DNA of 50,148 bases. It comes from Nitrospira japonica. GTDB taxonomy: Bacteria; Nitrospirota; Thermodesulfovibrionia; Thermodesulfovibrionales; DYHX01. Both the position numbers and the translations under genes were made by a program. A model generated the notes under the pieces. That model saw only the letters and a program-made list of their open reading frames with translations, was not told the DNA's origin and did not search any database. The stretch is taken from contig DYHX01000004.1 of NCBI GenBank assembly GCA_020723925.1, positions 1-50,148 of the forward strand, in the 5' to 3' direction. Shown piece after piece: positions 1 through 50,148 of the stretch; the stretch's first letter is position 1; every line of letters begins with the position of its first letter.

Positions 1-22
1 CCGCACTACGGATGTAGTGCGG
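1..22. repeat. GC-rich hairpin at window edge
   Basis: The arms CCGCACTAC and GTAGTGCGG are perfectly complementary across a 4-base loop. No poly-T tract follows on either strand, so an intergenic hairpin repeat is as likely as a terminator. It lies downstream of the ATP synthase accessory genes on the minus strand. Confidence 0.45.
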
Positions 23-100
23 GGTGAACCCTGCCCTGCCTGCCTTCTATGTCTACTTTTCGGACTTAACCCACAAATAATAAATGATACGACATGGATA

Positions 101-149
101 AACGTGAGACGTTAGAAGTAATGAGGCAAGGCGCTTCACGTCTCACGTT
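101..149. repeat. Inverted pair of 7-bp-period repeats
   Basis: The block ACGTGAG ACGTTAG is answered 26 bases later by ACGTCTC ACGTTTC, giving a 12-bp perfect inverted repeat (AACGTGAGACGT at 101-112, its complement at 138-149). The right arm covers the stop codon of the AtpI-like gene. It belongs to the heptad repeat class seen throughout the window and could also form a transcript-end hairpin. Confidence 0.55.
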
Positions 150-501
150 TCGCATTTTTAAGCCCTTCTTTTATAAGAAGTGCGAAGACAATTGTCATCC
201 CTAAGATGAGGCCAAACAGGTTTACAAGTCTGAGCGCTGCAAGGATGATGATAATCGCAAACAGTATGAAGAGTCTAAGGAGGCTCAAGAATACGAGCTT
301 TGTGCTTGCTTTATATGTTCCGAGAAGGCTCTCAATGCCCCATACAAGCCCTTTAAGGTTAGCAAGACCAATTGCGCCACCAACAATAATACTGAGTGGC
401 ATTTTACCACCCCCGCCCCCCCAGTCTATAAAGGCAGAAAGTAGTGCCAGGGGCAAGATTATGAATACAGCCTGTTTATAAACCCTTTTTATTATCTCCA
501 T
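136..501 (-). CDS. atpI: ATP synthase subunit I-like membrane protein
   Basis: This 121-aa protein has four predicted hydrophobic segments separated by short loops, including a glycine-rich loop (WGGGGGK) near residue 30. Size and hydropathy fit the ATP synthase I family, which helps assemble or stabilise the F0 c-ring and is normally encoded just before the F0 subunits. It overlaps the AtpZ-like gene by 26 bases and is last in the minus-strand array seen here. The F0 a subunit would be expected beyond position 1. Family assignment is by hydropathy and neighbour rather than by a catalytic motif. Confidence 0.7.
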   Translation of the reverse strand: MEIIKRVYKQAVFIILPLALLSAFIDWGGGGGKMPLSIIVGGAIGLANLKGLVWGIESLLGTYKASTKLVFLSLLRLFILFAIIIILAALRLVNLFGLILGMTIVFALLIKEGLKNAKRET

Positions 502-712
502 TGTTCTGTTTCCTTGCCATTCTCAGGAGTTCACGAAATCCTGCAATTATACCAAATATGAGAAAGATAATCGTAAGCCATGGTGAGGTGTTGAAGATTG
601 AATCAAGGAAATATCCTATCGCAAGACCGACAAAGGTAGAAATGACAAGATAAAGTCCCACTGTGCTGGCCTGAAGAAGCTGTTTAAGTAATGGTTTTTC
701 TCCCATCTTCAC
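476..712 (-). CDS. atpZ: AtpZ/AtpI-family small membrane protein
   Basis: This 78-aa protein has two transmembrane hairpin segments around GLYLVISTFVGLAIGYFLD and WLTIIFLIFGIIAGFREL, with a positively charged tail (RMARKQNNGDNKKG). The pattern GxxxGxxLD followed by GxxxGFxxL is typical of AtpZ proteins, F0 accessory subunits linked to Mg2+/Ca2+ handling and c-ring assembly. The start codon overlaps the torD-like stop as ATGA, so translation is probably coupled. It precedes the AtpI-like gene, the usual order at the head of an atp operon. Confidence 0.75.
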   Translation of the reverse strand: MKMGEKPLLKQLLQASTVGLYLVISTFVGLAIGYFLDSIFNTSPWLTIIFLIFGIIAGFRELLRMARKQNNGDNKKGL

Positions 713-1254
713 AAGCCCTTTCCATGTAATTCTTCGTATTCTGAAAGGAGGAAATCCCTTGTTATTTCAGCAATCTCTTTGTAGAAGATTGTATTTGCAA
801 AACTTGATGCCTCATTGCAATATTCAGGTATCCACTTCATAATATGTTCATCCATAAACCTCTTCTGAAGCTCCAACTTTCCACCCTCTACGAGATAGCT
901 CATGAAGAGAAGTTCAACCGCAATATGGTCAGGAATAAGATTTATCTCTTCATCAAGCATAAGCCCCGATGATTCATAGAATGCATGGACCTCATCAGTA
1001 GTCTTGCCCCATAGCCCTGATTTCTCACCAATAGGAAAGTTGTATAGGGACTCATAAGGCAGAAGATGTTTTCCTGGACCAACGAATATCCTCGCAAAAT
1101 CAATTGCTATTTCTTCAGGGGTTTCCTTAAAGTCCATCTCAAAATCTTCTTTAACTGCCTTAAGGAACTCTTCATCAGGTTCCTTTAAGAAAAGACCGGC
1201 AATGACTCTGTATGTATTTGCCCTGATTTTATCTTCCTCTGAAGGGATATTCAT
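709..1254 (-). CDS. TorD/DmsD-family molybdoenzyme chaperone
   Basis: This 181-aa all-helical protein has the TorD family landmarks: DFARIFVGP with LPYESLY (residues 52-71), the helix DHIAVELLFMSYL (109-121) and FMDEHIMKWIPEYC (133-146). Such proteins bind Tat signal peptides and insert the molybdopterin cofactor into DMSO-reductase-family enzymes in the cytoplasm. No molybdoenzyme is encoded in the same array. The nearest client is the Tat-dependent oxidoreductase at 24442-26628, and an enzyme outside the window is also possible. It overlaps tlpA (TGATG) and the AtpZ-like gene (ATGA), so it is inside a coupled transcription unit. Confidence 0.85.
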   Translation of the reverse strand: MNIPSEEDKIRANTYRVIAGLFLKEPDEEFLKAVKEDFEMDFKETPEEIAIDFARIFVGPGKHLLPYESLYNFPIGEKSGLWGKTTDEVHAFYESSGLMLDEEINLIPDHIAVELLFMSYLVEGGKLELQKRFMDEHIMKWIPEYCNEASSFANTIFYKEIAEITRDFLLSEYEELHGKGL

Positions 1255-1790
1255 CAGGCCGCCCCGAGAAGTTTTCTTATGGCTGGTTCATCAAGTTCGC
1301 CCAATATCTTTTCCCTTACTATACCCGCCTTATCAACAATGAAGGTTGTAGGAAGGCCCATGACTCCATAGGTCTTGGCCACTTTGGCGTCTTCATCAAT
1401 GAGGATAGGATATGTAAGCTTGAGGTTTTTTGCAAACTCCTCTGCGATAACTTTTGGTTGTTTCACATTTATAGCAAGTATAGCTAAACCACTTTCTCTC
1501 TTTTCCCTGTAGACCCTGTCTAACGTGGGCATCTCCTCTTTGCAGGATGGACACCAGTCTGCCCAGAATCTGATAACAACAATCCGTCCTCCATGATCAC
1601 TAAGTCTCTGTTGGCTGCCCTCAATATCATAAAGGACAAATTCTGGGGCCTTATCTCCAATCTTCACCTTCTGCTGCTTCGCCTTTGAATCACAACCGTT
1701 CAGGAAACAAGTAGCGAGTAACAGGTAACAAATGGCAAGTAAACAGTAGTAAGTCTTTTTATCCACCCAACCACTCATTATTCTATTCAT
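1254..1790 (-). CDS. TlpA/ResA-like thioredoxin lipoprotein
   Basis: The thioredoxin fold has the redox motif WCPSC inside FWADWCPSCKEEMP and the cis-proline segment GLPTTF. An AhpC/TSA-type start (IGDKAPEFVLYD) follows a lipoprotein signal ending LNGC. It is probably an outer-face, membrane-tethered disulfide reductase for cytochrome c or copper-site maturation, which fits the cytochrome and NosL neighbours. The ORF track starts at 1862, but its first residues come from a GC hairpin repeat, so I use an internal ATG at 1790; a start at 1778 or a GTG near 1766 is also possible. The signal peptide YCLLAICYLLLATC is encoded by a 7-bp-period repeat. Confidence 0.85.
   Translation of the reverse strand: MNRIMSGWVDKKTYYCLLAICYLLLATCFLNGCDSKAKQQKVKIGDKAPEFVLYDIEGSQQRLSDHGGRIVVIRFWADWCPSCKEEMPTLDRVYREKRESGLAILAINVKQPKVIAEEFAKNLKLTYPILIDEDAKVAKTYGVMGLPTTFIVDKAGIVREKILGELDEPAIRKLLGAA
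1706..1753. repeat. 7-bp-period repeat inside tlpA signal peptide
   Basis: Plus-strand units AAGTAGC GAGTAAC AGGTAAC AAATGGC AAGTAAA CAGTAGT run with a 7-base period. On the coding strand they give the 7-residue periodic peptide YCLLAIC YLLLATC, which is the hydrophobic core of the lipoprotein signal. Confidence 0.75.
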
Positions 1791-1829
1791 CTGTTTGCTC
1801 AATCCAGCGATAAGAGTTATAAATGAAGA

Positions 1830-1852
1830 ACCTGCAGCAAGCTGCCGGGTAT
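1830..1852. repeat. GC hairpin repeat, copy 1
   Basis: The core CCTGCAGCAAGCTGC followed by GGGTAT matches the hairpin at 47111-47136 (CCCTGCAGCAAGCTGCGGGG). It covers the 5' part of the tlpA ORF as given in the track and is a reason to prefer a downstream start. Confidence 0.55.
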
Positions 1853-1987
1853 CTAAGATCAATTATCTCCCCTACAGGGAATACTCAAGTTAAACAACTT
1901 TATCATCAAAAAGCCAAACAAATCAATCAGCCTAAAAATATCTTTATGATATTTTGTCGATTCTAAAGATTATGAATCCTGCCATAC

Positions 1988-2437
1988 CTACTGCGGGTAT
2001 CGCTGGATTCGGGCATTTGCTAACTTGAAAGGGTTATCCACAAGTTTTCCGTTATACTGCCTCGCATGGGATAGGGCATGTGTCTTATCTTTGAATACAT
2101 GGATTCTGTTCTGGGTAGCCTTAACAGTTACCACATCACTCTCAACAAAAAAGGCAATGTCTGCATCGAGCTTTTCTCCAGTAATCTCATCTGTGACCAG
2201 TACTGCATCAACCCTCGATGCATTCCCCTGAAACCATGCCCTCGCGCAATAGATAGAGCAAAACCTCATAAACTTACCCTCCTTCAGCATTATATCTACC
2301 TCATAGATGGGTATAATCCTTGTGCCGTCATAGTCGCATCTAAAAGCCTTCTGGCTTCGATAGATAGCAGTAGCCAATGCCAGAACAATGGAAACAATGA
2401 GTATAATTGCGGCTATAATAATTTTTTTCTTACTCAT
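1988..2437 (-). CDS. NosL-like membrane-anchored protein
   Basis: This 149-aa protein has an N-terminal membrane anchor (residues 5-24) and an outside domain with CDYDG at 34-38 and FCSIYC at 59-64. It ends with VTDEITGEKLDADIAFFV and a segment about ARQYNGKLV. This is the layout of NosL, a copper chaperone for nitrous oxide reductase and related cuproproteins, although the usual CxxCGM is replaced by a single Cys plus a later Cys pair. It sits 9 bases after the unknown 335-aa membrane gene in an ABC-transporter/TlpA context. A copper or other metal role is an inference from family and context. Confidence 0.65.
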   Translation of the reverse strand: MSKKKIIIAAIILIVSIVLALATAIYRSQKAFRCDYDGTRIIPIYEVDIMLKEGKFMRFCSIYCARAWFQGNASRVDAVLVTDEITGEKLDADIAFFVESDVVTVKATQNRIHVFKDKTHALSHARQYNGKLVDNPFKLANARIQRYPQ

Positions 2438-2446
2438 AACACAGAT

Positions 2447-3454
2447 TCATCCTTTAAATAAAAGATGTATCGTGACCATGACTAAGGATGTGCCTATCGC
2501 TACGATACAAAGAAAATAGAGATTCCTTAGATATTCCTTTAGGGTTACAGCGGTCTCTTTGTGCTTGCCCATTAAATTAAGTAAAAGCGCCCATCCTGGT
2601 GAAAATGTGCCAATGACAAATAGGGCTGACATAAATGTGGTATCTGGCACATACTGCCACATACAATAAATGCAGTGGTGATATGGAAGATTCATGATCT
2701 TTGGTGCAACAACCTCGAATATGGCAAAAGTGGTAATTACTGCGTTTAATAAGGCAAGAACCACACCAATTATCGTGAGGCGTAGAGCGTGAGGCGTAAG
2801 GCGAGGATAGGATATGCCCATAAAGGCAATTAATAAGATGTTTGAAAGGTAATAAAGGGGGAGCATATAACGCTCATAACCTTCACCGAGGATAGAAATA
2901 GGAAGCATAGCTGTCGCCCTTTCTGGAATGTCAAAGAAAGTGGTACAGCATGCAACAAAAGCTTTGATATTAAAGGTCGTAAAGTATATAAGGTCACCTG
3001 CGCTGTCCACAAATGCCAGGATACTCACAACAGAAAGAAACAGAAATTTTCTCTTAAAAAGAGGAGCGGTCTCTGTTCCTCTGTCAAGGCGGTTTAAGAG
3101 AAGCCAGCCACAGATAGAGAAAAAGACTACGGGTTTAAAAATCTGAACAATGCTACTGAGATAGGGGTGAAGCTGTGTAATACCAAAGATGCACATTACC
3201 CCTTGGATATTGGGAACATAGCTTTGAAGGGTTGCATAAAAGATCGGCCACGAGAGTAACTTCACAAAAAGCATAACTGTAGCCATGTGCAGCAGAAGAT
3301 ATGACCTGTTCTCAATAGCAGTTCTTTCATCATCGTAGAGGGTCTTTCCCCACCTCTGATACATTCTGAAGGAGAGAACACCGAGGGGAATCGCAAGAGT
3401 GCCTGTAAGTATAGCTATAAAGAGCATTACTATGGTATATGCGTTGAGTATCAT
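2447..3454 (-). CDS. Unknown polytopic membrane protein with YHHCIYC motif
   Basis: I do not recognise a family for this 335-aa protein. It has about eight hydrophobic segments and a short His/Cys motif, YHHCIYCMWQ (residues 258-267), flanked by membrane helices. The motif could bind metal or haem, or take part in thiol exchange; other Cys residues sit at 88 and 169-170. Its start overlaps the ABC ATPase stop (ATGA), so it is probably a partner of that transporter. The loop PRLTPHALRLTIIG (217-230) is encoded by a 7-bp-period repeat, which suggests this loop tolerates insertions. Confidence 0.6.
   Translation of the reverse strand: MILNAYTIVMLFIAILTGTLAIPLGVLSFRMYQRWGKTLYDDERTAIENRSYLLLHMATVMLFVKLLSWPIFYATLQSYVPNIQGVMCIFGITQLHPYLSSIVQIFKPVVFFSICGWLLLNRLDRGTETAPLFKRKFLFLSVVSILAFVDSAGDLIYFTTFNIKAFVACCTTFFDIPERATAMLPISILGEGYERYMLPLYYLSNILLIAFMGISYPRLTPHALRLTIIGVVLALLNAVITTFAIFEVVAPKIMNLPYHHCIYCMWQYVPDTTFMSALFVIGTFSPGWALLLNLMGKHKETAVTLKEYLRNLYFLCIVAIGTSLVMVTIHLLFKG
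2775..2808. repeat. 7-bp-period repeat within a membrane-protein gene
   Basis: Units CGTGAGG CGTAGAG CGTGAGG CGTAAGG CGAGG repeat every 7 bases. On the minus strand they are translated in frame as PRLTPHA LRLTIIG. A related block (CCCCTTA CCCCTTA CGCCTTG) lies in the intergenic space at 14609-14637. Confidence 0.75.
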
Positions 3455-4197
3455 CTATGCACTAAAGGAACCCATGAGCCAGCTAAATGGCCATGCCTTA
3501 TCTCAAAGATTATATCAGCATTTACGAATAAACCCTCATCATGCGAAGATATGAGGATAGTCTTACCCTCTGCCTTTAAACCTTTAAGGATATCTATAAG
3601 CAGAGAGGCGGCCTCTACATCTATATTTGATGTGGGCTCATCGAGGATGATTATGTCAGGGTTGTTTACCAATGCCCTTGCAATTGCAACCCTTTGTTGT
3701 TCTCCTCCACTCAATTCCTCCGGGGCATGATGCACCCTATCTGACAGCCCAATCTTATCCAAAAGTTGCATCGCCCTATACTTTCTATCTTTTTCCCTTA
3801 TGCCCTGAGGGATAAGGGGAGCGGAGACATTCTCCCATGCAGAGAGTCGTGGAACAAGATTAAAGTTTTGAAAGACAAACCCTATCCTTTTTCTCCTCAG
3901 TAACGACAATGTTACATCGGAAAAATCTGTTATATCCTTTCCATCCAGATATGCCCTGCCTCTGCTCGGCCTGTCGATAGCGCCGATAATACTTATAAGA
4001 GTAGTCTTCCCTGAGCCTGATGGACCATTAAAAATCGTGAAGGAACCCTTTTCTACCACAAAACTCACATCCACAAGCGCCCGAACCTCATGGGGTTTAG
4101 CCTCATTATAGATTTTCCATATCCCATCACACCTGATTAATTCATTATCCTGACTTCTGAGTTCTGTGTTCTGAGTTCTGTGTTCTGTGTCTATCAT
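3451..4197 (-). CDS. LolD/MacB-type ABC transporter ATPase
   Basis: The protein has a Walker A GPSGSGKT (58-65), signature LSGGEQQR (162-169), Walker B IIILDEPTS (182-190) and a switch His (SSHDEG). Length (248 aa) and sequence place it with the LolD/MacB/FtsE group that pairs with FtsX-type permeases. The start overlaps the permease stop (ATGA) and its stop overlaps the next start, so all three genes are coupled. The first 20 residues (TEHRTQN TELRSQD NEL) are an extension encoded by a heptamer repeat and are absent from the family core. The NosL neighbours suggest a metal-site or lipoprotein-related substrate, which remains unproven. Confidence 0.88.
   Translation of the reverse strand: MIDTEHRTQNTELRSQDNELIRCDGIWKIYNEAKPHEVRALVDVSFVVEKGSFTIFNGPSGSGKTTLISIIGAIDRPSRGRAYLDGKDITDFSDVTLSLLRRKRIGFVFQNFNLVPRLSAWENVSAPLIPQGIREKDRKYRAMQLLDKIGLSDRVHHAPEELSGGEQQRVAIARALVNNPDIIILDEPTSNIDVEAASLLIDILKGLKAEGKTILISSHDEGLFVNADIIFEIRHGHLAGSWVPLVHR
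4153..4190. repeat. 7-bp-period repeat at ABC ATPase N-terminus
   Basis: Units CTTCTGA GTTCTGT GTTCTGA GTTCTGT GTTCTGT follow each other with a 7-base period. The coding strand reads them as TEHRTQN TELRSQD, directly after the start codon region. Confidence 0.8.
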
Positions 4198-5363
4198 CTC
4201 ATTGCCTCAGCTGGTGGGATAATGGCTGCTCTCCATGTGGAGTAGATGCTTCCCACCATTGTCAATATCAACGCAAAGAAAAAAGAGAGTATAAAAGGCA
4301 GCGGCATAAACCTCGACGGAACAGGAAAGGGTGGCATACTCCCTATCTCTGCAATAAAGATCTGGGCAATGAAAAGACCGTTGAATAACTTTATCCAGAC
4401 AAAGGAAAGAATAAACGCGGCCGGAGCACTTATCAGAGCAAGGATGATACTCTCAAAGAAGACCATCTCCAGCACCTCATGTGTCTGCCATCCCGTGGCC
4501 TTCAATATGCCTATCTCTTTTCTCCTATCCGAGAGTCCGAAGCCTGATGATACAAGAATGGCAGGAATTGCAAGGGCAAAGGCAACGGTGTAAAGGGCAA
4601 CAAAGATGCCACCCTTTGTATTAAATCCCCTTTCAACGTATGTCTTCACAAGATCTTTCGTCTGTATCCTGAAGAATGAATTCATCTTCTGAAGATTCTC
4701 ACTTACTGATACCTCATAGCCTGGCCTGACATACACAGCAATATCTGTTACAAAACCATCCATCTCGAACGTCGAGATAGCATCGTCAATGTTCATCATC
4801 ACAAGGCCAGATGTCCAGATGCTTGATTCTGAGTCGAATATCCCGGATATACGATACAGCTTTTTTATGATGTAAGGGCGATGGTCAATAATTGCTATCA
4901 CTCTTACCCCGATGCTCAGATTGTTGCCGATGTCCATGTTGAGGTCCTCTGCCATCCTTTTTCCAATGACTATCTCCCCTCTTTGGGGTATCGACCCTTT
5001 TATAAAACTTAGAGATGATGGTGGTTCATCAATTGGGATGCCAAGCAGGACTGCTAACCTGCTTCCAATATAGATTCTACTAATGACCCTCGGGACGGCC
5101 TTTATAACACCATCTATTTTCTTTATTCCTTCAGCCATCTCAAGTGGGATCACACCGTTTCTGCCGTACATATCCATAGTCACATAGATGTCTGCCCCTT
5201 CGTTTACCGATACACGAGACTGGACCTTAACGCCCTCCAGAATTGCGATAGCCGATATGAACGGAAACAGAATTGCTATAAGACAGAACACCACAACCAT
5301 ACTCCTGAGTTTATGTCTTATAACATTTCCTGTAGCAGCGAAAAAGATATTGAGATGTCTCAA
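4194..5363 (-). CDS. FtsX/MacB-type ABC transporter permease
   Basis: This 389-aa protein has one N-terminal helix (about 18-42), a large extracytoplasmic domain (about 45-250) and three C-terminal helices. That is the MacB/LolC topology. The cytoplasmic coupling region reads GLSDRRKEIGILKATGWQ, a hallmark of FtsX permeases, and a second late copy of the fold ends TWRAAIIPPAEAMR. Type VII ABC systems of this kind use mechanotransmission to move lipoproteins, peptides or complexes at the outer face of the membrane. It is translationally coupled to the ATPase and lies 42 bases after the His-rich NosL gene. Confidence 0.85.
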   Translation of the reverse strand: MRHLNIFFAATGNVIRHKLRSMVVVFCLIAILFPFISAIAILEGVKVQSRVSVNEGADIYVTMDMYGRNGVIPLEMAEGIKKIDGVIKAVPRVISRIYIGSRLAVLLGIPIDEPPSSLSFIKGSIPQRGEIVIGKRMAEDLNMDIGNNLSIGVRVIAIIDHRPYIIKKLYRISGIFDSESSIWTSGLVMMNIDDAISTFEMDGFVTDIAVYVRPGYEVSVSENLQKMNSFFRIQTKDLVKTYVERGFNTKGGIFVALYTVAFALAIPAILVSSGFGLSDRRKEIGILKATGWQTHEVLEMVFFESIILALISAPAAFILSFVWIKLFNGLFIAQIFIAEIGSMPPFPVPSRFMPLPFILSFFFALILTMVGSIYSTWRAAIIPPAEAMR

Positions 5364-5405
5364 TAGAGTCTTGTCATCCCTTTTTCCTAAAAATTGTGCG
5401 GCTTT

Positions 5406-5957
5406 TTAGTGATGCCCACTGCTACCATGGTCGTGCATGTTACCTGTCCTGTCCATATGTTTATGACCTTGAATCTCTTTTTTTGCCTCGGATAATGCGC
5501 CCTCAAAGCTGGACACAGCGCCACCATATTTAGCAGCAAATTTCTCAGCCTCTTCTTTTGAGAAAAAGGCAATCTTGCTTTTTTGGGTCATTGTCCCTGG
5601 CGCACTGGAGCCTATGACATAAAAAGTCTTATCTGCATCAAGCATCTTTTCTGGATGGAGGTATTCTGCTACTTTCACATTTTTAGGTTCCTCTTTCAAT
5701 TTCATGCTCATCACTGCAACGCAGTGTATCGAGCATGTGTAGGATCTCCCCTTTGAGGTTTGAAACTCGTGTCTCGTTCTTGCCCACTTATTCCTGTCCA
5801 TGCCACAATTATCACATTTTTCTTTATCAGTATATTTTTGCGGATTTTTGATGGGGTGTTCTATATTAAAATTTTCAGCAAAAATTATACCTTTGAATAG
5901 AAAGAGCTGACATAAAAACAAAAATACAAAAAATTTAAATGCATTTCTTTTGTTCAT
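5406..5957 (-). CDS. NosL-like exported protein with His-rich tail
   Basis: A signal peptide (residues 1-27, ending IIFAEN) precedes a NosL domain with CDNCGM (48-53) and CSIHC (75-79). The domain ends KIAFFSKEEAEKFAAKYGG, the usual NosL C-terminal helix. The last 20 residues hold many His and Met (HKHMDR, MHDHGSSGHH), a likely copper-binding tail. The protein therefore looks like a periplasmic Cu(I) chaperone. It is upstream of the ABC permease in the same orientation and is one of three NosL-like genes in 9 kb. Confidence 0.82.
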   Translation of the reverse strand: MNKRNAFKFFVFLFLCQLFLFKGIIFAENFNIEHPIKNPQKYTDKEKCDNCGMDRNKWARTRHEFQTSKGRSYTCSIHCVAVMSMKLKEEPKNVKVAEYLHPEKMLDADKTFYVIGSSAPGTMTQKSKIAFFSKEEAEKFAAKYGGAVSSFEGALSEAKKEIQGHKHMDRTGNMHDHGSSGHH

Positions 5958-5981
5958 ACTGCCTCCTTGAAAATTATATTT

Positions 5982-6299
5982 TTATTTTACTGCTTCTGTG
6001 TTTATTGTGACCTCTTTGATGTCACTAACAGATAACCCCCTGTCAGGGGAATAACTATAACCACATGGTATGGGCCATAGATTTGTTTCATCTACTGAAT
6101 CAACCCTCGTATCATAGCTTATAAAACCCCAGTCAGGGCTGACAGATGCCCCAAGTCCCAATCCACATACATAGCGTTGAAATGTCCTTATCTTATCCGC
6201 CTCAAGATTCTTCCATAAATGCCGATCAATTAAAATGGCAGTAAGGGACGCTATAAACAAAAGGCATATAAAGGTTATCACCAGCTTATAACCTTTCAT
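5982..6299 (-). CDS. Small anchored protein of unknown function
   Basis: The 105-aa product has one N-terminal transmembrane or signal segment (KLVITFICLLFIASLTAILI) and an external part of about 75 residues with two Cys (YVCGLGLG and IPCGYSYS). I recognise no family. It lies between the protease and the His-rich NosL gene in the same direction, so an accessory role in the same periplasmic redox or metal system is possible. A disulfide between the two Cys would be plausible outside the cytoplasm. Confidence 0.55.
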   Translation of the reverse strand: MKGYKLVITFICLLFIASLTAILIDRHLWKNLEADKIRTFQRYVCGLGLGASVSPDWGFISYDTRVDSVDETNLWPIPCGYSYSPDRGLSVSDIKEVTINTEAVK

Positions 6300-6317
6300 T
6301 TATCACTCAATGCAATA

Positions 6318-6962
6318 TTAATTAGCTTGCCGCTTCTTAGTTTTTTCAAGAAGCCTTGCCACATGTCGGATATGGAGGGCAAAATTAAGGTTTTTCCCAT
6401 CCTCTATAAAAAAGGTCACGATTCCTATAGCCTTACCTTTTGAATTCAATACAGGACTACCACTGCTCCCATAGGCAACAGGCGCGGTAATCTGGATAAG
6501 TTCATTCATACCAAAGATATTGCTTATATTGCCATTAGATACTGTTAATTCATGGCTTGAAGGGCTTCCTATAACCGTAATCGCCTCTCCCTGTGTCAAA
6601 CTATGCCTTTCATCAAGTTCTATTGTCCGAAACTTTCTTGCTTCTACCTTTAATAAAGCAATATCATTCTTTATGTCAAAAGAGAGGATCCGTGCAAAAA
6701 ATGCTCCATCTTCCAACATAACAAGAAGAGGGCTATTTTTATCTCTATGCTTCTGGAATACCACATGAAAGTTTGTAACAATTATACCGCTCTGGTCTAC
6801 AACAAAGCCAGTGCCCTGGTAAAGCTGTTCAGCATGAGGATCAGTGGTATAGATGGTTACTACCGCATTTCTAATTTTAGGGTCAGAAGCATCCGCCTCT
6901 AAGTTGCTGGTAAAAATCAGCATTATGGATAAAACCAGCATCCATATTAAATGTATTTTCAT
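6318..6962 (-). CDS. Trypsin-like serine protease (DegP-type core, no PDZ)
   Basis: After a signal peptide (1-24) the S1C catalytic triad is visible: His66 in TNFHVV, Asp100 in KNDIALLKV and Ser169 in GSSGSPVL. At 214 aa it ends soon after the protease domain, so the PDZ domains of DegP/HtrA are missing. It probably acts in the periplasm on misfolded or specific client proteins. Its ATG directly abuts the stop codon of the preceding gene, so it is part of the coupled array of cytochrome and NosL genes. Confidence 0.85.
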   Translation of the reverse strand: MKIHLIWMLVLSIMLIFTSNLEADASDPKIRNAVVTIYTTDPHAEQLYQGTGFVVDQSGIIVTNFHVVFQKHRDKNSPLLVMLEDGAFFARILSFDIKNDIALLKVEARKFRTIELDERHSLTQGEAITVIGSPSSHELTVSNGNISNIFGMNELIQITAPVAYGSSGSPVLNSKGKAIGIVTFFIEDGKNLNFALHIRHVARLLEKTKKRQAN

Positions 6963-7637
6963 CTAAGTTAAGTCTCCTGCATCAGGCTGTTTTGATGTCC
7001 TTGACCACGGTGATTTGTCTCTCACCTCAAGGACATTTATAAGATAGCCAAATGGATAATCAGGCTGGTAAAGGTGGAACTTATCAAACTCAAAAAGTCT
7101 CCTTGATGCAAGAAGGAATTTATAGTAAGGGTTCTCTTTGCCGAGTATTTCTACCTTACCGTTGACCTGAAAACTTATGTATTGTATCCCATTGTATTTA
7201 CTCGCCATGCCCACATAAAGAAGGCTTGTGTATGAATTTCCTCTCAAGTTATCGAGAGCCTTTCCTTCAAAAATCTCCAGTCCACCAAGAATAGTTGAGT
7301 CAAAATTTTCTATGTTGCTATAAAGTCTACCTATGACTTCCACCCTCTTATGCATGCTTTCATTCCATGGCATTGTCCTGACCCCTGCAAGGACACCCTC
7401 AAAAACATCTGTATAATACTCAAGGGACTCTTTTTTGGGTAGAAGGCCGATGCCCTTAACAGTCATATTAACAGGAAATGACTCACCTTCCCTCCATGTG
7501 GCCATTACAGGTAGATGGGCAGAGAAATACTTAAGTGGTTTTCCCTCTTTCATGTCATTGAGAAAACGCATTCTTGCTGACACAAGCCATTCAAGGAACT
7601 GTGCTGGAATTGTATTTAATGTCACGCGCTCTTTCAT
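6963..7637 (-). CDS. Conserved-looking protein of unknown function
   Basis: This 224-aa soluble protein has no signal peptide, no membrane segment and no Cys-based motif that I can place. It is rich in aromatic residues, with segments such as GNSYTSLLYVGMASKYNG and YYKFLLASRRLFEFDKFHLYQPDYP. It sits 5 bases after the radical-SAM gene and directly before the protease, so it is co-transcribed with a tetrapyrrole-type radical-SAM protein and a periplasmic protease. Function cannot be assigned from the sequence. Confidence 0.6.
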   Translation of the reverse strand: MKERVTLNTIPAQFLEWLVSARMRFLNDMKEGKPLKYFSAHLPVMATWREGESFPVNMTVKGIGLLPKKESLEYYTDVFEGVLAGVRTMPWNESMHKRVEVIGRLYSNIENFDSTILGGLEIFEGKALDNLRGNSYTSLLYVGMASKYNGIQYISFQVNGKVEILGKENPYYKFLLASRRLFEFDKFHLYQPDYPFGYLINVLEVRDKSPWSRTSKQPDAGDLT

Positions 7638-7642
7638 CTTAT

Positions 7643-8920
7643 CTAACCCCTCCTCTCTGGATAACCACGTTCTTTCAACTCATCTATAAGTTCTGATGTA
7701 ATTAGATTCATTCCCCTCTCCTCTGCTTTTGCCTCTATTATCTTTGTTATTATCCCCTGCATAAAGAATGGAACCTTTTTAATCCTTTCCTTTGCCTCAT
7801 CAGTCCATTGGAGTTGTCCTCGAAAGATTTTTTTGAGGACAACCCTCTCACCGCCCTCTGGATTGTAATTACAGAACGGGTCTTCCTCCATGAAGTTTCC
7901 TTTCACTGTTAATGCCCTTGCCCTGCAGCCACCGCATATCTCAATATATTCGCAGATGCCACACCTGCCTTTGTAAGCCCCCCCGCGCAATAACTTCAAA
8001 TATGGTGAATCTTCCCATATAGATGTCAAAGATTTCTCTTTTATGTTGCCCACTGTAACTGGCATATAAGGGCATGGTGTTATATTGCCCTCTGGGTCTA
8101 TCCTCATGTAGTTAATTCCAGCAAGACAGCCCCTTGTCCCTTCAGGGATGCTGTAGCCTTCTTCGTAGAGGAATCTATATATGTGAGGGGCACACTTAGC
8201 CTTTATCATAAGCCTTCTTTCCTTCACCGATATTTTTACTATGTGCCTTATTGCCGCATCATAATTTTTTGTAGATATATCAGTCCTCATTGCCCTCCCG
8301 GTGCAGACGAGGAAAAAGAAATTAACCGCCCTTGCACCCAGGCGTACTCCAATCTCTACAAAGTCATCTATCCATTTCCAGTTATGATCTGTCAGGGTAA
8401 CATCCATTTGAATCTCAATGCCTACCTCTTTTGCTGACCTCAAGGCACTCATAGATAGCTCCCATGCACCATCAAGCCCTCGGAAGGAATCATGGTAGCT
8501 TCTATTTATGGAATCAATGCTCACACCGAGGCCCTTTAATCCTGCATCCTTTAACATCCTCAGATTTTCTCTTGTAAGGAGTGTGCCATTGGAACCCAGA
8601 ACAGTGATGAACCCTGCCTGACTTGCATATTCCACTATATCGAATATATCATCCCTCAACATGGGTTCGCCTCCGCTCAAGATAAGCATAAGTTGGGCAT
8701 TTAGATAGGATAGTTCATCTATGACAAACCTTGCCTCTTCCCTTGAAAGTTCGGAGTTCAGAGTTCGGAGTTCGGAGCTTGGAGACTCCTGACTCCCGAC
8801 TCCTGACGCCCGATTACCTTTATGGCTGTTCACTGATTCTATATAGCAGTGAGGACATAAAAGATTACATCTCTTCGTAAGATTCCATGAAACTAAATAT
8901 GGCCTATATTCACTCATCAC
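7643..8920 (-). CDS. Radical SAM/SPASM protein with C-terminal PCP_red domain
   Basis: The radical-SAM motif is CNLLCPHC (18-25), followed by SGGEPMLRDD. Later Cys clusters (CLAG, CPYMP, CGICEYIEICGGC) form a SPASM-type region for extra FeS clusters. The core resembles the NirJ/AhbC/AhbD group that modifies haem precursors. The last 50 residues (WTDEAKERIKKVPFFMQG, then ITSELIDELKERG) look like a PCP_red domain, known from protochlorophyllide reductase subunits. It lies among c-cytochrome genes, so a tetrapyrrole or metal-cofactor substrate is inferred. Residues about 36-58 are a heptad-repeat insertion, and the start region (GTG or ATG at 8917) also lies in such a repeat. Confidence 0.8.
   Translation of the reverse strand: MMSEYRPYLVSWNLTKRCNLLCPHCYIESVNSHKGNRASGVGSQESPSSELRTLNSELSREEARFVIDELSYLNAQLMLILSGGEPMLRDDIFDIVEYASQAGFITVLGSNGTLLTRENLRMLKDAGLKGLGVSIDSINRSYHDSFRGLDGAWELSMSALRSAKEVGIEIQMDVTLTDHNWKWIDDFVEIGVRLGARAVNFFFLVCTGRAMRTDISTKNYDAAIRHIVKISVKERRLMIKAKCAPHIYRFLYEEGYSIPEGTRGCLAGINYMRIDPEGNITPCPYMPVTVGNIKEKSLTSIWEDSPYLKLLRGGAYKGRCGICEYIEICGGCRARALTVKGNFMEEDPFCNYNPEGGERVVLKKIFRGQLQWTDEAKERIKKVPFFMQGIITKIIEAKAEERGMNLITSELIDELKERGYPERRG
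8749..8812. repeat. Two-block 7-bp-period repeat inside radical-SAM gene
   Basis: Units GAGTTCA GAGTTCG GAGTTCG GAGCTTG switch, around GGAGACTCC, to TGACTCC CGACTCC TGACGCC. The second block is roughly the opposite orientation of the first, so the transcript could fold. The block is translated in frame between the FeS motif and the first conserved helix as a 23-residue polar insert. Confidence 0.75.
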
Positions 8921-8931
8921 TGTTCACTCTT

Positions 8932-9963
8932 TTATAGTACCCATCCTCTGTACACCTCGTGTCTTGTTACAAATACACTGCATGGCGAAAACCTCACAAC
9001 ATTCTCCGCTACAGAACCGAGGTCCATCCCCTCAACAAAATGCCTCCCTGTCTTGCCAGCAAAGATAAGGTCAGCACTGACCTTTGATGCGTAGTCACAC
9101 ATCTCCCTGAATGGAAGCCCCTCAAAAACCTTTTTCGTATACCCGTTATTGCCATCCAGCACCTCTTGTGCAGCCCTCGCGATTATCATATCTCCTACCT
9201 TCATAAGTCCCTTATCTATGAATAAATCGTGTATCTTCTGCTGCTCCTTTGAATTAAATGAAAACCTCCCACCACTGTTTATCACAGAGTCTTTCAACTT
9301 GCTAAAGACATCTTTGTGTAGTTTAGAATCGAAAACATATATGAGGTGAAGCTCTGCAGAGTATTTTTCTGCTAAGATTGCGGCCATCCCCAATGCCCTC
9401 AGAGATGATGGGCTTCCGTCAAGGCCAACAATAAATTTCCCCCCTTTGAAATTTAGAGGCCCTTTTACAATGAGCATGTCCATATCAAGGTGATGCAATG
9501 TCCTCAAGCAGACGCTGCCGATAAAACCAGGTGCATTTTCACTAAAACCCCACGCACCCATGACCATGAGGTCTCCCCCTTCTTCATGTGCGAGTTCCAT
9601 AAGGCTTCTGAAATTCTTTCCCTCTTTCACCATTGCCTTGAAATTTATATTCGCCGCCCTGAATGTCTCCTCGAGAGGGCTCAGATAGGATAAAGAAATC
9701 TTTTCCATCCCGACATTGATCAGGGTATTATGCACTTCCCTTTGCTTTTGCAGGATTTCTTCCTTTTGATACCGCGATGGGAGCGTGGGTTCCATTATAT
9801 GGAATGCCCCATCATGCATGGAGGCATTGTATGCATGAAGGCCAACAACTTCTGAGCCGAGGGTTCTGGCAAGTTTCAATGTTGCCTCTGATGCAACCAT
9901 CGAAATATCGCTGTTGTCAAAGGCGAGGAGTATCTTGTTTATCTTAATCTCTCTCTTGCTCAT
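8932..9963 (-). CDS. Tandem-domain universal stress protein
   Basis: This 343-aa protein has two UspA folds. The first starts KINKILLAFDNSDIS and ends at MDMLIVKGP; the second starts GGKFIVGLDGSPSS and ends SADLIFAGKTGRH, then SPCSVFVTRH. The nucleotide-binding signature G-x2-G-x9-G-S/T is partly kept in each half (GAWGFSENAPGFIGS and GKTGRHFVEGMDLGS). It is cytoplasmic. It lies between a NosL lipoprotein gene and the radical-SAM gene, so it probably links stress or ATP state to this respiratory cluster. Confidence 0.88.
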   Translation of the reverse strand: MSKREIKINKILLAFDNSDISMVASEATLKLARTLGSEVVGLHAYNASMHDGAFHIMEPTLPSRYQKEEILQKQREVHNTLINVGMEKISLSYLSPLEETFRAANINFKAMVKEGKNFRSLMELAHEEGGDLMVMGAWGFSENAPGFIGSVCLRTLHHLDMDMLIVKGPLNFKGGKFIVGLDGSPSSLRALGMAAILAEKYSAELHLIYVFDSKLHKDVFSKLKDSVINSGGRFSFNSKEQQKIHDLFIDKGLMKVGDMIIARAAQEVLDGNNGYTKKVFEGLPFREMCDYASKVSADLIFAGKTGRHFVEGMDLGSVAENVVRFSPCSVFVTRHEVYRGWVL

Positions 9964-9983
9964 CTCAATGTCATGCCTCCAGT

Positions 9984-10466
9984 TTAAGATTGCATATTCG
10001 GCTTAAGGATGTTCATTGTTACTTCATCAAACCTGATTATCCTGCCGCCGTGCTTCTTTATATAAACTGCAGCGTCTTTCATATCGGAAAACGGAACCAA
10101 CGCCTCCCCCATAGGTCCCATTATATCTCCTCCATGGACATAAAATGCGTTCTTTGCGTCTATCCAGTGCCCATGAGGCCGCTCCATATCAGCCTTCCCC
10201 ATATCATTCACATAAATGGCCACTATATCCACGGGCCTGTCAGGCTGAAGATAGAACAGAAACATGTCCAGGGTGCTGCAGAATACATCACCCCTTCCCT
10301 TCTTGTAATGTATCTGTGCCTTTGCACCAGGGAAGTCCACTATAATCATTCCGCAGACCCTGCAGGCATGTTCTCTATTAAACTCAACCGGAGGAGGTTT
10401 TGTTGCTGACTCCTTAGTGCATCCAGCAAGGAAAAAGATAATTATAATCAGCATCCTTAGTTTCAT
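9984..10466 (-). CDS. nosL: NosL copper-chaperone lipoprotein
   Basis: This has the best NosL match in the window. A lipobox (FFLAGC) is followed by ACRVCGMII (34-42), where the CxxCGM forms the copper site. DVFCSTLDMFLFYLQP and DAKNAFYVHGGDIMGPMGEALVPF match the rest of the family, and KKHGGRIIRFDEV closes the domain. The protein would sit on the outer face of the inner membrane or in the periplasm and carry Cu(I). It follows the dihaem cytochrome by 17 bases. No nosZ is present in the window, so the client cuproprotein is unknown. Confidence 0.88.
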   Translation of the reverse strand: MKLRMLIIIIFFLAGCTKESATKPPPVEFNREHACRVCGMIIVDFPGAKAQIHYKKGRGDVFCSTLDMFLFYLQPDRPVDIVAIYVNDMGKADMERPHGHWIDAKNAFYVHGGDIMGPMGEALVPFSDMKDAAVYIKKHGGRIIRFDEVTMNILKPNMQS

Positions 10467-10483
10467 AAAAATATGAACCTCTA

Positions 10484-11914
10484 TTATTTTTTCCTCTTCA
10501 GCCTTCTATGCAATACCATGCCAAGACCAAAAACTGCAAATGAGACTACAGGGGGGAGGATATATACCTTCAATGGGGTTGGCGGCTCCAGCATGATGTA
10601 ATACCATGCTGACACTACCCCTTTGTTTTTCTCCTCATTGTTCTGCCCATCATAGAGGGTGACTGAAAATGGAACGAATCTGCCAACTTCAAAGACAATA
10701 TCGTCCTTATCCTTCGTATCTATAGACCTTTTAAATATAACCCTGTATAATCCATCGTTATATGTTGCAGTAATCTTCACATCCTGTTTTTCTTGCTGTG
10801 TTATCAGCTCCTCTATTGGCCCCTTAGCATTGAGTTCAACACCGAGATTATCTGATGCTTTCCACTGCCAGATATTAACAGCCCTTTTCCCATCTCCCAT
10901 AAAAAAATAAGGCTTTTCACTACCTGTAAGGATTTTAGAAGGAAACTGTATGTGCGCTGCGTCTGGAGACAAACCATCATCACCCTTGTTAGGCCTTTTA
11001 TCGGTCCACTCAAGCATCATTGCAACCTCAGAGCCTGAATAGATTCCCCTTACCCTTACATTCGTTATCGTGGGTGTAAAATGGCGTGGCTCAAATATTA
11101 TCTGCCCGGCCATCGGCATATCGATATAATCACCCTTTTCCCATGCTCTATCATCCGTCGAAGAAGGAATAGCATCCACCCTCTTTATCCGTAATGCTAT
11201 GCCGAGTCTCCTTTTCAGTTGTAGAGATTTTATAAACTGTGCCAGTGCCCACCTATCATCATCAGAAAGGGAGTCCTGATATGAGGTCATAGGTGTACCG
11301 CTCAGCCCAACAGTTATTGTCCTGTATATATCCTCAACGGTTGAGCCATTCCTCAATTCCCAAGTATGTGTATAATTAGCAGGGTATATTCTCTGACCCC
11401 AGTCATCCTTAAATTTAGCTTCCCAACCTTTCTCGCCGTTACCCCTGCCTGCTTCGCCATGACATTCAAAACATTTTGCAACCTTAAACAGTTCCTTTCC
11501 TTTTTTTATGATTGCATCACTCGCAGAAGGTGCCTTTCCAATCTTTATTGGTCCTGGCTTAACGGCAAAGACATCAGGGGAAAATTTCTTTATGTAGTCA
11601 ACGATTGCCACGACCTCACCATCGCTGAATCTCTCCCATGCAGGCATAGATGTCCCTGGATTTCCCTTTCTTATGGACTGTATCAAATCCTTGTCAGCAG
11701 GAGGGTCGCCTGTTGGTGTTGAGCGAAATTTATAGACACCGAATGCAAGATCCCTCGGTCTTGGAAATGTAAAGTCACTGGAGTAGGCATCAGCATCACC
11801 TTTATATCCATGACACTGGGCGCACCACTCTTCATAAAGCTTCTTCCCTTTATCTTCAGAAAATGCATTAACGGGCAATAATAACAATAAAACAAGGGTT
11901 ATGAGAATCCTCAT
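10484..11914 (-). CDS. Dihaem cytochrome c with ethylbenzene-dehydrogenase-like haem domain
   Basis: I start at the internal ATG at 11914 because AAGGAGG lies just upstream and a signal peptide (ITLVLLLLLPVNAFSE) follows. The 476-aa product has two cytochrome c domains, CAQCH (31-35) and CFECH (148-152). About 200 residues follow that resemble the EB_dh/DOMON haem-b fold found in gamma subunits of Nar/Ebd/Nxr-type enzymes (AWEKGDYIDMPMAGQ, VAMMLEWTDKRPN, HIQFPS). The C-terminal helix (YILPPVVSFAVFGLGMVLH) anchors it with the domains outside. It is likely an electron-transfer subunit between quinol- or molybdo-type enzymes and soluble carriers. The redox partner is not in the window. Confidence 0.85.
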   Translation of the reverse strand: MRILITLVLLLLLPVNAFSEDKGKKLYEEWCAQCHGYKGDADAYSSDFTFPRPRDLAFGVYKFRSTPTGDPPADKDLIQSIRKGNPGTSMPAWERFSDGEVVAIVDYIKKFSPDVFAVKPGPIKIGKAPSASDAIIKKGKELFKVAKCFECHGEAGRGNGEKGWEAKFKDDWGQRIYPANYTHTWELRNGSTVEDIYRTITVGLSGTPMTSYQDSLSDDDRWALAQFIKSLQLKRRLGIALRIKRVDAIPSSTDDRAWEKGDYIDMPMAGQIIFEPRHFTPTITNVRVRGIYSGSEVAMMLEWTDKRPNKGDDGLSPDAAHIQFPSKILTGSEKPYFFMGDGKRAVNIWQWKASDNLGVELNAKGPIEELITQQEKQDVKITATYNDGLYRVIFKRSIDTKDKDDIVFEVGRFVPFSVTLYDGQNNEEKNKGVVSAWYYIMLEPPTPLKVYILPPVVSFAVFGLGMVLHRRLKRKK

Positions 11915-11927
11915 TGCAAAATCCTCC

Positions 11928-12443
11928 TTACCATGTCCTCGGCTTATTTCCTGAGGCATTATAAATAAACAGGCTGGCCTTCCATATCTCATCTTCTGTC
12001 AGAAAGTCCTCAAATGCAGGCATTGACGAATCCCATGGGTTTGAACCTGTTGGAAGACCTCTCCACCCCTTTGCTATACGCCAGAACACAAAGGACTCAG
12101 GTAACTGCGCAATCGTATCGGTACCTCTGAATGGCAGCGGAAGCGGATTAAATGCCTGCGCAAAATGTCCTTTGCCATCAAGGTCATCTCCGTGGCAGTA
12201 AAAACAGCTTTGATAATATATCTTCTTGCCATCCTCTATGTGTTTCAAAAGGTTTGCAGCATCCTTTCTTAAAGGATTTTCAAGTCCTAATATCCTGATA
12301 GTTTTGCCCCTGAAATCTATCTCTGTTGGGGGCTCAGGATGCACAATCCTTGCTGATACTGGAGGTTCAAAGGCTGGCCTTACCCTTGCATATGTAATAA
12401 GACCTGCCAGCAGGGGAACGAGGATGAACACTATAGTCCTCAT
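11928..12443 (-). CDS. Monohaem c-type cytochrome
   Basis: The start at 12443 gives an N-terminal anchor or signal (RTIVFILVPLLAGLITYA) directly after the Met. One haem site, CFYCH (80-84), has the distal region SSMPAFEDFLTEDEIW, where the Met can be the sixth ligand. It is 13 bases upstream of the dihaem cytochrome gene and is the first intact gene of the array. The transposase element begins about 50 bases upstream, so the native promoter or an upstream gene may be lost. It probably delivers electrons within the same periplasmic chain. Confidence 0.85.
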   Translation of the reverse strand: MRTIVFILVPLLAGLITYARVRPAFEPPVSARIVHPEPPTEIDFRGKTIRILGLENPLRKDAANLLKHIEDGKKIYYQSCFYCHGDDLDGKGHFAQAFNPLPLPFRGTDTIAQLPESFVFWRIAKGWRGLPTGSNPWDSSMPAFEDFLTEDEIWKASLFIYNASGNKPRTW

Positions 12444-12491
12444 AACTTTTTTATCCTCATCCACAAGCACAGCCCTCATCCATAGTCATAT

Positions 12492-13420
12492 GGGGTCAGG
12501 TCTTGAAATATAAGAGAAGATTCTGATACAGTGATAACTAATGGCAAGACCTTTAAGGATAGAATATCAAGGAGCACTATATCATATAACTTCAAGGGGC
12601 AATGCAAAGAACAAGATATACTACGATGATAAAGACAGAGCAGTTTTTCTTGAAGTATTAGGCTCAGTAGTAAAGAGATTCAACTGGTTGTGTCATGCCT
12701 ACTGTCTGATGGACAATCATTATCATCTTATGATAGAGACTCCTGAAGCTAATCTATCAAAAGGCATGAGACAGCTTAACGGAGTGTATACCCAGACATA
12801 CAACAGAAGACACAAGAAGGTTGGACATATATTTCAGGGAAGATATAAAGCAATAATAGTAGAGAAGGAGAGTTATCTTCTTGAGCTTTGCCGATATGTG
12901 GTGTTAAATCCGGTGAGGGCAAGGATTGTGGAATTACCTGAAGAATGGCAATGGAGCAGTTATTCAGCCACAGCAGGGATAAAGAAAGCACCTGCCTATC
13001 TTATAGTTGACTGGATACTTGGTCAGTTTGGCAGTAAAAAGACAAAGGCAGAAAGGCGATATAAAGAGTTTGTCATAGCAGGGATTAAAGAAGCCTTTCC
13101 ATGGGGGGAACTTCAAGGGCAGATATTACTTGGTGGAGAAGGGTTTATTGAGAAAATCAAAGGTTTAATAACAGAGAAAGAGGATATAAAAGAGGTACCA
13201 AGACTTCAGAGATATGCTGGCAGACCTCTGCTTTCAGAGATATTCGAAGAGGAAAAAACAAAGGACAAAAACAGAAGGAATAAAGAAATATACAATGCTC
13301 ACATGAAATTTGGTTACACACTAAAAGAGATTGCAGATTATTTAGGTATTCACTATACTACAGTAAGCAAGAAAATAAATGGGGTGGAGACTAAAATCTG
13401 ATATTTCAAGACCTGACCCC
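12492..13420 (+). mobile_element. IS200-like/RAYT element with 20-bp terminal inverted repeats
   Basis: The left end GGGGTCAGGTCTTGAAATAT (12492-12511) is repeated as a perfect inverted copy at 13401-13420. The 929-bp element contains one transposase gene whose stop codon overlaps the right repeat by one base. No clear target duplication was seen. Perfect ends and an intact gene suggest recent movement. It separates dapB from the cytochrome array. Confidence 0.85.
12541..13401 (+). CDS. REP-associated tyrosine transposase (Y1 HUH family)
   Basis: This 286-aa protein begins MARPLRIEYQGALYHITSRG, a hallmark of the RAYT/TnpA_REP branch of IS200-like transposases. The HUH motif is NHYHLMIE (His60, His62) and the nucleophile Tyr is in the helix YLLELCRYVVLNPVRA (about residue 119). 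A C-terminal helix-turn-helix, YTLKEIADYLGIHYTTVSKKI, probably binds the element ends. The enzyme makes single-strand cuts through a covalent 5'-phosphotyrosine. The reading frame is intact and starts 29 bases inside the left repeat. Confidence 0.92.
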   Translation: MARPLRIEYQGALYHITSRGNAKNKIYYDDKDRAVFLEVLGSVVKRFNWLCHAYCLMDNHYHLMIETPEANLSKGMRQLNGVYTQTYNRRHKKVGHIFQGRYKAIIVEKESYLLELCRYVVLNPVRARIVELPEEWQWSSYSATAGIKKAPAYLIVDWILGQFGSKKTKAERRYKEFVIAGIKEAFPWGELQGQILLGGEGFIEKIKGLITEKEDIKEVPRLQRYAGRPLLSEIFEEEKTKDKNRRNKEIYNAHMKFGYTLKEIADYLGIHYTTVSKKINGVETKI

Positions 13421-13560
13421 TATTCCTATTCCTATTCCTATTCCTATTTGACCTATTCTGATGACCTATTCTGACTATTCTGACCCCTATTCCTATTATT
13501 CCTATTCTTTTTCTATCTATTCTCTATTCTATTCTTTGACCCTATTTGATTCACATGACC
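13421..13560. repeat. Low-complexity TATTCC / element-end tail
   Basis: The right flank of the transposase element starts with four TATTCC units and continues with CTATTCTGA units. A second TGACCCCTATTCCTATT like that at the element end lies at about 13478-13494, followed by degenerate CTATT runs. It looks like several decayed copies of the element end placed in tandem. No gene is visible from 13402 to 13594. Confidence 0.6.
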
Positions 13561-13570
13561 CTTCCAATTT

Positions 13571-13599
13571 CGCATCACGGATCACCATTACGCGTCACT
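13571..13599. repeat. 7-bp-period repeat next to dapB stop
   Basis: The units CGCATCA CGGATCA CCATTAC GCGTCAC follow a 7-base period and run directly into the dapB stop codon. Confidence 0.6.
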
Positions 13600-14398
13600 T
13601 TAATCCCAATACATCCTGCATATCATAAAGCCCTGCTGGTTTTCCTGAAAGCCAGAGGACTGCCCTTAAAGCGCCACGTGCAAAGGTGTCCCTGCTTGAT
13701 GCCTTATGTGTGATCTCGATTCTTTCTCCGAGGCCGCCGAATAGGACTGTGTGCTCTCCGACAATGTCTCCAGCTCGAACAGTCTGGATTCCTATCTCCT
13801 TCTTTGTGCGCTCACCAATCATACCCTTCCTTGCATAAACAGCAACCTCGTCGAGGTTTCTGTTTATTGCAGCTGCAACAACCTGAGCCATCTTTAATGC
13901 AGTTCCGCTTGGGGCATCCTTTTTTAGTCTGTGGTGCACCTCGATAATTTCTATGTCATAGTCGTCACCGAGAACCCTCGCCACATCTTGTAATACCTTT
14001 AAGAGCAGATTGACACCCACACTCATATTAGGTGCAAGCACGCATGGAATATTCTTGCAGAGAGCTTCTATCTCTTTTATATCATCCTTTGAGAAGCCAG
14101 TCGTACCAATAACCATTGCCTTGCCTTTAGCGGCGGCAATCCTCAGATGTTCGATGGAAGAATTCGTGTGGGTGAAATCGATGATTACATCTGAGTCATC
14201 TATCACATTTTCGAGGGCATCCTCAAGCCTGATTCCTATTTCACCAATGCCAACAAGACTCCCTATATCTTTACCCACATCTTTATGGCCTTTTTTTTCA
14301 AAGGCGCCTGTGAGTCTGAGACCCTCGTATTCTTTTAAAAGTGCAGTAATCCTGCTCCCCATCCTCCCTGTTGCCCCGGCAACTGTAATTTTCACCAT
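13595..14398 (-). CDS. dapB: 4-hydroxy-tetrahydrodipicolinate reductase
   Basis: DapB reduces hydroxy-tetrahydrodipicolinate with NAD(P)H in the diaminopimelate/lysine pathway. The 267-aa protein has the Rossmann start VKITVAGATGRMG, the loop GTTGFSKDD and the catalytic signature EVHHRLKKDAPSGTA, with the catalytic His and Lys. The length is normal for the family. It is followed after a short gap by the transposase element on the opposite strand and preceded by yacG. It is cytoplasmic and probably essential. Confidence 0.96.
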   Translation of the reverse strand: MVKITVAGATGRMGSRITALLKEYEGLRLTGAFEKKGHKDVGKDIGSLVGIGEIGIRLEDALENVIDDSDVIIDFTHTNSSIEHLRIAAAKGKAMVIGTTGFSKDDIKEIEALCKNIPCVLAPNMSVGVNLLLKVLQDVARVLGDDYDIEIIEVHHRLKKDAPSGTALKMAQVVAAAINRNLDEVAVYARKGMIGERTKKEIGIQTVRAGDIVGEHTVLFGGLGERIEITHKASSRDTFARGALRAVLWLSGKPAGLYDMQDVLGLK

Positions 14399-14414
14399 AA
14401 CTGCCTCCTATTCA

Positions 14415-14600
14415 TTATTTATTTTTATCTTCCCTCTCTTCATCTTTTTCCTTTTTCTCTTCTTTTTCCCCGGCAATCCTGTATTCCTCAGATGCCCACT
14501 TTCCAAGGTCAATGAGCTTGCATCTCTCAGAGCAGAAAGGTCTCCACGGGTTTTCCTCCCATGTGGTAGTTTTTTTACAAACAGGACAAATTATCTTCAT
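14415..14600 (-). CDS. yacG: DNA gyrase inhibitor YacG, zinc-binding
   Basis: The 61-aa protein carries CPVCKK and [19 protein letters not shown], the four-Cys zinc site and the downstream helix typical of YacG. YacG binds GyrB and blocks DNA binding by gyrase in E. coli. The tail is a short acidic/lysine run ([17 protein letters not shown]). It is located 16 bases before dapB in the same direction. Confidence 0.88.
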
Positions 14601-14608
14601 TTTGTCAA

Positions 14609-14637
14609 TCCCCTTACCCCTTACGCCTTGCGATTAG
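14609..14637. repeat. 7-bp-period repeat between yacG and Gx gene
   Basis: Units CCCCTTA CCCCTTA CGCCTTG CGATTAG repeat with a 7-base period in the short spacer. They resemble the translated block at 2775-2808. Confidence 0.65.
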
Positions 14638-14646
14638 CATCGTCTT

Positions 14647-15177
14647 TTATATAACATTCTGAATTTTCTCATCTGGTTTTTTCAACAGATTTTTGATTAA
14701 GAAGTCCGAGACAATGCCATTGACACCACCTGTCAACGTGCCGATTAAAAGTATCACAGGGCTGACTATCAATACAGGCTCTATCCGCTGTATGAATAAT
14801 ACATAAGCAAGGGAAAGCTGAGCCAGGTTATGGAATAAGGCACCTACCAGGCTGAGGCCAACAGGACCAAATAGTCTTGGGACAGTAGAAAAGATTAGTC
14901 CCATTGCAAGTGTGCTCGAAACTCCGCCGCCGAAGCTCAATATGAATCCAGGGCCAAGAAATGTGCCTGTGAATATGGACGCAAGGATTACCCTTATCAG
15001 CGTCACCATCATGGCTGCCTTGAATCCATAGAGCACAAGTGTTGTCAATGTAATTATGTTTGCGAGACCCAGCCTGAGCCATGGAATAGGCAGAGGGATG
15101 AGACTCTCAAAGCCATGGAGTGCAAGTGCATAGGCAGAGAGCAGGGCGATACGGTATTTATCCTGTAGTTGCATCAA
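14647..15177 (-). CDS. Gx transporter family membrane protein
   Basis: This 176-aa hydrophobic protein matches the Gx/heptaprenyl-diphosphate-synthase-component-I-like family. Landmarks are PIPWLRLGLANIITL near the start, FTGTFLGPGFILSFGGGVSS in the middle and LVGALFHNLAQL later. It has about five transmembrane segments. The family is commonly adjacent to NusG-II proteins and ApbE and is thought to be an ECF-like membrane component in flavin- or quinone-linked systems. It overlaps the NusG-II gene by 20 bases, so expression is coupled. Confidence 0.8.
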   Translation of the reverse strand: MMQLQDKYRIALLSAYALALHGFESLIPLPIPWLRLGLANIITLTTLVLYGFKAAMMVTLIRVILASIFTGTFLGPGFILSFGGGVSSTLAMGLIFSTVPRLFGPVGLSLVGALFHNLAQLSLAYVLFIQRIEPVLIVSPVILLIGTLTGGVNGIVSDFLIKNLLKKPDEKIQNVI

Positions 15178-15550
15178 CAGTCTTATTACGGTTTTCTTCA
15201 GGGCTTCCTATAATTACCATAACCCTGTTTGGAAGACACACAACTGCACCTTTGTCTATCCATCCATGATGAATGCATATCTTATTCTGGCATGGAGATT
15301 CTTTTATGCGAACCTTTTTGTCCTTAATTTCGACTGTTATACTGCCAATCGCACCCTTCACCGAAACAGTTCTGTCAATGTCGATAGGCAATTTATAGGC
15401 AAGTTTTCCATTAACTTCTATCCTCACATCTGTTCCCTGGGAAAGGACATCTTTTACGAATATAAATCCAAGAAAAGATACAAGTATGAGCACAATAAGC
15501 AAAAGCCTATCTGCGATTGTTGTCCCATTAAGCGTCTCTCTTAATCTCAA
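15158..15550 (-). CDS. NusG domain II-containing exported protein
   Basis: The product has one N-terminal membrane segment (RLLLIVLILVSFLGFIFV) followed by a small beta domain of the NusG_II type. The signature is SPCQNKICIHHGWIDKGAVVCLPNRV, with three Cys that may form a disulfide or metal site outside the cytoplasm. It is not a transcription factor despite the name. It lies between ApbE and the Gx protein with overlaps on both sides, so the three act together, probably in a flavinylated redox system of the envelope. Confidence 0.85.
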   Translation of the reverse strand: MRLRETLNGTTIADRLLLIVLILVSFLGFIFVKDVLSQGTDVRIEVNGKLAYKLPIDIDRTVSVKGAIGSITVEIKDKKVRIKESPCQNKICIHHGWIDKGAVVCLPNRVMVIIGSPEENRNKTVDATTG

Positions 15551-16562
15551 TCTTTCCCCTCAGTCCACGTGTTGTATATATTTTGCCATCCCTGTTAACA
15601 ATTATTCCATCAAAGCCCATTTCCTCAAGCAGTTTCATGCCTTTCTCATGTCCGAGTATAAATACACCTGTTGAGAATGCATCTGTAAATACCCCGTCTT
15701 TTGCTATTACGCTCACGCTCTGGCATGTATCAGCAGGGTAACCTGTCTTTGGGTCAAGGAGGTGGTGATAGCGTTTATCATTTAATATGAAGTATCTCTC
15801 ATAGTCTCCAGATGTTGATATTGCCATATCCTTCAACTCTATGGTTGCCATAATCTCATCCTTTTCACCTTTGGCCCTCGGATTCCTTATACCTACCTTC
15901 CATGGTTTTCCATCAGACTTCAGGCCAAATGCCTTTATATCTCCTGCAACAGAGACAAGGCCGGATGTTATTCCGTACTTTTTTAATACATCTACTGCCC
16001 TGTCTGCAGCATAACCCTTTGCAATCCCACCAGTGTCAAAGGACATGCCCTTTCTTTTCAGAAATGCGGTTGACCTCTCTTTATCGATAACCATGACTTT
16101 ATAATCCACAAGATGAATCTTTTCTTTAATAGCCCTGTCATCAGGCATTATCTTCTTATTAAAATCCCACAACCTGACTAAAGGCCCTATTGTTGCGTCA
16201 AAGGCACCATTAGTCTTCTCAGAGACAAATATAGCCTTTTCTATAATATCAAGCGTAACAGGGGAAACCTTCACCTCTGACACTCCAGCGTTTTTGCTTA
16301 TGGCTGCTATCTCGCTATCATCAGACCAGAAGTTAATCAGTTTTTCTATTTTATGTATCTCATCAAATGCTGAATCAATTGCCATCTCTGACTCATTTTT
16401 TGAATCAGAGACAACGCTTATCGTTATAAGCGTGTCCATGAGGATCTTGCTTTTACGGTATATTTTTTCTTTCTGAGGTGTGCAGGCAGAGACAGTGAAC
16501 AGTAGAAAAATAAAGACTAAAACTTTGAACTTTGAACTTTTAACTTTAAACTTTTCTCTCAT
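15528..16562 (-). CDS. apbE: FAD:protein FMN transferase lipoprotein
   Basis: ApbE attaches FMN covalently to Ser/Thr of envelope redox proteins. The lipobox is VSACTP, the FAD-binding and catalytic segments are RLWDFN and [17 protein letters not shown], and the late metal-site region is [17 protein letters not shown]. The length of 344 aa is normal. The signal region [14 protein letters not shown] is encoded by a heptamer repeat, so the N-terminus has been rebuilt by repeat DNA. Its flavinylated target is not obvious in the window. The start overlaps the uvrA stop by 4 bases. Confidence 0.92.
16518..16557. repeat. 7-bp-period repeat in apbE signal peptide
   Basis: Units AAACTTT GAACTTT GAACTTT TAACTTT AAACTTT run directly before the start codon side of apbE. 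On the coding strand they are read as [14 protein letters not shown]. Confidence 0.85.
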
Positions 16563-19078
16563 GCTATCCTCGCAAGGCTCAAGCCCGATAATTTATCCCT
16601 GAGAAATCTTCCTGTATACGAATTAAGATTTCTGCTGACCTCCTCTGGCGTGCCTGAAGCCGTAACCCTTCCTCCTCCCTCTCCGCCCTCAGGACCGAGG
16701 TCGATTATATAGTCTGCTGATTTTACCACATCGAGATTGTGTTCTATAACCAGAACTGTATTTCCTAAATCGACAAGGCTGTTAATAACGTCGAGGAGCT
16801 TCTGTATGTCAACGAAGTGGAGCCCTGTTGTCGGTTCATCAAGGATGTAAAGGGTATTGCCTGTAGATTTCTTCCCAAGTTCCCTTGAAAGCCTCACCCT
16901 CTGCGCCTCGCCTCCTGAAAGGGTTGTTGCTGGCTGACCGAGCTGTAAGTAGCCAAGTCCCACATCCTCAAGTATTTCGAGCTTCTGCCTTATGGGGGGT
17001 ATTGCGCCGAAGAACTGAAGGGCCTCTGAGACTCTCATCCCAAGTACCTCACCTATATTTTTTCCCTTGTAGCTTATCTCAAGGGTTTCTTTGTTGTACC
17101 TCTTTCCCTTGCACGTATCGCAAGGGATATAGACATCAGGGAGAAAATGCATTTCTACTTTTTTCAGCCCATTACCGTGACATGCCTCGCATCTTCCACC
17201 AGAGAGGTTAAAGCTGAACCTCGATGGAGAATATCCTCTTACTCTTGAATCTAAAAGTTGAGAAAACAGTTCTCTTATGAATGTGAACACCCCTGTATAG
17301 GTTGCAGGATTAGACCTCGGTGTACGGCCCAGCGGAGATTGGTCAACACATATCACACGGTCAATCCTGTCCATGCCAATGATTTCCCTATATCTTCCAG
17401 GGATAAGCCTGCTTCCATATATGCTCTTTGCAAGGGCTTTGTAGAGTATCTCGAAGATGAGTGTGCTCTTTCCGGAACCTGATACGCCTGTTATGCATGT
17501 GAAAGAGCCGAGTGGTATCTTCACATTTATATTTTTTAGATTGAATTCGGATGCACCGATGATCTCTATAAAGTCCTTTGGCTGTCTTCTTTTATATGGC
17601 ACAGCAATGCTAAGCTCGCCCTTCAGGTATTTGCCTGTTAATGAATTCTCATTGCCCTCGATTTCGTATGGTGTCCCTTCTGCAACAACCCATCCGCCCC
17701 TGCGACCAGCGCCAGGCCCCATATCAACCACATGGTCAGCCCACCTTATTGTCTCCTCATCGTGCTCGACAACAATGACCGTGTTGCCAGCATCTCTTAT
17801 GGATGAAAGACTTTCAAGGAGTTTTTTGCAGTCCCTCGGGTGAAGACCTATGCTCGGCTCATCAAGGACATAGAGGACACCTGTGAGTGATGAGCCCATC
17901 TGTGTTGCAAGCCTTATCCTCTGTGCCTCACCACCTGAGAGTGTGAGTGACGGCCTGTCAAGCGTAAGGTAACTAAGTCCGACCTTTCCAAGGAATGAGA
18001 GCCTGTCCCTGACCTCCTTAAGAACACGAAATGCAATTATCTGTTCTCTCTCTGTGAGTCTTAAATTATTGATAAAGAGCAAGGCATCCCTGACAGACAT
18101 CCTCCCGAATTCACCTATGTTTATATCCTGTATTTTTATGCTCAGGGCCTCTTTTCTCAATCTCAATCCATTGCATAGCCTGCAATATCTGTATTCCTCA
18201 AGCTCGGTAGAATCCTCTTCAACATTCTCGAAGCCGAGTCCGTTACATCTTGGACATGCGCCATGCTTGCTGTTGAAGGAGAAGAACCTCGGATTTATCT
18301 CTGGATAGCTTATACCACAATTTGGGCATGCCATGGTCTTGCTGAACAGGATATCCCTTTTTTCATCTATGAGATTTATCACGACTATATCTGCATATCT
18401 AAGGGATGTGTTGATGGCATTTTTTATCTGCCTTTCGACCCCTGGTTTTATAATGAGCCTGTCTATCACAATCTCGATGGTATGTCTCATCTGCTTCTTG
18501 AGAACTATCTCCTGCGTGAGATCCGTCATCTTGCCATCTATCCTCGCCCTCACAAAACCGTCTCTCCGCATCTCCTGCAACTCTTTCTTGTATTCACCCT
18601 TCCTGTCTCTGACAATTGGTGCAAGGATTTGGAGGCGGGTTCTCTGTGGAAGGGACATGACAGAGTCGATTATGCTCTGTGCCTCCTGAGTTGCTATAGC
18701 AGAACCGCAGTTATAGCAGTAAGGTTTTCCTACCCTCGTGTACAGAACGCGCATGTAATCGTAAATCTCTGTTATTGTGCCGAGGGTGGAGCGTGGGCTC
18801 TTTGTTACAGTCTTCTGGTCAATGGCAATAGATGGCGACAGTCCCTCAATATAGTCAACGTCAGGCTTCTGGAGCTGTTCGAGGAACTGTCTTGCATAGG
18901 CAGAGAGGCTTTCCACATATCGCCTCTGTCCCTCTGCATAGATTGTGTCGATGGCAAGGGAAGACTTTCCGGAGCCAGAAGGGCCTGTGATGACGGTTAT
19001 CTTCTCCCTTGGGATGGATAAATCAAAATTCTTGAGGTTGTGCTCTCTCGCACCCTTTATGATTATATAGTTCTGCAT
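16559..19078 (-). CDS. uvrA: Excinuclease ABC subunit A, internally shortened
   Basis: UvrA recognises bulky DNA lesions with UvrB in nucleotide excision repair. Two ABC ATPase halves are visible: GPSGSGKSS with [12 protein letters not shown], and GVSGSGKST with [12 protein letters not shown]. Zinc motifs are CPNCG/CPRCNG and [15 protein letters not shown] start at ATG 19078 ([18 protein letters not shown]), the conserved family start, not the upstream TTG. The 839-aa length is about 100 short of E. coli UvrA. The gap lies between CPRCNGLG and [13 protein letters not shown], where only 14 residues remain. All ATPase motifs are intact, so it is probably functional. Confidence 0.93.
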
Positions 19079-19248
19079 ATCAGGTTCTAAAACTGCTAAC
19101 AATAACTTTTTAATATAACTTAAGGCAGGTCACTTTTTCAAAATGTATGGGATTCCGAAAAATAGCTTGCTATATTAGGGGATTCTTCGCAGAAGAGTTC
19201 GAGATTCAAACTTAAATCGTGATGAGTAATGTTGAATTTATCATCTAC

Positions 19249-19644
19249 TCAGCGGGTATGGTAGTAGCACAGAGCCCCATGGAGGGCAGCAACATTGGTA
19301 GTGCATAATCTTAAGTTGGGCATCACATTATTTCTTCCATTAGCTTTGGCTTTGTAAAGCATTTTATCGGCTTCCTGTAAAACCCTGCAGCTATCTGAGC
19401 CGTTTCTTAAACCAGCAACCCCAAAGCTTGCAGTTATATTAATTGTTTTATCGCCCAGATTTATTTTGTAGTTCTCAATTTTTCTCCTGAGCTTTTCAGC
19501 CAGTTCTACAGCATTGGAGAATTTTGTATCAGGGAGAACCAGAATAAATTCTTCTCCGCCATACCTTGCAAGGTAGTCGCTTTTCCTGTTTGAGCCCGAA
19601 GGGCGAGTTTTGAAATTGCCTGTAACGAGCCATGGATTTGTCAA
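19249..19644 (-). pseudogene. Remnant of a GGDEF diguanylate cyclase
   Basis: The segment RKSDYLARYGGEEFILVLPDT to LQEADKMLYKAKANGRNNV is the C-terminal half of a GGDEF domain, including the GGEEF active site. The N-terminal half, with the metal-binding Asp and the DxxxFKxxND segment, is missing. It is replaced by unrelated sequence (FKTRPSG) resembling a small dispersed repeat. Extra residues follow the normal end. No sensor domain or upstream partner is present. It is probably a decayed fragment without activity. Confidence 0.75.
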
Positions 19645-19712
19645 AAAGTCTCTGCAGAAAGCGAAAAGGATAGTTCGGCAACAAGCTCATATATTCTGAT
19701 GCTCTTTTGGGG

Positions 19713-19718
19713 TATAAT
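19713..19718 (+). promoter_or_regulatory. Possible -10 element before pcm
   Basis: TATAAT lies about 70 bases before the chosen pcm start. No convincing -35 element is present at the right distance, so this is only a weak prediction. Confidence 0.3.
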
Positions 19719-19728
19719 TCTCACAAGA

Positions 19729-19757
19729 GTTAAGAGTTAAAAGTGAAAAGTCGGAGT
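19729..19757. repeat. 7-bp-period repeat before pcm
   Basis: Units GAGTTAA GAGTTAA AAGTGAA AAGTCGG AGTC repeat with a 7-base period in the leader of pcm and supply the first residues of the ORF as given in the track. Confidence 0.65.
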
Positions 19758-19784
19758 CATATTCCTTATGGGAATAATTTAATT

Positions 19785-20504
19785 ATGGCACCAAAGAAAT
19801 TCCTTTATATCCTTCTCTCAGCCATAATAGTCATATCTGCTGTCTCTGCTTACTCTGAGGATATCTACAAGAATAGGCGTCAGATGATGGTGGAGAAAGA
19901 TATAAAGGGTAGGGGCATCAGGGACAAAAAGGTGCTCGAAGTGATAGGAAAAGTGCCGCGGCACCTCTTTGTTGATGAATACCTCAGGGGCAGGGCGTAT
20001 GAGGATTATCCTCTCCCAATAGGTGAAGGGCAGACCATATCCCAGCCCTATGTCGTTGCCCTGATGACAGAGGTATTGAGGCTAAGGCCGACTGATAAGG
20101 TTTTAGAGGTAGGCACTGGCTCAGGATATCAGGCAGCAGTCCTTGCAGAGATTGTAAAAGATGTTTATACGATAGAGATTAGAAGGGGTCTCGCAGAGAA
20201 GGCTGAAAAGAGACTTAAAGACATGGGATACAAAAATGTAAAGGTTAAATATGCCGATGGATATTTTGGATGGGAAGAGTATGCCCCTTTCGATGCTATT
20301 ATCATAACCGCCTCTGCAAATCACATCCCACCACCATTAATAAAACAGTTAAGAGAGGGCGGGAGGTTAATCATCCCGCTCGGAAGCACTGTTTATTATC
20401 AGACCTTGACACTCGCAACAAAGACAAAAGGAGAGCTTGATTTAGAGCAGATAACCTCGGTTGCATTTGTGCCTATGGTCGGAGAGGTGCAGAAGGGGAG
20501 ATAG
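19785..20504 (+). CDS. pcm: Exported protein-L-isoaspartate O-methyltransferase
   Basis: Pcm repairs isoaspartyl residues using S-adenosylmethionine. The motifs are clear: [36 protein letters not shown], the SAM loop [17 protein letters not shown], and [18 protein letters not shown] start at ATG 19785, which gives a signal peptide ([23 protein letters not shown]); the upstream part of the ORF is repeat DNA. A signal peptide is unusual because SAM is cytoplasmic, although exported or anchored Pcm forms are annotated in some anaerobes. The 3' end overlaps the convergent membrane-protein gene by 32 bases. Confidence 0.9.
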
Positions 20505-22833
20505 GAAAGGTAACAAAGGCCAGCATGTATGCCCCTGCCCCTATCCAGAGGACTATCTTGAAGCCCACTGCCATAGCGAGCATAATGGCGAGAATAGGCG
20601 CAAGAACTGAGAGGCAGCCGTTGATTGCCCATGCCCACGGGATGAGGTAGGGATTCCTCTCTCCAAGGATTTTCAGGCCAAGAGGGAATGGGATTCCCAT
20701 AAGGAGGCCAATGGGCATGAGGATGGTGAATACAGATGCAATCTTAAATGGCATTGAGTATTGGGAGATGACGTTTGAGATGGACGGTAGGAGGAGGCTG
20801 TAGGAAATAATAAGGAATGAGATTGCAAGGGGTATAGATGAACCCCTCAGTCTTGAAAACCTATGACTTAACAGGCTTCCTATGCCTGAGCTTATGAGGA
20901 TTGATGTGAGGACTGCTGCAACAGCATAGGATGGGTTTTCGAGAGGAAGGATCATCTTCTGGATTAAGGAAATCTCCACAAACATAAACCCAAGGCCGAG
21001 AAAGGCAAAGTAGGGAAGAGTAATGACCCTTGAAATATTATTCCCACGCTTTCTCGAAAAAGCCGGGAGAAGTATGAGGATAAGGCTTAAAAACAATACC
21101 TGTATAAAAACGGCTGGAAGGAGATACCCCTCTTCTATAAAATACTGCCACTTCCTACCCATAACCTCGTAAATTGCTTTAATATTTTTAAGCCTGAGAT
21201 AATAGTGGAAGAAAGGGTTTTCATCGCGCACTGGTCTTATATCAAGGATATAGTCGCGTTGGAATGATTGCCATGTTTCAGGGGTAAGGATGCTTTTAAA
21301 TGCCTTGAAGTATTCGGTTGAAGGCATTCTTACATAGATATTTGTCTCTTCTTCCTGTATCCCTGGATAGTATATAAGGTCAAACCGTCTATCCTTCGAG
21401 AATCTCTTGATAGTCTCTATCTCTCCAGAAGAAAATGGAGACCTTTTAGCAAGGATGCATATTGTCCCCCAGCTTCTGATTGCAACAATATTTTCCTTTA
21501 TATCTTTTATACCCATCTCCTCCATTGATGTGGCGAGTGTATTTAAAAGTCTCAGCTCTATTCTCGGAGGAGGAAGGATAAAGAGGTTTATGCTTAAGAT
21601 CCCGCTATCTTTTAAATGGCTCACATATTCTTTAAATGCCTCGACAGTAAACCTGTAGTCCTCTGATATCCCAAACGAGCCTGATGGTGATGTCCCCATC
21701 AGCGGGATGTCAATGATGTCAAATTGCCTGTCTCTTGATTTAAGCCATGATCTCCCAATGCCATACCAGGTATCTTTGCTATAAATACCATAGGAAAAGT
21801 CCATAAAATCATCCCTTATAACCTTGATGACAAGAGGATTGGAGTCGACCTTATAAATATTTTTTGAGCCATAATACTCAGCTAACAATGCCTCCAGGCC
21901 TCCCCTTGGCTCAAGGATTAAGACATCATCATTTTTGCCTCTCTCGTAAGGAAGGGCAGATGGAAGGTATCTGAGGAACCCGAGTGATTCTTTATTGTCA
22001 GCATGGGTAATGGCGTTTATCTCACCTCCGTCTATAGAAATCCCTATCTGCCCTGGAAGCGCATCAAGGTATTTAAGGCTGAGACCTGGCGCAAACCTCA
22101 CAGCAGGGCTCTTGAATGTATCTATGCGTGAGAATGGGCTGTTATAGGTCTTCATGTGCTCTGCACCGGGGTATCTTAAAGCAACCTGAAGCCCTTTATA
22201 CGGAGACATCCTCGGATGGATAAGGCCTGGCATGATCAAAAGAGTGATACCTATCACAATCAGAAATGCTGAGGTAATCTTTGTCTTCCATCCTCCGATG
22301 ATAAATGCACCTGTTAATGCTATCGATGATGCAAAGAAGACAGCCTTCTCAGGACCAATTATGCTCATCAAACATAAGATAGCTATTGAACCAATGCCAG
22401 CACCGAGAAGGTCTGAACCATAGAGCAGTCCTGATTTTTCGCTTATGAAGGAAAATGCAGTTGCGATACATAGTCCGAAAAAGAAGAATGGCATGGAGAG
22501 CACTATATAGTAGAAGCAGATATAAAGAAGCTGTATTCTATCCCACGAGAGCCTTACAGGGTCAAAGGGTATCTGGTTCGATAAGATATAACTTAGCCCT
22601 ATGCCTGCGCCGAGGAATAATCCATAGATACCAATTTTTGATGGGTCTTTGAGCTTTGGATATATGGAAAGAACTGTCCCGCTTGCGCCAATGCCGAGCA
22701 TAGCGATGCTTATGACCATGAATGCAAAGTGATACCAGAGGGAGATGGAGAATATCCTTGTTAAGGTTATCTCATACGAAAGTGCTGAGGATGAGAATAG
22801 AAAAATCCCTGCAAATATCCTTGATTGTGTCAT
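20473..22833 (-). CDS. Spermidine synthase-like polytopic membrane protein
   Basis: This 786-aa protein has an N-terminal membrane block ([31 protein letters not shown]), a central cytoplasmic domain with the spermidine-synthase-like Rossmann fold ([35 protein letters not shown]) and a C-terminal membrane block. The family is annotated as fused MFS/spermidine synthase. Polyamine synthase activity is doubtful because the Asp-rich catalytic segment is not evident in this copy. It ends tail to tail with pcm. The substrate is unknown. Confidence 0.75.
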
Positions 22834-22898
22834 TTTAAGGTAATTATATCTGAAAGTGGAACAGGTGAGAATTTTATAGGGTATGGCTCGATGGAGTT

Positions 22899-22921
22899 GG
22901 GCCAGGACTATGTCCTGGCCC
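22899..22921. repeat. Perfect GGGCCAGGAC hairpin
   Basis: GGGCCAGGAC and GTCCTGGCCC form a 10-bp perfect stem with a 3-base loop, 21 bases after the nrfD stop codon. No T-run follows on the minus strand, so it is either a weak transcript end or an intergenic hairpin repeat. Confidence 0.5.
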
Positions 22922-22941
22922 TGGTAATCTGTTCTTTTTTA

Positions 22942-23877
22942 TTATCTCCTTGCAATATCGCTTAAACTGCTCAACTGTCCCACATAAACAAAGGCAACCC
23001 TTATGGCAAGGTTTCCCAAAAGTATTAATACAGCAATTAGATGAACCCTGAGTGGTGCAGGTCTCCTCGCTGTTATTACGGGTAATTCTAAGGCAATAGG
23101 GAAGATGATGCCCGCAAACAATACAGCAGTAAAAAATGGAATAAGCGCCTCTCTATGTGGTGCGGTAGATGTGAGATGGCTGTAATAAAAGAGAAGCACA
23201 AGAACGATCTCTGCGGTGGTAAGCCAAATATTCAGCTTTGTGAAATAGAGTTTTTCCTGATAGTTTCTCGCAATAAGGATTATCATGGCAGACCCGCTCA
23301 CGAGACCAGAGTTAAGAAAGAATAATGGAAGCACTGCACTATTCCATAAAGGTCGTGCAACATAGCCGCTCAGAAGCACGCCTGTATAAATGCCAAGAAA
23401 GATTCCGAGTGCAAGGTTTACTCCTGCTAACTTGTTCCTGTAGGCTGATATCTTGAATGAAAAATCATGGAGTTTGGGCCACCTGAGATAGTGTCTGTGC
23501 TCTTCAGGGATTGATGCAAGGGCCCAGAGCGTACTGAGTGGAATTATCAGTCCAACACCCCATGCACCCCATGACATGGGAGACATGATATTGAAATTCA
23601 GATAGAACCAGAAGGCATTGAGTTTCCTTGACAGGTCAAGGAAAATAAAGAACATACCTATGGAGAGGAGTATCGGTGACAAAACAGGGGCCAAATAGCA
23701 TACAAATGGCCTTCCTGCATCTGTTGTCGAACTCGGACGGAACTGTGATATGGCTCCAAGCACCATAAGTCCAGCTACCATACCGCCGAGGAAGAGATAA
23801 ATGGATATGGCCCAGTTCCATATTTCAAGATGGGGATAGGTTATGGCATTTGCCCCTGTTATAGCAATCTCTTTCAT
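22942..23877 (-). CDS. NrfD/PsrC-type membrane quinone-interacting subunit
   Basis: This 311-aa protein has about eight to nine transmembrane helices and the NrfD start WNWAISIYLFLGGMVAGLMVL. Other family features are the loop after the fourth helix (NIMSPMSWGAWGVGL) and the later NSGLVSGSAMIIL. NrfD subunits exchange electrons and protons with menaquinone and pass electrons to the FeS subunit. It is third in the operon after the molybdoenzyme and ferredoxin genes, the usual CISM three-subunit layout (Psr, Phs, Ttr and related). Confidence 0.9.
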   Translation of the reverse strand: MKEIAITGANAITYPHLEIWNWAISIYLFLGGMVAGLMVLGAISQFRPSSTTDAGRPFVCYLAPVLSPILLSIGMFFIFLDLSRKLNAFWFYLNFNIMSPMSWGAWGVGLIIPLSTLWALASIPEEHRHYLRWPKLHDFSFKISAYRNKLAGVNLALGIFLGIYTGVLLSGYVARPLWNSAVLPLFFLNSGLVSGSAMIILIARNYQEKLYFTKLNIWLTTAEIVLVLLFYYSHLTSTAPHREALIPFFTAVLFAGIIFPIALELPVITARRPAPLRVHLIAVLILLGNLAIRVAFVYVGQLSSLSDIARR

Positions 23878-23886
23878 ATATGCCTC

Positions 23887-24441
23887 CTATGTTAATGGCT
23901 GCAGGGAGAGATAATATACAGATGGCTTTGTCCCTGCCTCAGCTATTAATATTCTTAGATGTTTTTCCGCACATATTTTACTTACGATGCTCTGAGGGTC
24001 GTCGAGGTCTCCAAATATCCTTGCCCTTGATAAACATGTTGTAACACAGGCAGGCTCTTTACCCTCTTTTATCCTGTGCTCACAGAAAGTGCACTTGTGG
24101 GCAGCACCGTTTCTCGGGTCTATAAACCTTGCATCATAGGGACATGCTGCTATGCATGCCTTGCATCCGACACATCTTTTCTTGTTCACCAGAACTATGC
24201 CGTCTTCTTTTTTGTATGATGCACCTGTCGGGCAGTTATAGACGCAGGGCGCATTTTTGCAGTGGTTGCATAGCTCTGGCCTGAGTTCCATGCGAACCTT
24301 CGGGAACGTGCCTTCAACTATCTCAACAACCCTTGTTCTGTAATGTTCCTCAGGGACATTGTTTTCCCTTTTGCAGGCAACGACGCATGCCATGCATCCG
24401 ATACATCTCCTCTGGTCAATTACCATTGCGTATCTTGGCAT
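23887..24441 (-). CDS. Four-cluster ferredoxin subunit (DmsB/NrfC/PsrB type)
   Basis: Four Cys groups for [4Fe-4S] clusters are visible: CIGCMACVVACKREN, CNHCKNAPCVYNCP, CVGCKACIAACPYD and CTFCEHRIKEGKEPACVTTC. This is the pattern of DmsB/PsrB electron-transfer subunits. No Tat signal is present, so it is probably exported with the catalytic subunit by the hitchhiker route. It is separated by one base from the molybdoenzyme stop and by 9 bases from nrfD, so the three are one operon. Confidence 0.93.
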   Translation of the reverse strand: MPRYAMVIDQRRCIGCMACVVACKRENNVPEEHYRTRVVEIVEGTFPKVRMELRPELCNHCKNAPCVYNCPTGASYKKEDGIVLVNKKRCVGCKACIAACPYDARFIDPRNGAAHKCTFCEHRIKEGKEPACVTTCLSRARIFGDLDDPQSIVSKICAEKHLRILIAEAGTKPSVYYLSLQPLT

Positions 24442-26628
24442 CTATGCCTCCTTGATTATCTTTACAAAGTTAACCCTCATACCAGTTCCACCCATGAGAG
24501 GGTCAATTGCGTATCTTGTGATAAGGGACTGGTCGTCAGCACCTTTTTTGTAAGCCTTTTTCGTCTCTTTCGAATTGTGACCAAAGCCATGAACCATATA
24601 CACACAGTCTTCCCTTATCCTCTCTGTGGCCTTGAGTTTTATTCTGTTAGACCTTGCACCATCCTGATTGATAAGAACAACATATTCGCCATTTTTAAAA
24701 CCGAGGGCTTTTGCCCTCTTTGCATTTATCCAGAGCTCGTTCTCTTTATATAATTCCCATAGCCATTGATTGTTCACAGTTCTCGAAAAGGTGTGTAGAG
24801 GGCTCCTTCCATATAGAAGTCTGAAGTAACCTTCTGGCGGCATCTCAGGTCGTTTGTATTTCGGCACAGGGTCAAAACCCTGTTCTTTAAGGGCTTTTGA
24901 ATAGAGTTCTATCTTTCCCGAATCTGTATCAAACTCAGGTTCATTACCTGATGTGATGAATGGGTTTGCAGTGTCAGGGAATGTTATTGTGCCTTTTTCT
25001 TTAAGCTCTTCAAACCTTATACTTTTGGCATCGAGCCTTGCCTTAAGGTATTCTTCTATATCTTTATAGGGGAAATATGCCTCAAGTCCGAGCTTGATTC
25101 CCAGCTCTCTCACCATCCACCATGAAGGTTTGCTTTCATACATCGGTTGAACAACAGGCTGTCTTATGGTAACGCTCAGCACCTTACCTTTGCCCACCTT
25201 CAGGTCATCATATCTTTCGAGGTATGTACACTCTGGTAGGATTACATCTGCCCAATCAATATGCGCGTATGGTAAGACATCCACAACCACCATGAGGTCG
25301 AGGTTTTTTATAGCCTCAATGGTCTCCTTTTGGTTTGGAAGGGTCTTAAGTATATGACAATCATAGGCAATCCATCCCTTAACAGGGTAAGGCTTACCTG
25401 TTATAGTTGTCTTTCTCAGAGATGTTGTCGTTGCCTCTACTGCGTATGGCCAATCACCACTGAGTTTGAGTCTCTGGGGCTCTGGTGGAGACGGCAGATT
25501 GGGATATTCTGGTATGCCTGCCACCTTGGTAGGGAAATAATAACCACCCTCTCTTCCCCATGAACCCATGAGTGCTGTGAGTATAGCCATTGCCCTTGAC
25601 CGCTGTGTGTCATCTCCATACCATGCAGTATGCCTTCCGGGGTGCACTACAACACTCGGTTTGTATCTCGACATCTCCCTCACGGTCTCAACTATAATAT
25701 CTGCTGGGATTTCTGTCTCTTTTGATGCCCATTCTGGTGTGTATGTTTTTACCTCTTCTTTGAGTTCCTTAAGCCCAATGGCATATTTGTTTATGTACTC
25801 TTTGTCATAAAGTTTCTCTTGAACGATTATGTTTATCCATGCAAGGAGTAATGCTATATCTGTACCGGGTTTAATAGGCAGCCACCATGTAGCCTTTCCA
25901 GCAGCGGTCGAGAACCTCGGGTCAACAACAACCAATTTTGCACCCCTTGCAATGCCTTCAACAAAATCCTGCACCTGACTGTTGTGAGCGTTTTCTCCGA
26001 GGTGGGCGCCTATGAGGACTATAAATTTGCTGTTAGCAAGGTCTATCTGTTCAGGAGAGCCAGGGCCAGCGCCAAATGTGAGCGTGTATCCTATATCCCT
26101 CGGTCCGCGGCATTGCGCAAAAGACGGTGCTGTAGAATTTTGGCTACCATATGCCTTTAAGAGGTATTTCCAGAAGCTTCCACCTGTGCCGTGTGATATC
26201 AGGGCAACTGCCTCTGGGCCGTAAGTCGCTTTTATCTTCGTCATTTTCTCAGCAATAAAGCCGAGGGCCTCATCCCAGCTTACTTTCTTCCATTTTGGTT
26301 CTCCCCTTTTGCCTACATTCAACATCGGATGCTTCAGTCTGTCAGGGTCATAGAGAGAACCCATTCCTGCATTACCTCTTGCACAGAGCTTCCCTCTACT
26401 TGATGGGTCTGTGGGGTTGCCCTCAAGCTTCACTACTTTTCCATTTTCTACCCTCGCTATTTCACCACAATTCCAGAAACATATCTCACAGAATGTTGGA
26501 ATGTTAGATGCAACCGTTTCTGGTTTTTTGCCCATTGCCATGACGGACTTGAATATCGGAACACTTATAGCTGTGCCGCCAGCAGCAACAGTTGCGAGCT
26601 TCAAAAAATCCCGGCGACTTAAACTCAT
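24442..26628 (-). CDS. Psr/Phs-type molybdopterin oxidoreductase, catalytic subunit
   Basis: A Tat signal (SRRDFLKLATVAAGGTA) leads a 728-aa DMSO-reductase-family enzyme. The [4Fe-4S] site is Cys47, Cys50, Cys54 and Cys82, and the likely molybdenum ligand is Cys173 in PSFAQCRGPRD. The cofactor-binding domains follow (VVVDPRFSTAAGKATWWLPIKPGTD, then the C-terminal HGFGHNSK region). A Cys ligand with an FeS and an NrfD subunit fits polysulfide, thiosulfate or similar sulfur/metalloid oxyanion reductases, but the substrate cannot be read from the sequence. The RBS is AAGGAGGAGAAGG. It may be matured by the TorD-like protein at 709-1254. Confidence 0.9.
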   Translation of the reverse strand: MSLSRRDFLKLATVAAGGTAISVPIFKSVMAMGKKPETVASNIPTFCEICFWNCGEIARVENGKVVKLEGNPTDPSSRGKLCARGNAGMGSLYDPDRLKHPMLNVGKRGEPKWKKVSWDEALGFIAEKMTKIKATYGPEAVALISHGTGGSFWKYLLKAYGSQNSTAPSFAQCRGPRDIGYTLTFGAGPGSPEQIDLANSKFIVLIGAHLGENAHNSQVQDFVEGIARGAKLVVVDPRFSTAAGKATWWLPIKPGTDIALLLAWINIIVQEKLYDKEYINKYAIGLKELKEEVKTYTPEWASKETEIPADIIVETVREMSRYKPSVVVHPGRHTAWYGDDTQRSRAMAILTALMGSWGREGGYYFPTKVAGIPEYPNLPSPPEPQRLKLSGDWPYAVEATTTSLRKTTITGKPYPVKGWIAYDCHILKTLPNQKETIEAIKNLDLMVVVDVLPYAHIDWADVILPECTYLERYDDLKVGKGKVLSVTIRQPVVQPMYESKPSWWMVRELGIKLGLEAYFPYKDIEEYLKARLDAKSIRFEELKEKGTITFPDTANPFITSGNEPEFDTDSGKIELYSKALKEQGFDPVPKYKRPEMPPEGYFRLLYGRSPLHTFSRTVNNQWLWELYKENELWINAKRAKALGFKNGEYVVLINQDGARSNRIKLKATERIREDCVYMVHGFGHNSKETKKAYKKGADDQSLITRYAIDPLMGGTGMRVNFVKIIKEA

Positions 26629-26648
26629 ATCCTTCTCCTCCTTTCTCT

Positions 26649-26678
26649 AAAGTGCAGAGTTTATAAACTCTGCACTTT
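26649..26678. promoter_or_regulatory. Perfect 30-bp palindrome in molybdoenzyme leader
   Basis: AAAGTGCAGAGTTTA is followed immediately by its exact reverse complement. It lies between the predicted start of transcription (about 26695) and the RBS of the molybdoenzyme operon. It may be an operator for a dimeric regulator or an RNA hairpin that controls the leader. There is no poly-T run after it. Confidence 0.6.
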
Positions 26679-26701
26679 TCTTACAATGCTAATGCATCAA
26701 A

Positions 26702-26731
26702 ATTATAATTGTCAAGTAACCCTAAAGTCAA
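26702..26731 (-). promoter_or_regulatory. Sigma-70-like promoter for molybdoenzyme operon
   Basis: On the minus strand TTGACT and TATAAT are separated by 18 bases, close to consensus. The predicted +1 is near 26695, which leaves a leader of about 67 bases holding the palindrome. Confidence 0.6.
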
Positions 26732-26743
26732 AATTTTTGAACC

Positions 26744-27667
26744 ATGGTCGAAACTGGATTAACCTATCATATTTCAATTATATTATCATCGGATCCTACT
26801 ATGTGGAATAAAAGATTCATAGATAAGATTATCTTATACCTGAGGATGATAAAATTCTCCCATTCAATTTTTGCCCTTCCTTTTGCATTTACAGGCGCTG
26901 TTATCGCTGCCTCCGGGCTGCCATCTCTGAGGCAGATATTCTGGATTACAGTTGCTATGGTCAGTGCAAGATCAGGTGCGATGGGACTGAACAGGATTAT
27001 CGATAGAAGGATTGATGCAGAAAATCCGAGGACAAGAAATCGGGAGATTCCAAAAGGGATGGTAAAGGTGAAGGCTGCTGTGCTCTTCGTTATGGTTTCT
27101 TTTATGGTATTGGTTATTGCTGCTTATAATCTTAATTCCCTCTGTCTGAAACTGTCACCATTAGCAATAGCTATCCTTTTTATCTATTCATATACAAAGA
27201 GGTTCACATGGGCATCCCATTTTGTCCTTGGACTTTCTCTTTCTGCTGCTCCCCTTGGTGCATGGGTTGCTGTGAGGGGTACATTTGATTTAGAGCTACT
27301 TCCCCTGGCATTTGCAGTAGTATTCTGGCTTGCTGGTTTTGATACCCTTTATGCCCTGCAGGACATCGAGTTTGACAGTGCTTACGGCCTTCACTCAATC
27401 CCACAGAGGTTTGGAATCAAAAAGGCATTTATTCTTTCGAGGTTGCTTCATTTTATTGCATGGGGCTTGCTTATATTTACTGGTTTCATTTTTGATCTTG
27501 GCCTGTTTTACTGGATTGGTATGGGTATAGTTGCGATGCTATTCATCTATGAGCATTCCCTTGTAAGGGTTGATGACCTGAGCAATCTCGATATGGCGTT
27601 TTTCAATATGAACGGATATATAAGTATGACGGTATTTGTGTTCACACTGCTGGATTATCTTATTTAA
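26744..27667 (+). CDS. UbiA-family prenyltransferase
   Basis: This 307-aa integral membrane protein has the two Asp-rich prenyl-diphosphate motifs of UbiA enzymes: NRIIDRRIDAENPRTRNREIP and DTLYALQDIEFD. It is close to 4-hydroxybenzoate polyprenyltransferase or the futalosine-pathway enzyme MqnP, and with UbiX (45235-45813) it points to quinone synthesis. About eight transmembrane helices are present. The start is uncertain; ATG at 26801 (MWNKRFIDK) or later would remove a non-conserved extension. It is divergent from the molybdoenzyme operon. Confidence 0.85.
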   Translation: MVETGLTYHISIILSSDPTMWNKRFIDKIILYLRMIKFSHSIFALPFAFTGAVIAASGLPSLRQIFWITVAMVSARSGAMGLNRIIDRRIDAENPRTRNREIPKGMVKVKAAVLFVMVSFMVLVIAAYNLNSLCLKLSPLAIAILFIYSYTKRFTWASHFVLGLSLSAAPLGAWVAVRGTFDLELLPLAFAVVFWLAGFDTLYALQDIEFDSAYGLHSIPQRFGIKKAFILSRLLHFIAWGLLIFTGFIFDLGLFYWIGMGIVAMLFIYEHSLVRVDDLSNLDMAFFNMNGYISMTVFVFTLLDYLI

Positions 27668-27689
27668 GATTAGTGTCCAAAATAGAGAT

Positions 27690-27772
27690 TGCTTCGGCCC
27701 TTCGACAGGCTCAGGACGCCTTGCAATGGGTTCCCAAAAAGTCGTAGACTTTTTTGGGTGCGAATGACAGAT
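27690..27772. repeat. Dispersed CCCAAAAAGTC hairpin repeat, copy 1
   Basis: CCCAAAAAGTC and GACTTTTTTGGG (27733-27758) form a stem with a 3-base loop. In reverse complement the flank reads TGTCATTCGCACCCAAAAA, matching the copy at 33979-34019. The preceding CCCTTCGACAGGCTCAGGAC resembles a widespread bacterial intergenic repeat. The T-rich arm could also end transcription of the upstream prenyltransferase gene. Confidence 0.6.
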
Positions 27773-27826
27773 GCGGGTGTGGAATTTTATTGTTAAGTTC
27801 AGCGAGATTTTATAAAATTTAGAACT

Positions 27827-29161
27827 ATGAGGAAAAGGCTAAGTCCACCACAGATTCTGGTTCTTGGATTCCTTTCTTTTATACTTGTAGGGACTGCACT
27901 CCTTATGCTTCCCGTTGCAACAACAAAGGGCATTTCAGCAGTCGATGCCATTTTTACTGCTACCTCGGCTGTCTGTGTTACCGGGCTGATAGTGAAGGAT
28001 ATACCGAATGACTTTACACTCTTCGGTCAGATAGTGATATTGCTCCTGATACAGTTTGGTGGTCTTGGCTATATGACATCAGCCACAATAATCTCTCTGC
28101 TCATAGGTAAGAAGATAGGACTCGGGGAGAGATTGATAATGAGGGAAGCATTGAATGTTATAAGCATAGAAGGAATTGTTAAGTTTACGAAGGGGGTTTT
28201 AAAATTTACATTACTTTTTGAACTCATAGGAACGATTATTCTAACCTTCAGGTTTATGCGGGACTATGATCTGAGGGATGCATTTTTCTATGGACTCTTC
28301 CATTCAGTCTCTGCGTTCAACAACGCGGGGTTCAGCCTCTTCTCTGACAACCTCATAAAGTACAGGGGTGACATAACAGTGAACCTTGTTATAACCACAT
28401 TGATAATAATTGGCGGCATAGGCTTCATCGTCATAAGCGACCTGTACAGATTCCAGAGGAAAGAGGTTACGAAGCTGTCGCAGCACACAAAGATAGTGCT
28501 TACCACAACAGCTATCCTGATAGTGCTGGCTTCAGTTCTTATATTCATATTTGAGACCTCGAACCCGCACACATTCGACCAGTTGTCGTTCAAGGAGAAG
28601 CTTCTTGTATCTTATTTCTCTGCAGTAACTCCAAGGACAGCAGGCTTCAACACAGTGGATTATTCGTCGTTAAGGATAGAGACACTCTTCCTCGCTATAA
28701 TCCTTATGTTCATTGGCGCATCTCCCGGTGGTACCGGTGGAGGTGTAAAGACATCGACCTTTGCAATAGTCCTTATGAGCCTGTGGTCAACCATACGAGG
28801 TATGCGTGACACAATACTCTTCAAAAGGAGAATACCGGCTGATACCGTATCAAAATCCTTCTTGCTTATAACGCTTGCATTGCTTTTCATTATTTTTATC
28901 ACCCTGTATATAATCAGGACAGAGGATACAAAGTATCTCTCCACAATGTTTGAGGTTACATCTGCATTTGGTACGGTGGGATTATCTGTGGGAGACGGGG
29001 GTGTGAGGAGTCTTTCAGCGATTTTCACGCCAATGGGCAAGTTATTAATAAGTTTCACTATGTTTGTAGGCAGGCTTGGTCCCCTCACACTTGCGTTTGC
29101 TGTTGTCAGGCGCAAGGAGGAGAGGTTCAGATACCCAGAAGGGAGGGTTGTTATAGGATGA
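27827..29161 (+). CDS. ktrB: KtrB/TrkH-type potassium transporter subunit
   Basis: This 444-aa membrane protein has four repeated M1-P-M2 units. Selectivity-filter segments include TATSAVCVTGL, SVSAFNNAGFS, AVTPRTAGFNT and the last around SAFGTVGLS. The gate loop GASPGGTGGGVKTSTFAIV is typical of KtrB. It forms the ion channel and works with the cytoplasmic RCK subunit encoded next, overlapping by 4 bases. There is no clear Shine-Dalgarno sequence; TATAAA ends 10 bases before the ATG, so the leader may be very short. Confidence 0.93.
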   Translation: MRKRLSPPQILVLGFLSFILVGTALLMLPVATTKGISAVDAIFTATSAVCVTGLIVKDIPNDFTLFGQIVILLLIQFGGLGYMTSATIISLLIGKKIGLGERLIMREALNVISIEGIVKFTKGVLKFTLLFELIGTIILTFRFMRDYDLRDAFFYGLFHSVSAFNNAGFSLFSDNLIKYRGDITVNLVITTLIIIGGIGFIVISDLYRFQRKEVTKLSQHTKIVLTTTAILIVLASVLIFIFETSNPHTFDQLSFKEKLLVSYFSAVTPRTAGFNTVDYSSLRIETLFLAIILMFIGASPGGTGGGVKTSTFAIVLMSLWSTIRGMRDTILFKRRIPADTVSKSFLLITLALLFIIFITLYIIRTEDTKYLSTMFEVTSAFGTVGLSVGDGGVRSLSAIFTPMGKLLISFTMFVGRLGPLTLAFAVVRRKEERFRYPEGRVVIG

Positions 29162-29835
29162 AGAATCAGTATGCTGTTATAGGACTCGGCAGGTTTGGGT
29201 TTTCTGTCGCAGAAACCCTATCAGAGTGTGACTGCGAGGTTATCGCAATCGACAGGGAAGAAGAAAAGGTTAAATCGGTGGCTGACTTTGTTACCCATGC
29301 TGTGCAGCTCGATGCCATGGATGAGAGGGCGCTGCGCTCTGTCGGTGTTCAGAATGTGGATGTTGCAGTGGTCAGTATTGGCGAGAATATAGAGGCAAGT
29401 ATACTTGTTGTCATGACACTGAAGGAGATGGGAATTAAATATGTGGTGGCGAAAGCTGTTACGCGGCTTCATGGTAAAGTGCTCGAGAACCTGGGCGTTA
29501 ACAAAGTGGTCTATCCAGAGCGAGATATGGCTGTGAGGGTTGCTCACAGCCTCATAAGGCCGAATATCCTTGAGCAGCTCGAGCTCTCACAGGAATACAG
29601 TATTATTGAACTGCCAGCTCCAAAGGGCTTTGTCGGCAAAACCCTGAAGGAGAGCCAACTCAGGAGCAAATATGGTGTTAATCTTATAGCCATAAAGAGG
29701 AGGGTCAGCAAAGAGGGGGAGATGGGGGAGACATGGAATGTCAATCCAATGGCAACGGATACGATTCAGGAAGGGGACGTACTTGTCCTGATCGGCTCGA
29801 ATGAAGACCTCGACAGGTTGGGGATTGAGAGGTAG
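29158..29835 (+). CDS. ktrA: KtrA/TrkA-type RCK regulatory subunit
   Basis: This 225-aa cytoplasmic protein starts with an NAD/ATP-binding Rossmann domain (YAVIGLGRFGFSVAETL, IDREEEKVK) and ends with a TrkA_C domain (from about residue 135, IELPAPKGFVGKTLKES). A single copy of each domain is typical of KtrA rather than the duplicated TrkA. It gates the KtrB channel in response to nucleotide. Its ATG overlaps the ktrB stop. Confidence 0.93.
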   Translation: MKNQYAVIGLGRFGFSVAETLSECDCEVIAIDREEEKVKSVADFVTHAVQLDAMDERALRSVGVQNVDVAVVSIGENIEASILVVMTLKEMGIKYVVAKAVTRLHGKVLENLGVNKVVYPERDMAVRVAHSLIRPNILEQLELSQEYSIIELPAPKGFVGKTLKESQLRSKYGVNLIAIKRRVSKEGEMGETWNVNPMATDTIQEGDVLVLIGSNEDLDRLGIER

Positions 29836-30234
29836 GGTAGAAAGGCTTGGTGCAAATCTGAGGCTGCACCACGATTATCCGAGGTTGCAGTTGATTTTCC
29901 CTTATTTTAATACCGTTACCTATTGTTTTGAGCCCCGCATGCAAACTTGGTGTTGCATTTTGTACTAACTACGTTTTAATCTGTTTTGGGAGAGAAAACT
30001 AAAAAATCCTTTTAAATACAATGTATTATAAGGAGAGGGGCTTCGATGGCATGCCCTTTGCTAAAGTAGAATAGACATGTTAAATCTCGTTGTTAACCGC
30101 ACGTCCTGCTATGCATTCCTGGTTAACCCGCCATTTCTTTAGATAGTCAACTGTAATAGCAACTTATGTGTAAGTGGAAGTGTAAGTACGAAGTTTTCGC
30201 TTGCACATACACTTTATAAAGATAAAGACCTAAG
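29836..30234. other. Gene-free AT-rich spacer after ktrA
   Basis: I find no credible ORF of more than about 10 codons with a ribosome binding site, and no recognisable RNA gene, in these 399 bases. Together with the MITE-like element that follows, it makes the longest gene-free stretch of the window (about 600 bases). It may hold the promoter of the uspA-UPF0324 locus, but no convincing promoter was found. Confidence 0.5.
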
Positions 30235-30363
30235 TTGAGCGATTTTCAATGTAAACTTATGACAGCCGAGACGGCTGTCCTACCCGATGGGTGACATCGT
30301 TGAAATCAGTAGGACAGGCGTCTCGCCTGTCAAAAATGGATTTATGATTAAAGAATCGCTCAA
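30235..30363. mobile_element. MITE-like element with nested palindromes
   Basis: TTGAGCGATT (30235-30244) returns as AATCGCTCAA at 30354-30363, and similarity extends a few bases further out. Inside are two related self-complementary units, GACAGCCGAGACGGCTGTC and GACAGGCGTCTCGCCTGTC (the latter read as its near-complement), each flanked by a TCCTAC/GTAGGA edge and facing each other. The element is about 129 bp, has no coding capacity, and lies before the uspA gene at 30435. Confidence 0.6.
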
Positions 30364-30434
30364 TTTAAGAAAGAGAAAGATAAAGTGAAACAAAGACTTT
30401 ACTTTTGCTGACTTTTACGGAGAAAGGAGAGAAT

Positions 30435-30851
30435 ATGAAGATATTGGTAGCCCATGATGGCTCAGAACAGGCAGATTTGGCTTTAAAGAGGGCAGCAGAT
30501 CTGGCATCGAAGACGAATGCTTCCCTTGTTGTGCTTTCTGTTGTACCCGACCTCTGCATGACAGAACTCAGCGATGACGAGTGCAGGAGCCTCTATAACG
30601 CCATGACTGAAGAGGCTAAGAGACACATGGCAAGGGTTAAGGAGGACCTTACAAAGAGCGGTCTTGAGGTAATGACTGAGGTGAAGTTTGGGAGTCCTGC
30701 CGAAGCGATTATTGATGTTGCCCAAAATGAAAAGGTCGATATGATTGTTGTAGGCTCTCATGGCCGCCACGGTGCAAAAAAATTCCTCCTTGGCAGTGTA
30801 TCTTCCAAGGTAGTTGACCACGCGCCATGCGAGGTACTTATCGTGAAATAA
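30435..30851 (+). CDS. Single-domain universal stress protein
   Basis: The start at ATG 30435 follows AAAGGAGAG at good spacing, whereas the upstream ORF start has no RBS. The 138-aa protein is a complete UspA fold, with MKILVAHDGSEQADLAL at the N-terminus and the ATP-binding signature GSHGRHGAKKFLLGSVSSKV followed by APCEVLIVK. ATP-binding Usps often sense energy state and regulate partners. It is first in a locus with two membrane microproteins, a UPF0324 protein, a second UspA and a rhodanese. Confidence 0.92.
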   Translation: MKILVAHDGSEQADLALKRAADLASKTNASLVVLSVVPDLCMTELSDDECRSLYNAMTEEAKRHMARVKEDLTKSGLEVMTEVKFGSPAEAIIDVAQNEKVDMIVVGSHGRHGAKKFLLGSVSSKVVDHAPCEVLIVK

Positions 30852-30916
30852 ACGGGTAACAAAGATGGGGAATTTTATTAAAGCTAAAGTCAAAACATCA
30901 GGAGGTGAGGAGATAT

Positions 30917-30985
30917 ATGAAACAGGTTTTGATACTTGCAGGAATATTCCTCGTATTGGCAGTGGTAATAAGCTTTGTCCTGTAA
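30917..30985 (+). CDS. 22-aa single-helix membrane microprotein
   Basis: The ORF encodes MKQVLILAGIFLVLAVVISF plus two residues, a single hydrophobic helix with a basic start. A strong RBS (AGGAGGTGAGGAG) lies just upstream at proper spacing, which is the main evidence that it is translated. It is below the length cutoff of the ORF track. It lies 32 bases before the UPF0324 gene in the same direction, so it is probably a small accessory subunit of that membrane protein. Confidence 0.7.
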   Translation: MKQVLILAGIFLVLAVVISFVL

Positions 30986-31017
30986 CTAAAACTAAAATAA
31001 AGTAAAGGAGGTAAGAC

Positions 31018-32610
31018 ATGAATGGAGTAAAAAGGTCGCCTGCAGCGCTGATTATAGGACTTATCCTGCTCATTTACGCCTTGATTCTTAAGCGTCAGGA
31101 TGCAGCAGTAACCCCCGGGTTACTGATAGACTTAGCGACTTATCTTAAGACAACCAAAACAGTAAGCACTCAAGTTGGTGTGGGATTATGGGCAGGGATA
31201 ATAGTTACATTCTTTGGTTTGTGGAACCTTGCTGTGCCTGCTATGAAGTCAAAATTTGACAAGCTGGTGCGTGGCCCTATGGCTGGTATCGGTACCATTA
31301 TTCTCCTTTCCTTTCTCACCCGGTATTACCTGGAGCCGATATTCAAGATCTGGGGTAAGAACGCAGAGAAGACGCTTGGTTTTGACTTTGCAGCGATGTT
31401 TGGTCTGAATTATATCCTGCTCGGTATTGTTATTGGTATTATCTGGGTTAATACCATTGGGGTTCCGGGTTGGATGCAGGCCGGGGTTAAGACTGCACGA
31501 TTATCCATGAAGATGGGGGTTATCACCCTTGGTGCCATGTACAGCCTGACAGAGCTGAGGTATATGGGCTCGCTAAGTATCATAATGGTTGCGGTCTTTG
31601 TTATGGGCACTGTGATATTTGTCCTCTGGCTCGGCCAGATAATGAAGACTCCAAAACCACTCACCGGCGTGCTTTCTGCTGGCCTGGGAGTATGCGGCGT
31701 ATCTGCAGCAGTGGCAGCATCGCCTGTAGTGAAGGCCCGTGGCATTGATATGGCTTACTCCATAGGCATGCTGCTTTTAGTTGGTGTGGTAGGGCTATTC
31801 ACATTTCCAACCATAGGCAGATTGGTGGGCATGAATGAGCTTCAGTTTGGCGCGTGGGCAGGCACAGGCATATTGAATTCTGCACAGGTTGCAGCAGCAG
31901 CCCTGATTTTTGACCCAAAGACCATAGAGACATTGAAGGTTGCTGAAATCTTCAATATCACTCGAATACTGTTCCTTCCGTTCATCGTTATCTTGCTTGC
32001 AGTCTGGTTTGCAAGGGGGGAGGAAGAAGCAGAGGTAGGCAAGGTTAGCATACGCAAGGTTCTTATAGATAAGTTTCCACTCTTTGTTCTCGGGTTCATC
32101 CTCATGTTTGCCTTCAGCACAACAGGAGTATTCACACCAAGAAACTATGAACTGCATGGAAAACACTTTTACAACTTTAAACCCGACGAGAAAAAGGAGT
32201 TGAGGACAAGGGACCTGAAGAAGATTCAGGCATTTATTGAATCAGGGCAGGTCACGAATCCTGAGGTTAAGTCAGCACTCGAAAAGCTTGTAGCTGACAG
32301 GCAGATTACAAGCACTGCACAGACAGACCTCGTTCTCAAGGCGTCTGATTTTACCGAGGATAAAGACCTCAAGAAGATTTTCAAAGATGCTGACAAAAAG
32401 GTTCAGGCAACTCCAAAGACAGTAAAGACCATGAGGGAATATATGATGTGGTTCTTTGCATTCGGACTTATTGGTCTCGGGATGCAGATTACATGGCAGA
32501 CCATTCGCCAGGCAGGTGGAAAGGCGGCTGTAATAGGGGTAATTGCAGGGGTTACAAAGGCGGTTCTGTCATTCTTTGTATGCTGGTTACTTATTAAGGG
32601 AACCATTTAA
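31018..32610 (+). CDS. Enlarged UPF0324 (YeiH-like) membrane transporter
   Basis: Two segments identify the UPF0324/YeiH family of putative sulfate exporters: AGLGVCGVSAAVAASPVVKA (221-240) and QFGAWAGTGILNSAQVAAAAL (277-297). The protein has about 12 hydrophobic segments. At 530 aa it is much longer than the usual 330-350. The extra length comes from an N-terminal membrane region (about 1-110) and a charged insert (about 373-470, rich in Lys/Asp) between the last helices. RBS AAGGAGG precedes the ATG. Microprotein genes flank it on both sides. A sulfur-anion substrate is inferred from family and the rhodanese neighbour. Confidence 0.82.
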   Translation: MNGVKRSPAALIIGLILLIYALILKRQDAAVTPGLLIDLATYLKTTKTVSTQVGVGLWAGIIVTFFGLWNLAVPAMKSKFDKLVRGPMAGIGTIILLSFLTRYYLEPIFKIWGKNAEKTLGFDFAAMFGLNYILLGIVIGIIWVNTIGVPGWMQAGVKTARLSMKMGVITLGAMYSLTELRYMGSLSIIMVAVFVMGTVIFVLWLGQIMKTPKPLTGVLSAGLGVCGVSAAVAASPVVKARGIDMAYSIGMLLLVGVVGLFTFPTIGRLVGMNELQFGAWAGTGILNSAQVAAAALIFDPKTIETLKVAEIFNITRILFLPFIVILLAVWFARGEEEAEVGKVSIRKVLIDKFPLFVLGFILMFAFSTTGVFTPRNYELHGKHFYNFKPDEKKELRTRDLKKIQAFIESGQVTNPEVKSALEKLVADRQITSTAQTDLVLKASDFTEDKDLKKIFKDADKKVQATPKTVKTMREYMMWFFAFGLIGLGMQITWQTIRQAGGKAAVIGVIAGVTKAVLSFFVCWLLIKGTI

Positions 32611-32625
32611 CAGGAGGTGCTTAAG

Positions 32626-32772
32626 ATGGCTGAAGAGAAAGCAACAGCAGCAGAACAAAAAGAGATGGAGGAGCGTGCACTCAGTGTCTTTGCTTCAGAA
32701 AGAAGGGAAGACCTGACAGCGCTGATAATCGCCTTTACACTGGCGATATTAGTGATTATCACATTGAAGTAA
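32626..32772 (+). CDS. 48-aa single-helix membrane microprotein
   Basis: This ORF is shorter than the track cutoff. It encodes a soluble charged N-terminus (MAEEKATAAEQKEMEERALS) and a C-terminal membrane helix (LTALIIAFTLAILVIITLK), so it is tail-anchored. The RBS CAGGAGG is 9 bases from the ATG. It lies 15 bases after the UPF0324 gene and 5 bases before the next uspA, where no separate RBS is visible, so the pair is likely translationally coupled. It may tether the UspA protein to the transporter. Confidence 0.75.
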   Translation: MAEEKATAAEQKEMEERALSVFASERREDLTALIIAFTLAILVIITLK

Positions 32773-32777
32773 ACAAC

Positions 32778-33302
32778 ATGTTTAAAAGAATACTGGTAGC
32801 TACTCATGGGACAGAGGGTGCTAAGAAGGCTGAGATATATGGTATTGGGCTGGCAAGAGCATTAGGCGCAGAGTTGCATGGTCTTTATGTAATACATAGA
32901 GACTGGAGCTCACTTGTTGGCATTGAATGGCTTCATTCTTCCCATGCGAGGATGGAGTTTTACAGATATGCAGAATCTGAGTTTAACCTCAGGGCAAAAG
33001 AGGTCTTAGAAGCCTTTAAACAACATGCAAATGGGATGGAAGTGAGTACAGCCATCAAAGTGGGAGAACCAGCAGAGGTTATAGCAGAGGAAGCAAAGGA
33101 CAGCCATGTGGATATTATTGTTATTGGAGCCAGTAGCACCGGGAGGTCAGAGGAATACAAGGCTCGGATCTCCTTGAAAAAACTCATAAAACTTGCACCA
33201 TGTCCTGTTTTGGTGGCAAATAATGCTTCAACGATTATGCGGGAAGGGGGTGAGGTAGAACTTAGTAGGACAAAGGTTTTGGAGACAGTGAACAGTGAAT
33301 AG
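32778..33302 (+). CDS. UspA-family protein
   Basis: The 174-aa product is a single UspA domain (MFKRILVATHGTEGAKKAEIYG) with an enlarged central region. The C-terminal binding segment reads VIGASSTGRSEEYKARISLKKLIKLAPCPVLV. The usual ATP signature G-x2-G-x9-G-S/T is altered here, so ATP binding is doubtful. The last residues (TVNSE) come from a heptad repeat. The position directly after the tail-anchored microprotein suggests a role at the membrane with the UPF0324 protein. Confidence 0.85.
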   Translation: MFKRILVATHGTEGAKKAEIYGIGLARALGAELHGLYVIHRDWSSLVGIEWLHSSHARMEFYRYAESEFNLRAKEVLEAFKQHANGMEVSTAIKVGEPAEVIAEEAKDSHVDIIVIGASSTGRSEEYKARISLKKLIKLAPCPVLVANNASTIMREGGEVELSRTKVLETVNSE

Positions 33303-33352
33303 TGAACAAATATACTTGTCTTTAACTATTCACTAACGACCATTCACTATTT
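33286..33352. repeat. Inverted pair of 7-bp-period repeats
   Basis: GTGAACA GTGAATA GTGAACA is followed, after about 20 bases, by ACTATTC ACTAACG ACCATTC ACTATTT, the opposite orientation. The left block supplies the uspA stop codon, and the right block ends just before the rhodanese RBS. The pair could fold into a hairpin between the two genes. Confidence 0.7.
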
Positions 33353-33366
33353 AAAAGGAGGAGAAG

Positions 33367-33867
33367 ATGTTTAAGAAACTGGCAATAGCTTTGCTGTGCT
33401 TCGCATTTGCAGTTGTGGGTTTTTATAACCTTGCATCTGCCGCTGAATGGCCTGATGCCCTCTTAAAGGAATTAGAGGTGCTTAAGGCTGCTGGAAACGA
33501 CAAAAAGGACATGCCTGCTTCTATCCCCGGGATTAAGGAGATAAAAGGCGATGAGCTTAAGAAGTGGATGGATGAGAAGAAGAAGTTCGTACTAATGGAC
33601 AACAGGCTCAAGGCTGACTACGACAAGGAGCATATTGTAGGTGCTGTATTGCTTACTGTGGATGAGCTTATTAAGGATCCCAAGCTGGCTGACAAGTATA
33701 AAAAGGATGATATACTTGTTCAATATTGTAACGGTGTAAAATGCTGGAGATCGCCAGGAGCAATACTGCTCCTTAAACACCTTGGATTTAAGAATATCTA
33801 TTGGTATAGAGACGGTATTCCTGACTGGATAAAGAAGGACTACCCCACAGTAGAGGGCAAGAAGTAA
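33367..33867 (+). CDS. Exported rhodanese-like sulfurtransferase
   Basis: A signal peptide (1-26, ending LASAAE) precedes a rhodanese domain. The active-site loop is VQYCNGVKCWRSPGA with Cys121 as the expected persulfide carrier and a second Cys126, a variant common in periplasmic single-domain rhodaneses. The C-terminal helix region reads GFKNIYWYRDGIPDW. It has its own strong RBS (AAAAGGAGGAG). It is last in the UspA/UPF0324 locus and is the main reason to link that locus to sulfur compounds. Confidence 0.9.
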   Translation: MFKKLAIALLCFAFAVVGFYNLASAAEWPDALLKELEVLKAAGNDKKDMPASIPGIKEIKGDELKKWMDEKKKFVLMDNRLKADYDKEHIVGAVLLTVDELIKDPKLADKYKKDDILVQYCNGVKCWRSPGAILLLKHLGFKNIYWYRDGIPDWIKKDYPTVEGKK

Positions 33868-33883
33868 GAAGTCTATGTATTCG

Positions 33884-33914
33884 CTGTAGGGGTATGGTAA
33901 CCATGCCCCTACAG
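33884..33914. repeat. CTGTAGGGG hairpin after rhodanese gene
   Basis: CTGTAGGGGTATGGT pairs with ACCATGCCCCTACAG, with one G-T type mismatch and almost no loop. It lies 17 bases after the rhodanese stop. Hairpins of this GTAGGGGCATGG type are familiar dispersed repeats in bacterial genomes; it may also end the transcript. The A-rich sequence that follows is not a T-run. Confidence 0.55.
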
Positions 33915-33978
33915 TTAAAACCAACTAAAAATTAAACTCATGACATTCTACTGTAGTGTTTATAGCACCTCTTTACAT

Positions 33979-34019
33979 TGTCATTCTCACCCAAAAACTC
34001 GTAAACCTTTTTGGGGACC
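33979..34019. repeat. Dispersed CCCAAAAA hairpin repeat, copy 2
   Basis: TGTCATTCTCACCCAAAAA and the later TTTTTGGGGACC match, in reverse complement, the copy at 27690-27772. The stem is decayed in the middle. The surrounding 34020-34120 holds no gene that I can support. Confidence 0.5.
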
Positions 34020-34132
34020 TGATTTGAAAAATATGGTGACAGCAATGAAAGAAGAAAAATTATTGTGCGTAGAAACAGCGCCGTGGTATGTCCAATAAAT
34101 AAAAAGAAAGCGCAAATAAAGGGGTGAAAAAT

Positions 34133-36217
34133 ATGACAATAAAGAACAAGTTGACATTGAATGTTGTTACTGTCCTTGTAATCATTGGTGCTGTTGTTGC
34201 CACAAGCATTATAGGGATGGGATTTGTTAAAGACAAATTGTTTTATCTCACAGAACGGAGCACCCCCTTCCAGATAAGGACTGTTGAGTTTCAGAGGGCA
34301 ATACAGGGGACTACAGCAGATCTCGTTAAGGTAAGTGCTTCAAGGAATATGGAGGAATATAAGGCATATCGCACTGAGGCTGAAAGGTCTCTATCAGAGG
34401 TTAAAAATACACAGGATACATTGGAGTCTCTATCAGGAGGTGCGAAGATGGAGACTCACAGTGAATTAAACCGCATAGCAAAAGAGCTTTTTGAGATAAC
34501 AGAGGGAAGACTGCATGCTGAAGAAGATGCTGGGGCAGCAAATAAAGGAATTACCATGAAGTTAAAGGAGGCATCTGACAGATTAAATCTTCTGGACACA
34601 AAGATAGAGAGTCTGAAAATGAATCGTGTTGCCGCCTTTGAGACATTGCTGTCAGAGGCGAAAGGTATAGATACTATTAGGCAAAGCAGTCTCATGGCTG
34701 ATGCAGACATTGCCACCACAACTTTGATTCGCAGTTCCCAATTTATTTCAATGGCCCTGTCTGTTAATGTATTAACAACAAGGCTTTTCACATTGGATTC
34801 TATAAAAGAGGTGGGCAATGTGGAATCAGAAATCAAAAAGATGTTTGAGAAAATAGACCTACGCATAAAGTCCCTGGGAAAGTCCCTCAAAAAATTAGAT
34901 GCAAAGGACGAGATTAAAATACTTTCTGATGTAGAAGGTTCTCTTCAGACAATGAAGGGATTACTGCTTGCAAAGGACGGCATAATCGCAAAGATCCGCC
35001 ATCAGATTAACATGAAGGAAAAGGCATTACAGGCAACTGGAAGATTGAGAGAGATTGTTTTGAAGCAGGCAGCAAAGGGTAAGGAAACCGTAACGACTGC
35101 CCAGGGCGAGCAGGAGAAGGCTATTGGAACTGTAAACAAAATGGTCAGGTTCAGCACAATACTTATAGCAGCAATAAGCATAGGAGCAGTTATTTTTGGG
35201 ATTGCCTTTGGCATATGGGTTTACAGGTCAATAGCAAGGCCTTTAAACCAGCTCGTGAGAGTCTCCGATGAAGTTGCCAATGGAGACCTTACATGTGCGA
35301 TAAGTACACATACAGGAGATGAAGTTGGCATAGTTCAGTCATCAATGGCAAAAATGGTAACGAACCTGAGAGAAATAGTCGGAAAGATAAGGACATCTAC
35401 AGGAAGCCTTGCAAGCAGTTCAGAGGAATTATCTGCCACTGCCACTTCACTGGATAAAGGTTCACATGAACAAACCATGCAGACTGAACAATCAGCAACA
35501 GCAATGACAGAGATGTCACAGACAACCATAGATGTGGCAAAAAATGCATCTGACACAGCAGATGCTGCACAGAGAATGAAAAAGATAGCATTGCAGGGCA
35601 AAGAGGCGATGGATATTACTGCAAGGGAATTAATTAAGTTTGCAGATATGGTTAAGGAGTCTGCTGAAAAGGTAGAATCCCTTGGCCACAAGTCCACAGA
35701 GATAAACAATATTATAATCCTGATAAAAGAAATTGCAGACCAGACCAATCTTCTTGCCTTAAATGCTGCTATTGAAGCAGCAAGGGCAGGTGAACAGGGA
35801 AGGGGCTTTGCAGTTGTAGCTGATAATGTCAGGCAGTTAGCAGAAAGGACAACAGTTGCCACAGATGATATTGCAAACACTGTAAGGACAATGCAGACAG
35901 AGGTTTCAGAATCTGTGAATTTTATGAAAGAGGAGAGGAATTCTATTGGAAGGGTGCTTGACCATGTAAAGAACACCTTAAAATCAATAGACGAAATAGC
36001 CACATATGTAGAGCAGGTTGCTGACATGGTGCAGAGGATTGCAGCAGCCACAGAGGAACAGTCTTCAACCTCTGAAGAGGTCTCACACAATATGGAGAAT
36101 ATTGCTGCTATAACAAGACAATTAAGCAGCTCTATCGGCGAAATAAAGCGTGCATCAGAAGACCTTTCAAGACTCGCTGCTGAATTAAATTCAATGGCGG
36201 GGTGGTTTAAGGTGTGA
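34133..36217 (+). CDS. Methyl-accepting chemotaxis protein
   Basis: I start at ATG 34133 because AGGGG lies 8 bases upstream; the track uses a GTG three codons earlier. The topology is helix 1 (about 6-30), a long helical periplasmic sensor (about 35-340), helix 2 (about 343-365), a HAMP domain and a signalling coiled coil. The hairpin tip is EIADQTNLLALNAAIEAARAGEQGRGFAVVAD, which binds CheA/CheW. The sensor contains no haem or PAS motif, so the ligand is unknown; its length suggests a helical-bimodular type. No che genes are nearby. Confidence 0.93.
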   Translation: MTIKNKLTLNVVTVLVIIGAVVATSIIGMGFVKDKLFYLTERSTPFQIRTVEFQRAIQGTTADLVKVSASRNMEEYKAYRTEAERSLSEVKNTQDTLESLSGGAKMETHSELNRIAKELFEITEGRLHAEEDAGAANKGITMKLKEASDRLNLLDTKIESLKMNRVAAFETLLSEAKGIDTIRQSSLMADADIATTTLIRSSQFISMALSVNVLTTRLFTLDSIKEVGNVESEIKKMFEKIDLRIKSLGKSLKKLDAKDEIKILSDVEGSLQTMKGLLLAKDGIIAKIRHQINMKEKALQATGRLREIVLKQAAKGKETVTTAQGEQEKAIGTVNKMVRFSTILIAAISIGAVIFGIAFGIWVYRSIARPLNQLVRVSDEVANGDLTCAISTHTGDEVGIVQSSMAKMVTNLREIVGKIRTSTGSLASSSEELSATATSLDKGSHEQTMQTEQSATAMTEMSQTTIDVAKNASDTADAAQRMKKIALQGKEAMDITARELIKFADMVKESAEKVESLGHKSTEINNIIILIKEIADQTNLLALNAAIEAARAGEQGRGFAVVADNVRQLAERTTVATDDIANTVRTMQTEVSESVNFMKEERNSIGRVLDHVKNTLKSIDEIATYVEQVADMVQRIAAATEEQSSTSEEVSHNMENIAAITRQLSSSIGEIKRASEDLSRLAAELNSMAGWFKV

Positions 36218-36237
36218 GATGATGTAAAATAGACTCG

Positions 36238-36849
36238 ATGCAATATATATCAGAAAGAATCAATCTCCCTGTCTCAGATGAGTTAGCATTTAAAGTCTTA
36301 TCAGACCTGAATGTAATACTAAGGCTTTCTCCTTACTGGAGTCTGAAGGAACTCAAGTGTCTTTCAGAGGAGCTGGCAGAGGGATGGGTAAGGGATGGTA
36401 GCAGATACGAAGCAACAATTGAATATTACGGAAAAGAGGTAGTGGAGACACATGACATAGAAGTGTCAGAGTTTTTAAAAAATACAAAGATTTCGTTTAA
36501 AGTTGAAAACGGGATATTAAAAGAAATAGTCTTTGTCATTAAACAGGAAGGTGAGGGGATTCAATTAACGCAGCAGTTCTTGCTTGAGTGCGAGGATGAG
36601 GCTATCTTAAAGGGAACCCAGAGCGAGCTCCATTTCTGGCTAAGAAGCATAGGGGAATATTTAAAACTTGCTAAGGGCAAGACTTTATGGAAGAAATTCT
36701 TAAAATGGTTTATGGATAGGGTGTGGTTAAAAATGACTCTCTCCGAAAGAAAGATTGCCATCATTATTGTCAAGATTTCCATTCTGGAACTTATTCTATT
36801 GCTTTTATTGGTTTTAATATGGAACCTTGGACTGAGGTTGAACTTTTAA
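36238..36849 (+). CDS. SRPBCC-like protein with C-terminal membrane anchor
   Basis: The N-terminal 150 residues look like a polyketide-cyclase/SRPBCC ligand-binding fold (ERINLPVSDELAFKVLSDLN, later LTQQFLLECEDEAILKGTQSELHFWLRSIGEYLK). A C-terminal helix (IVKISILELILLLLLVLIWNL) anchors it to the membrane. It starts 20 bases after the chemoreceptor gene and is probably co-transcribed. A link to chemoreceptor signalling is possible but not shown by sequence. Confidence 0.65.
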   Translation: MQYISERINLPVSDELAFKVLSDLNVILRLSPYWSLKELKCLSEELAEGWVRDGSRYEATIEYYGKEVVETHDIEVSEFLKNTKISFKVENGILKEIVFVIKQEGEGIQLTQQFLLECEDEAILKGTQSELHFWLRSIGEYLKLAKGKTLWKKFLKWFMDRVWLKMTLSERKIAIIIVKISILELILLLLLVLIWNLGLRLNF

Positions 36850-36900
36850 TACATCTCTATCTCAACAACATGCCTCAGCCCTTCATTTCATATCTTCATA

Positions 36901-36922
36901 AGAAGTCACTTAAGCCACTTCT
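36901..36922. terminator. Imperfect palindrome between convergent genes
   Basis: AGAAGTCACTTAAGCCACTTCT is a near-palindrome between the ends of the convergent SRPBCC-like and DsbA-like genes. It could be a shared weak transcription end for both strands. Confidence 0.35.
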
Positions 36923-36935
36923 CAATAAGCCCCAT

Positions 36936-37562
36936 TTATTTGAGTATGCTTTTCAGAATCGTGATAATATTCTCCCTAAAGGCATCAATGTTATGATCAA
37001 AGGCATGGGGATTTGTCATAATATTACCAGCGATGATTAAGGTAGGGGTTTCATCAACGCCATACGCACCAGCCATATCCAGCGCCTTCTGGACATCTTT
37101 GGCTTTATCTCCTGACCTGAGTTTTTTGCTAAAATCAAAACCAAGCCCTATCTTTTCCCCTATCTCCTCAAGCACTTTCACATCACCAATGTCCTTTTTT
37201 TCAATAAAGTGGGCATTAAAGATAGCTTTCTTCATCTGTTCTCCCTTGCCAGCCTCCTCTGCAAGGAGATATGCCTCTCCTGGCTTTGGAGAACCCTTTC
37301 CCCAGTAGATTAGAATGGTCTTCCACTTAATCTTTTTTGGAAAGTTTCCTTTGATGATTGGTATTGACTTTTCAAAGGAATAACAACCGTCGCAGTAGAA
37401 ACTCATAAATTCTATTACCTCAACTGTCTTACCATCAGACTTGAATTGATGCCCTGATAATTGGGTATAGATACCTTTGATGGAAGTTTCCGCTTCTACA
37501 GATAAAGGTGAAAACGCCGCAACTAATAACATTAACACTAAAAACATTTTTTTAAAGCTCAT
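36936..37562 (-). CDS. DsbA-like periplasmic thiol oxidoreductase
   Basis: A signal peptide (1-24) leads a thioredoxin-fold domain with the redox motif CDGC (57-60) inside EFMSFYCDGCYSFE. The helical insertion is of the DsbA type, and a cis-proline occurs in DETPTLIIAG. Length (208 aa) fits DsbA. The protein probably oxidises or reshuffles disulfides in the periplasm, where several multihaem proteins need reduced or paired Cys. It is followed downstream in the operon direction by nothing on the same strand and lies 23 bases after the tetrahaem gene. Confidence 0.87.
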   Translation of the reverse strand: MSFKKMFLVLMLLVAAFSPLSVEAETSIKGIYTQLSGHQFKSDGKTVEVIEFMSFYCDGCYSFEKSIPIIKGNFPKKIKWKTILIYWGKGSPKPGEAYLLAEEAGKGEQMKKAIFNAHFIEKKDIGDVKVLEEIGEKIGLGFDFSKKLRSGDKAKDVQKALDMAGAYGVDETPTLIIAGNIMTNPHAFDHNIDAFRENIITILKSILK

Positions 37563-37585
37563 CTCATTCCTCCTCTGTCTTACAA

Positions 37586-38806
37586 TTATTTATGTCTAAT
37601 CTTCTCCAGATAGACTGGGTAATTGAAATCAGGACTTGTGATTTTTGTATGGCATTCTAAACAGACAGACTCTGTCACAGGCTGCATAGGTCTGGAAAAG
37701 TCCGAGAGGTGATCCCTGCCTGGCCCATGACATGCCTCACACTGAACACCTGCCAGCATTGGTGTTGTTTTAGTACTGTAAAAACCACCTTTCTCACCAA
37801 AGCCTATAGTGTGACACTTTATGCACTCTGGGTCATTTGCCTTGCCTGCACGTTCGAGTGTAGCCCATGCACTTGCATGTCGGGTCTTCATCCAATTCTC
37901 CACAAAGAGCTGATGACACTCAGAACATTTAGAAACACCGAGATAAGAGACTTCTACTGGCGGCTTGTAGTCGTCTTTTAAAAGCTTGGCAACCATAGCA
38001 TCATAGTCCTTTAAAATTTTTCGGATATTTATATCTTCTTTTATATCTCTGCCAAGAACATGCCATCTATGTTTGAAGTTTAACAACCTCCCTTTATTGT
38101 CGATCTGAAGGGTCAGGATACCCAATCGTTCCCCTTTTGGATAACCTGCTACAATGACCGTTCCATGCAATCCCCCCTTACCCCCCTTTATCAAAGGGGG
38201 GTGAGGGGGGATTAGAGGTTCCTCAAGGGTTTCTCCTGATGAGAGTATTATGACATCCCATTTCTCCAAACCTTTAACCTCAGCGATGGGCATATCAGAC
38301 AGGAGGATATTTAGTTTCCCCTCTTGAAAATTCTTTGGGTCTGTACTCAGGTTTACCTCAATACCATCACGCCTTATAGAAACCGACTGTCTATTTTTCG
38401 TCATATCAGAAATAACAGGCAGTTTATATTTCTTCAAAAGGGCTGAGAGAAAGTTATAAGGGAATTCCTTCTCGTTTTTTGAAACTGCCACTACATCATA
38501 TTTCATGATGCTGAGGGCTTTCAGCATTGCCTCTGCCTTGAGCCTCCCCTGAGGGGTATCCTTACCAAGAAAATTTCCTGCATCTATAAGGATATAAGGA
38601 GAAAGCCCTTTTCGGTGTTCAGCAATATAACCAGCTCGCCTGGCAACACCTCCAAAATCAGTCTTTGGAGAGCACCCGCATGGCTCAAGTTCACCCACCA
38701 CACCACCTGTATAGAGGATATTGAGTGTCCTTACCTGCCCATGAGTGACAGTCGGGAACAGCATCATTAAACACATCAGTATATATAAAAGAGAGAGTTT
38801 CATCAT
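37586..38806 (-). CDS. Metallophosphatase-like protein with tetrahaem cytochrome tail
   Basis: After a signal peptide, residues 26-150 resemble a 5'-nucleotidase/UshA-type fold (LNILYTGGVVGELEPCGCSP, LIDAGNFLGKD, DVVAVSKNEKEF), but the metal-binding His/Asp set is only partly kept. The C-terminal third carries four haem c sites, CSECH, CIKCH, CEACH and CLECH, like cytochrome c554 relatives. This fusion recurs in anaerobes with large cytochrome sets. It is likely a periplasmic electron carrier or reductase. Residues from the PPLIKGGKGG repeat interrupt the linker. It precedes the dsbA-like gene. Confidence 0.8.
   Translation of the reverse strand: MMKLSLLYILMCLMMLFPTVTHGQVRTLNILYTGGVVGELEPCGCSPKTDFGGVARRAGYIAEHRKGLSPYILIDAGNFLGKDTPQGRLKAEAMLKALSIMKYDVVAVSKNEKEFPYNFLSALLKKYKLPVISDMTKNRQSVSIRRDGIEVNLSTDPKNFQEGKLNILLSDMPIAEVKGLEKWDVIILSSGETLEEPLIPPHPPLIKGGKGGLHGTVIVAGYPKGERLGILTLQIDNKGRLLNFKHRWHVLGRDIKEDINIRKILKDYDAMVAKLLKDDYKPPVEVSYLGVSKCSECHQLFVENWMKTRHASAWATLERAGKANDPECIKCHTIGFGEKGGFYSTKTTPMLAGVQCEACHGPGRDHLSDFSRPMQPVTESVCLECHTKITSPDFNYPVYLEKIRHK
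38169..38213. repeat. GGGGGG hairpin repeat translated as PPLIKGGKGG
   Basis: AATCCCCCCTTACCCCCCTTT pairs at 20 of 21 positions with the right arm across a 3-base loop. It is a known type of dispersed hairpin and here lies inside the tetrahaem gene, read in frame as PPHPPLIKGGKGGL. Confidence 0.8.
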
Positions 38807-38895
38807 TAATCAACCTCGCGTTACACAATAATATTCTAACAATCTAAAACACACAGAAGTTAAGACTGCTGTCAGATGAATTTTTGGTGCATAAA

Positions 38896-40791
38896 TCAAC
38901 TCCTTCCTACACGGAGGCCATTTGCTACAGCAAGAAGCTCTGAGGCTTCGTGAACAAAGACAGCAAAGGCAACGCTCATAATTCCTATAAGGGCAGCGGG
39001 TATGAGGACTGCCAGTATTAAAAGCGAAAAGACAATATTCTGACTGCTTATCCTTCTGGCCCTCTTGCCGAGATTTATTGCATAGGGGACCTTTGTTAGA
39101 TCATCTGCCATAAGGGCGACATTGGCTGCTTCTATGGCTGCATCTGTCCCTGCAGTCCCCATGGCTATTCCAACAGTGGCCATTGCAAGGGCAGGGGCGT
39201 CGTTTATACCGTCTCCAATCATGGCAACTGAGCCATACTTTTTTTCAAGTTCCTCTACGGCTTTAATCTTGTCTTCAGGCTCAAGCTCTGCCCTCACATC
39301 ATCTATACCCAATTCCTTGGCTATAGCCTTTGCAGTAATTGCATTATCCCCTGAGAGCATAACGACCTTAATACCCATCTTGTGAAGTTCGGCGATAACA
39401 TCCCTTGCCTGTGGTCTTATCTCATCCCTTATGGCGATAATTCCGTAAATCCCTTCCTCAGTCCCAACCAGAACTACTGTCTTACCATCATCCATCAATT
39501 TCTGGATTGTGGAAGTATGTCTATTAACATAGCCAAATTTCTCAAATAGCTCTGGTTTTCCCACATAGATTGTCTTGTCTCCAATCTTTGCCTTTGCTCC
39601 TGCTCCTATGAGGGCGCTGAAGTCAGTTGCATCTTGAGGTCTTATGCTCATTCCTTCTGCCTTTTCAACAATCGCTTGAGCTAATGGATGCTCAGAGAAC
39701 CTCTCCACGCTGTAGGCTAAAACCATCACATCTGATTTATTCCCATTCAATGCTATAACATCGGTCACTATTGGTTTGCCTTTTGTAAGGGTTCCTGTCT
39801 TATCAAAGGCAATAGTCTTGATTCTTCCAAGATTCTCAAGATGAATCCCTCCTTTAATAAGCACACCTGTTAAACCAGCCCTTCCAATGCCTGCTGCTAT
39901 GGCAACTGGTGTTGACATGACAAGTGCACATGGTGCTGCTGCCACTAAAAGGACAACAGCCCTTGTTGCCCAATGGGAGAGGGATAATCCGAAAAGGGGA
40001 GGGATGACAATCAGGAGAATCGCACCCAAAAGGACCAGAGGGCTGTATCTCCTGCCAAACCTTTCTATGAATAGCTGGGTCTTTCCCTTCTGTTCCTGTG
40101 CCTCCTCAACCAGATGTATCATCTTTGCAAGTGTGTTGTCTTTAAAAGTTGCGATTGCCTTTATCTCCATCGCTCCCTCTTTATTTATGGTTGCAGCAAA
40201 GACCTTCATTCCTTCCTTTTTCTCAACTGGGATGGACTCGCCTGTCACAGGCGCCTCATTTATACTGGAACTTCCTTTCAAGATAATCCCGTCTGTCGGG
40301 ATAGACTCACCCGGTTTTACGATGAAGATGTCTCCAACCCTTATCTCCTCTGCAGGGATTGTCATTTCTTTCCCATTCCGAATGACTCTTGCCTCCTTTG
40401 GTGCGAGGTCAAGGAGTTTTCTTATGGAATACCTTGTCTTAGCATAGGTGTATTCCTCAAGACCCTCTGCAGTGCCATAAAGGAATACTAAAAAGGCTGC
40501 CTCATCCCACATGCCAAGTATTGCCGAACCAACCGTAGCAGCCATCATGAGTATCTCTATGCCAATTTCCTTTTCTTCAATAAACTCCTCTATACCTTCT
40601 CTGCTCCAGTGATAACCACCCAAGAGGATTGCAATAGCATAGATGACAATTTCAACGATGGATGGAATTAAACCGAGATGGGCAAGCCCGAATGCGACAC
40701 CTGTTAGTAAGCCAGAAATCAGGGCATTACGCATTGGTGGATGGGCATACCATTTGCCTTCAAAGGTCTCTTCTTTTTTATTCTCCTTCAT
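38896..40791 (-). CDS. P1B-type heavy-metal ATPase with APC motif
   Basis: This 631-aa ATPase has the TGES actuator (183-186), the phosphorylation site DKTGT (330-334) and the hinge GDGINDAPALA. The membrane metal motif is AAAPCALVMSTP (APC at 286-288), where most zinc/copper pumps have CPC and the P1B-4 group has SPC. No N-terminal HMA domain is present, and the last helix carries HEASELLAVANGLR. These features fit a P1B-4-like exporter (Co, Zn, Cd, Fe) better than CopA. It abuts the SHOCT gene (TAAATG) in a metal-response array. Confidence 0.88.
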   Translation of the reverse strand: MKENKKEETFEGKWYAHPPMRNALISGLLTGVAFGLAHLGLIPSIVEIVIYAIAILLGGYHWSREGIEEFIEEKEIGIEILMMAATVGSAILGMWDEAAFLVFLYGTAEGLEEYTYAKTRYSIRKLLDLAPKEARVIRNGKEMTIPAEEIRVGDIFIVKPGESIPTDGIILKGSSSINEAPVTGESIPVEKKEGMKVFAATINKEGAMEIKAIATFKDNTLAKMIHLVEEAQEQKGKTQLFIERFGRRYSPLVLLGAILLIVIPPLFGLSLSHWATRAVVLLVAAAPCALVMSTPVAIAAGIGRAGLTGVLIKGGIHLENLGRIKTIAFDKTGTLTKGKPIVTDVIALNGNKSDVMVLAYSVERFSEHPLAQAIVEKAEGMSIRPQDATDFSALIGAGAKAKIGDKTIYVGKPELFEKFGYVNRHTSTIQKLMDDGKTVVLVGTEEGIYGIIAIRDEIRPQARDVIAELHKMGIKVVMLSGDNAITAKAIAKELGIDDVRAELEPEDKIKAVEELEKKYGSVAMIGDGINDAPALAMATVGIAMGTAGTDAAIEAANVALMADDLTKVPYAINLGKRARRISSQNIVFSLLILAVLIPAALIGIMSVAFAVFVHEASELLAVANGLRVGRS

Positions 40792-41055
40792 TTAAGTCTC
40801 TAAATCCCGCTTTCTCCTCGCAAACTCCTCTGCATCTATCTCGCCCCTGGCATATCTCTTTTTCAAGATATCAAGGGGTGTTTCTCCTTGAGCAGAAGGG
40901 AGGCTTCTCCCGCCAGCAAGGACTTTAACAATGTACACTATCCCTGCTATCACCAGCACCCAGAAGACTATCATCAGTATAGGGCCAAACCATCCCCAGC
41001 CCATACCGTATCCATACATCCAATCTCCCCACATCCAATTATGTATCATACTCAC
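40792..41055 (-). CDS. Small membrane protein with SHOCT domain
   Basis: The 87-aa product has an aromatic N-terminus (WMWGDWMYGYGMGWGWFG), one membrane helix (ILMIVFWVLVIAGIVYIVKVL) and a C-terminal SHOCT motif (DILKKRYARGEIDAEEFARRKRDL). Such proteins often accompany metal-efflux ATPases and Spy-like proteins. Its stop abuts the ATPase start, so the two are coupled. The Met/Trp-rich start may contact metal or membrane; this is a guess. Confidence 0.82.
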   Translation of the reverse strand: MSMIHNWMWGDWMYGYGMGWGWFGPILMIVFWVLVIAGIVYIVKVLAGGRSLPSAQGETPLDILKKRYARGEIDAEEFARRKRDLET

Positions 41056-41063
41056 CTCCTAAT

Positions 41064-41399
41064 CTAATATATTGACCTTATCCTGCCTGTCCTTTTATCC
41101 ACTATCACTACATCTATCAGATCATTATTCTTATCTTTAATCTCTGCCTTAAAGAACCACTTTCTTTCCTTGATATTGCCTATCTTTACATCTCCGTATT
41201 GTGAAAAGTATTCCTGAAGAATCTTTTTTGCCTCCTCTGCTGTTCTCACTGCCTTCCTTGCCCCATACCACCCCCACATAGGGCAGTAATCTCCGTATGG
41301 AGTTTTTCCGCCCCACCCGTTCATTGCCTGAACATCGGAATCAGGTAAAACAACGAAGGTTGTGAGAAAGATTATCAATAGTAGTAAATTTTTCATCAT
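41064..41399 (-). CDS. Small exported PepSY-like protein
   Basis: I start at one of two adjacent ATG codons (41399/41396), because AAAGGTG lies upstream and a signal peptide (MKNLLLLIIFLTTFVVLP) follows. The 33 residues that the track adds come from a hairpin repeat. The mature part has YCPMWGWYG and a PepSY-like half (AKKILQEYFSQYGDVKIG, FKAEIKDKNNDLIDVVIVDKRTGRI). It is probably periplasmic and may bind metal through the Cys/Met/Trp segment. It belongs to the metal-response array. Confidence 0.72.
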   Translation of the reverse strand: MMKNLLLLIIFLTTFVVLPDSDVQAMNGWGGKTPYGDYCPMWGWYGARKAVRTAEEAKKILQEYFSQYGDVKIGNIKERKWFFKAEIKDKNNDLIDVVIVDKRTGRIRSIY

Positions 41400-41424
41400 C
41401 TGCAAAACACCTTTAGCACACAAG

Positions 41425-41493
41425 GGGTACGTCCCCCTAACAAAATCCCCTTTTAGTAAGGAAAGGGGGGTTCGTGGGGGAAACACAGTTTCC
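41425..41493. repeat. CCCC/GGGG hairpin repeat before PepSY-like gene
   Basis: The region holds ACAAAATCCCCTTTTAG and GGAAAGGGGGGTTCGTGGGGG, an imperfect inverted repeat related to the one at 38169-38213. On the minus strand it reads as FPPRTPLSLLKGDFV. It most likely makes up the leader, not the protein. Confidence 0.6.
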
Positions 41494-41505
41494 CCCACCC
41501 ATTTA

Positions 41506-41901
41506 CTACCACCGGCCCATAGGGCACATGCCCATGCCAGGACCCATCATTCCAGTCCCCGTCATGCCGCGTCCCATCATGCCGCCCATCGGGCCACCTG
41601 CAGGAAGTCCGTATTTGTCAGCAATTGTCTGAATCTTCGTCTGGAGGTCTATGATCTCCTTTTGAAGTGTGCCAATACGGTTAGTATCAGGGACAGGTTT
41701 GTTATACTCATTCTGCAGTTCGAGGTTCTTTGTCATAAGTTCGTCCCTTAAACTCAGGGTCTCTTTCTGGAACTTCTTCACTGTCTCTACATTTGCACTT
41801 GTCCCATAACCCATTCCATAACCGCCCCACCATGCATAGGCACCACTGGCAAAGACCACTGCCACTGCTACCATCAAACCTATTACCATTAATCTCTTCA
41901 C
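41506..41901 (-). CDS. Spy/ZraP-like periplasmic metal-stress protein
   Basis: A signal peptide (1-23) is followed by WWGGYGMGYG, a helical region (residues 38-100, KKFQKETLSLRDELMTKNLELQNEYN) and a Met/Gly-rich tail (GPMGGMMGRGMTGTGMMGPGMG). This is the pattern of ZraP/CpxP/Spy-type chaperones, which buffer metal or protect periplasmic proteins. The Met-rich tail suggests Cu(I) or related soft metal binding. A Met/His-poor core and single Cys near the end (GMCPMG) are visible. RBS GAAAGGAGG precedes the start. Confidence 0.82.
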   Translation of the reverse strand: MKRLMVIGLMVAVAVVFASGAYAWWGGYGMGYGTSANVETVKKFQKETLSLRDELMTKNLELQNEYNKPVPDTNRIGTLQKEIIDLQTKIQTIADKYGLPAGGPMGGMMGRGMTGTGMMGPGMGMCPMGRW

Positions 41902-41999
41902 TCTCCTTCACCTCCTTTCTCCTCTGATTTCATGACTAAAGCATATCAAAGGATTGTGAAGTGGCAGCGAATGAATTATGAATAATTGTAAAGATCACA

Positions 42000-42140
42000 T
42001 ATAAGGCAGGATATAGTATTTAAGCGGTTTTATTTTGCCGATATTCCTTTGCTTAAAAATGCTGATAATAGAGAGGTAAAATACCTCGGAGGTCGGCTTG
42101 GCGACCGAGAATGAGCGAGAATACTATATCCTGCCTTATA
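42000..42140. mobile_element. 141-bp MITE-like element with 21-bp perfect ends
   Basis: The left end ATAAGGCAGGATATAGTATT returns exactly as its reverse complement at 42120-42139, and one more base pairs outside. Smaller hairpins lie inside (GAGGTA/TACCTC, GGTCG/CGACC, TTAAGC/GCTTAA). The element encodes no protein and sits 7 bases after the sensor-kinase stop and before the Spy-like gene in the same orientation. It could also act as a transcript-end structure. Confidence 0.7.
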
Positions 42141-42147
42141 TTAAAGG

Positions 42148-43497
42148 TCATTCTATCGGAATATATACCGTAAAAATACTTCCCTTCTCGTATTCGCTCT
42201 TTACCTCTATCCTTCCGTCATGCGCTTCCGCAAGCTCTTTTGCAATCGTAAGTCCGAGACCGAGTCCGCCGGGATGCGCTTTATAAAATCTTTCGAAAAT
42301 GAAAGGGATGTCTTCTTTTTTTATCCCGTGTCCTGTATCAGCGACCTCTATGAACACCTCCGAATTTCTTCTGCCTGCATTTATCCAGACACTGCCGTTT
42401 TTATCTGCGGCTTTCAGGGCATTGCTTAAAAGGTTTATCACAATCTGGCTGAGCCTGTCGGGGTCGGCGTTAACTGACAGCCCGTCATCACATTGAAACT
42501 CGAGATTTACACCTTTATCCAGAAAAAGTTTGCCGAATCTTTCCATGATATTTTTCAAAAATTGTTTAAGTTCAACGTGCTGCTTGCTTAGAGATAAGGC
42601 GCTTGCCTGCGCCTGTGAAAGTTCATCAATCCCGTCAAGGATATTTTTAAGCCTCCCTGTCTCTTCATATAAAGACTGGAGTTGTTCTTTATCCATGGTA
42701 ATCAGGCCGTCTATCATTCCTTCAATCTCGCCTCTCATGGCGCTGATCGGAGTCCGCAACTCATGAGCGACATTGGCGATAAGTTTTTTTCTGAGTGATT
42801 CCTGTACTTCAAGATTTTTTGCCATCATATTGAATGTTTCCGAGAGTTTTCCTATTTCGTCGTTATCCGAAATTTTGACCCTGCTTTTCAGATTTCCTTC
42901 ACTCACGGCCTTTGCAGCAGAGGCGAGTCTCTTGATGGGGTTAGTTAACTTTCTTGAAAAAATAATGCTGAGAACAATGGCAAGGCCTCCTAACGCAAAA
43001 AGAGAAAGCACCAGAAACCTGTTCGAGCGTTCTATAAAAATGCTTTCTTTTCTCGGCCGTAAAAACCTAACCTCAAGCGCGCCTATTTCCTTTCCTTTTA
43101 AGAACAGAGGATAGGGCTGAAATGAGCTTGGATTTTCTGATTTCGTAAAATTCGAGACTGCCATAACTCTGCGCTTTACTAATGGTGAAAGTGTGCTAAT
43201 AGCCTTTTCCGTATCCATTACGACATTGCCTTCCGTATCTTTGATCTTTATCTCAAGACCCAGCATCAATGCCCAGATAGTATCTTCGCTGATGACATCC
43301 TCTATCCAACCGGAATACTTTTCATATGTGCCTTCGAGGTCTGCCATCACCCAATAGACTCTGTCTTCCATCTCACCTTCTAAGTATTCCCTGAAATCCT
43401 TTATCATCAATTCCCTTAAAAATAATGCTGATGAAAGTGCAATAAAAGAGATGGCAAGAAGCAGTATAAGGAACTTTATCCAGAGACTTTTAATCAT
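42148..43497 (-). CDS. Two-component sensor histidine kinase
   Basis: The protein has two membrane helices (about 8-28 and 165-185) around a periplasmic sensor of about 135 residues. A HAMP domain, HisKA (ANVAHELRTPISAMRGEIEG, phospho-His near 243) and HATPase (NLLSNALKAAD, DTGHGI, GLGLGLTIAKEL) follow. The start overlaps the response regulator stop by 8 bases. With the regulator and the downstream metal-ATPase array it is likely a metal- or envelope-stress sensor, comparable in layout to CusS/ZraS. The ligand is not evident from the sensor sequence. Confidence 0.94.
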   Translation of the reverse strand: MIKSLWIKFLILLLAISFIALSSALFLRELMIKDFREYLEGEMEDRVYWVMADLEGTYEKYSGWIEDVISEDTIWALMLGLEIKIKDTEGNVVMDTEKAISTLSPLVKRRVMAVSNFTKSENPSSFQPYPLFLKGKEIGALEVRFLRPRKESIFIERSNRFLVLSLFALGGLAIVLSIIFSRKLTNPIKRLASAAKAVSEGNLKSRVKISDNDEIGKLSETFNMMAKNLEVQESLRKKLIANVAHELRTPISAMRGEIEGMIDGLITMDKEQLQSLYEETGRLKNILDGIDELSQAQASALSLSKQHVELKQFLKNIMERFGKLFLDKGVNLEFQCDDGLSVNADPDRLSQIVINLLSNALKAADKNGSVWINAGRRNSEVFIEVADTGHGIKKEDIPFIFERFYKAHPGGLGLGLTIAKELAEAHDGRIEVKSEYEKGSIFTVYIPIE

Positions 43498-44191
43498 CTT
43501 TTTTGCCTGAGAATCTATAACCTACGCCATAAATGGTATGTATAAATGTCGGACTTTTGGGGTCATCCTCAATCTTTTGTCTAATATTTTTTATGTGGGC
43601 ATCAATACTCCTCTCATACCCTTCAAATTGATAGCCAAGGGCCTTTTCCACAAGTTCATCCCTTGTGAAGACCTTGTTAGGTGTGGATGTAAGGGAAAAG
43701 AGAACCTTGAATTCAGTTGGTGTAAGATTTACTAAACGCCCTTTCTTTTTTACCTGATAGCTCTGACCATCTATTATTAAAAGCCCATTATTGAAGCTCA
43801 TAGTCTCTGTTCCTTTAAGGTCCGTCTTCTGTACCCTTTTTAAAACCGCCTTAACCCTGTAAACTAATTCCCTTGGGCTGAAGGGCTTGACAACATAATC
43901 ATCCGCTCCGAGGGCAAAGCCTGCAACCCTTTCCTCTTCAGATGATTTTGCTGTGAGCATGATTATTGGAAAGTCGCCTATCTCTTTTAGTTCCTGGATT
44001 ACCTCCTCTCCACTCATGTCGGGTAACATCAAATCGAGTATTACGAGGAGTGGCATCTCCTTTAATGCAGACTCTATTGCATCCTTGCCCTTCCCAGCAT
44101 GAACTACCCTGAAGCCTGCTTCTTCAAGATATACCTTCACGACCCTGGCAATCTTTCTATCGTCTTCTACTACGAGAACAGGGTGGATCAC
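43490..44191 (-). CDS. OmpR/PhoB-family response regulator
   Basis: The receiver domain has acidic residues at 10-11, phospho-acceptor Asp53 in VILDLMLPDMS, Thr in MLTAKSS and Lys in DDYVVKPFSP. A winged-helix domain follows (LTPTEFKVLFSL, RSIDAHIKNIRQKIEDD, TIYGVGYRFSGK). It starts with GTG, preceded by GGAGG. It is paired with the adjacent sensor kinase and probably controls the downstream metal genes (41901 to 38896). Binding sites for it could not be recognised. Confidence 0.95.
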   Translation of the reverse strand: MIHPVLVVEDDRKIARVVKVYLEEAGFRVVHAGKGKDAIESALKEMPLLVILDLMLPDMSGEEVIQELKEIGDFPIIMLTAKSSEEERVAGFALGADDYVVKPFSPRELVYRVKAVLKRVQKTDLKGTETMSFNNGLLIIDGQSYQVKKKGRLVNLTPTEFKVLFSLTSTPNKVFTRDELVEKALGYQFEGYERSIDAHIKNIRQKIEDDPKSPTFIHTIYGVGYRFSGKKDD

Positions 44192-44294
44192 TATTTTTCC
44201 TCCACATGCCTCAGTCCTTCATCAAAGAGGTTCTTTATGTGCTTAGTCAAGAATAATTCTGACCTGCGTAGTTGCAAGATGACAACTGATATTT

Positions 44295-45074
44295 TTATAT
44301 CGCTTTCTTACTTTTATAAAACAGAATTCCCACGCCAAACAAGATCATAACTGCACTCAGCATCTGTCCCATTGTGAAAGAACTGAGGATAAGCCCGAGC
44401 TGTGGGTCTGGTTCTCTAAATAACTCGACAACAAACCTGAACAGGCCATATAAAATAAGAAACAGTGAGGTAATTATGCCTGTCTTTAAATCTCTATCCT
44501 TGAGAAACCAGAGAACAGCAAAGAGGGTGACGCCTTCAAGCAAAAACTCATAAAGCTGTGATGGGTGGCGTGGCAGATGACCTCCGTCAGGAAAAACCAT
44601 GCCCCATGGAATATCCGTAACCCTGCCGTAAAGTTCTCCATTTATAAAATTACCAAGCCTGCCAAGTCCAAGCCCGATGGGTGCAGTAACAATAACAATG
44701 TCGGAAAGAACCCAGAAATCCAGCCTCTTTTTCACTGAAAATATCACTCCTGCTGCTACAGCACCAATTAATCCACCGTGAAATGACATCCCCCCATGCC
44801 AGACAGCGAATATTTCGAGTGGGTTTCTAAGATAATCACTGAGATTATAAAATATGACATAGCCAAGTCTGGCGCCTATGATGAGACCAAATATAAGAAA
44901 TGAATAGAGGGAGTCAATGTCTTTCATCCCTACAGCTATCTTCTTTTTCTTTATCTGGTATTTAACAAGAAGATATGATGCAGCAAAGCCGATGAGGTAC
45001 ATGACACCGTACCACCTGACGGATAGTGGACCAATTTTAATAATAATAGGGTCTATATTGGGAAATGGGATCAT
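44295..45074 (-). CDS. lgt: Prolipoprotein diacylglyceryl transferase
   Basis: Lgt moves diacylglycerol from phosphatidylglycerol to the lipobox Cys of prolipoproteins. The 259-aa membrane protein has seven helices, the segment GGMSFHGGLIGAV with the key His and the signature APIGLGLGRLGNFINGELYGR. It would serve the TlpA, NosL and ApbE lipoproteins seen here. It is divergent from ubiX, and RBS ATGAGG lies 5 bases from the ATG. Confidence 0.96.
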   Translation of the reverse strand: MIPFPNIDPIIIKIGPLSVRWYGVMYLIGFAASYLLVKYQIKKKKIAVGMKDIDSLYSFLIFGLIIGARLGYVIFYNLSDYLRNPLEIFAVWHGGMSFHGGLIGAVAAGVIFSVKKRLDFWVLSDIVIVTAPIGLGLGRLGNFINGELYGRVTDIPWGMVFPDGGHLPRHPSQLYEFLLEGVTLFAVLWFLKDRDLKTGIITSLFLILYGLFRFVVELFREPDPQLGLILSSFTMGQMLSAVMILFGVGILFYKSKKAI

Positions 45075-45143
45075 TTAAACCTCATTTACAGATTATATTT
45101 CCTGTATAATAGTATAACCATGTCAAAAGGAGAATATAAAGCA

Positions 45144-45172
45144 GTAAGGGCGACCAGGCGGGTCGCCCTTAC
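45144..45172. repeat. GTAAGGGCGACC hairpin repeat
   Basis: GTAAGGGCGACC and GGTCGCCCTTAC form a perfect 12-bp stem with a 5-base loop in the divergent lgt-ubiX spacer. This GTAGGGGCGACC type is a familiar dispersed hairpin. It lies about 60 bases before ubiX. Confidence 0.65.
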
Positions 45173-45234
45173 ACTGGATTAACCAAAGATGAAGAAGATT
45201 TTTTATAGCATTCTTAAGGAAGTACAATAAGACT

Positions 45235-45813
45235 ATGAAAAAATACATTCTTGCCATAACAGGTGCAAGCGGCTCAATATTCGGTATAAGGGTTCTTGAA
45301 GAACTTCTGAAGGTGGCAGAGGTTCATCTTGTTATGTCGTCCCAGTCGTTTTCAATAATGAAGTATGAGACTGACCTTGACTGGAGAACAGATACAGAGG
45401 AGAAGATAAGAAAGCAGTTCAAAACCAAAAGGCTATTTTTTTATAAAGAGACTAATCTCGCTGCTCCCATGTCAAGCGGCTCTTTCAAAACCGACGGGAT
45501 GCTTGTGGTGCCTTGTTCTATGAAGACCCTTTCAGGTATTGCCAACGGCTATGCGAACAATCTCATCGAAAGGGCTGCTGATGTCTCTATAAAAGAAGGA
45601 AGACCGTTTCTCCTTTCTCCCCGTGAAATGCCATTCAGCACAATACACCTCGAAAACATGCTGAAGCTCGCACGGCTTGGCGTAAAGATAGCGCCCCCTA
45701 TTCCTGCCTTTTATCATCAGCCAAAAAATGTGGATGATATTGTGAATTTTATAGTAGGAAAGATACTGGATAGTTTTGGCATAGAGCATGAACTGTTTAA
45801 AAGATGGGAATAG
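45235..45813 (+). CDS. ubiX: Flavin prenyltransferase UbiX
   Basis: UbiX makes the prenylated FMN cofactor for UbiD-type decarboxylases. The FMN-binding start ILAITGASGSIFGIRVLEEL and VVPCSMKTLSGIANGYANNLIERAADV are clear, followed by RPFLLSPREMPFSTIHLENML and the C-terminal PPIPAFYHQPKNVDDIVNF. The length of 192 aa is normal. No UbiD is in the window. There is no close Shine-Dalgarno sequence, and TACAAT ends 6 bases before the ATG, so the mRNA may start at or near the start codon. Confidence 0.95.
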   Translation: MKKYILAITGASGSIFGIRVLEELLKVAEVHLVMSSQSFSIMKYETDLDWRTDTEEKIRKQFKTKRLFFYKETNLAAPMSSGSFKTDGMLVVPCSMKTLSGIANGYANNLIERAADVSIKEGRPFLLSPREMPFSTIHLENMLKLARLGVKIAPPIPAFYHQPKNVDDIVNFIVGKILDSFGIEHELFKRWE

Positions 45814-45830
45814 TTTTTATTTACAGTAAC

Positions 45831-45859
45831 TTGCACTAATAATAACAAGCACCTATAAT
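45831..45859 (+). promoter_or_regulatory. Promoter placing +1 at the mntA start codon
   Basis: TTGCAC and TATAAT are separated by exactly 17 bases. The -10 element ends 6 bases before the ATG at 45866, so transcription should start at or within a base or two of the ATG. No Shine-Dalgarno sequence is present. Confidence 0.65.
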
Positions 45860-45865
45860 TTAACT

Positions 45866-46312
45866 ATGAAACAACAGGATATGATTAATATCTTAAAAGT
45901 AAATCTCAGGTGTGTTTTAATGCCCGATACCCTATCAGCAATATATCTCTACGGCTCTTTTGTAAATGGCTCACTTAGAGCCGATAGTGACATAGATATT
46001 GCCATACTTTCAATTCATGGTGTAAATGAATTAGACAGATTGGAATTGATATCAAAAGTAGAAGGAATTTTTACATCTCTTTTAAAAAGAATCGGCATCC
46101 AGCAGGAGGTAAGCATTCTTGATATGAGGGCTAAATATATATCTTTACAGCTTCAATATAAGGTCATCACTGAAGGTATCCTTTTATATGAAAAGGACAG
46201 ATTAGAGAGACTTGATTTTGAAAATGCTATAAAAGGTGAATACTTTGATTTCATGCCGTACTTGAGCTTTTTAAGGAAGAGGAAATATGGAGATATACTT
46301 CAGAAAGTTTGA
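45866..46312 (+). CDS. mntA: MntA-type nucleotidyltransferase (antitoxin)
   Basis: The 148-aa protein has the minimal nucleotidyltransferase motif GS-x10-D-x-D (Gly30, Ser31, Asp42, Asp44; YGSFVNGSLRADSDIDIAIL). MntA antitoxins modify HepT toxins by AMPylating a Tyr near the toxin's active site. The gene overlaps the HEPN gene by 26 bases, the standard MNT-HEPN order. All catalytic acidic residues are in place. The predicted leaderless start is unusual and may set the antitoxin level. Confidence 0.9.
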   Translation: MKQQDMINILKVNLRCVLMPDTLSAIYLYGSFVNGSLRADSDIDIAILSIHGVNELDRLELISKVEGIFTSLLKRIGIQQEVSILDMRAKYISLQLQYKVITEGILLYEKDRLERLDFENAIKGEYFDFMPYLSFLRKRKYGDILQKV

Positions 46313-46712
46313 GTTAATAGAAGAATGTATTAAAAAACTTTCAGAGATAAAAAGAGAAAATCCAAGCCTCGATAAATACAGAAATTCATGGAAGGATAAA
46401 GACGCTGCAGAGCGTAATATACAAAAAGCAGTAGAGGCTTTTATTGATATCGGCAAGATGCTAATAGCAGAAAAAAAGCTGAAGGAACCTGGAAGCAACA
46501 GGGAGGTTTTTCTTATTCTTGAAGAAAATGGTCTTTTCCCGGCTAATTTTATAGCCCTTATAGATAAAATGATTGGCATGGGAAATATCATTGTACATAG
46601 CTATGACAGAATTGATGATGCCATTGTATATGGTGTCCTGAGGAAGAATCTCAATGATATTAAAAAATTAACCCAGGAATTGAAAAAAATCTGCCTTTCT
46701 AAGAAGACTTGA
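46287..46712 (+). CDS. hepT: HepT-type HEPN protein lacking the catalytic arginine
   Basis: This 141-aa helical protein is a DUF86/HepT HEPN domain. The toxin RNase motif is normally R-N-x3-H-x-Y; here it reads GNIIVHSYDRID (Gly99, His104, Tyr106). The Arg is therefore Gly, encoded by GGA, one base from AGA. His and the modified Tyr are kept. The protein may have lost RNase activity while keeping its interaction with MntA. Its start lies within mntA after AAGAGGAAAT. Confidence 0.88.
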   Translation: MEIYFRKFELIEECIKKLSEIKRENPSLDKYRNSWKDKDAAERNIQKAVEAFIDIGKMLIAEKKLKEPGSNREVFLILEENGLFPANFIALIDKMIGMGNIIVHSYDRIDDAIVYGVLRKNLNDIKKLTQELKKICLSKKT

Positions 46713-46790
46713 GTTAAAGGTCATTGCTAAAAATATTACTTTATGATTTATCTCATACCTTTAAAAGACCATACTTGTTAAAATAAAACT

Positions 46791-47039
46791 GTGAAAGAGA
46801 GTTGTCCAGGAAGCAAAGAGATTAGAAGTCCTTATCCAGAGGACTTAAGGTGCATCTGGTGCGGCACTGTGTCAGAGATATGGACAGATGAGGTGGAGAC
46901 TGCATGCAAGGGATGCGGTAAGACCATATCCAGGGAGATGAAGCCTACATGCCTTGAATGGTGCCCTGCAGCAAAGGAATGTGTTGGCATCGAGAAGTAT
47001 GAAAGGCTGATGAAGGGAAAAAGCAGCCGCAGGCTTTAA
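46791..47039 (+). CDS. Small Cys-rich zinc-ribbon-like protein
   Basis: The 82-aa product starts with GTG and has ten Cys: CPGSKE, CIWCG, CKGCGK, then CLEWCPAAKEC. The CxxC pairs look like one zinc ribbon or FeS/zinc site followed by a second Cys group. It resembles conserved hypothetical proteins of anaerobes that I cannot name. No SD is present; TAAAAT ends 6 bases before the GTG, so a leaderless start is possible. It is separated from hepT by 78 bases. Confidence 0.65.
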   Translation: MKESCPGSKEIRSPYPEDLRCIWCGTVSEIWTDEVETACKGCGKTISREMKPTCLEWCPAAKECVGIEKYERLMKGKSSRRL

Positions 47040-47110
47040 CCTGCGTTCTACACTAAAAGGTGCTGTTACATCGTTTCCAGAAAATTCCATGAAGAGCCAT
47101 AAAATTGAAG

Positions 47111-47136
47111 ATTCCCTGCAGCAAGCTGCGGGGAAT
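47111..47136. repeat. GC hairpin repeat, copy 2
   Basis: ATTCCCTGCAGCAAGCTGCG followed by GGGAAT is a near-perfect hairpin. It shares the core CCTGCAGCAAGCTGC with the copy at 1830-1852. It lies in the spacer between the Cys-rich gene and cspA. Confidence 0.65.
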
Positions 47137-47180
47137 ACACTCGCTATCCATTTAATAGCAAATCTGGATGCTAAATAATA

Positions 47181-47204
47181 GGCCCCGATTCTCATCGGGG
47201 CCTA
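47181..47204 (-). terminator. Terminator of cspA
   Basis: AGGCCCCGAT and ATCGGGGCCT form a perfect 10-bp stem with a 4-base loop, 12 bases after the cspA stop codon. On the minus strand it is followed by ATTATTTAGC, a weak U-rich tract. Confidence 0.65.
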
Positions 47205-47216
47205 CGAAGGTTCGGA

Positions 47217-47417
47217 TTACAGTTTTACTACGTTTGCTGCCTTTGAGCCTTTTGGGCCTTCAACAACATCGAAGCTCACTGCCTGGCCTTCAGCAAGGGA
47301 CTTGAATCCATTGTCCTGAATGGCAGTATAGTGAACAAAAACGTCTCCGCCGTCTTCATTGGTGATGAATCCAAACCCCTTGGACTCATTGAACCACTTA
47401 ACGGTTCCTTTTGCCAT
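47217..47417 (-). CDS. cspA: Cold-shock-domain protein
   Basis: The 66-aa protein is a complete cold-shock domain: [17 protein letters not shown] (RNP1 KGFGFI) and DVFVHYTAI (RNP2 VFVHY), ending KGSKAANVV. It binds single-stranded RNA/DNA and acts as an RNA chaperone. RBS TAAGGAGG lies before the ATG. A promoter about 115 bases upstream predicts a long leader, as in other cspA genes, with a hairpin in it. It has its own terminator. Confidence 0.96.
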
Positions 47418-47477
47418 GCTGCTACACCTCCTTACTAAAAAATCGAAGATTACGGAACATCAAGCCATAAGAAAGGC

Positions 47478-47500
47478 CGCAAAGCCACAAAGTCTTTGCG
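47478..47500 (-). ncRNA. Hairpin in cspA leader
   Basis: CGCAAAG and CTTTGCG pair around a 9-base loop within the predicted cspA 5' untranslated region. Long structured leaders are known to control cspA mRNA by temperature; this element is only a candidate. Confidence 0.35.
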
Positions 47501-47537
47501 ACCCCTATTACAACAAAACTTCCAAAACTTCATGGGT

Positions 47538-47567
47538 AGTATTGCATAGAGCCTGTTGTAAGGTCAA
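47538..47567 (-). promoter_or_regulatory. Predicted cspA promoter
   Basis: On the minus strand TTGACC and AATACT are separated by 18 bases. The start of transcription would be near 47530, giving a leader of about 113 bases. The -35 is near consensus; the -10 matches four of six. Confidence 0.45.
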
Positions 47568-47705
47568 GGTTTATTTCGCCCTTTTTAGCGAGGAATTTGC
47601 AATGCTGTCTATAATAATGTGGTATAAAGGGCTTAGAGTTGTAAAAGAAGAGAACAAGGTGAGCAGTAATGAGGACAGGAGCTGGCATATCATTCGCAGA
47701 AGAGG

Positions 47706-49514
47706 CTATTTCTCTTTATTCTTTGGCCTTTTGTTTGCTTCAAGGATTTTCTTTCTGACACGAATTGACTGAGGCGTTACCTCAACAAGCTCATCCTCTT
47801 TTATAAACTCTATTGCCTGCTCAAGACTCAATATCCTCGGAGGAATAAGCTGCAATGCCTCGTCAGCGCCTGATGCGCGCATGTTTGTGAGCTTTTTTTC
47901 TTTAGTTACATTCACATCAATATCGCTCTCCCTTGAGTTCTCTCCGATGATCGTCCCTTCATAAACTGGAGTATTCTCTTTTATAAAGAGTATCCCCCTC
48001 GGCTGAAGGTGATAGAGGGCGTAGGTCGTTGCCTTTCCAGCCCTGTCAGCAACAAGGGCGCCTGTTGAGCGCTTCGACATTAGGCCATGCCAGGGTTCAT
48101 ATCCATCGAATATATGGTTTAAAAGCCCGGTTCCTCTCGTGTCTGTTAAAAACTGGGAGCGGAAGCCAATGAGTCCCCTCGACGGGATTCTGAATTCAAG
48201 TCTTACTCGGCCGTGGCCATTGTTCTGCATCTTCTGCATCTTGCCCTTTCTCATGCCGATCTGCTGTGCTACAACTCCAACATACGCCTCAGGTACATCT
48301 ATGACAAGGTGCTCCATTGGTTCATGCAGAGCAGCATTGATTGTTTTTGTTATAGTCTCTGGCATCGAGACAGAGAGTTCATAGCCCTCTCTCCGCATCA
48401 TCTCTATAAGTATTGCAAGCTGAAGCTCCCCGCGACCCATCACCTTGAAGGAGTCTGTGTTATCAAAATCAACTCTTATGCTGACGTTATATAGAAGTTC
48501 TTTTTCGAGCCTTTCTCTGAGATTCCTTGATGTGACGTATTTCCCTTCCTTGCCTGCAAATGGGGATGTGTTTACAGAGAAGACCATTGAGATTGTAGGC
48601 TCATCAACTGCAATCCTTGGAAGTGGTTTCGGGTTTTCAACATCTGTAATCGTATCACCGATGTTGATACCCTCGATTCCTGCAAGTGCAACGATGTCCC
48701 CAACTGACGCCTCTTTCATATCTACTCTTTCAAGCCCCTGAAATCCATAGAGGGATGTAACCTTCGTCTTTATCGCCTCACCTTTTCCATTCACCATAGA
48801 AACCCAGTCGCCAATTTTCACAGAGCCTGAAAATATTCTTCCTATAGCAAGCCTTCCAACATAGTCGTTGTAGTCGATATTTGTGACGAGGAACTGGAGC
48901 ACGCCATCTTTATCTCCATCAGGTGCAGGGATTGTTTTAAGTATCAACTCAAAGAGGGTCCCTAAGTCCTTAGAGTCATCGTCTATATTCAGCTTTGCGA
49001 TGCCCTGTTTTGCATTGGTATAGACAATTGGAAATTCGAGCTGCTCCTCTGTTGCATCAAGGTCTATGAATAGATCGTAGACCTCGTTAAGAACCTCCTG
49101 AATCCTTGCATCCGGTCTGTCTATCTTGTTTATCACAAGGATTGGTGGAAGTTTTAGCTCAAGGGCCTTTTTGAGGACAAACCTTGTCTGTGGTAAGGGA
49201 CCTTCTGATGCATCAACGAGCAGGAGCACTCCATCCACCATCTTCAATATTCTCTCGACCTCTCCACCGAAGTCAGCATGACCGGGTGTGTCAACAATAT
49301 TGATCTTCACGCCGTTGTATCCAACAGCAGTGTTTTTTGCCATGATGGTGATGCCGCGCTCACGCTCAAGGTCGATGTTGTCCATGACTCTTTCCTGGAT
49401 ATTCTCATTCGAACGGAATATGCCAGACTGTTTGAGCAGTCCGTCAACAAGGGTGGTTTTTCCATGGTCAACATGGGCAATAATCGCAATATTTCTTAAA
49501 TCCTCACGCTTCAT
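47706..49514 (-). CDS. typA: Translational GTPase TypA/BipA
   Basis: I start at ATG 49514 ([21 protein letters not shown]), the conserved family start; the upstream 52 residues of the ORF have no homology that I recognise. The motifs are [22 protein letters not shown] and NKIDRPDAR, and the G2 threonine is in ERGITI. The C-terminal BipA region follows ([21 protein letters not shown], then [18 protein letters not shown]). The 602-aa length is normal. BipA binds 70S ribosomes and supports 50S assembly and stress adaptation. Confidence 0.97.
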
Positions 49515-49687
49515 GAAACCTCTAAATTCTTTTGTTTTAATTTTTGAAAAACTCAGACAATGCCAAAGGCAGGACACTGCGAGCAAGTATATCCTTTTAT
49601 ATTCTAGTTTTAAATGGCAAAGAAAAGCAACATTTATAGCCAGACTGTAAGCTGGCCTCGTTGGTTTCAAAAATTTCTAATACATTT

Positions 49688-49867
49688 TCATTGTTCTGTC
49701 TTCTCATGTGGGAGTTTTTTATCATCGGTAGCTATATCTTCAATATCTGATGTTTCAGACGGTTTCTCCCTGCTAAACCTGCGCTGTCTCTTCTCCTCCT
49801 GCTTTTTCTGGCGGGCAAGTTCCTTTCTTCGCTTATCACCGCGATATGCCCCGGCATGTTTTGCCAT
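49688..49867 (-). CDS. 59-aa highly basic small protein
   Basis: This ORF is just under the track cutoff. It encodes MAKHAGAYRGDKRRKELARQ, then KKQEEKRQRRFSREK and an acidic middle (ETSDIEDIATDD). A consensus RBS (AAGGAGGATAC) sits directly before the ATG. The basic N-terminal half suggests RNA or ribosome binding. I have a general memory of similar small basic proteins in anaerobes but cannot name a family. The plus-strand ORF at 49614-49880 is its antisense shadow. Confidence 0.75.
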   Translation of the reverse strand: MAKHAGAYRGDKRRKELARQKKQEEKRQRRFSREKPSETSDIEDIATDDKKLPHEKTEQ

Positions 49868-49986
49868 GTATCCTCCTTGAGATGAAGTACCCTGGCAACA
49901 ATGTTTGATTTAAGCTACGGCATTATGCCAGATGTGTAAAGATTATAGCTTTTTCGGCTATCATTTTCCAATCATTGTAGTTTCAA

Positions 49987-50033
49987 AGGAGTTAAAGAGT
50001 TAAAAAAGTTATAAACTCTAAACTCCAAACTTA
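49987..50033. repeat. Inverted pair of 7-bp-period repeats near window end
   Basis: GGAGTTA and AGAGTTA units are followed by AAACTCT AAACTCC AAACTTA, the opposite orientation. No gene is visible from 49868 to the end of the window. Confidence 0.6.
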
Positions 50034-50148
50034 TGAAAAATTAATGTTAGGAAACCAAGACATAGACACATCAAACACAGGTAGGATTATGGTTTTTAAA
50101 GAATTTCTATGTCTATTTTTCAGCGGGAAAATTAACTTTGAATTTTTA

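Follow-up and report, generated by a model that had tools for sequence, protein, structure and literature searches.

Gene content of the locus

The window, i.e., the whole stretch of DNA that was analyzed, covers 50,148 nt of contig DYHX01000004.1 from Nitrospira japonica (assembly GCA_020723925.1). Six ORFs occupy positions 30435-33867 of the plus strand (positions as given in the initial annotation), with intergenic gaps of 65, 32, 15, 5, and 64 bp in gene order. Usp1 (30435..30851) matches PF00582 with an E-value of 5e-38 (131 bits, cut-off 24) and keeps the ATP motif G-2x-G-9x-G(S/T), which reads GSHG-RHGAKKFLL-GS in the translated sequence. It is followed by microprotein 1 (30917..30985), a single hydrophobic helix of 22 aa (MKQVLILAGIFLVLAVVISFVL) with AGGAGG upstream, and by a long YeiH/UPF0324 transporter of the PSE family (31018..32610; 530 aa; PF03601, E-value 3e-49). 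Microprotein 2 (32626..32772) encodes 48 aa with one helix and is also preceded by AGGAGG. Usp2 (32778..33302; PF00582 E-value 3e-20, 73.5 bits, cut-off 24) comes next, and an exported single-domain rhodanese closes the row (33367..33867; PF00581 E-value 3e-14, 53.8 bits, cut-off 22.2); the latter has a signal-peptide-like N terminus and its active-loop cysteine lies in CNGVKCW. The initial annotation had described a locus of six genes on one strand with short gaps and an over-long UPF0324 protein; both are present, the gaps being 5-65 bp and the excess length ∼195 residues. A seventh gene, which had been overlooked there, encodes a tail-anchored protein of predicted SRPBCC/START fold (36238..36849, plus strand) and is separated from the other six by a chemoreceptor gene. 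A sigma-54 scan found a -24/-12-like site at 30047 (13.5/14.2) and further such sites upstream of relatives; these sites carry no evidential weight because the scan threshold yields 5 background matches per kb.

Conservation of the neighboring genes

Gene neighborhoods were counted in 80 related loci, with Usp scored on 71 and SRPBCC on 65 loci that had enough sequence. A microprotein 2 homologue adjoins YeiH in all 80 loci, a Usp lies downstream of YeiH in 68/71, and an SRPBCC homologue is found downstream of YeiH in 61/65, in most relatives downstream of Usp2. Long YeiH - microprotein 2 - Usp2 - SRPBCC is the unit that is conserved, and the SRPBCC gene of the window is a core member of this module that has been displaced by the chemoreceptor gene. 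The remaining three genes are confined to certain lineages: Usp1 precedes YeiH in Thermodesulfovibrionales-type relatives and not in most others, most relatives are without microprotein 1, and the rhodanese occurs in 8/80 loci. The symmetry seen in the initial annotation, a microprotein and a Usp flanking the transporter on either side, is therefore not a conserved design; the downstream pair alone is conserved, and the rhodanese drops out as a core part. The energy-sensing Usp pair proposed there is not supported: Usp1 alone keeps the ATP motif, which is missing from Usp2 in 82/82 sequences. Degenerate Usps can retain ATP binding (PMC3673472).

Microprotein 2 lies directly 3' of YeiH in the long class and before or after it in relatives of 416-445 aa; the partner protein measures ∼40-70 residues across YeiH relatives, and the motif LSxFxSxRxED precedes the helix. 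In a reverse search of 395 Nitrospirota genomes, 25/25 good matches fell within ∼600 bp of a YeiH gene and none was found away from one. The initial annotation had made purifying selection the measure of its microprotein ORFs, and such selection was found for microprotein 2, with a pooled pN/pS of 0.16-0.22; microprotein 1 gave pS 0.66 and pN 0.24. For microprotein 2, this constraint together with its place beside YeiH in every related locus argues that it is not a chance ORF. Searches of Pfam and NCBIfam with 32 members returned chance-level matches only and no curated family, and a PDB sequence search with microprotein 2 gave chance matches as well. We concluded that microprotein 2 is an undescribed protein; having no Pfam or NCBIfam entry, the family has probably been missed by annotation in many genomes. 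KdpF-like transporter subunits are likewise very short, consist of a single helix, and are encoded next to their partner; no sequence relation to microprotein 2 was seen, one member matching KdpF at an E-value of 0.7 only. Deletion and tagging work thereby gains named targets, a transporter that is conserved and a small undescribed neighbor that is always present.

Microprotein 1 homologues with a ribosome-binding site were found upstream of YeiH in L008, L034, and L039/L056, and are absent from L004-L007 and L033. Most of the changes among them are in the third and first codon positions, and very few are in the second. Recurrence in four Nitrospirota lineages, the excess of pS over pN, and the scarcity of second-position changes argue that this ORF, too, did not arise by chance.

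The long YeiH protein and the SRPBCC protein

The YeiH protein of the window belongs to the YeiH/PSE family by its match to PF03601 (168.1 bits, gathering score 24.5). It misses the cut-off of TIGR00698 by a wide margin (80.9 versus 232.6 bits), and its substrate may therefore differ from that of short YeiH. Its length exceeds the 335-position TIGR00698 model by ∼195 residues, made up of an ∼87-residue N-terminal extension and an ∼95-residue insert between the last two helix pairs. Alignment and an AlphaFold2 model place the extension at approximately residues 1-87 (31018..31278), with two predicted helices at residues 9-29 and 46-72. The insert (residues 369-466; 32122..32415) has no counterpart in the 416-445 aa YeiH class and probably lies on the periplasmic side, as suggested by the loop charge distribution.

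Full-length identity to relatives ranges from 44 to 78%, and in the tree the YeiH genes that have microprotein 2 group apart from those that do not. The co-occurrence with microproteins and Usps that the initial annotation expected of UPF0324 proteins longer than 480 aa does not extend to all of them: other long UPF0324 proteins (L016-L026, L028-L031; ∼25-32% identity) have neither at their loci, which speaks against the layout proposed there, but these proteins form a clade separate from the module YeiHs.

The AlphaFold2 model of YeiH (pLDDT 80, pTM 0.74) has NapA, SbtA, and CitS as its top structural matches, with a best Z of 14.1 over 252-266 residues, a level that can be ambiguous for helical bundles; the Foldseek E-value is only 0.06, and a PDB sequence search returned chance matches only. 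The model points, not conclusively, to the fold class of NapA/SbtA/CitS-type elevator carriers, which is characterized by crossed broken helices. The SRPBCC protein was modeled with a pLDDT of 94 (AlphaFold2), and its model aligns with PYL2 at Z 16.1 (rmsd 2.5 over 138 residues), a PYL/aromatase-cyclase fold. Its best Pfam link is PF10604, found in 5/39 members; judged by the model, the protein is a member of the SRPBCC/START superfamily with a helix-grip fold.

Possible function in sulfur-oxyanion transport

DsrAB either produces or uses up sulfite, a toxic anion; to our knowledge, the movement of sulfite across the membrane in DsrAB-containing cells is poorly understood. Among genomes with a long YeiH, 40/50 carry dsrA over the cut-off. 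In Nitrospirota dsrA was found in 12/13 versus 179/395 overall (p = 5e-4), and in the family of G413 in 10/12 versus 37/150 (p = 1.3e-5), or in 18/20 when the shorter YeiH class is included (p = 3e-11; all by Fisher's test with kinship ignored). In Desulfobacterota dsrA is present in 54/108 sampled genomes but microprotein 2 in only 2/247; DsrAB alone is therefore no predictor of the module. A role of microprotein 2 in general sulfate reduction was ruled out on the same figures. Being found mainly in DsrAB-based sulfur bacteria, the module may be their route for moving toxic sulfite across the membrane.

Experiments on other YeiH proteins also concern sulfite. Deletion of yeiH made Salmonella ∼20-fold more sulfite-sensitive, and the yeiH promoter responds to sulfite and not to sulfate (PMC12880088). 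In Hyphomicrobium yeiH was up 526-fold on thiosulfate and sulfite export was proposed (PMC11582611, PMC12423496). Salmonella YeiH, Hyphomicrobium Hden_0834, and Paracoccus SuyZ (PF03601, TC 2.A.98) share with the window protein the Pfam family, the core region, and a sulfur-linked context. The window YeiH differs from them in its ∼195 residues beyond TIGR00698, its sub-cut-off score, and its near-invariant microprotein, Usp, and SRPBCC neighbors, whereas the published descriptions, on which this comparison relies, report a LysR neighbor and mention no microprotein, Usp, or SRPBCC gene.

A parallel in layout is DVU0542-DVU0545 of Desulfovibrio vulgaris, described as Usp - PSE transporter - single-TM-helix small protein - Usp next to an NtrC-type two-component system (PMC10102598). 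Matched by that description, the window and L009 share this gene order, and the small protein of L009 is a helix-plus-lipoyl-like protein of 132 aa. DVU0544 has 133 aa, compared with ∼48 aa for microprotein 2, and the description of the cluster includes no SRPBCC protein; the role of DVU0544 was called unclear by its authors (PMC10102598). As to control of the carrier, SbtA-SbtB resembles the scheme proposed below in that a bicarbonate carrier of the same putative fold class is gated by a cytoplasmic nucleotide-sensing protein, but its regulator is PII-like rather than a Usp and identity in the structural alignment is ∼10%. TeaD is a Usp that regulates the ectoine transporter TeaABC (Schweikhard et al., 2010, as cited in PMC3673472); that transporter is unrelated, and TeaD was solved with ATP bound whereas Usp2 is without the motif.

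We lean slightly toward reading the locus as a module that transports sulfur oxyanions, with sulfite export (possibly sulfite/sulfate export) as its most likely task, an accessory subunit of one helix, and Usp/SRPBCC regulation; the evidence for this reading includes the ties of YeiH homologues to sulfite resistance or export and the co-occurrence of the module with dsrA. YeiH would act as an elevator-type anion carrier, joined in a complex by microprotein 2 as accessory subunit, whose charged N-terminal arm would lie on the cytoplasmic side, while Usp2 and the tail-anchored SRPBCC protein would regulate it at the cytoplasmic face. Usp1, where present, may contribute adenine-nucleotide sensing, and in some lineages the exported rhodanese may handle periplasmic sulfur species. 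Such a module would serve cells that make or meet sulfite via DsrAB, chiefly sulfur oxidizers and disproportionators. The regulated, probably multi-part sulfur-anion transporter envisaged in the initial annotation gains support from the YeiH-sulfite experiments, the dsrA co-occurrence, and the near-invariant microprotein 2 and Usp2. A bolder proposal, which we put forward tentatively and with some doubt, is that sulfur-oxyanion carriers have a family of obligate subunits, each a single helix, of which microprotein 2 is the first member, and that the module is an unrecognized route by which sulfite leaves the cell in DsrAB-based oxidation and disproportionation of sulfur.

Import would be the reverse arrangement, the carrier taking up sulfite, thiosulfate, or a different oxyanion resembling sulfate to supply DsrAB or related enzymes in the cytoplasm, and the Usp and SRPBCC proteins throttling this uptake. 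In D. vulgaris the apparently equivalent cluster is harmful when the sulfate analogue molybdate is present, as disruption of its PSE transporter DVU0543 gave better growth (PMC10102598); this phenotype would also fit an importer and counts against the exporter reading. The putative fold class includes the importers CitS and SbtA, and the dsrA association fits supply as well as disposal. We nevertheless regard import as unlikely, since the YeiH experiments point to sulfite resistance or excretion and most Desulfobacterota with dsrA, of which many are presumably sulfate reducers, are without microprotein 2. If the carrier moved a non-sulfur anion such as a carboxylate, the dsrA link would reflect shared lifestyle only. 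The putative fold also occurs in carriers for citrate, bicarbonate, and aspartate, in D. vulgaris the cluster is connected to a regulator with lactate genes among its other targets (PMC3333781), and a 416-aa YeiH class (L040-L042) has a microprotein in three genomes that are not among the dsrA-bearing ones. The sulfite phenotypes of YeiH, its induction by thiosulfate, and the link to dsrA seen in two groups that are unrelated make this quite improbable.

The exporter reading also joins microprotein 2 to the carrier. We give little credence to both microproteins being separate from it, with microprotein 1 serving as a leader peptide or for translational coupling and microprotein 2 being a free membrane stress peptide that shares the operon. 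Microprotein 1, with its 22 codons just upstream of YeiH and its absence from many relatives, would suit such a role, but microprotein 2 lies beside YeiH and was not found elsewhere, and its amino-acid sequence is under strong constraint.

Gene content of the YeiH locus and its relatives

The source genome is of the Nitrospirota type (1.87 Mb in 106 contigs). As the initial annotation described, six genes lie on a single strand: Usp1 (30435-30851), microprotein 1 (30917-30985), YeiH/UPF0324 (31018-32610), microprotein 2 (32626-32772), Usp2 (32778-33302) and rhodanese (33367-33867), with successive gaps of 65, 32, 15, 5, and 64 bp; a ribosome-binding site precedes each microprotein. Upstream are TrkH-TrkA (27827-29835) and, on the opposite strand, an apparent molybdopterin oxidoreductase operon (22942-26628). 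The rhodanese and a chemoreceptor with HAMP and MCP signalling domains (34124-36217) stand between Usp2 and an SRPBCC gene (36238-36849); the chemoreceptor insertion between rhodanese and SRPBCC was not seen among the related loci inspected. A near-perfect candidate -24/-12 (sigma-54-like) site is located at 30047-30061, 388 bp 5' of Usp1, and comparable strong candidates lie upstream of Usp1 in related loci L005, L007, L048, and L054. Elsewhere in the window, a 343-aa protein with apparently two tandem Usp domains (8932-9963) is flanked by a possible cytochrome c gene (10484-11992) and a radical-SAM-like gene (7643-8920).

Twelve more full-length YeiH relatives (52-78% identity) turned up in Nitrospirota genomes. 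A one-genome-per-species scan found 373 relatives, and the best 80 (43-78%) were retained; their loci span Nitrospirota, Gamma-, Beta-, and Alphaproteobacteria, Magnetococcales and Desulfobulbaceae. A microprotein 2 homologue adjoins YeiH in all 80 of these best loci. Among loci with enough sequence, a downstream Usp was found in 68/71 and SRPBCC in 61/65. Rhodanese was present in just 8/80, and the uninterrupted order Usp2-rhodanese-SRPBCC in L048, L050, and L054. In L049 a second YeiH, from the other long clade (without microproteins), follows the SRPBCC gene; L048 and L054 have a similar layout.

Desulfobulbaceae and some Betaproteobacteria loci add a protein kinase and a metallophosphoesterase, and carry an NtrC regulator and its histidine kinase upstream. 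In L062 (8150-10877), L082 (8102-10212) and similar Desulfobulbaceae loci the kinase and phosphoesterase are 3' of the SRPBCC gene, the upstream histidine kinase has a Tll0287 domain, and the L082 protein kinase is fused to a C-terminal Usp domain. These Desulfobulbaceae genes possibly form a phospho-signalling layer.

Microprotein association, constraint and YeiH classes

The search patterns behind the 80 loci came from aligned YeiHs already linked to a microprotein, so these loci are not a random YeiH sample. We also searched 395 Nitrospirota genomes with a microprotein 2 profile, independently of how these loci were chosen. It gave 25 matches at E < 1e-4, one per genome, and by coordinate comparison each of the 25 has a YeiH gene no more than ∼600 bp away; microprotein 2 is present in all genomes that encode a full-length long YeiH. 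Three further matches (E 0.005-0.009) look like chance. Pooled pN/pS values for microprotein 2 were 0.21, 0.16, and 0.22 in three groups. Microprotein 1 is confined to four lineages (pS 0.66, pN 0.24). This work establishes gene association and constraint, together with the co-occurrence described below. Microprotein 2 had no match in Pfam or NCBIfam (32 members searched singly), nor its profile in PDB.

Alongside the YeiHs of 520-540 aa there are YeiHs of 416-445 aa that lack the insert of the longer class. In the shorter class a microprotein lies upstream of YeiH in seven loci (L010-L014, L043, and L044); in L040 (YeiH at 1234-2484), L041, and L042 a 41-aa microprotein lies downstream, the YeiH N-terminus is zinc-ribbon-like (CxRC...CxxC), and a Usp is also present. 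The L040-L042 genomes are not among the dsrA-bearing ones. In a FastTree of 128 sequences, whose deep nodes (including the placement of L015) are not resolved, YeiHs with and without microprotein 2 never intermingle, and the main microprotein-less clade has a support of 1.0. An exported rhodanese directly follows long YeiHs of the microprotein-less clade in L020 (2622-3128), L021 (2496-3002), and L022 (2487-3023), with a broken reading frame in L021 and L022; the rhodanese-YeiH link is thus wider than the microprotein link.

Co-occurrence with dsrA and known systems

dsrA was above cut-off in 40/50 long-YeiH genomes, with fragments in several others. In Nitrospirota it was found in 179/395 genomes overall versus 12/13 with long YeiH (p = 5e-4), or 19/20 with the 430-445 aa class included (p = 2e-6); in the family of Candidatus Desulfobacillus (genome G413) the figures were 37/150 overall versus 10/12 (p = 1.3e-5) and 18/20 (p = 3e-11), all p values ignoring relatedness among genomes. 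In a Desulfobacterota sample dsrA was found in 54/108 but microprotein 2 in just 2/247, which places the YeiH-microprotein module outside ordinary sulfate reduction. Judged by their taxonomy, the bacteria that carry it appear to be sulfur oxidisers and disproportionators.

In Salmonella, yeiH contributes most to sulfite resistance, and its expression is induced by sulfite but not by sulfate (PMC12880088). Hyphomicrobium yeiH was up 526-fold on thiosulfate and sulfite export was proposed; for Paracoccus SuyZ, a role in sulfate export had been suggested earlier (PMC11582611, PMC12423496). In D. vulgaris, DVU0542-0545 are described as a Usp, a PSE transporter, a 133-aa single-helix protein and a second Usp, adjacent to a two-component system, and their fitness effects are specific to molybdate (PMC10102598); a reporter construct showed that the regulator activates the promoter of this operon (PMC3333781). 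Part of the YeiH layout therefore has a published precedent. The D. vulgaris order is matched in L009, where a 369-aa YeiH is followed by a 132-aa protein (877-1275, minus strand) combining a microprotein 2-like helix with a biotinyl/lipoyl-like domain, in the order Usp-YeiH-132-aa protein-Usp. Our literature search did not find the universal microprotein, the SRPBCC partner or the dsrA link of the YeiH module.

Structural models and a proposed mechanism

The window YeiH (530 aa) owes its surplus length to two additional N-terminal helices and to an insert of ∼95 residues. Loop charge suggests that the insert and C terminus are periplasmic, in agreement with the predicted periplasmic C terminus of YeiH in PMC12880088. 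Foldseek with the AlphaFold2 model (pLDDT 80, pTM 0.74) gave no match of significance. Upon realignment the top ranks were all elevator-type carriers: NapA (Z 14.1, rmsd 4.2, 266 residues), SbtA-SbtB (Z 14.1, rmsd 4.1, 252 residues), NHA2, CitS, and AspT. The model thus points, not conclusively, to an elevator-type carrier. YeiH would export sulfite by elevator movement, and microprotein 2, one helix with its charged arm inside, may support the carrier. Regulation of YeiH would fall to Usp2 and the SRPBCC protein on the cytoplasmic side, Usp1 may serve as an ATP reporter, and in some lineages the rhodanese may deal with periplasmic sulfane sulfur. The SRPBCC model (pLDDT 94; Z 16 to PYL receptors and aromatase/cyclases) has helices at its end and a hydrophobic C-terminal stretch, as expected of a membrane anchor.
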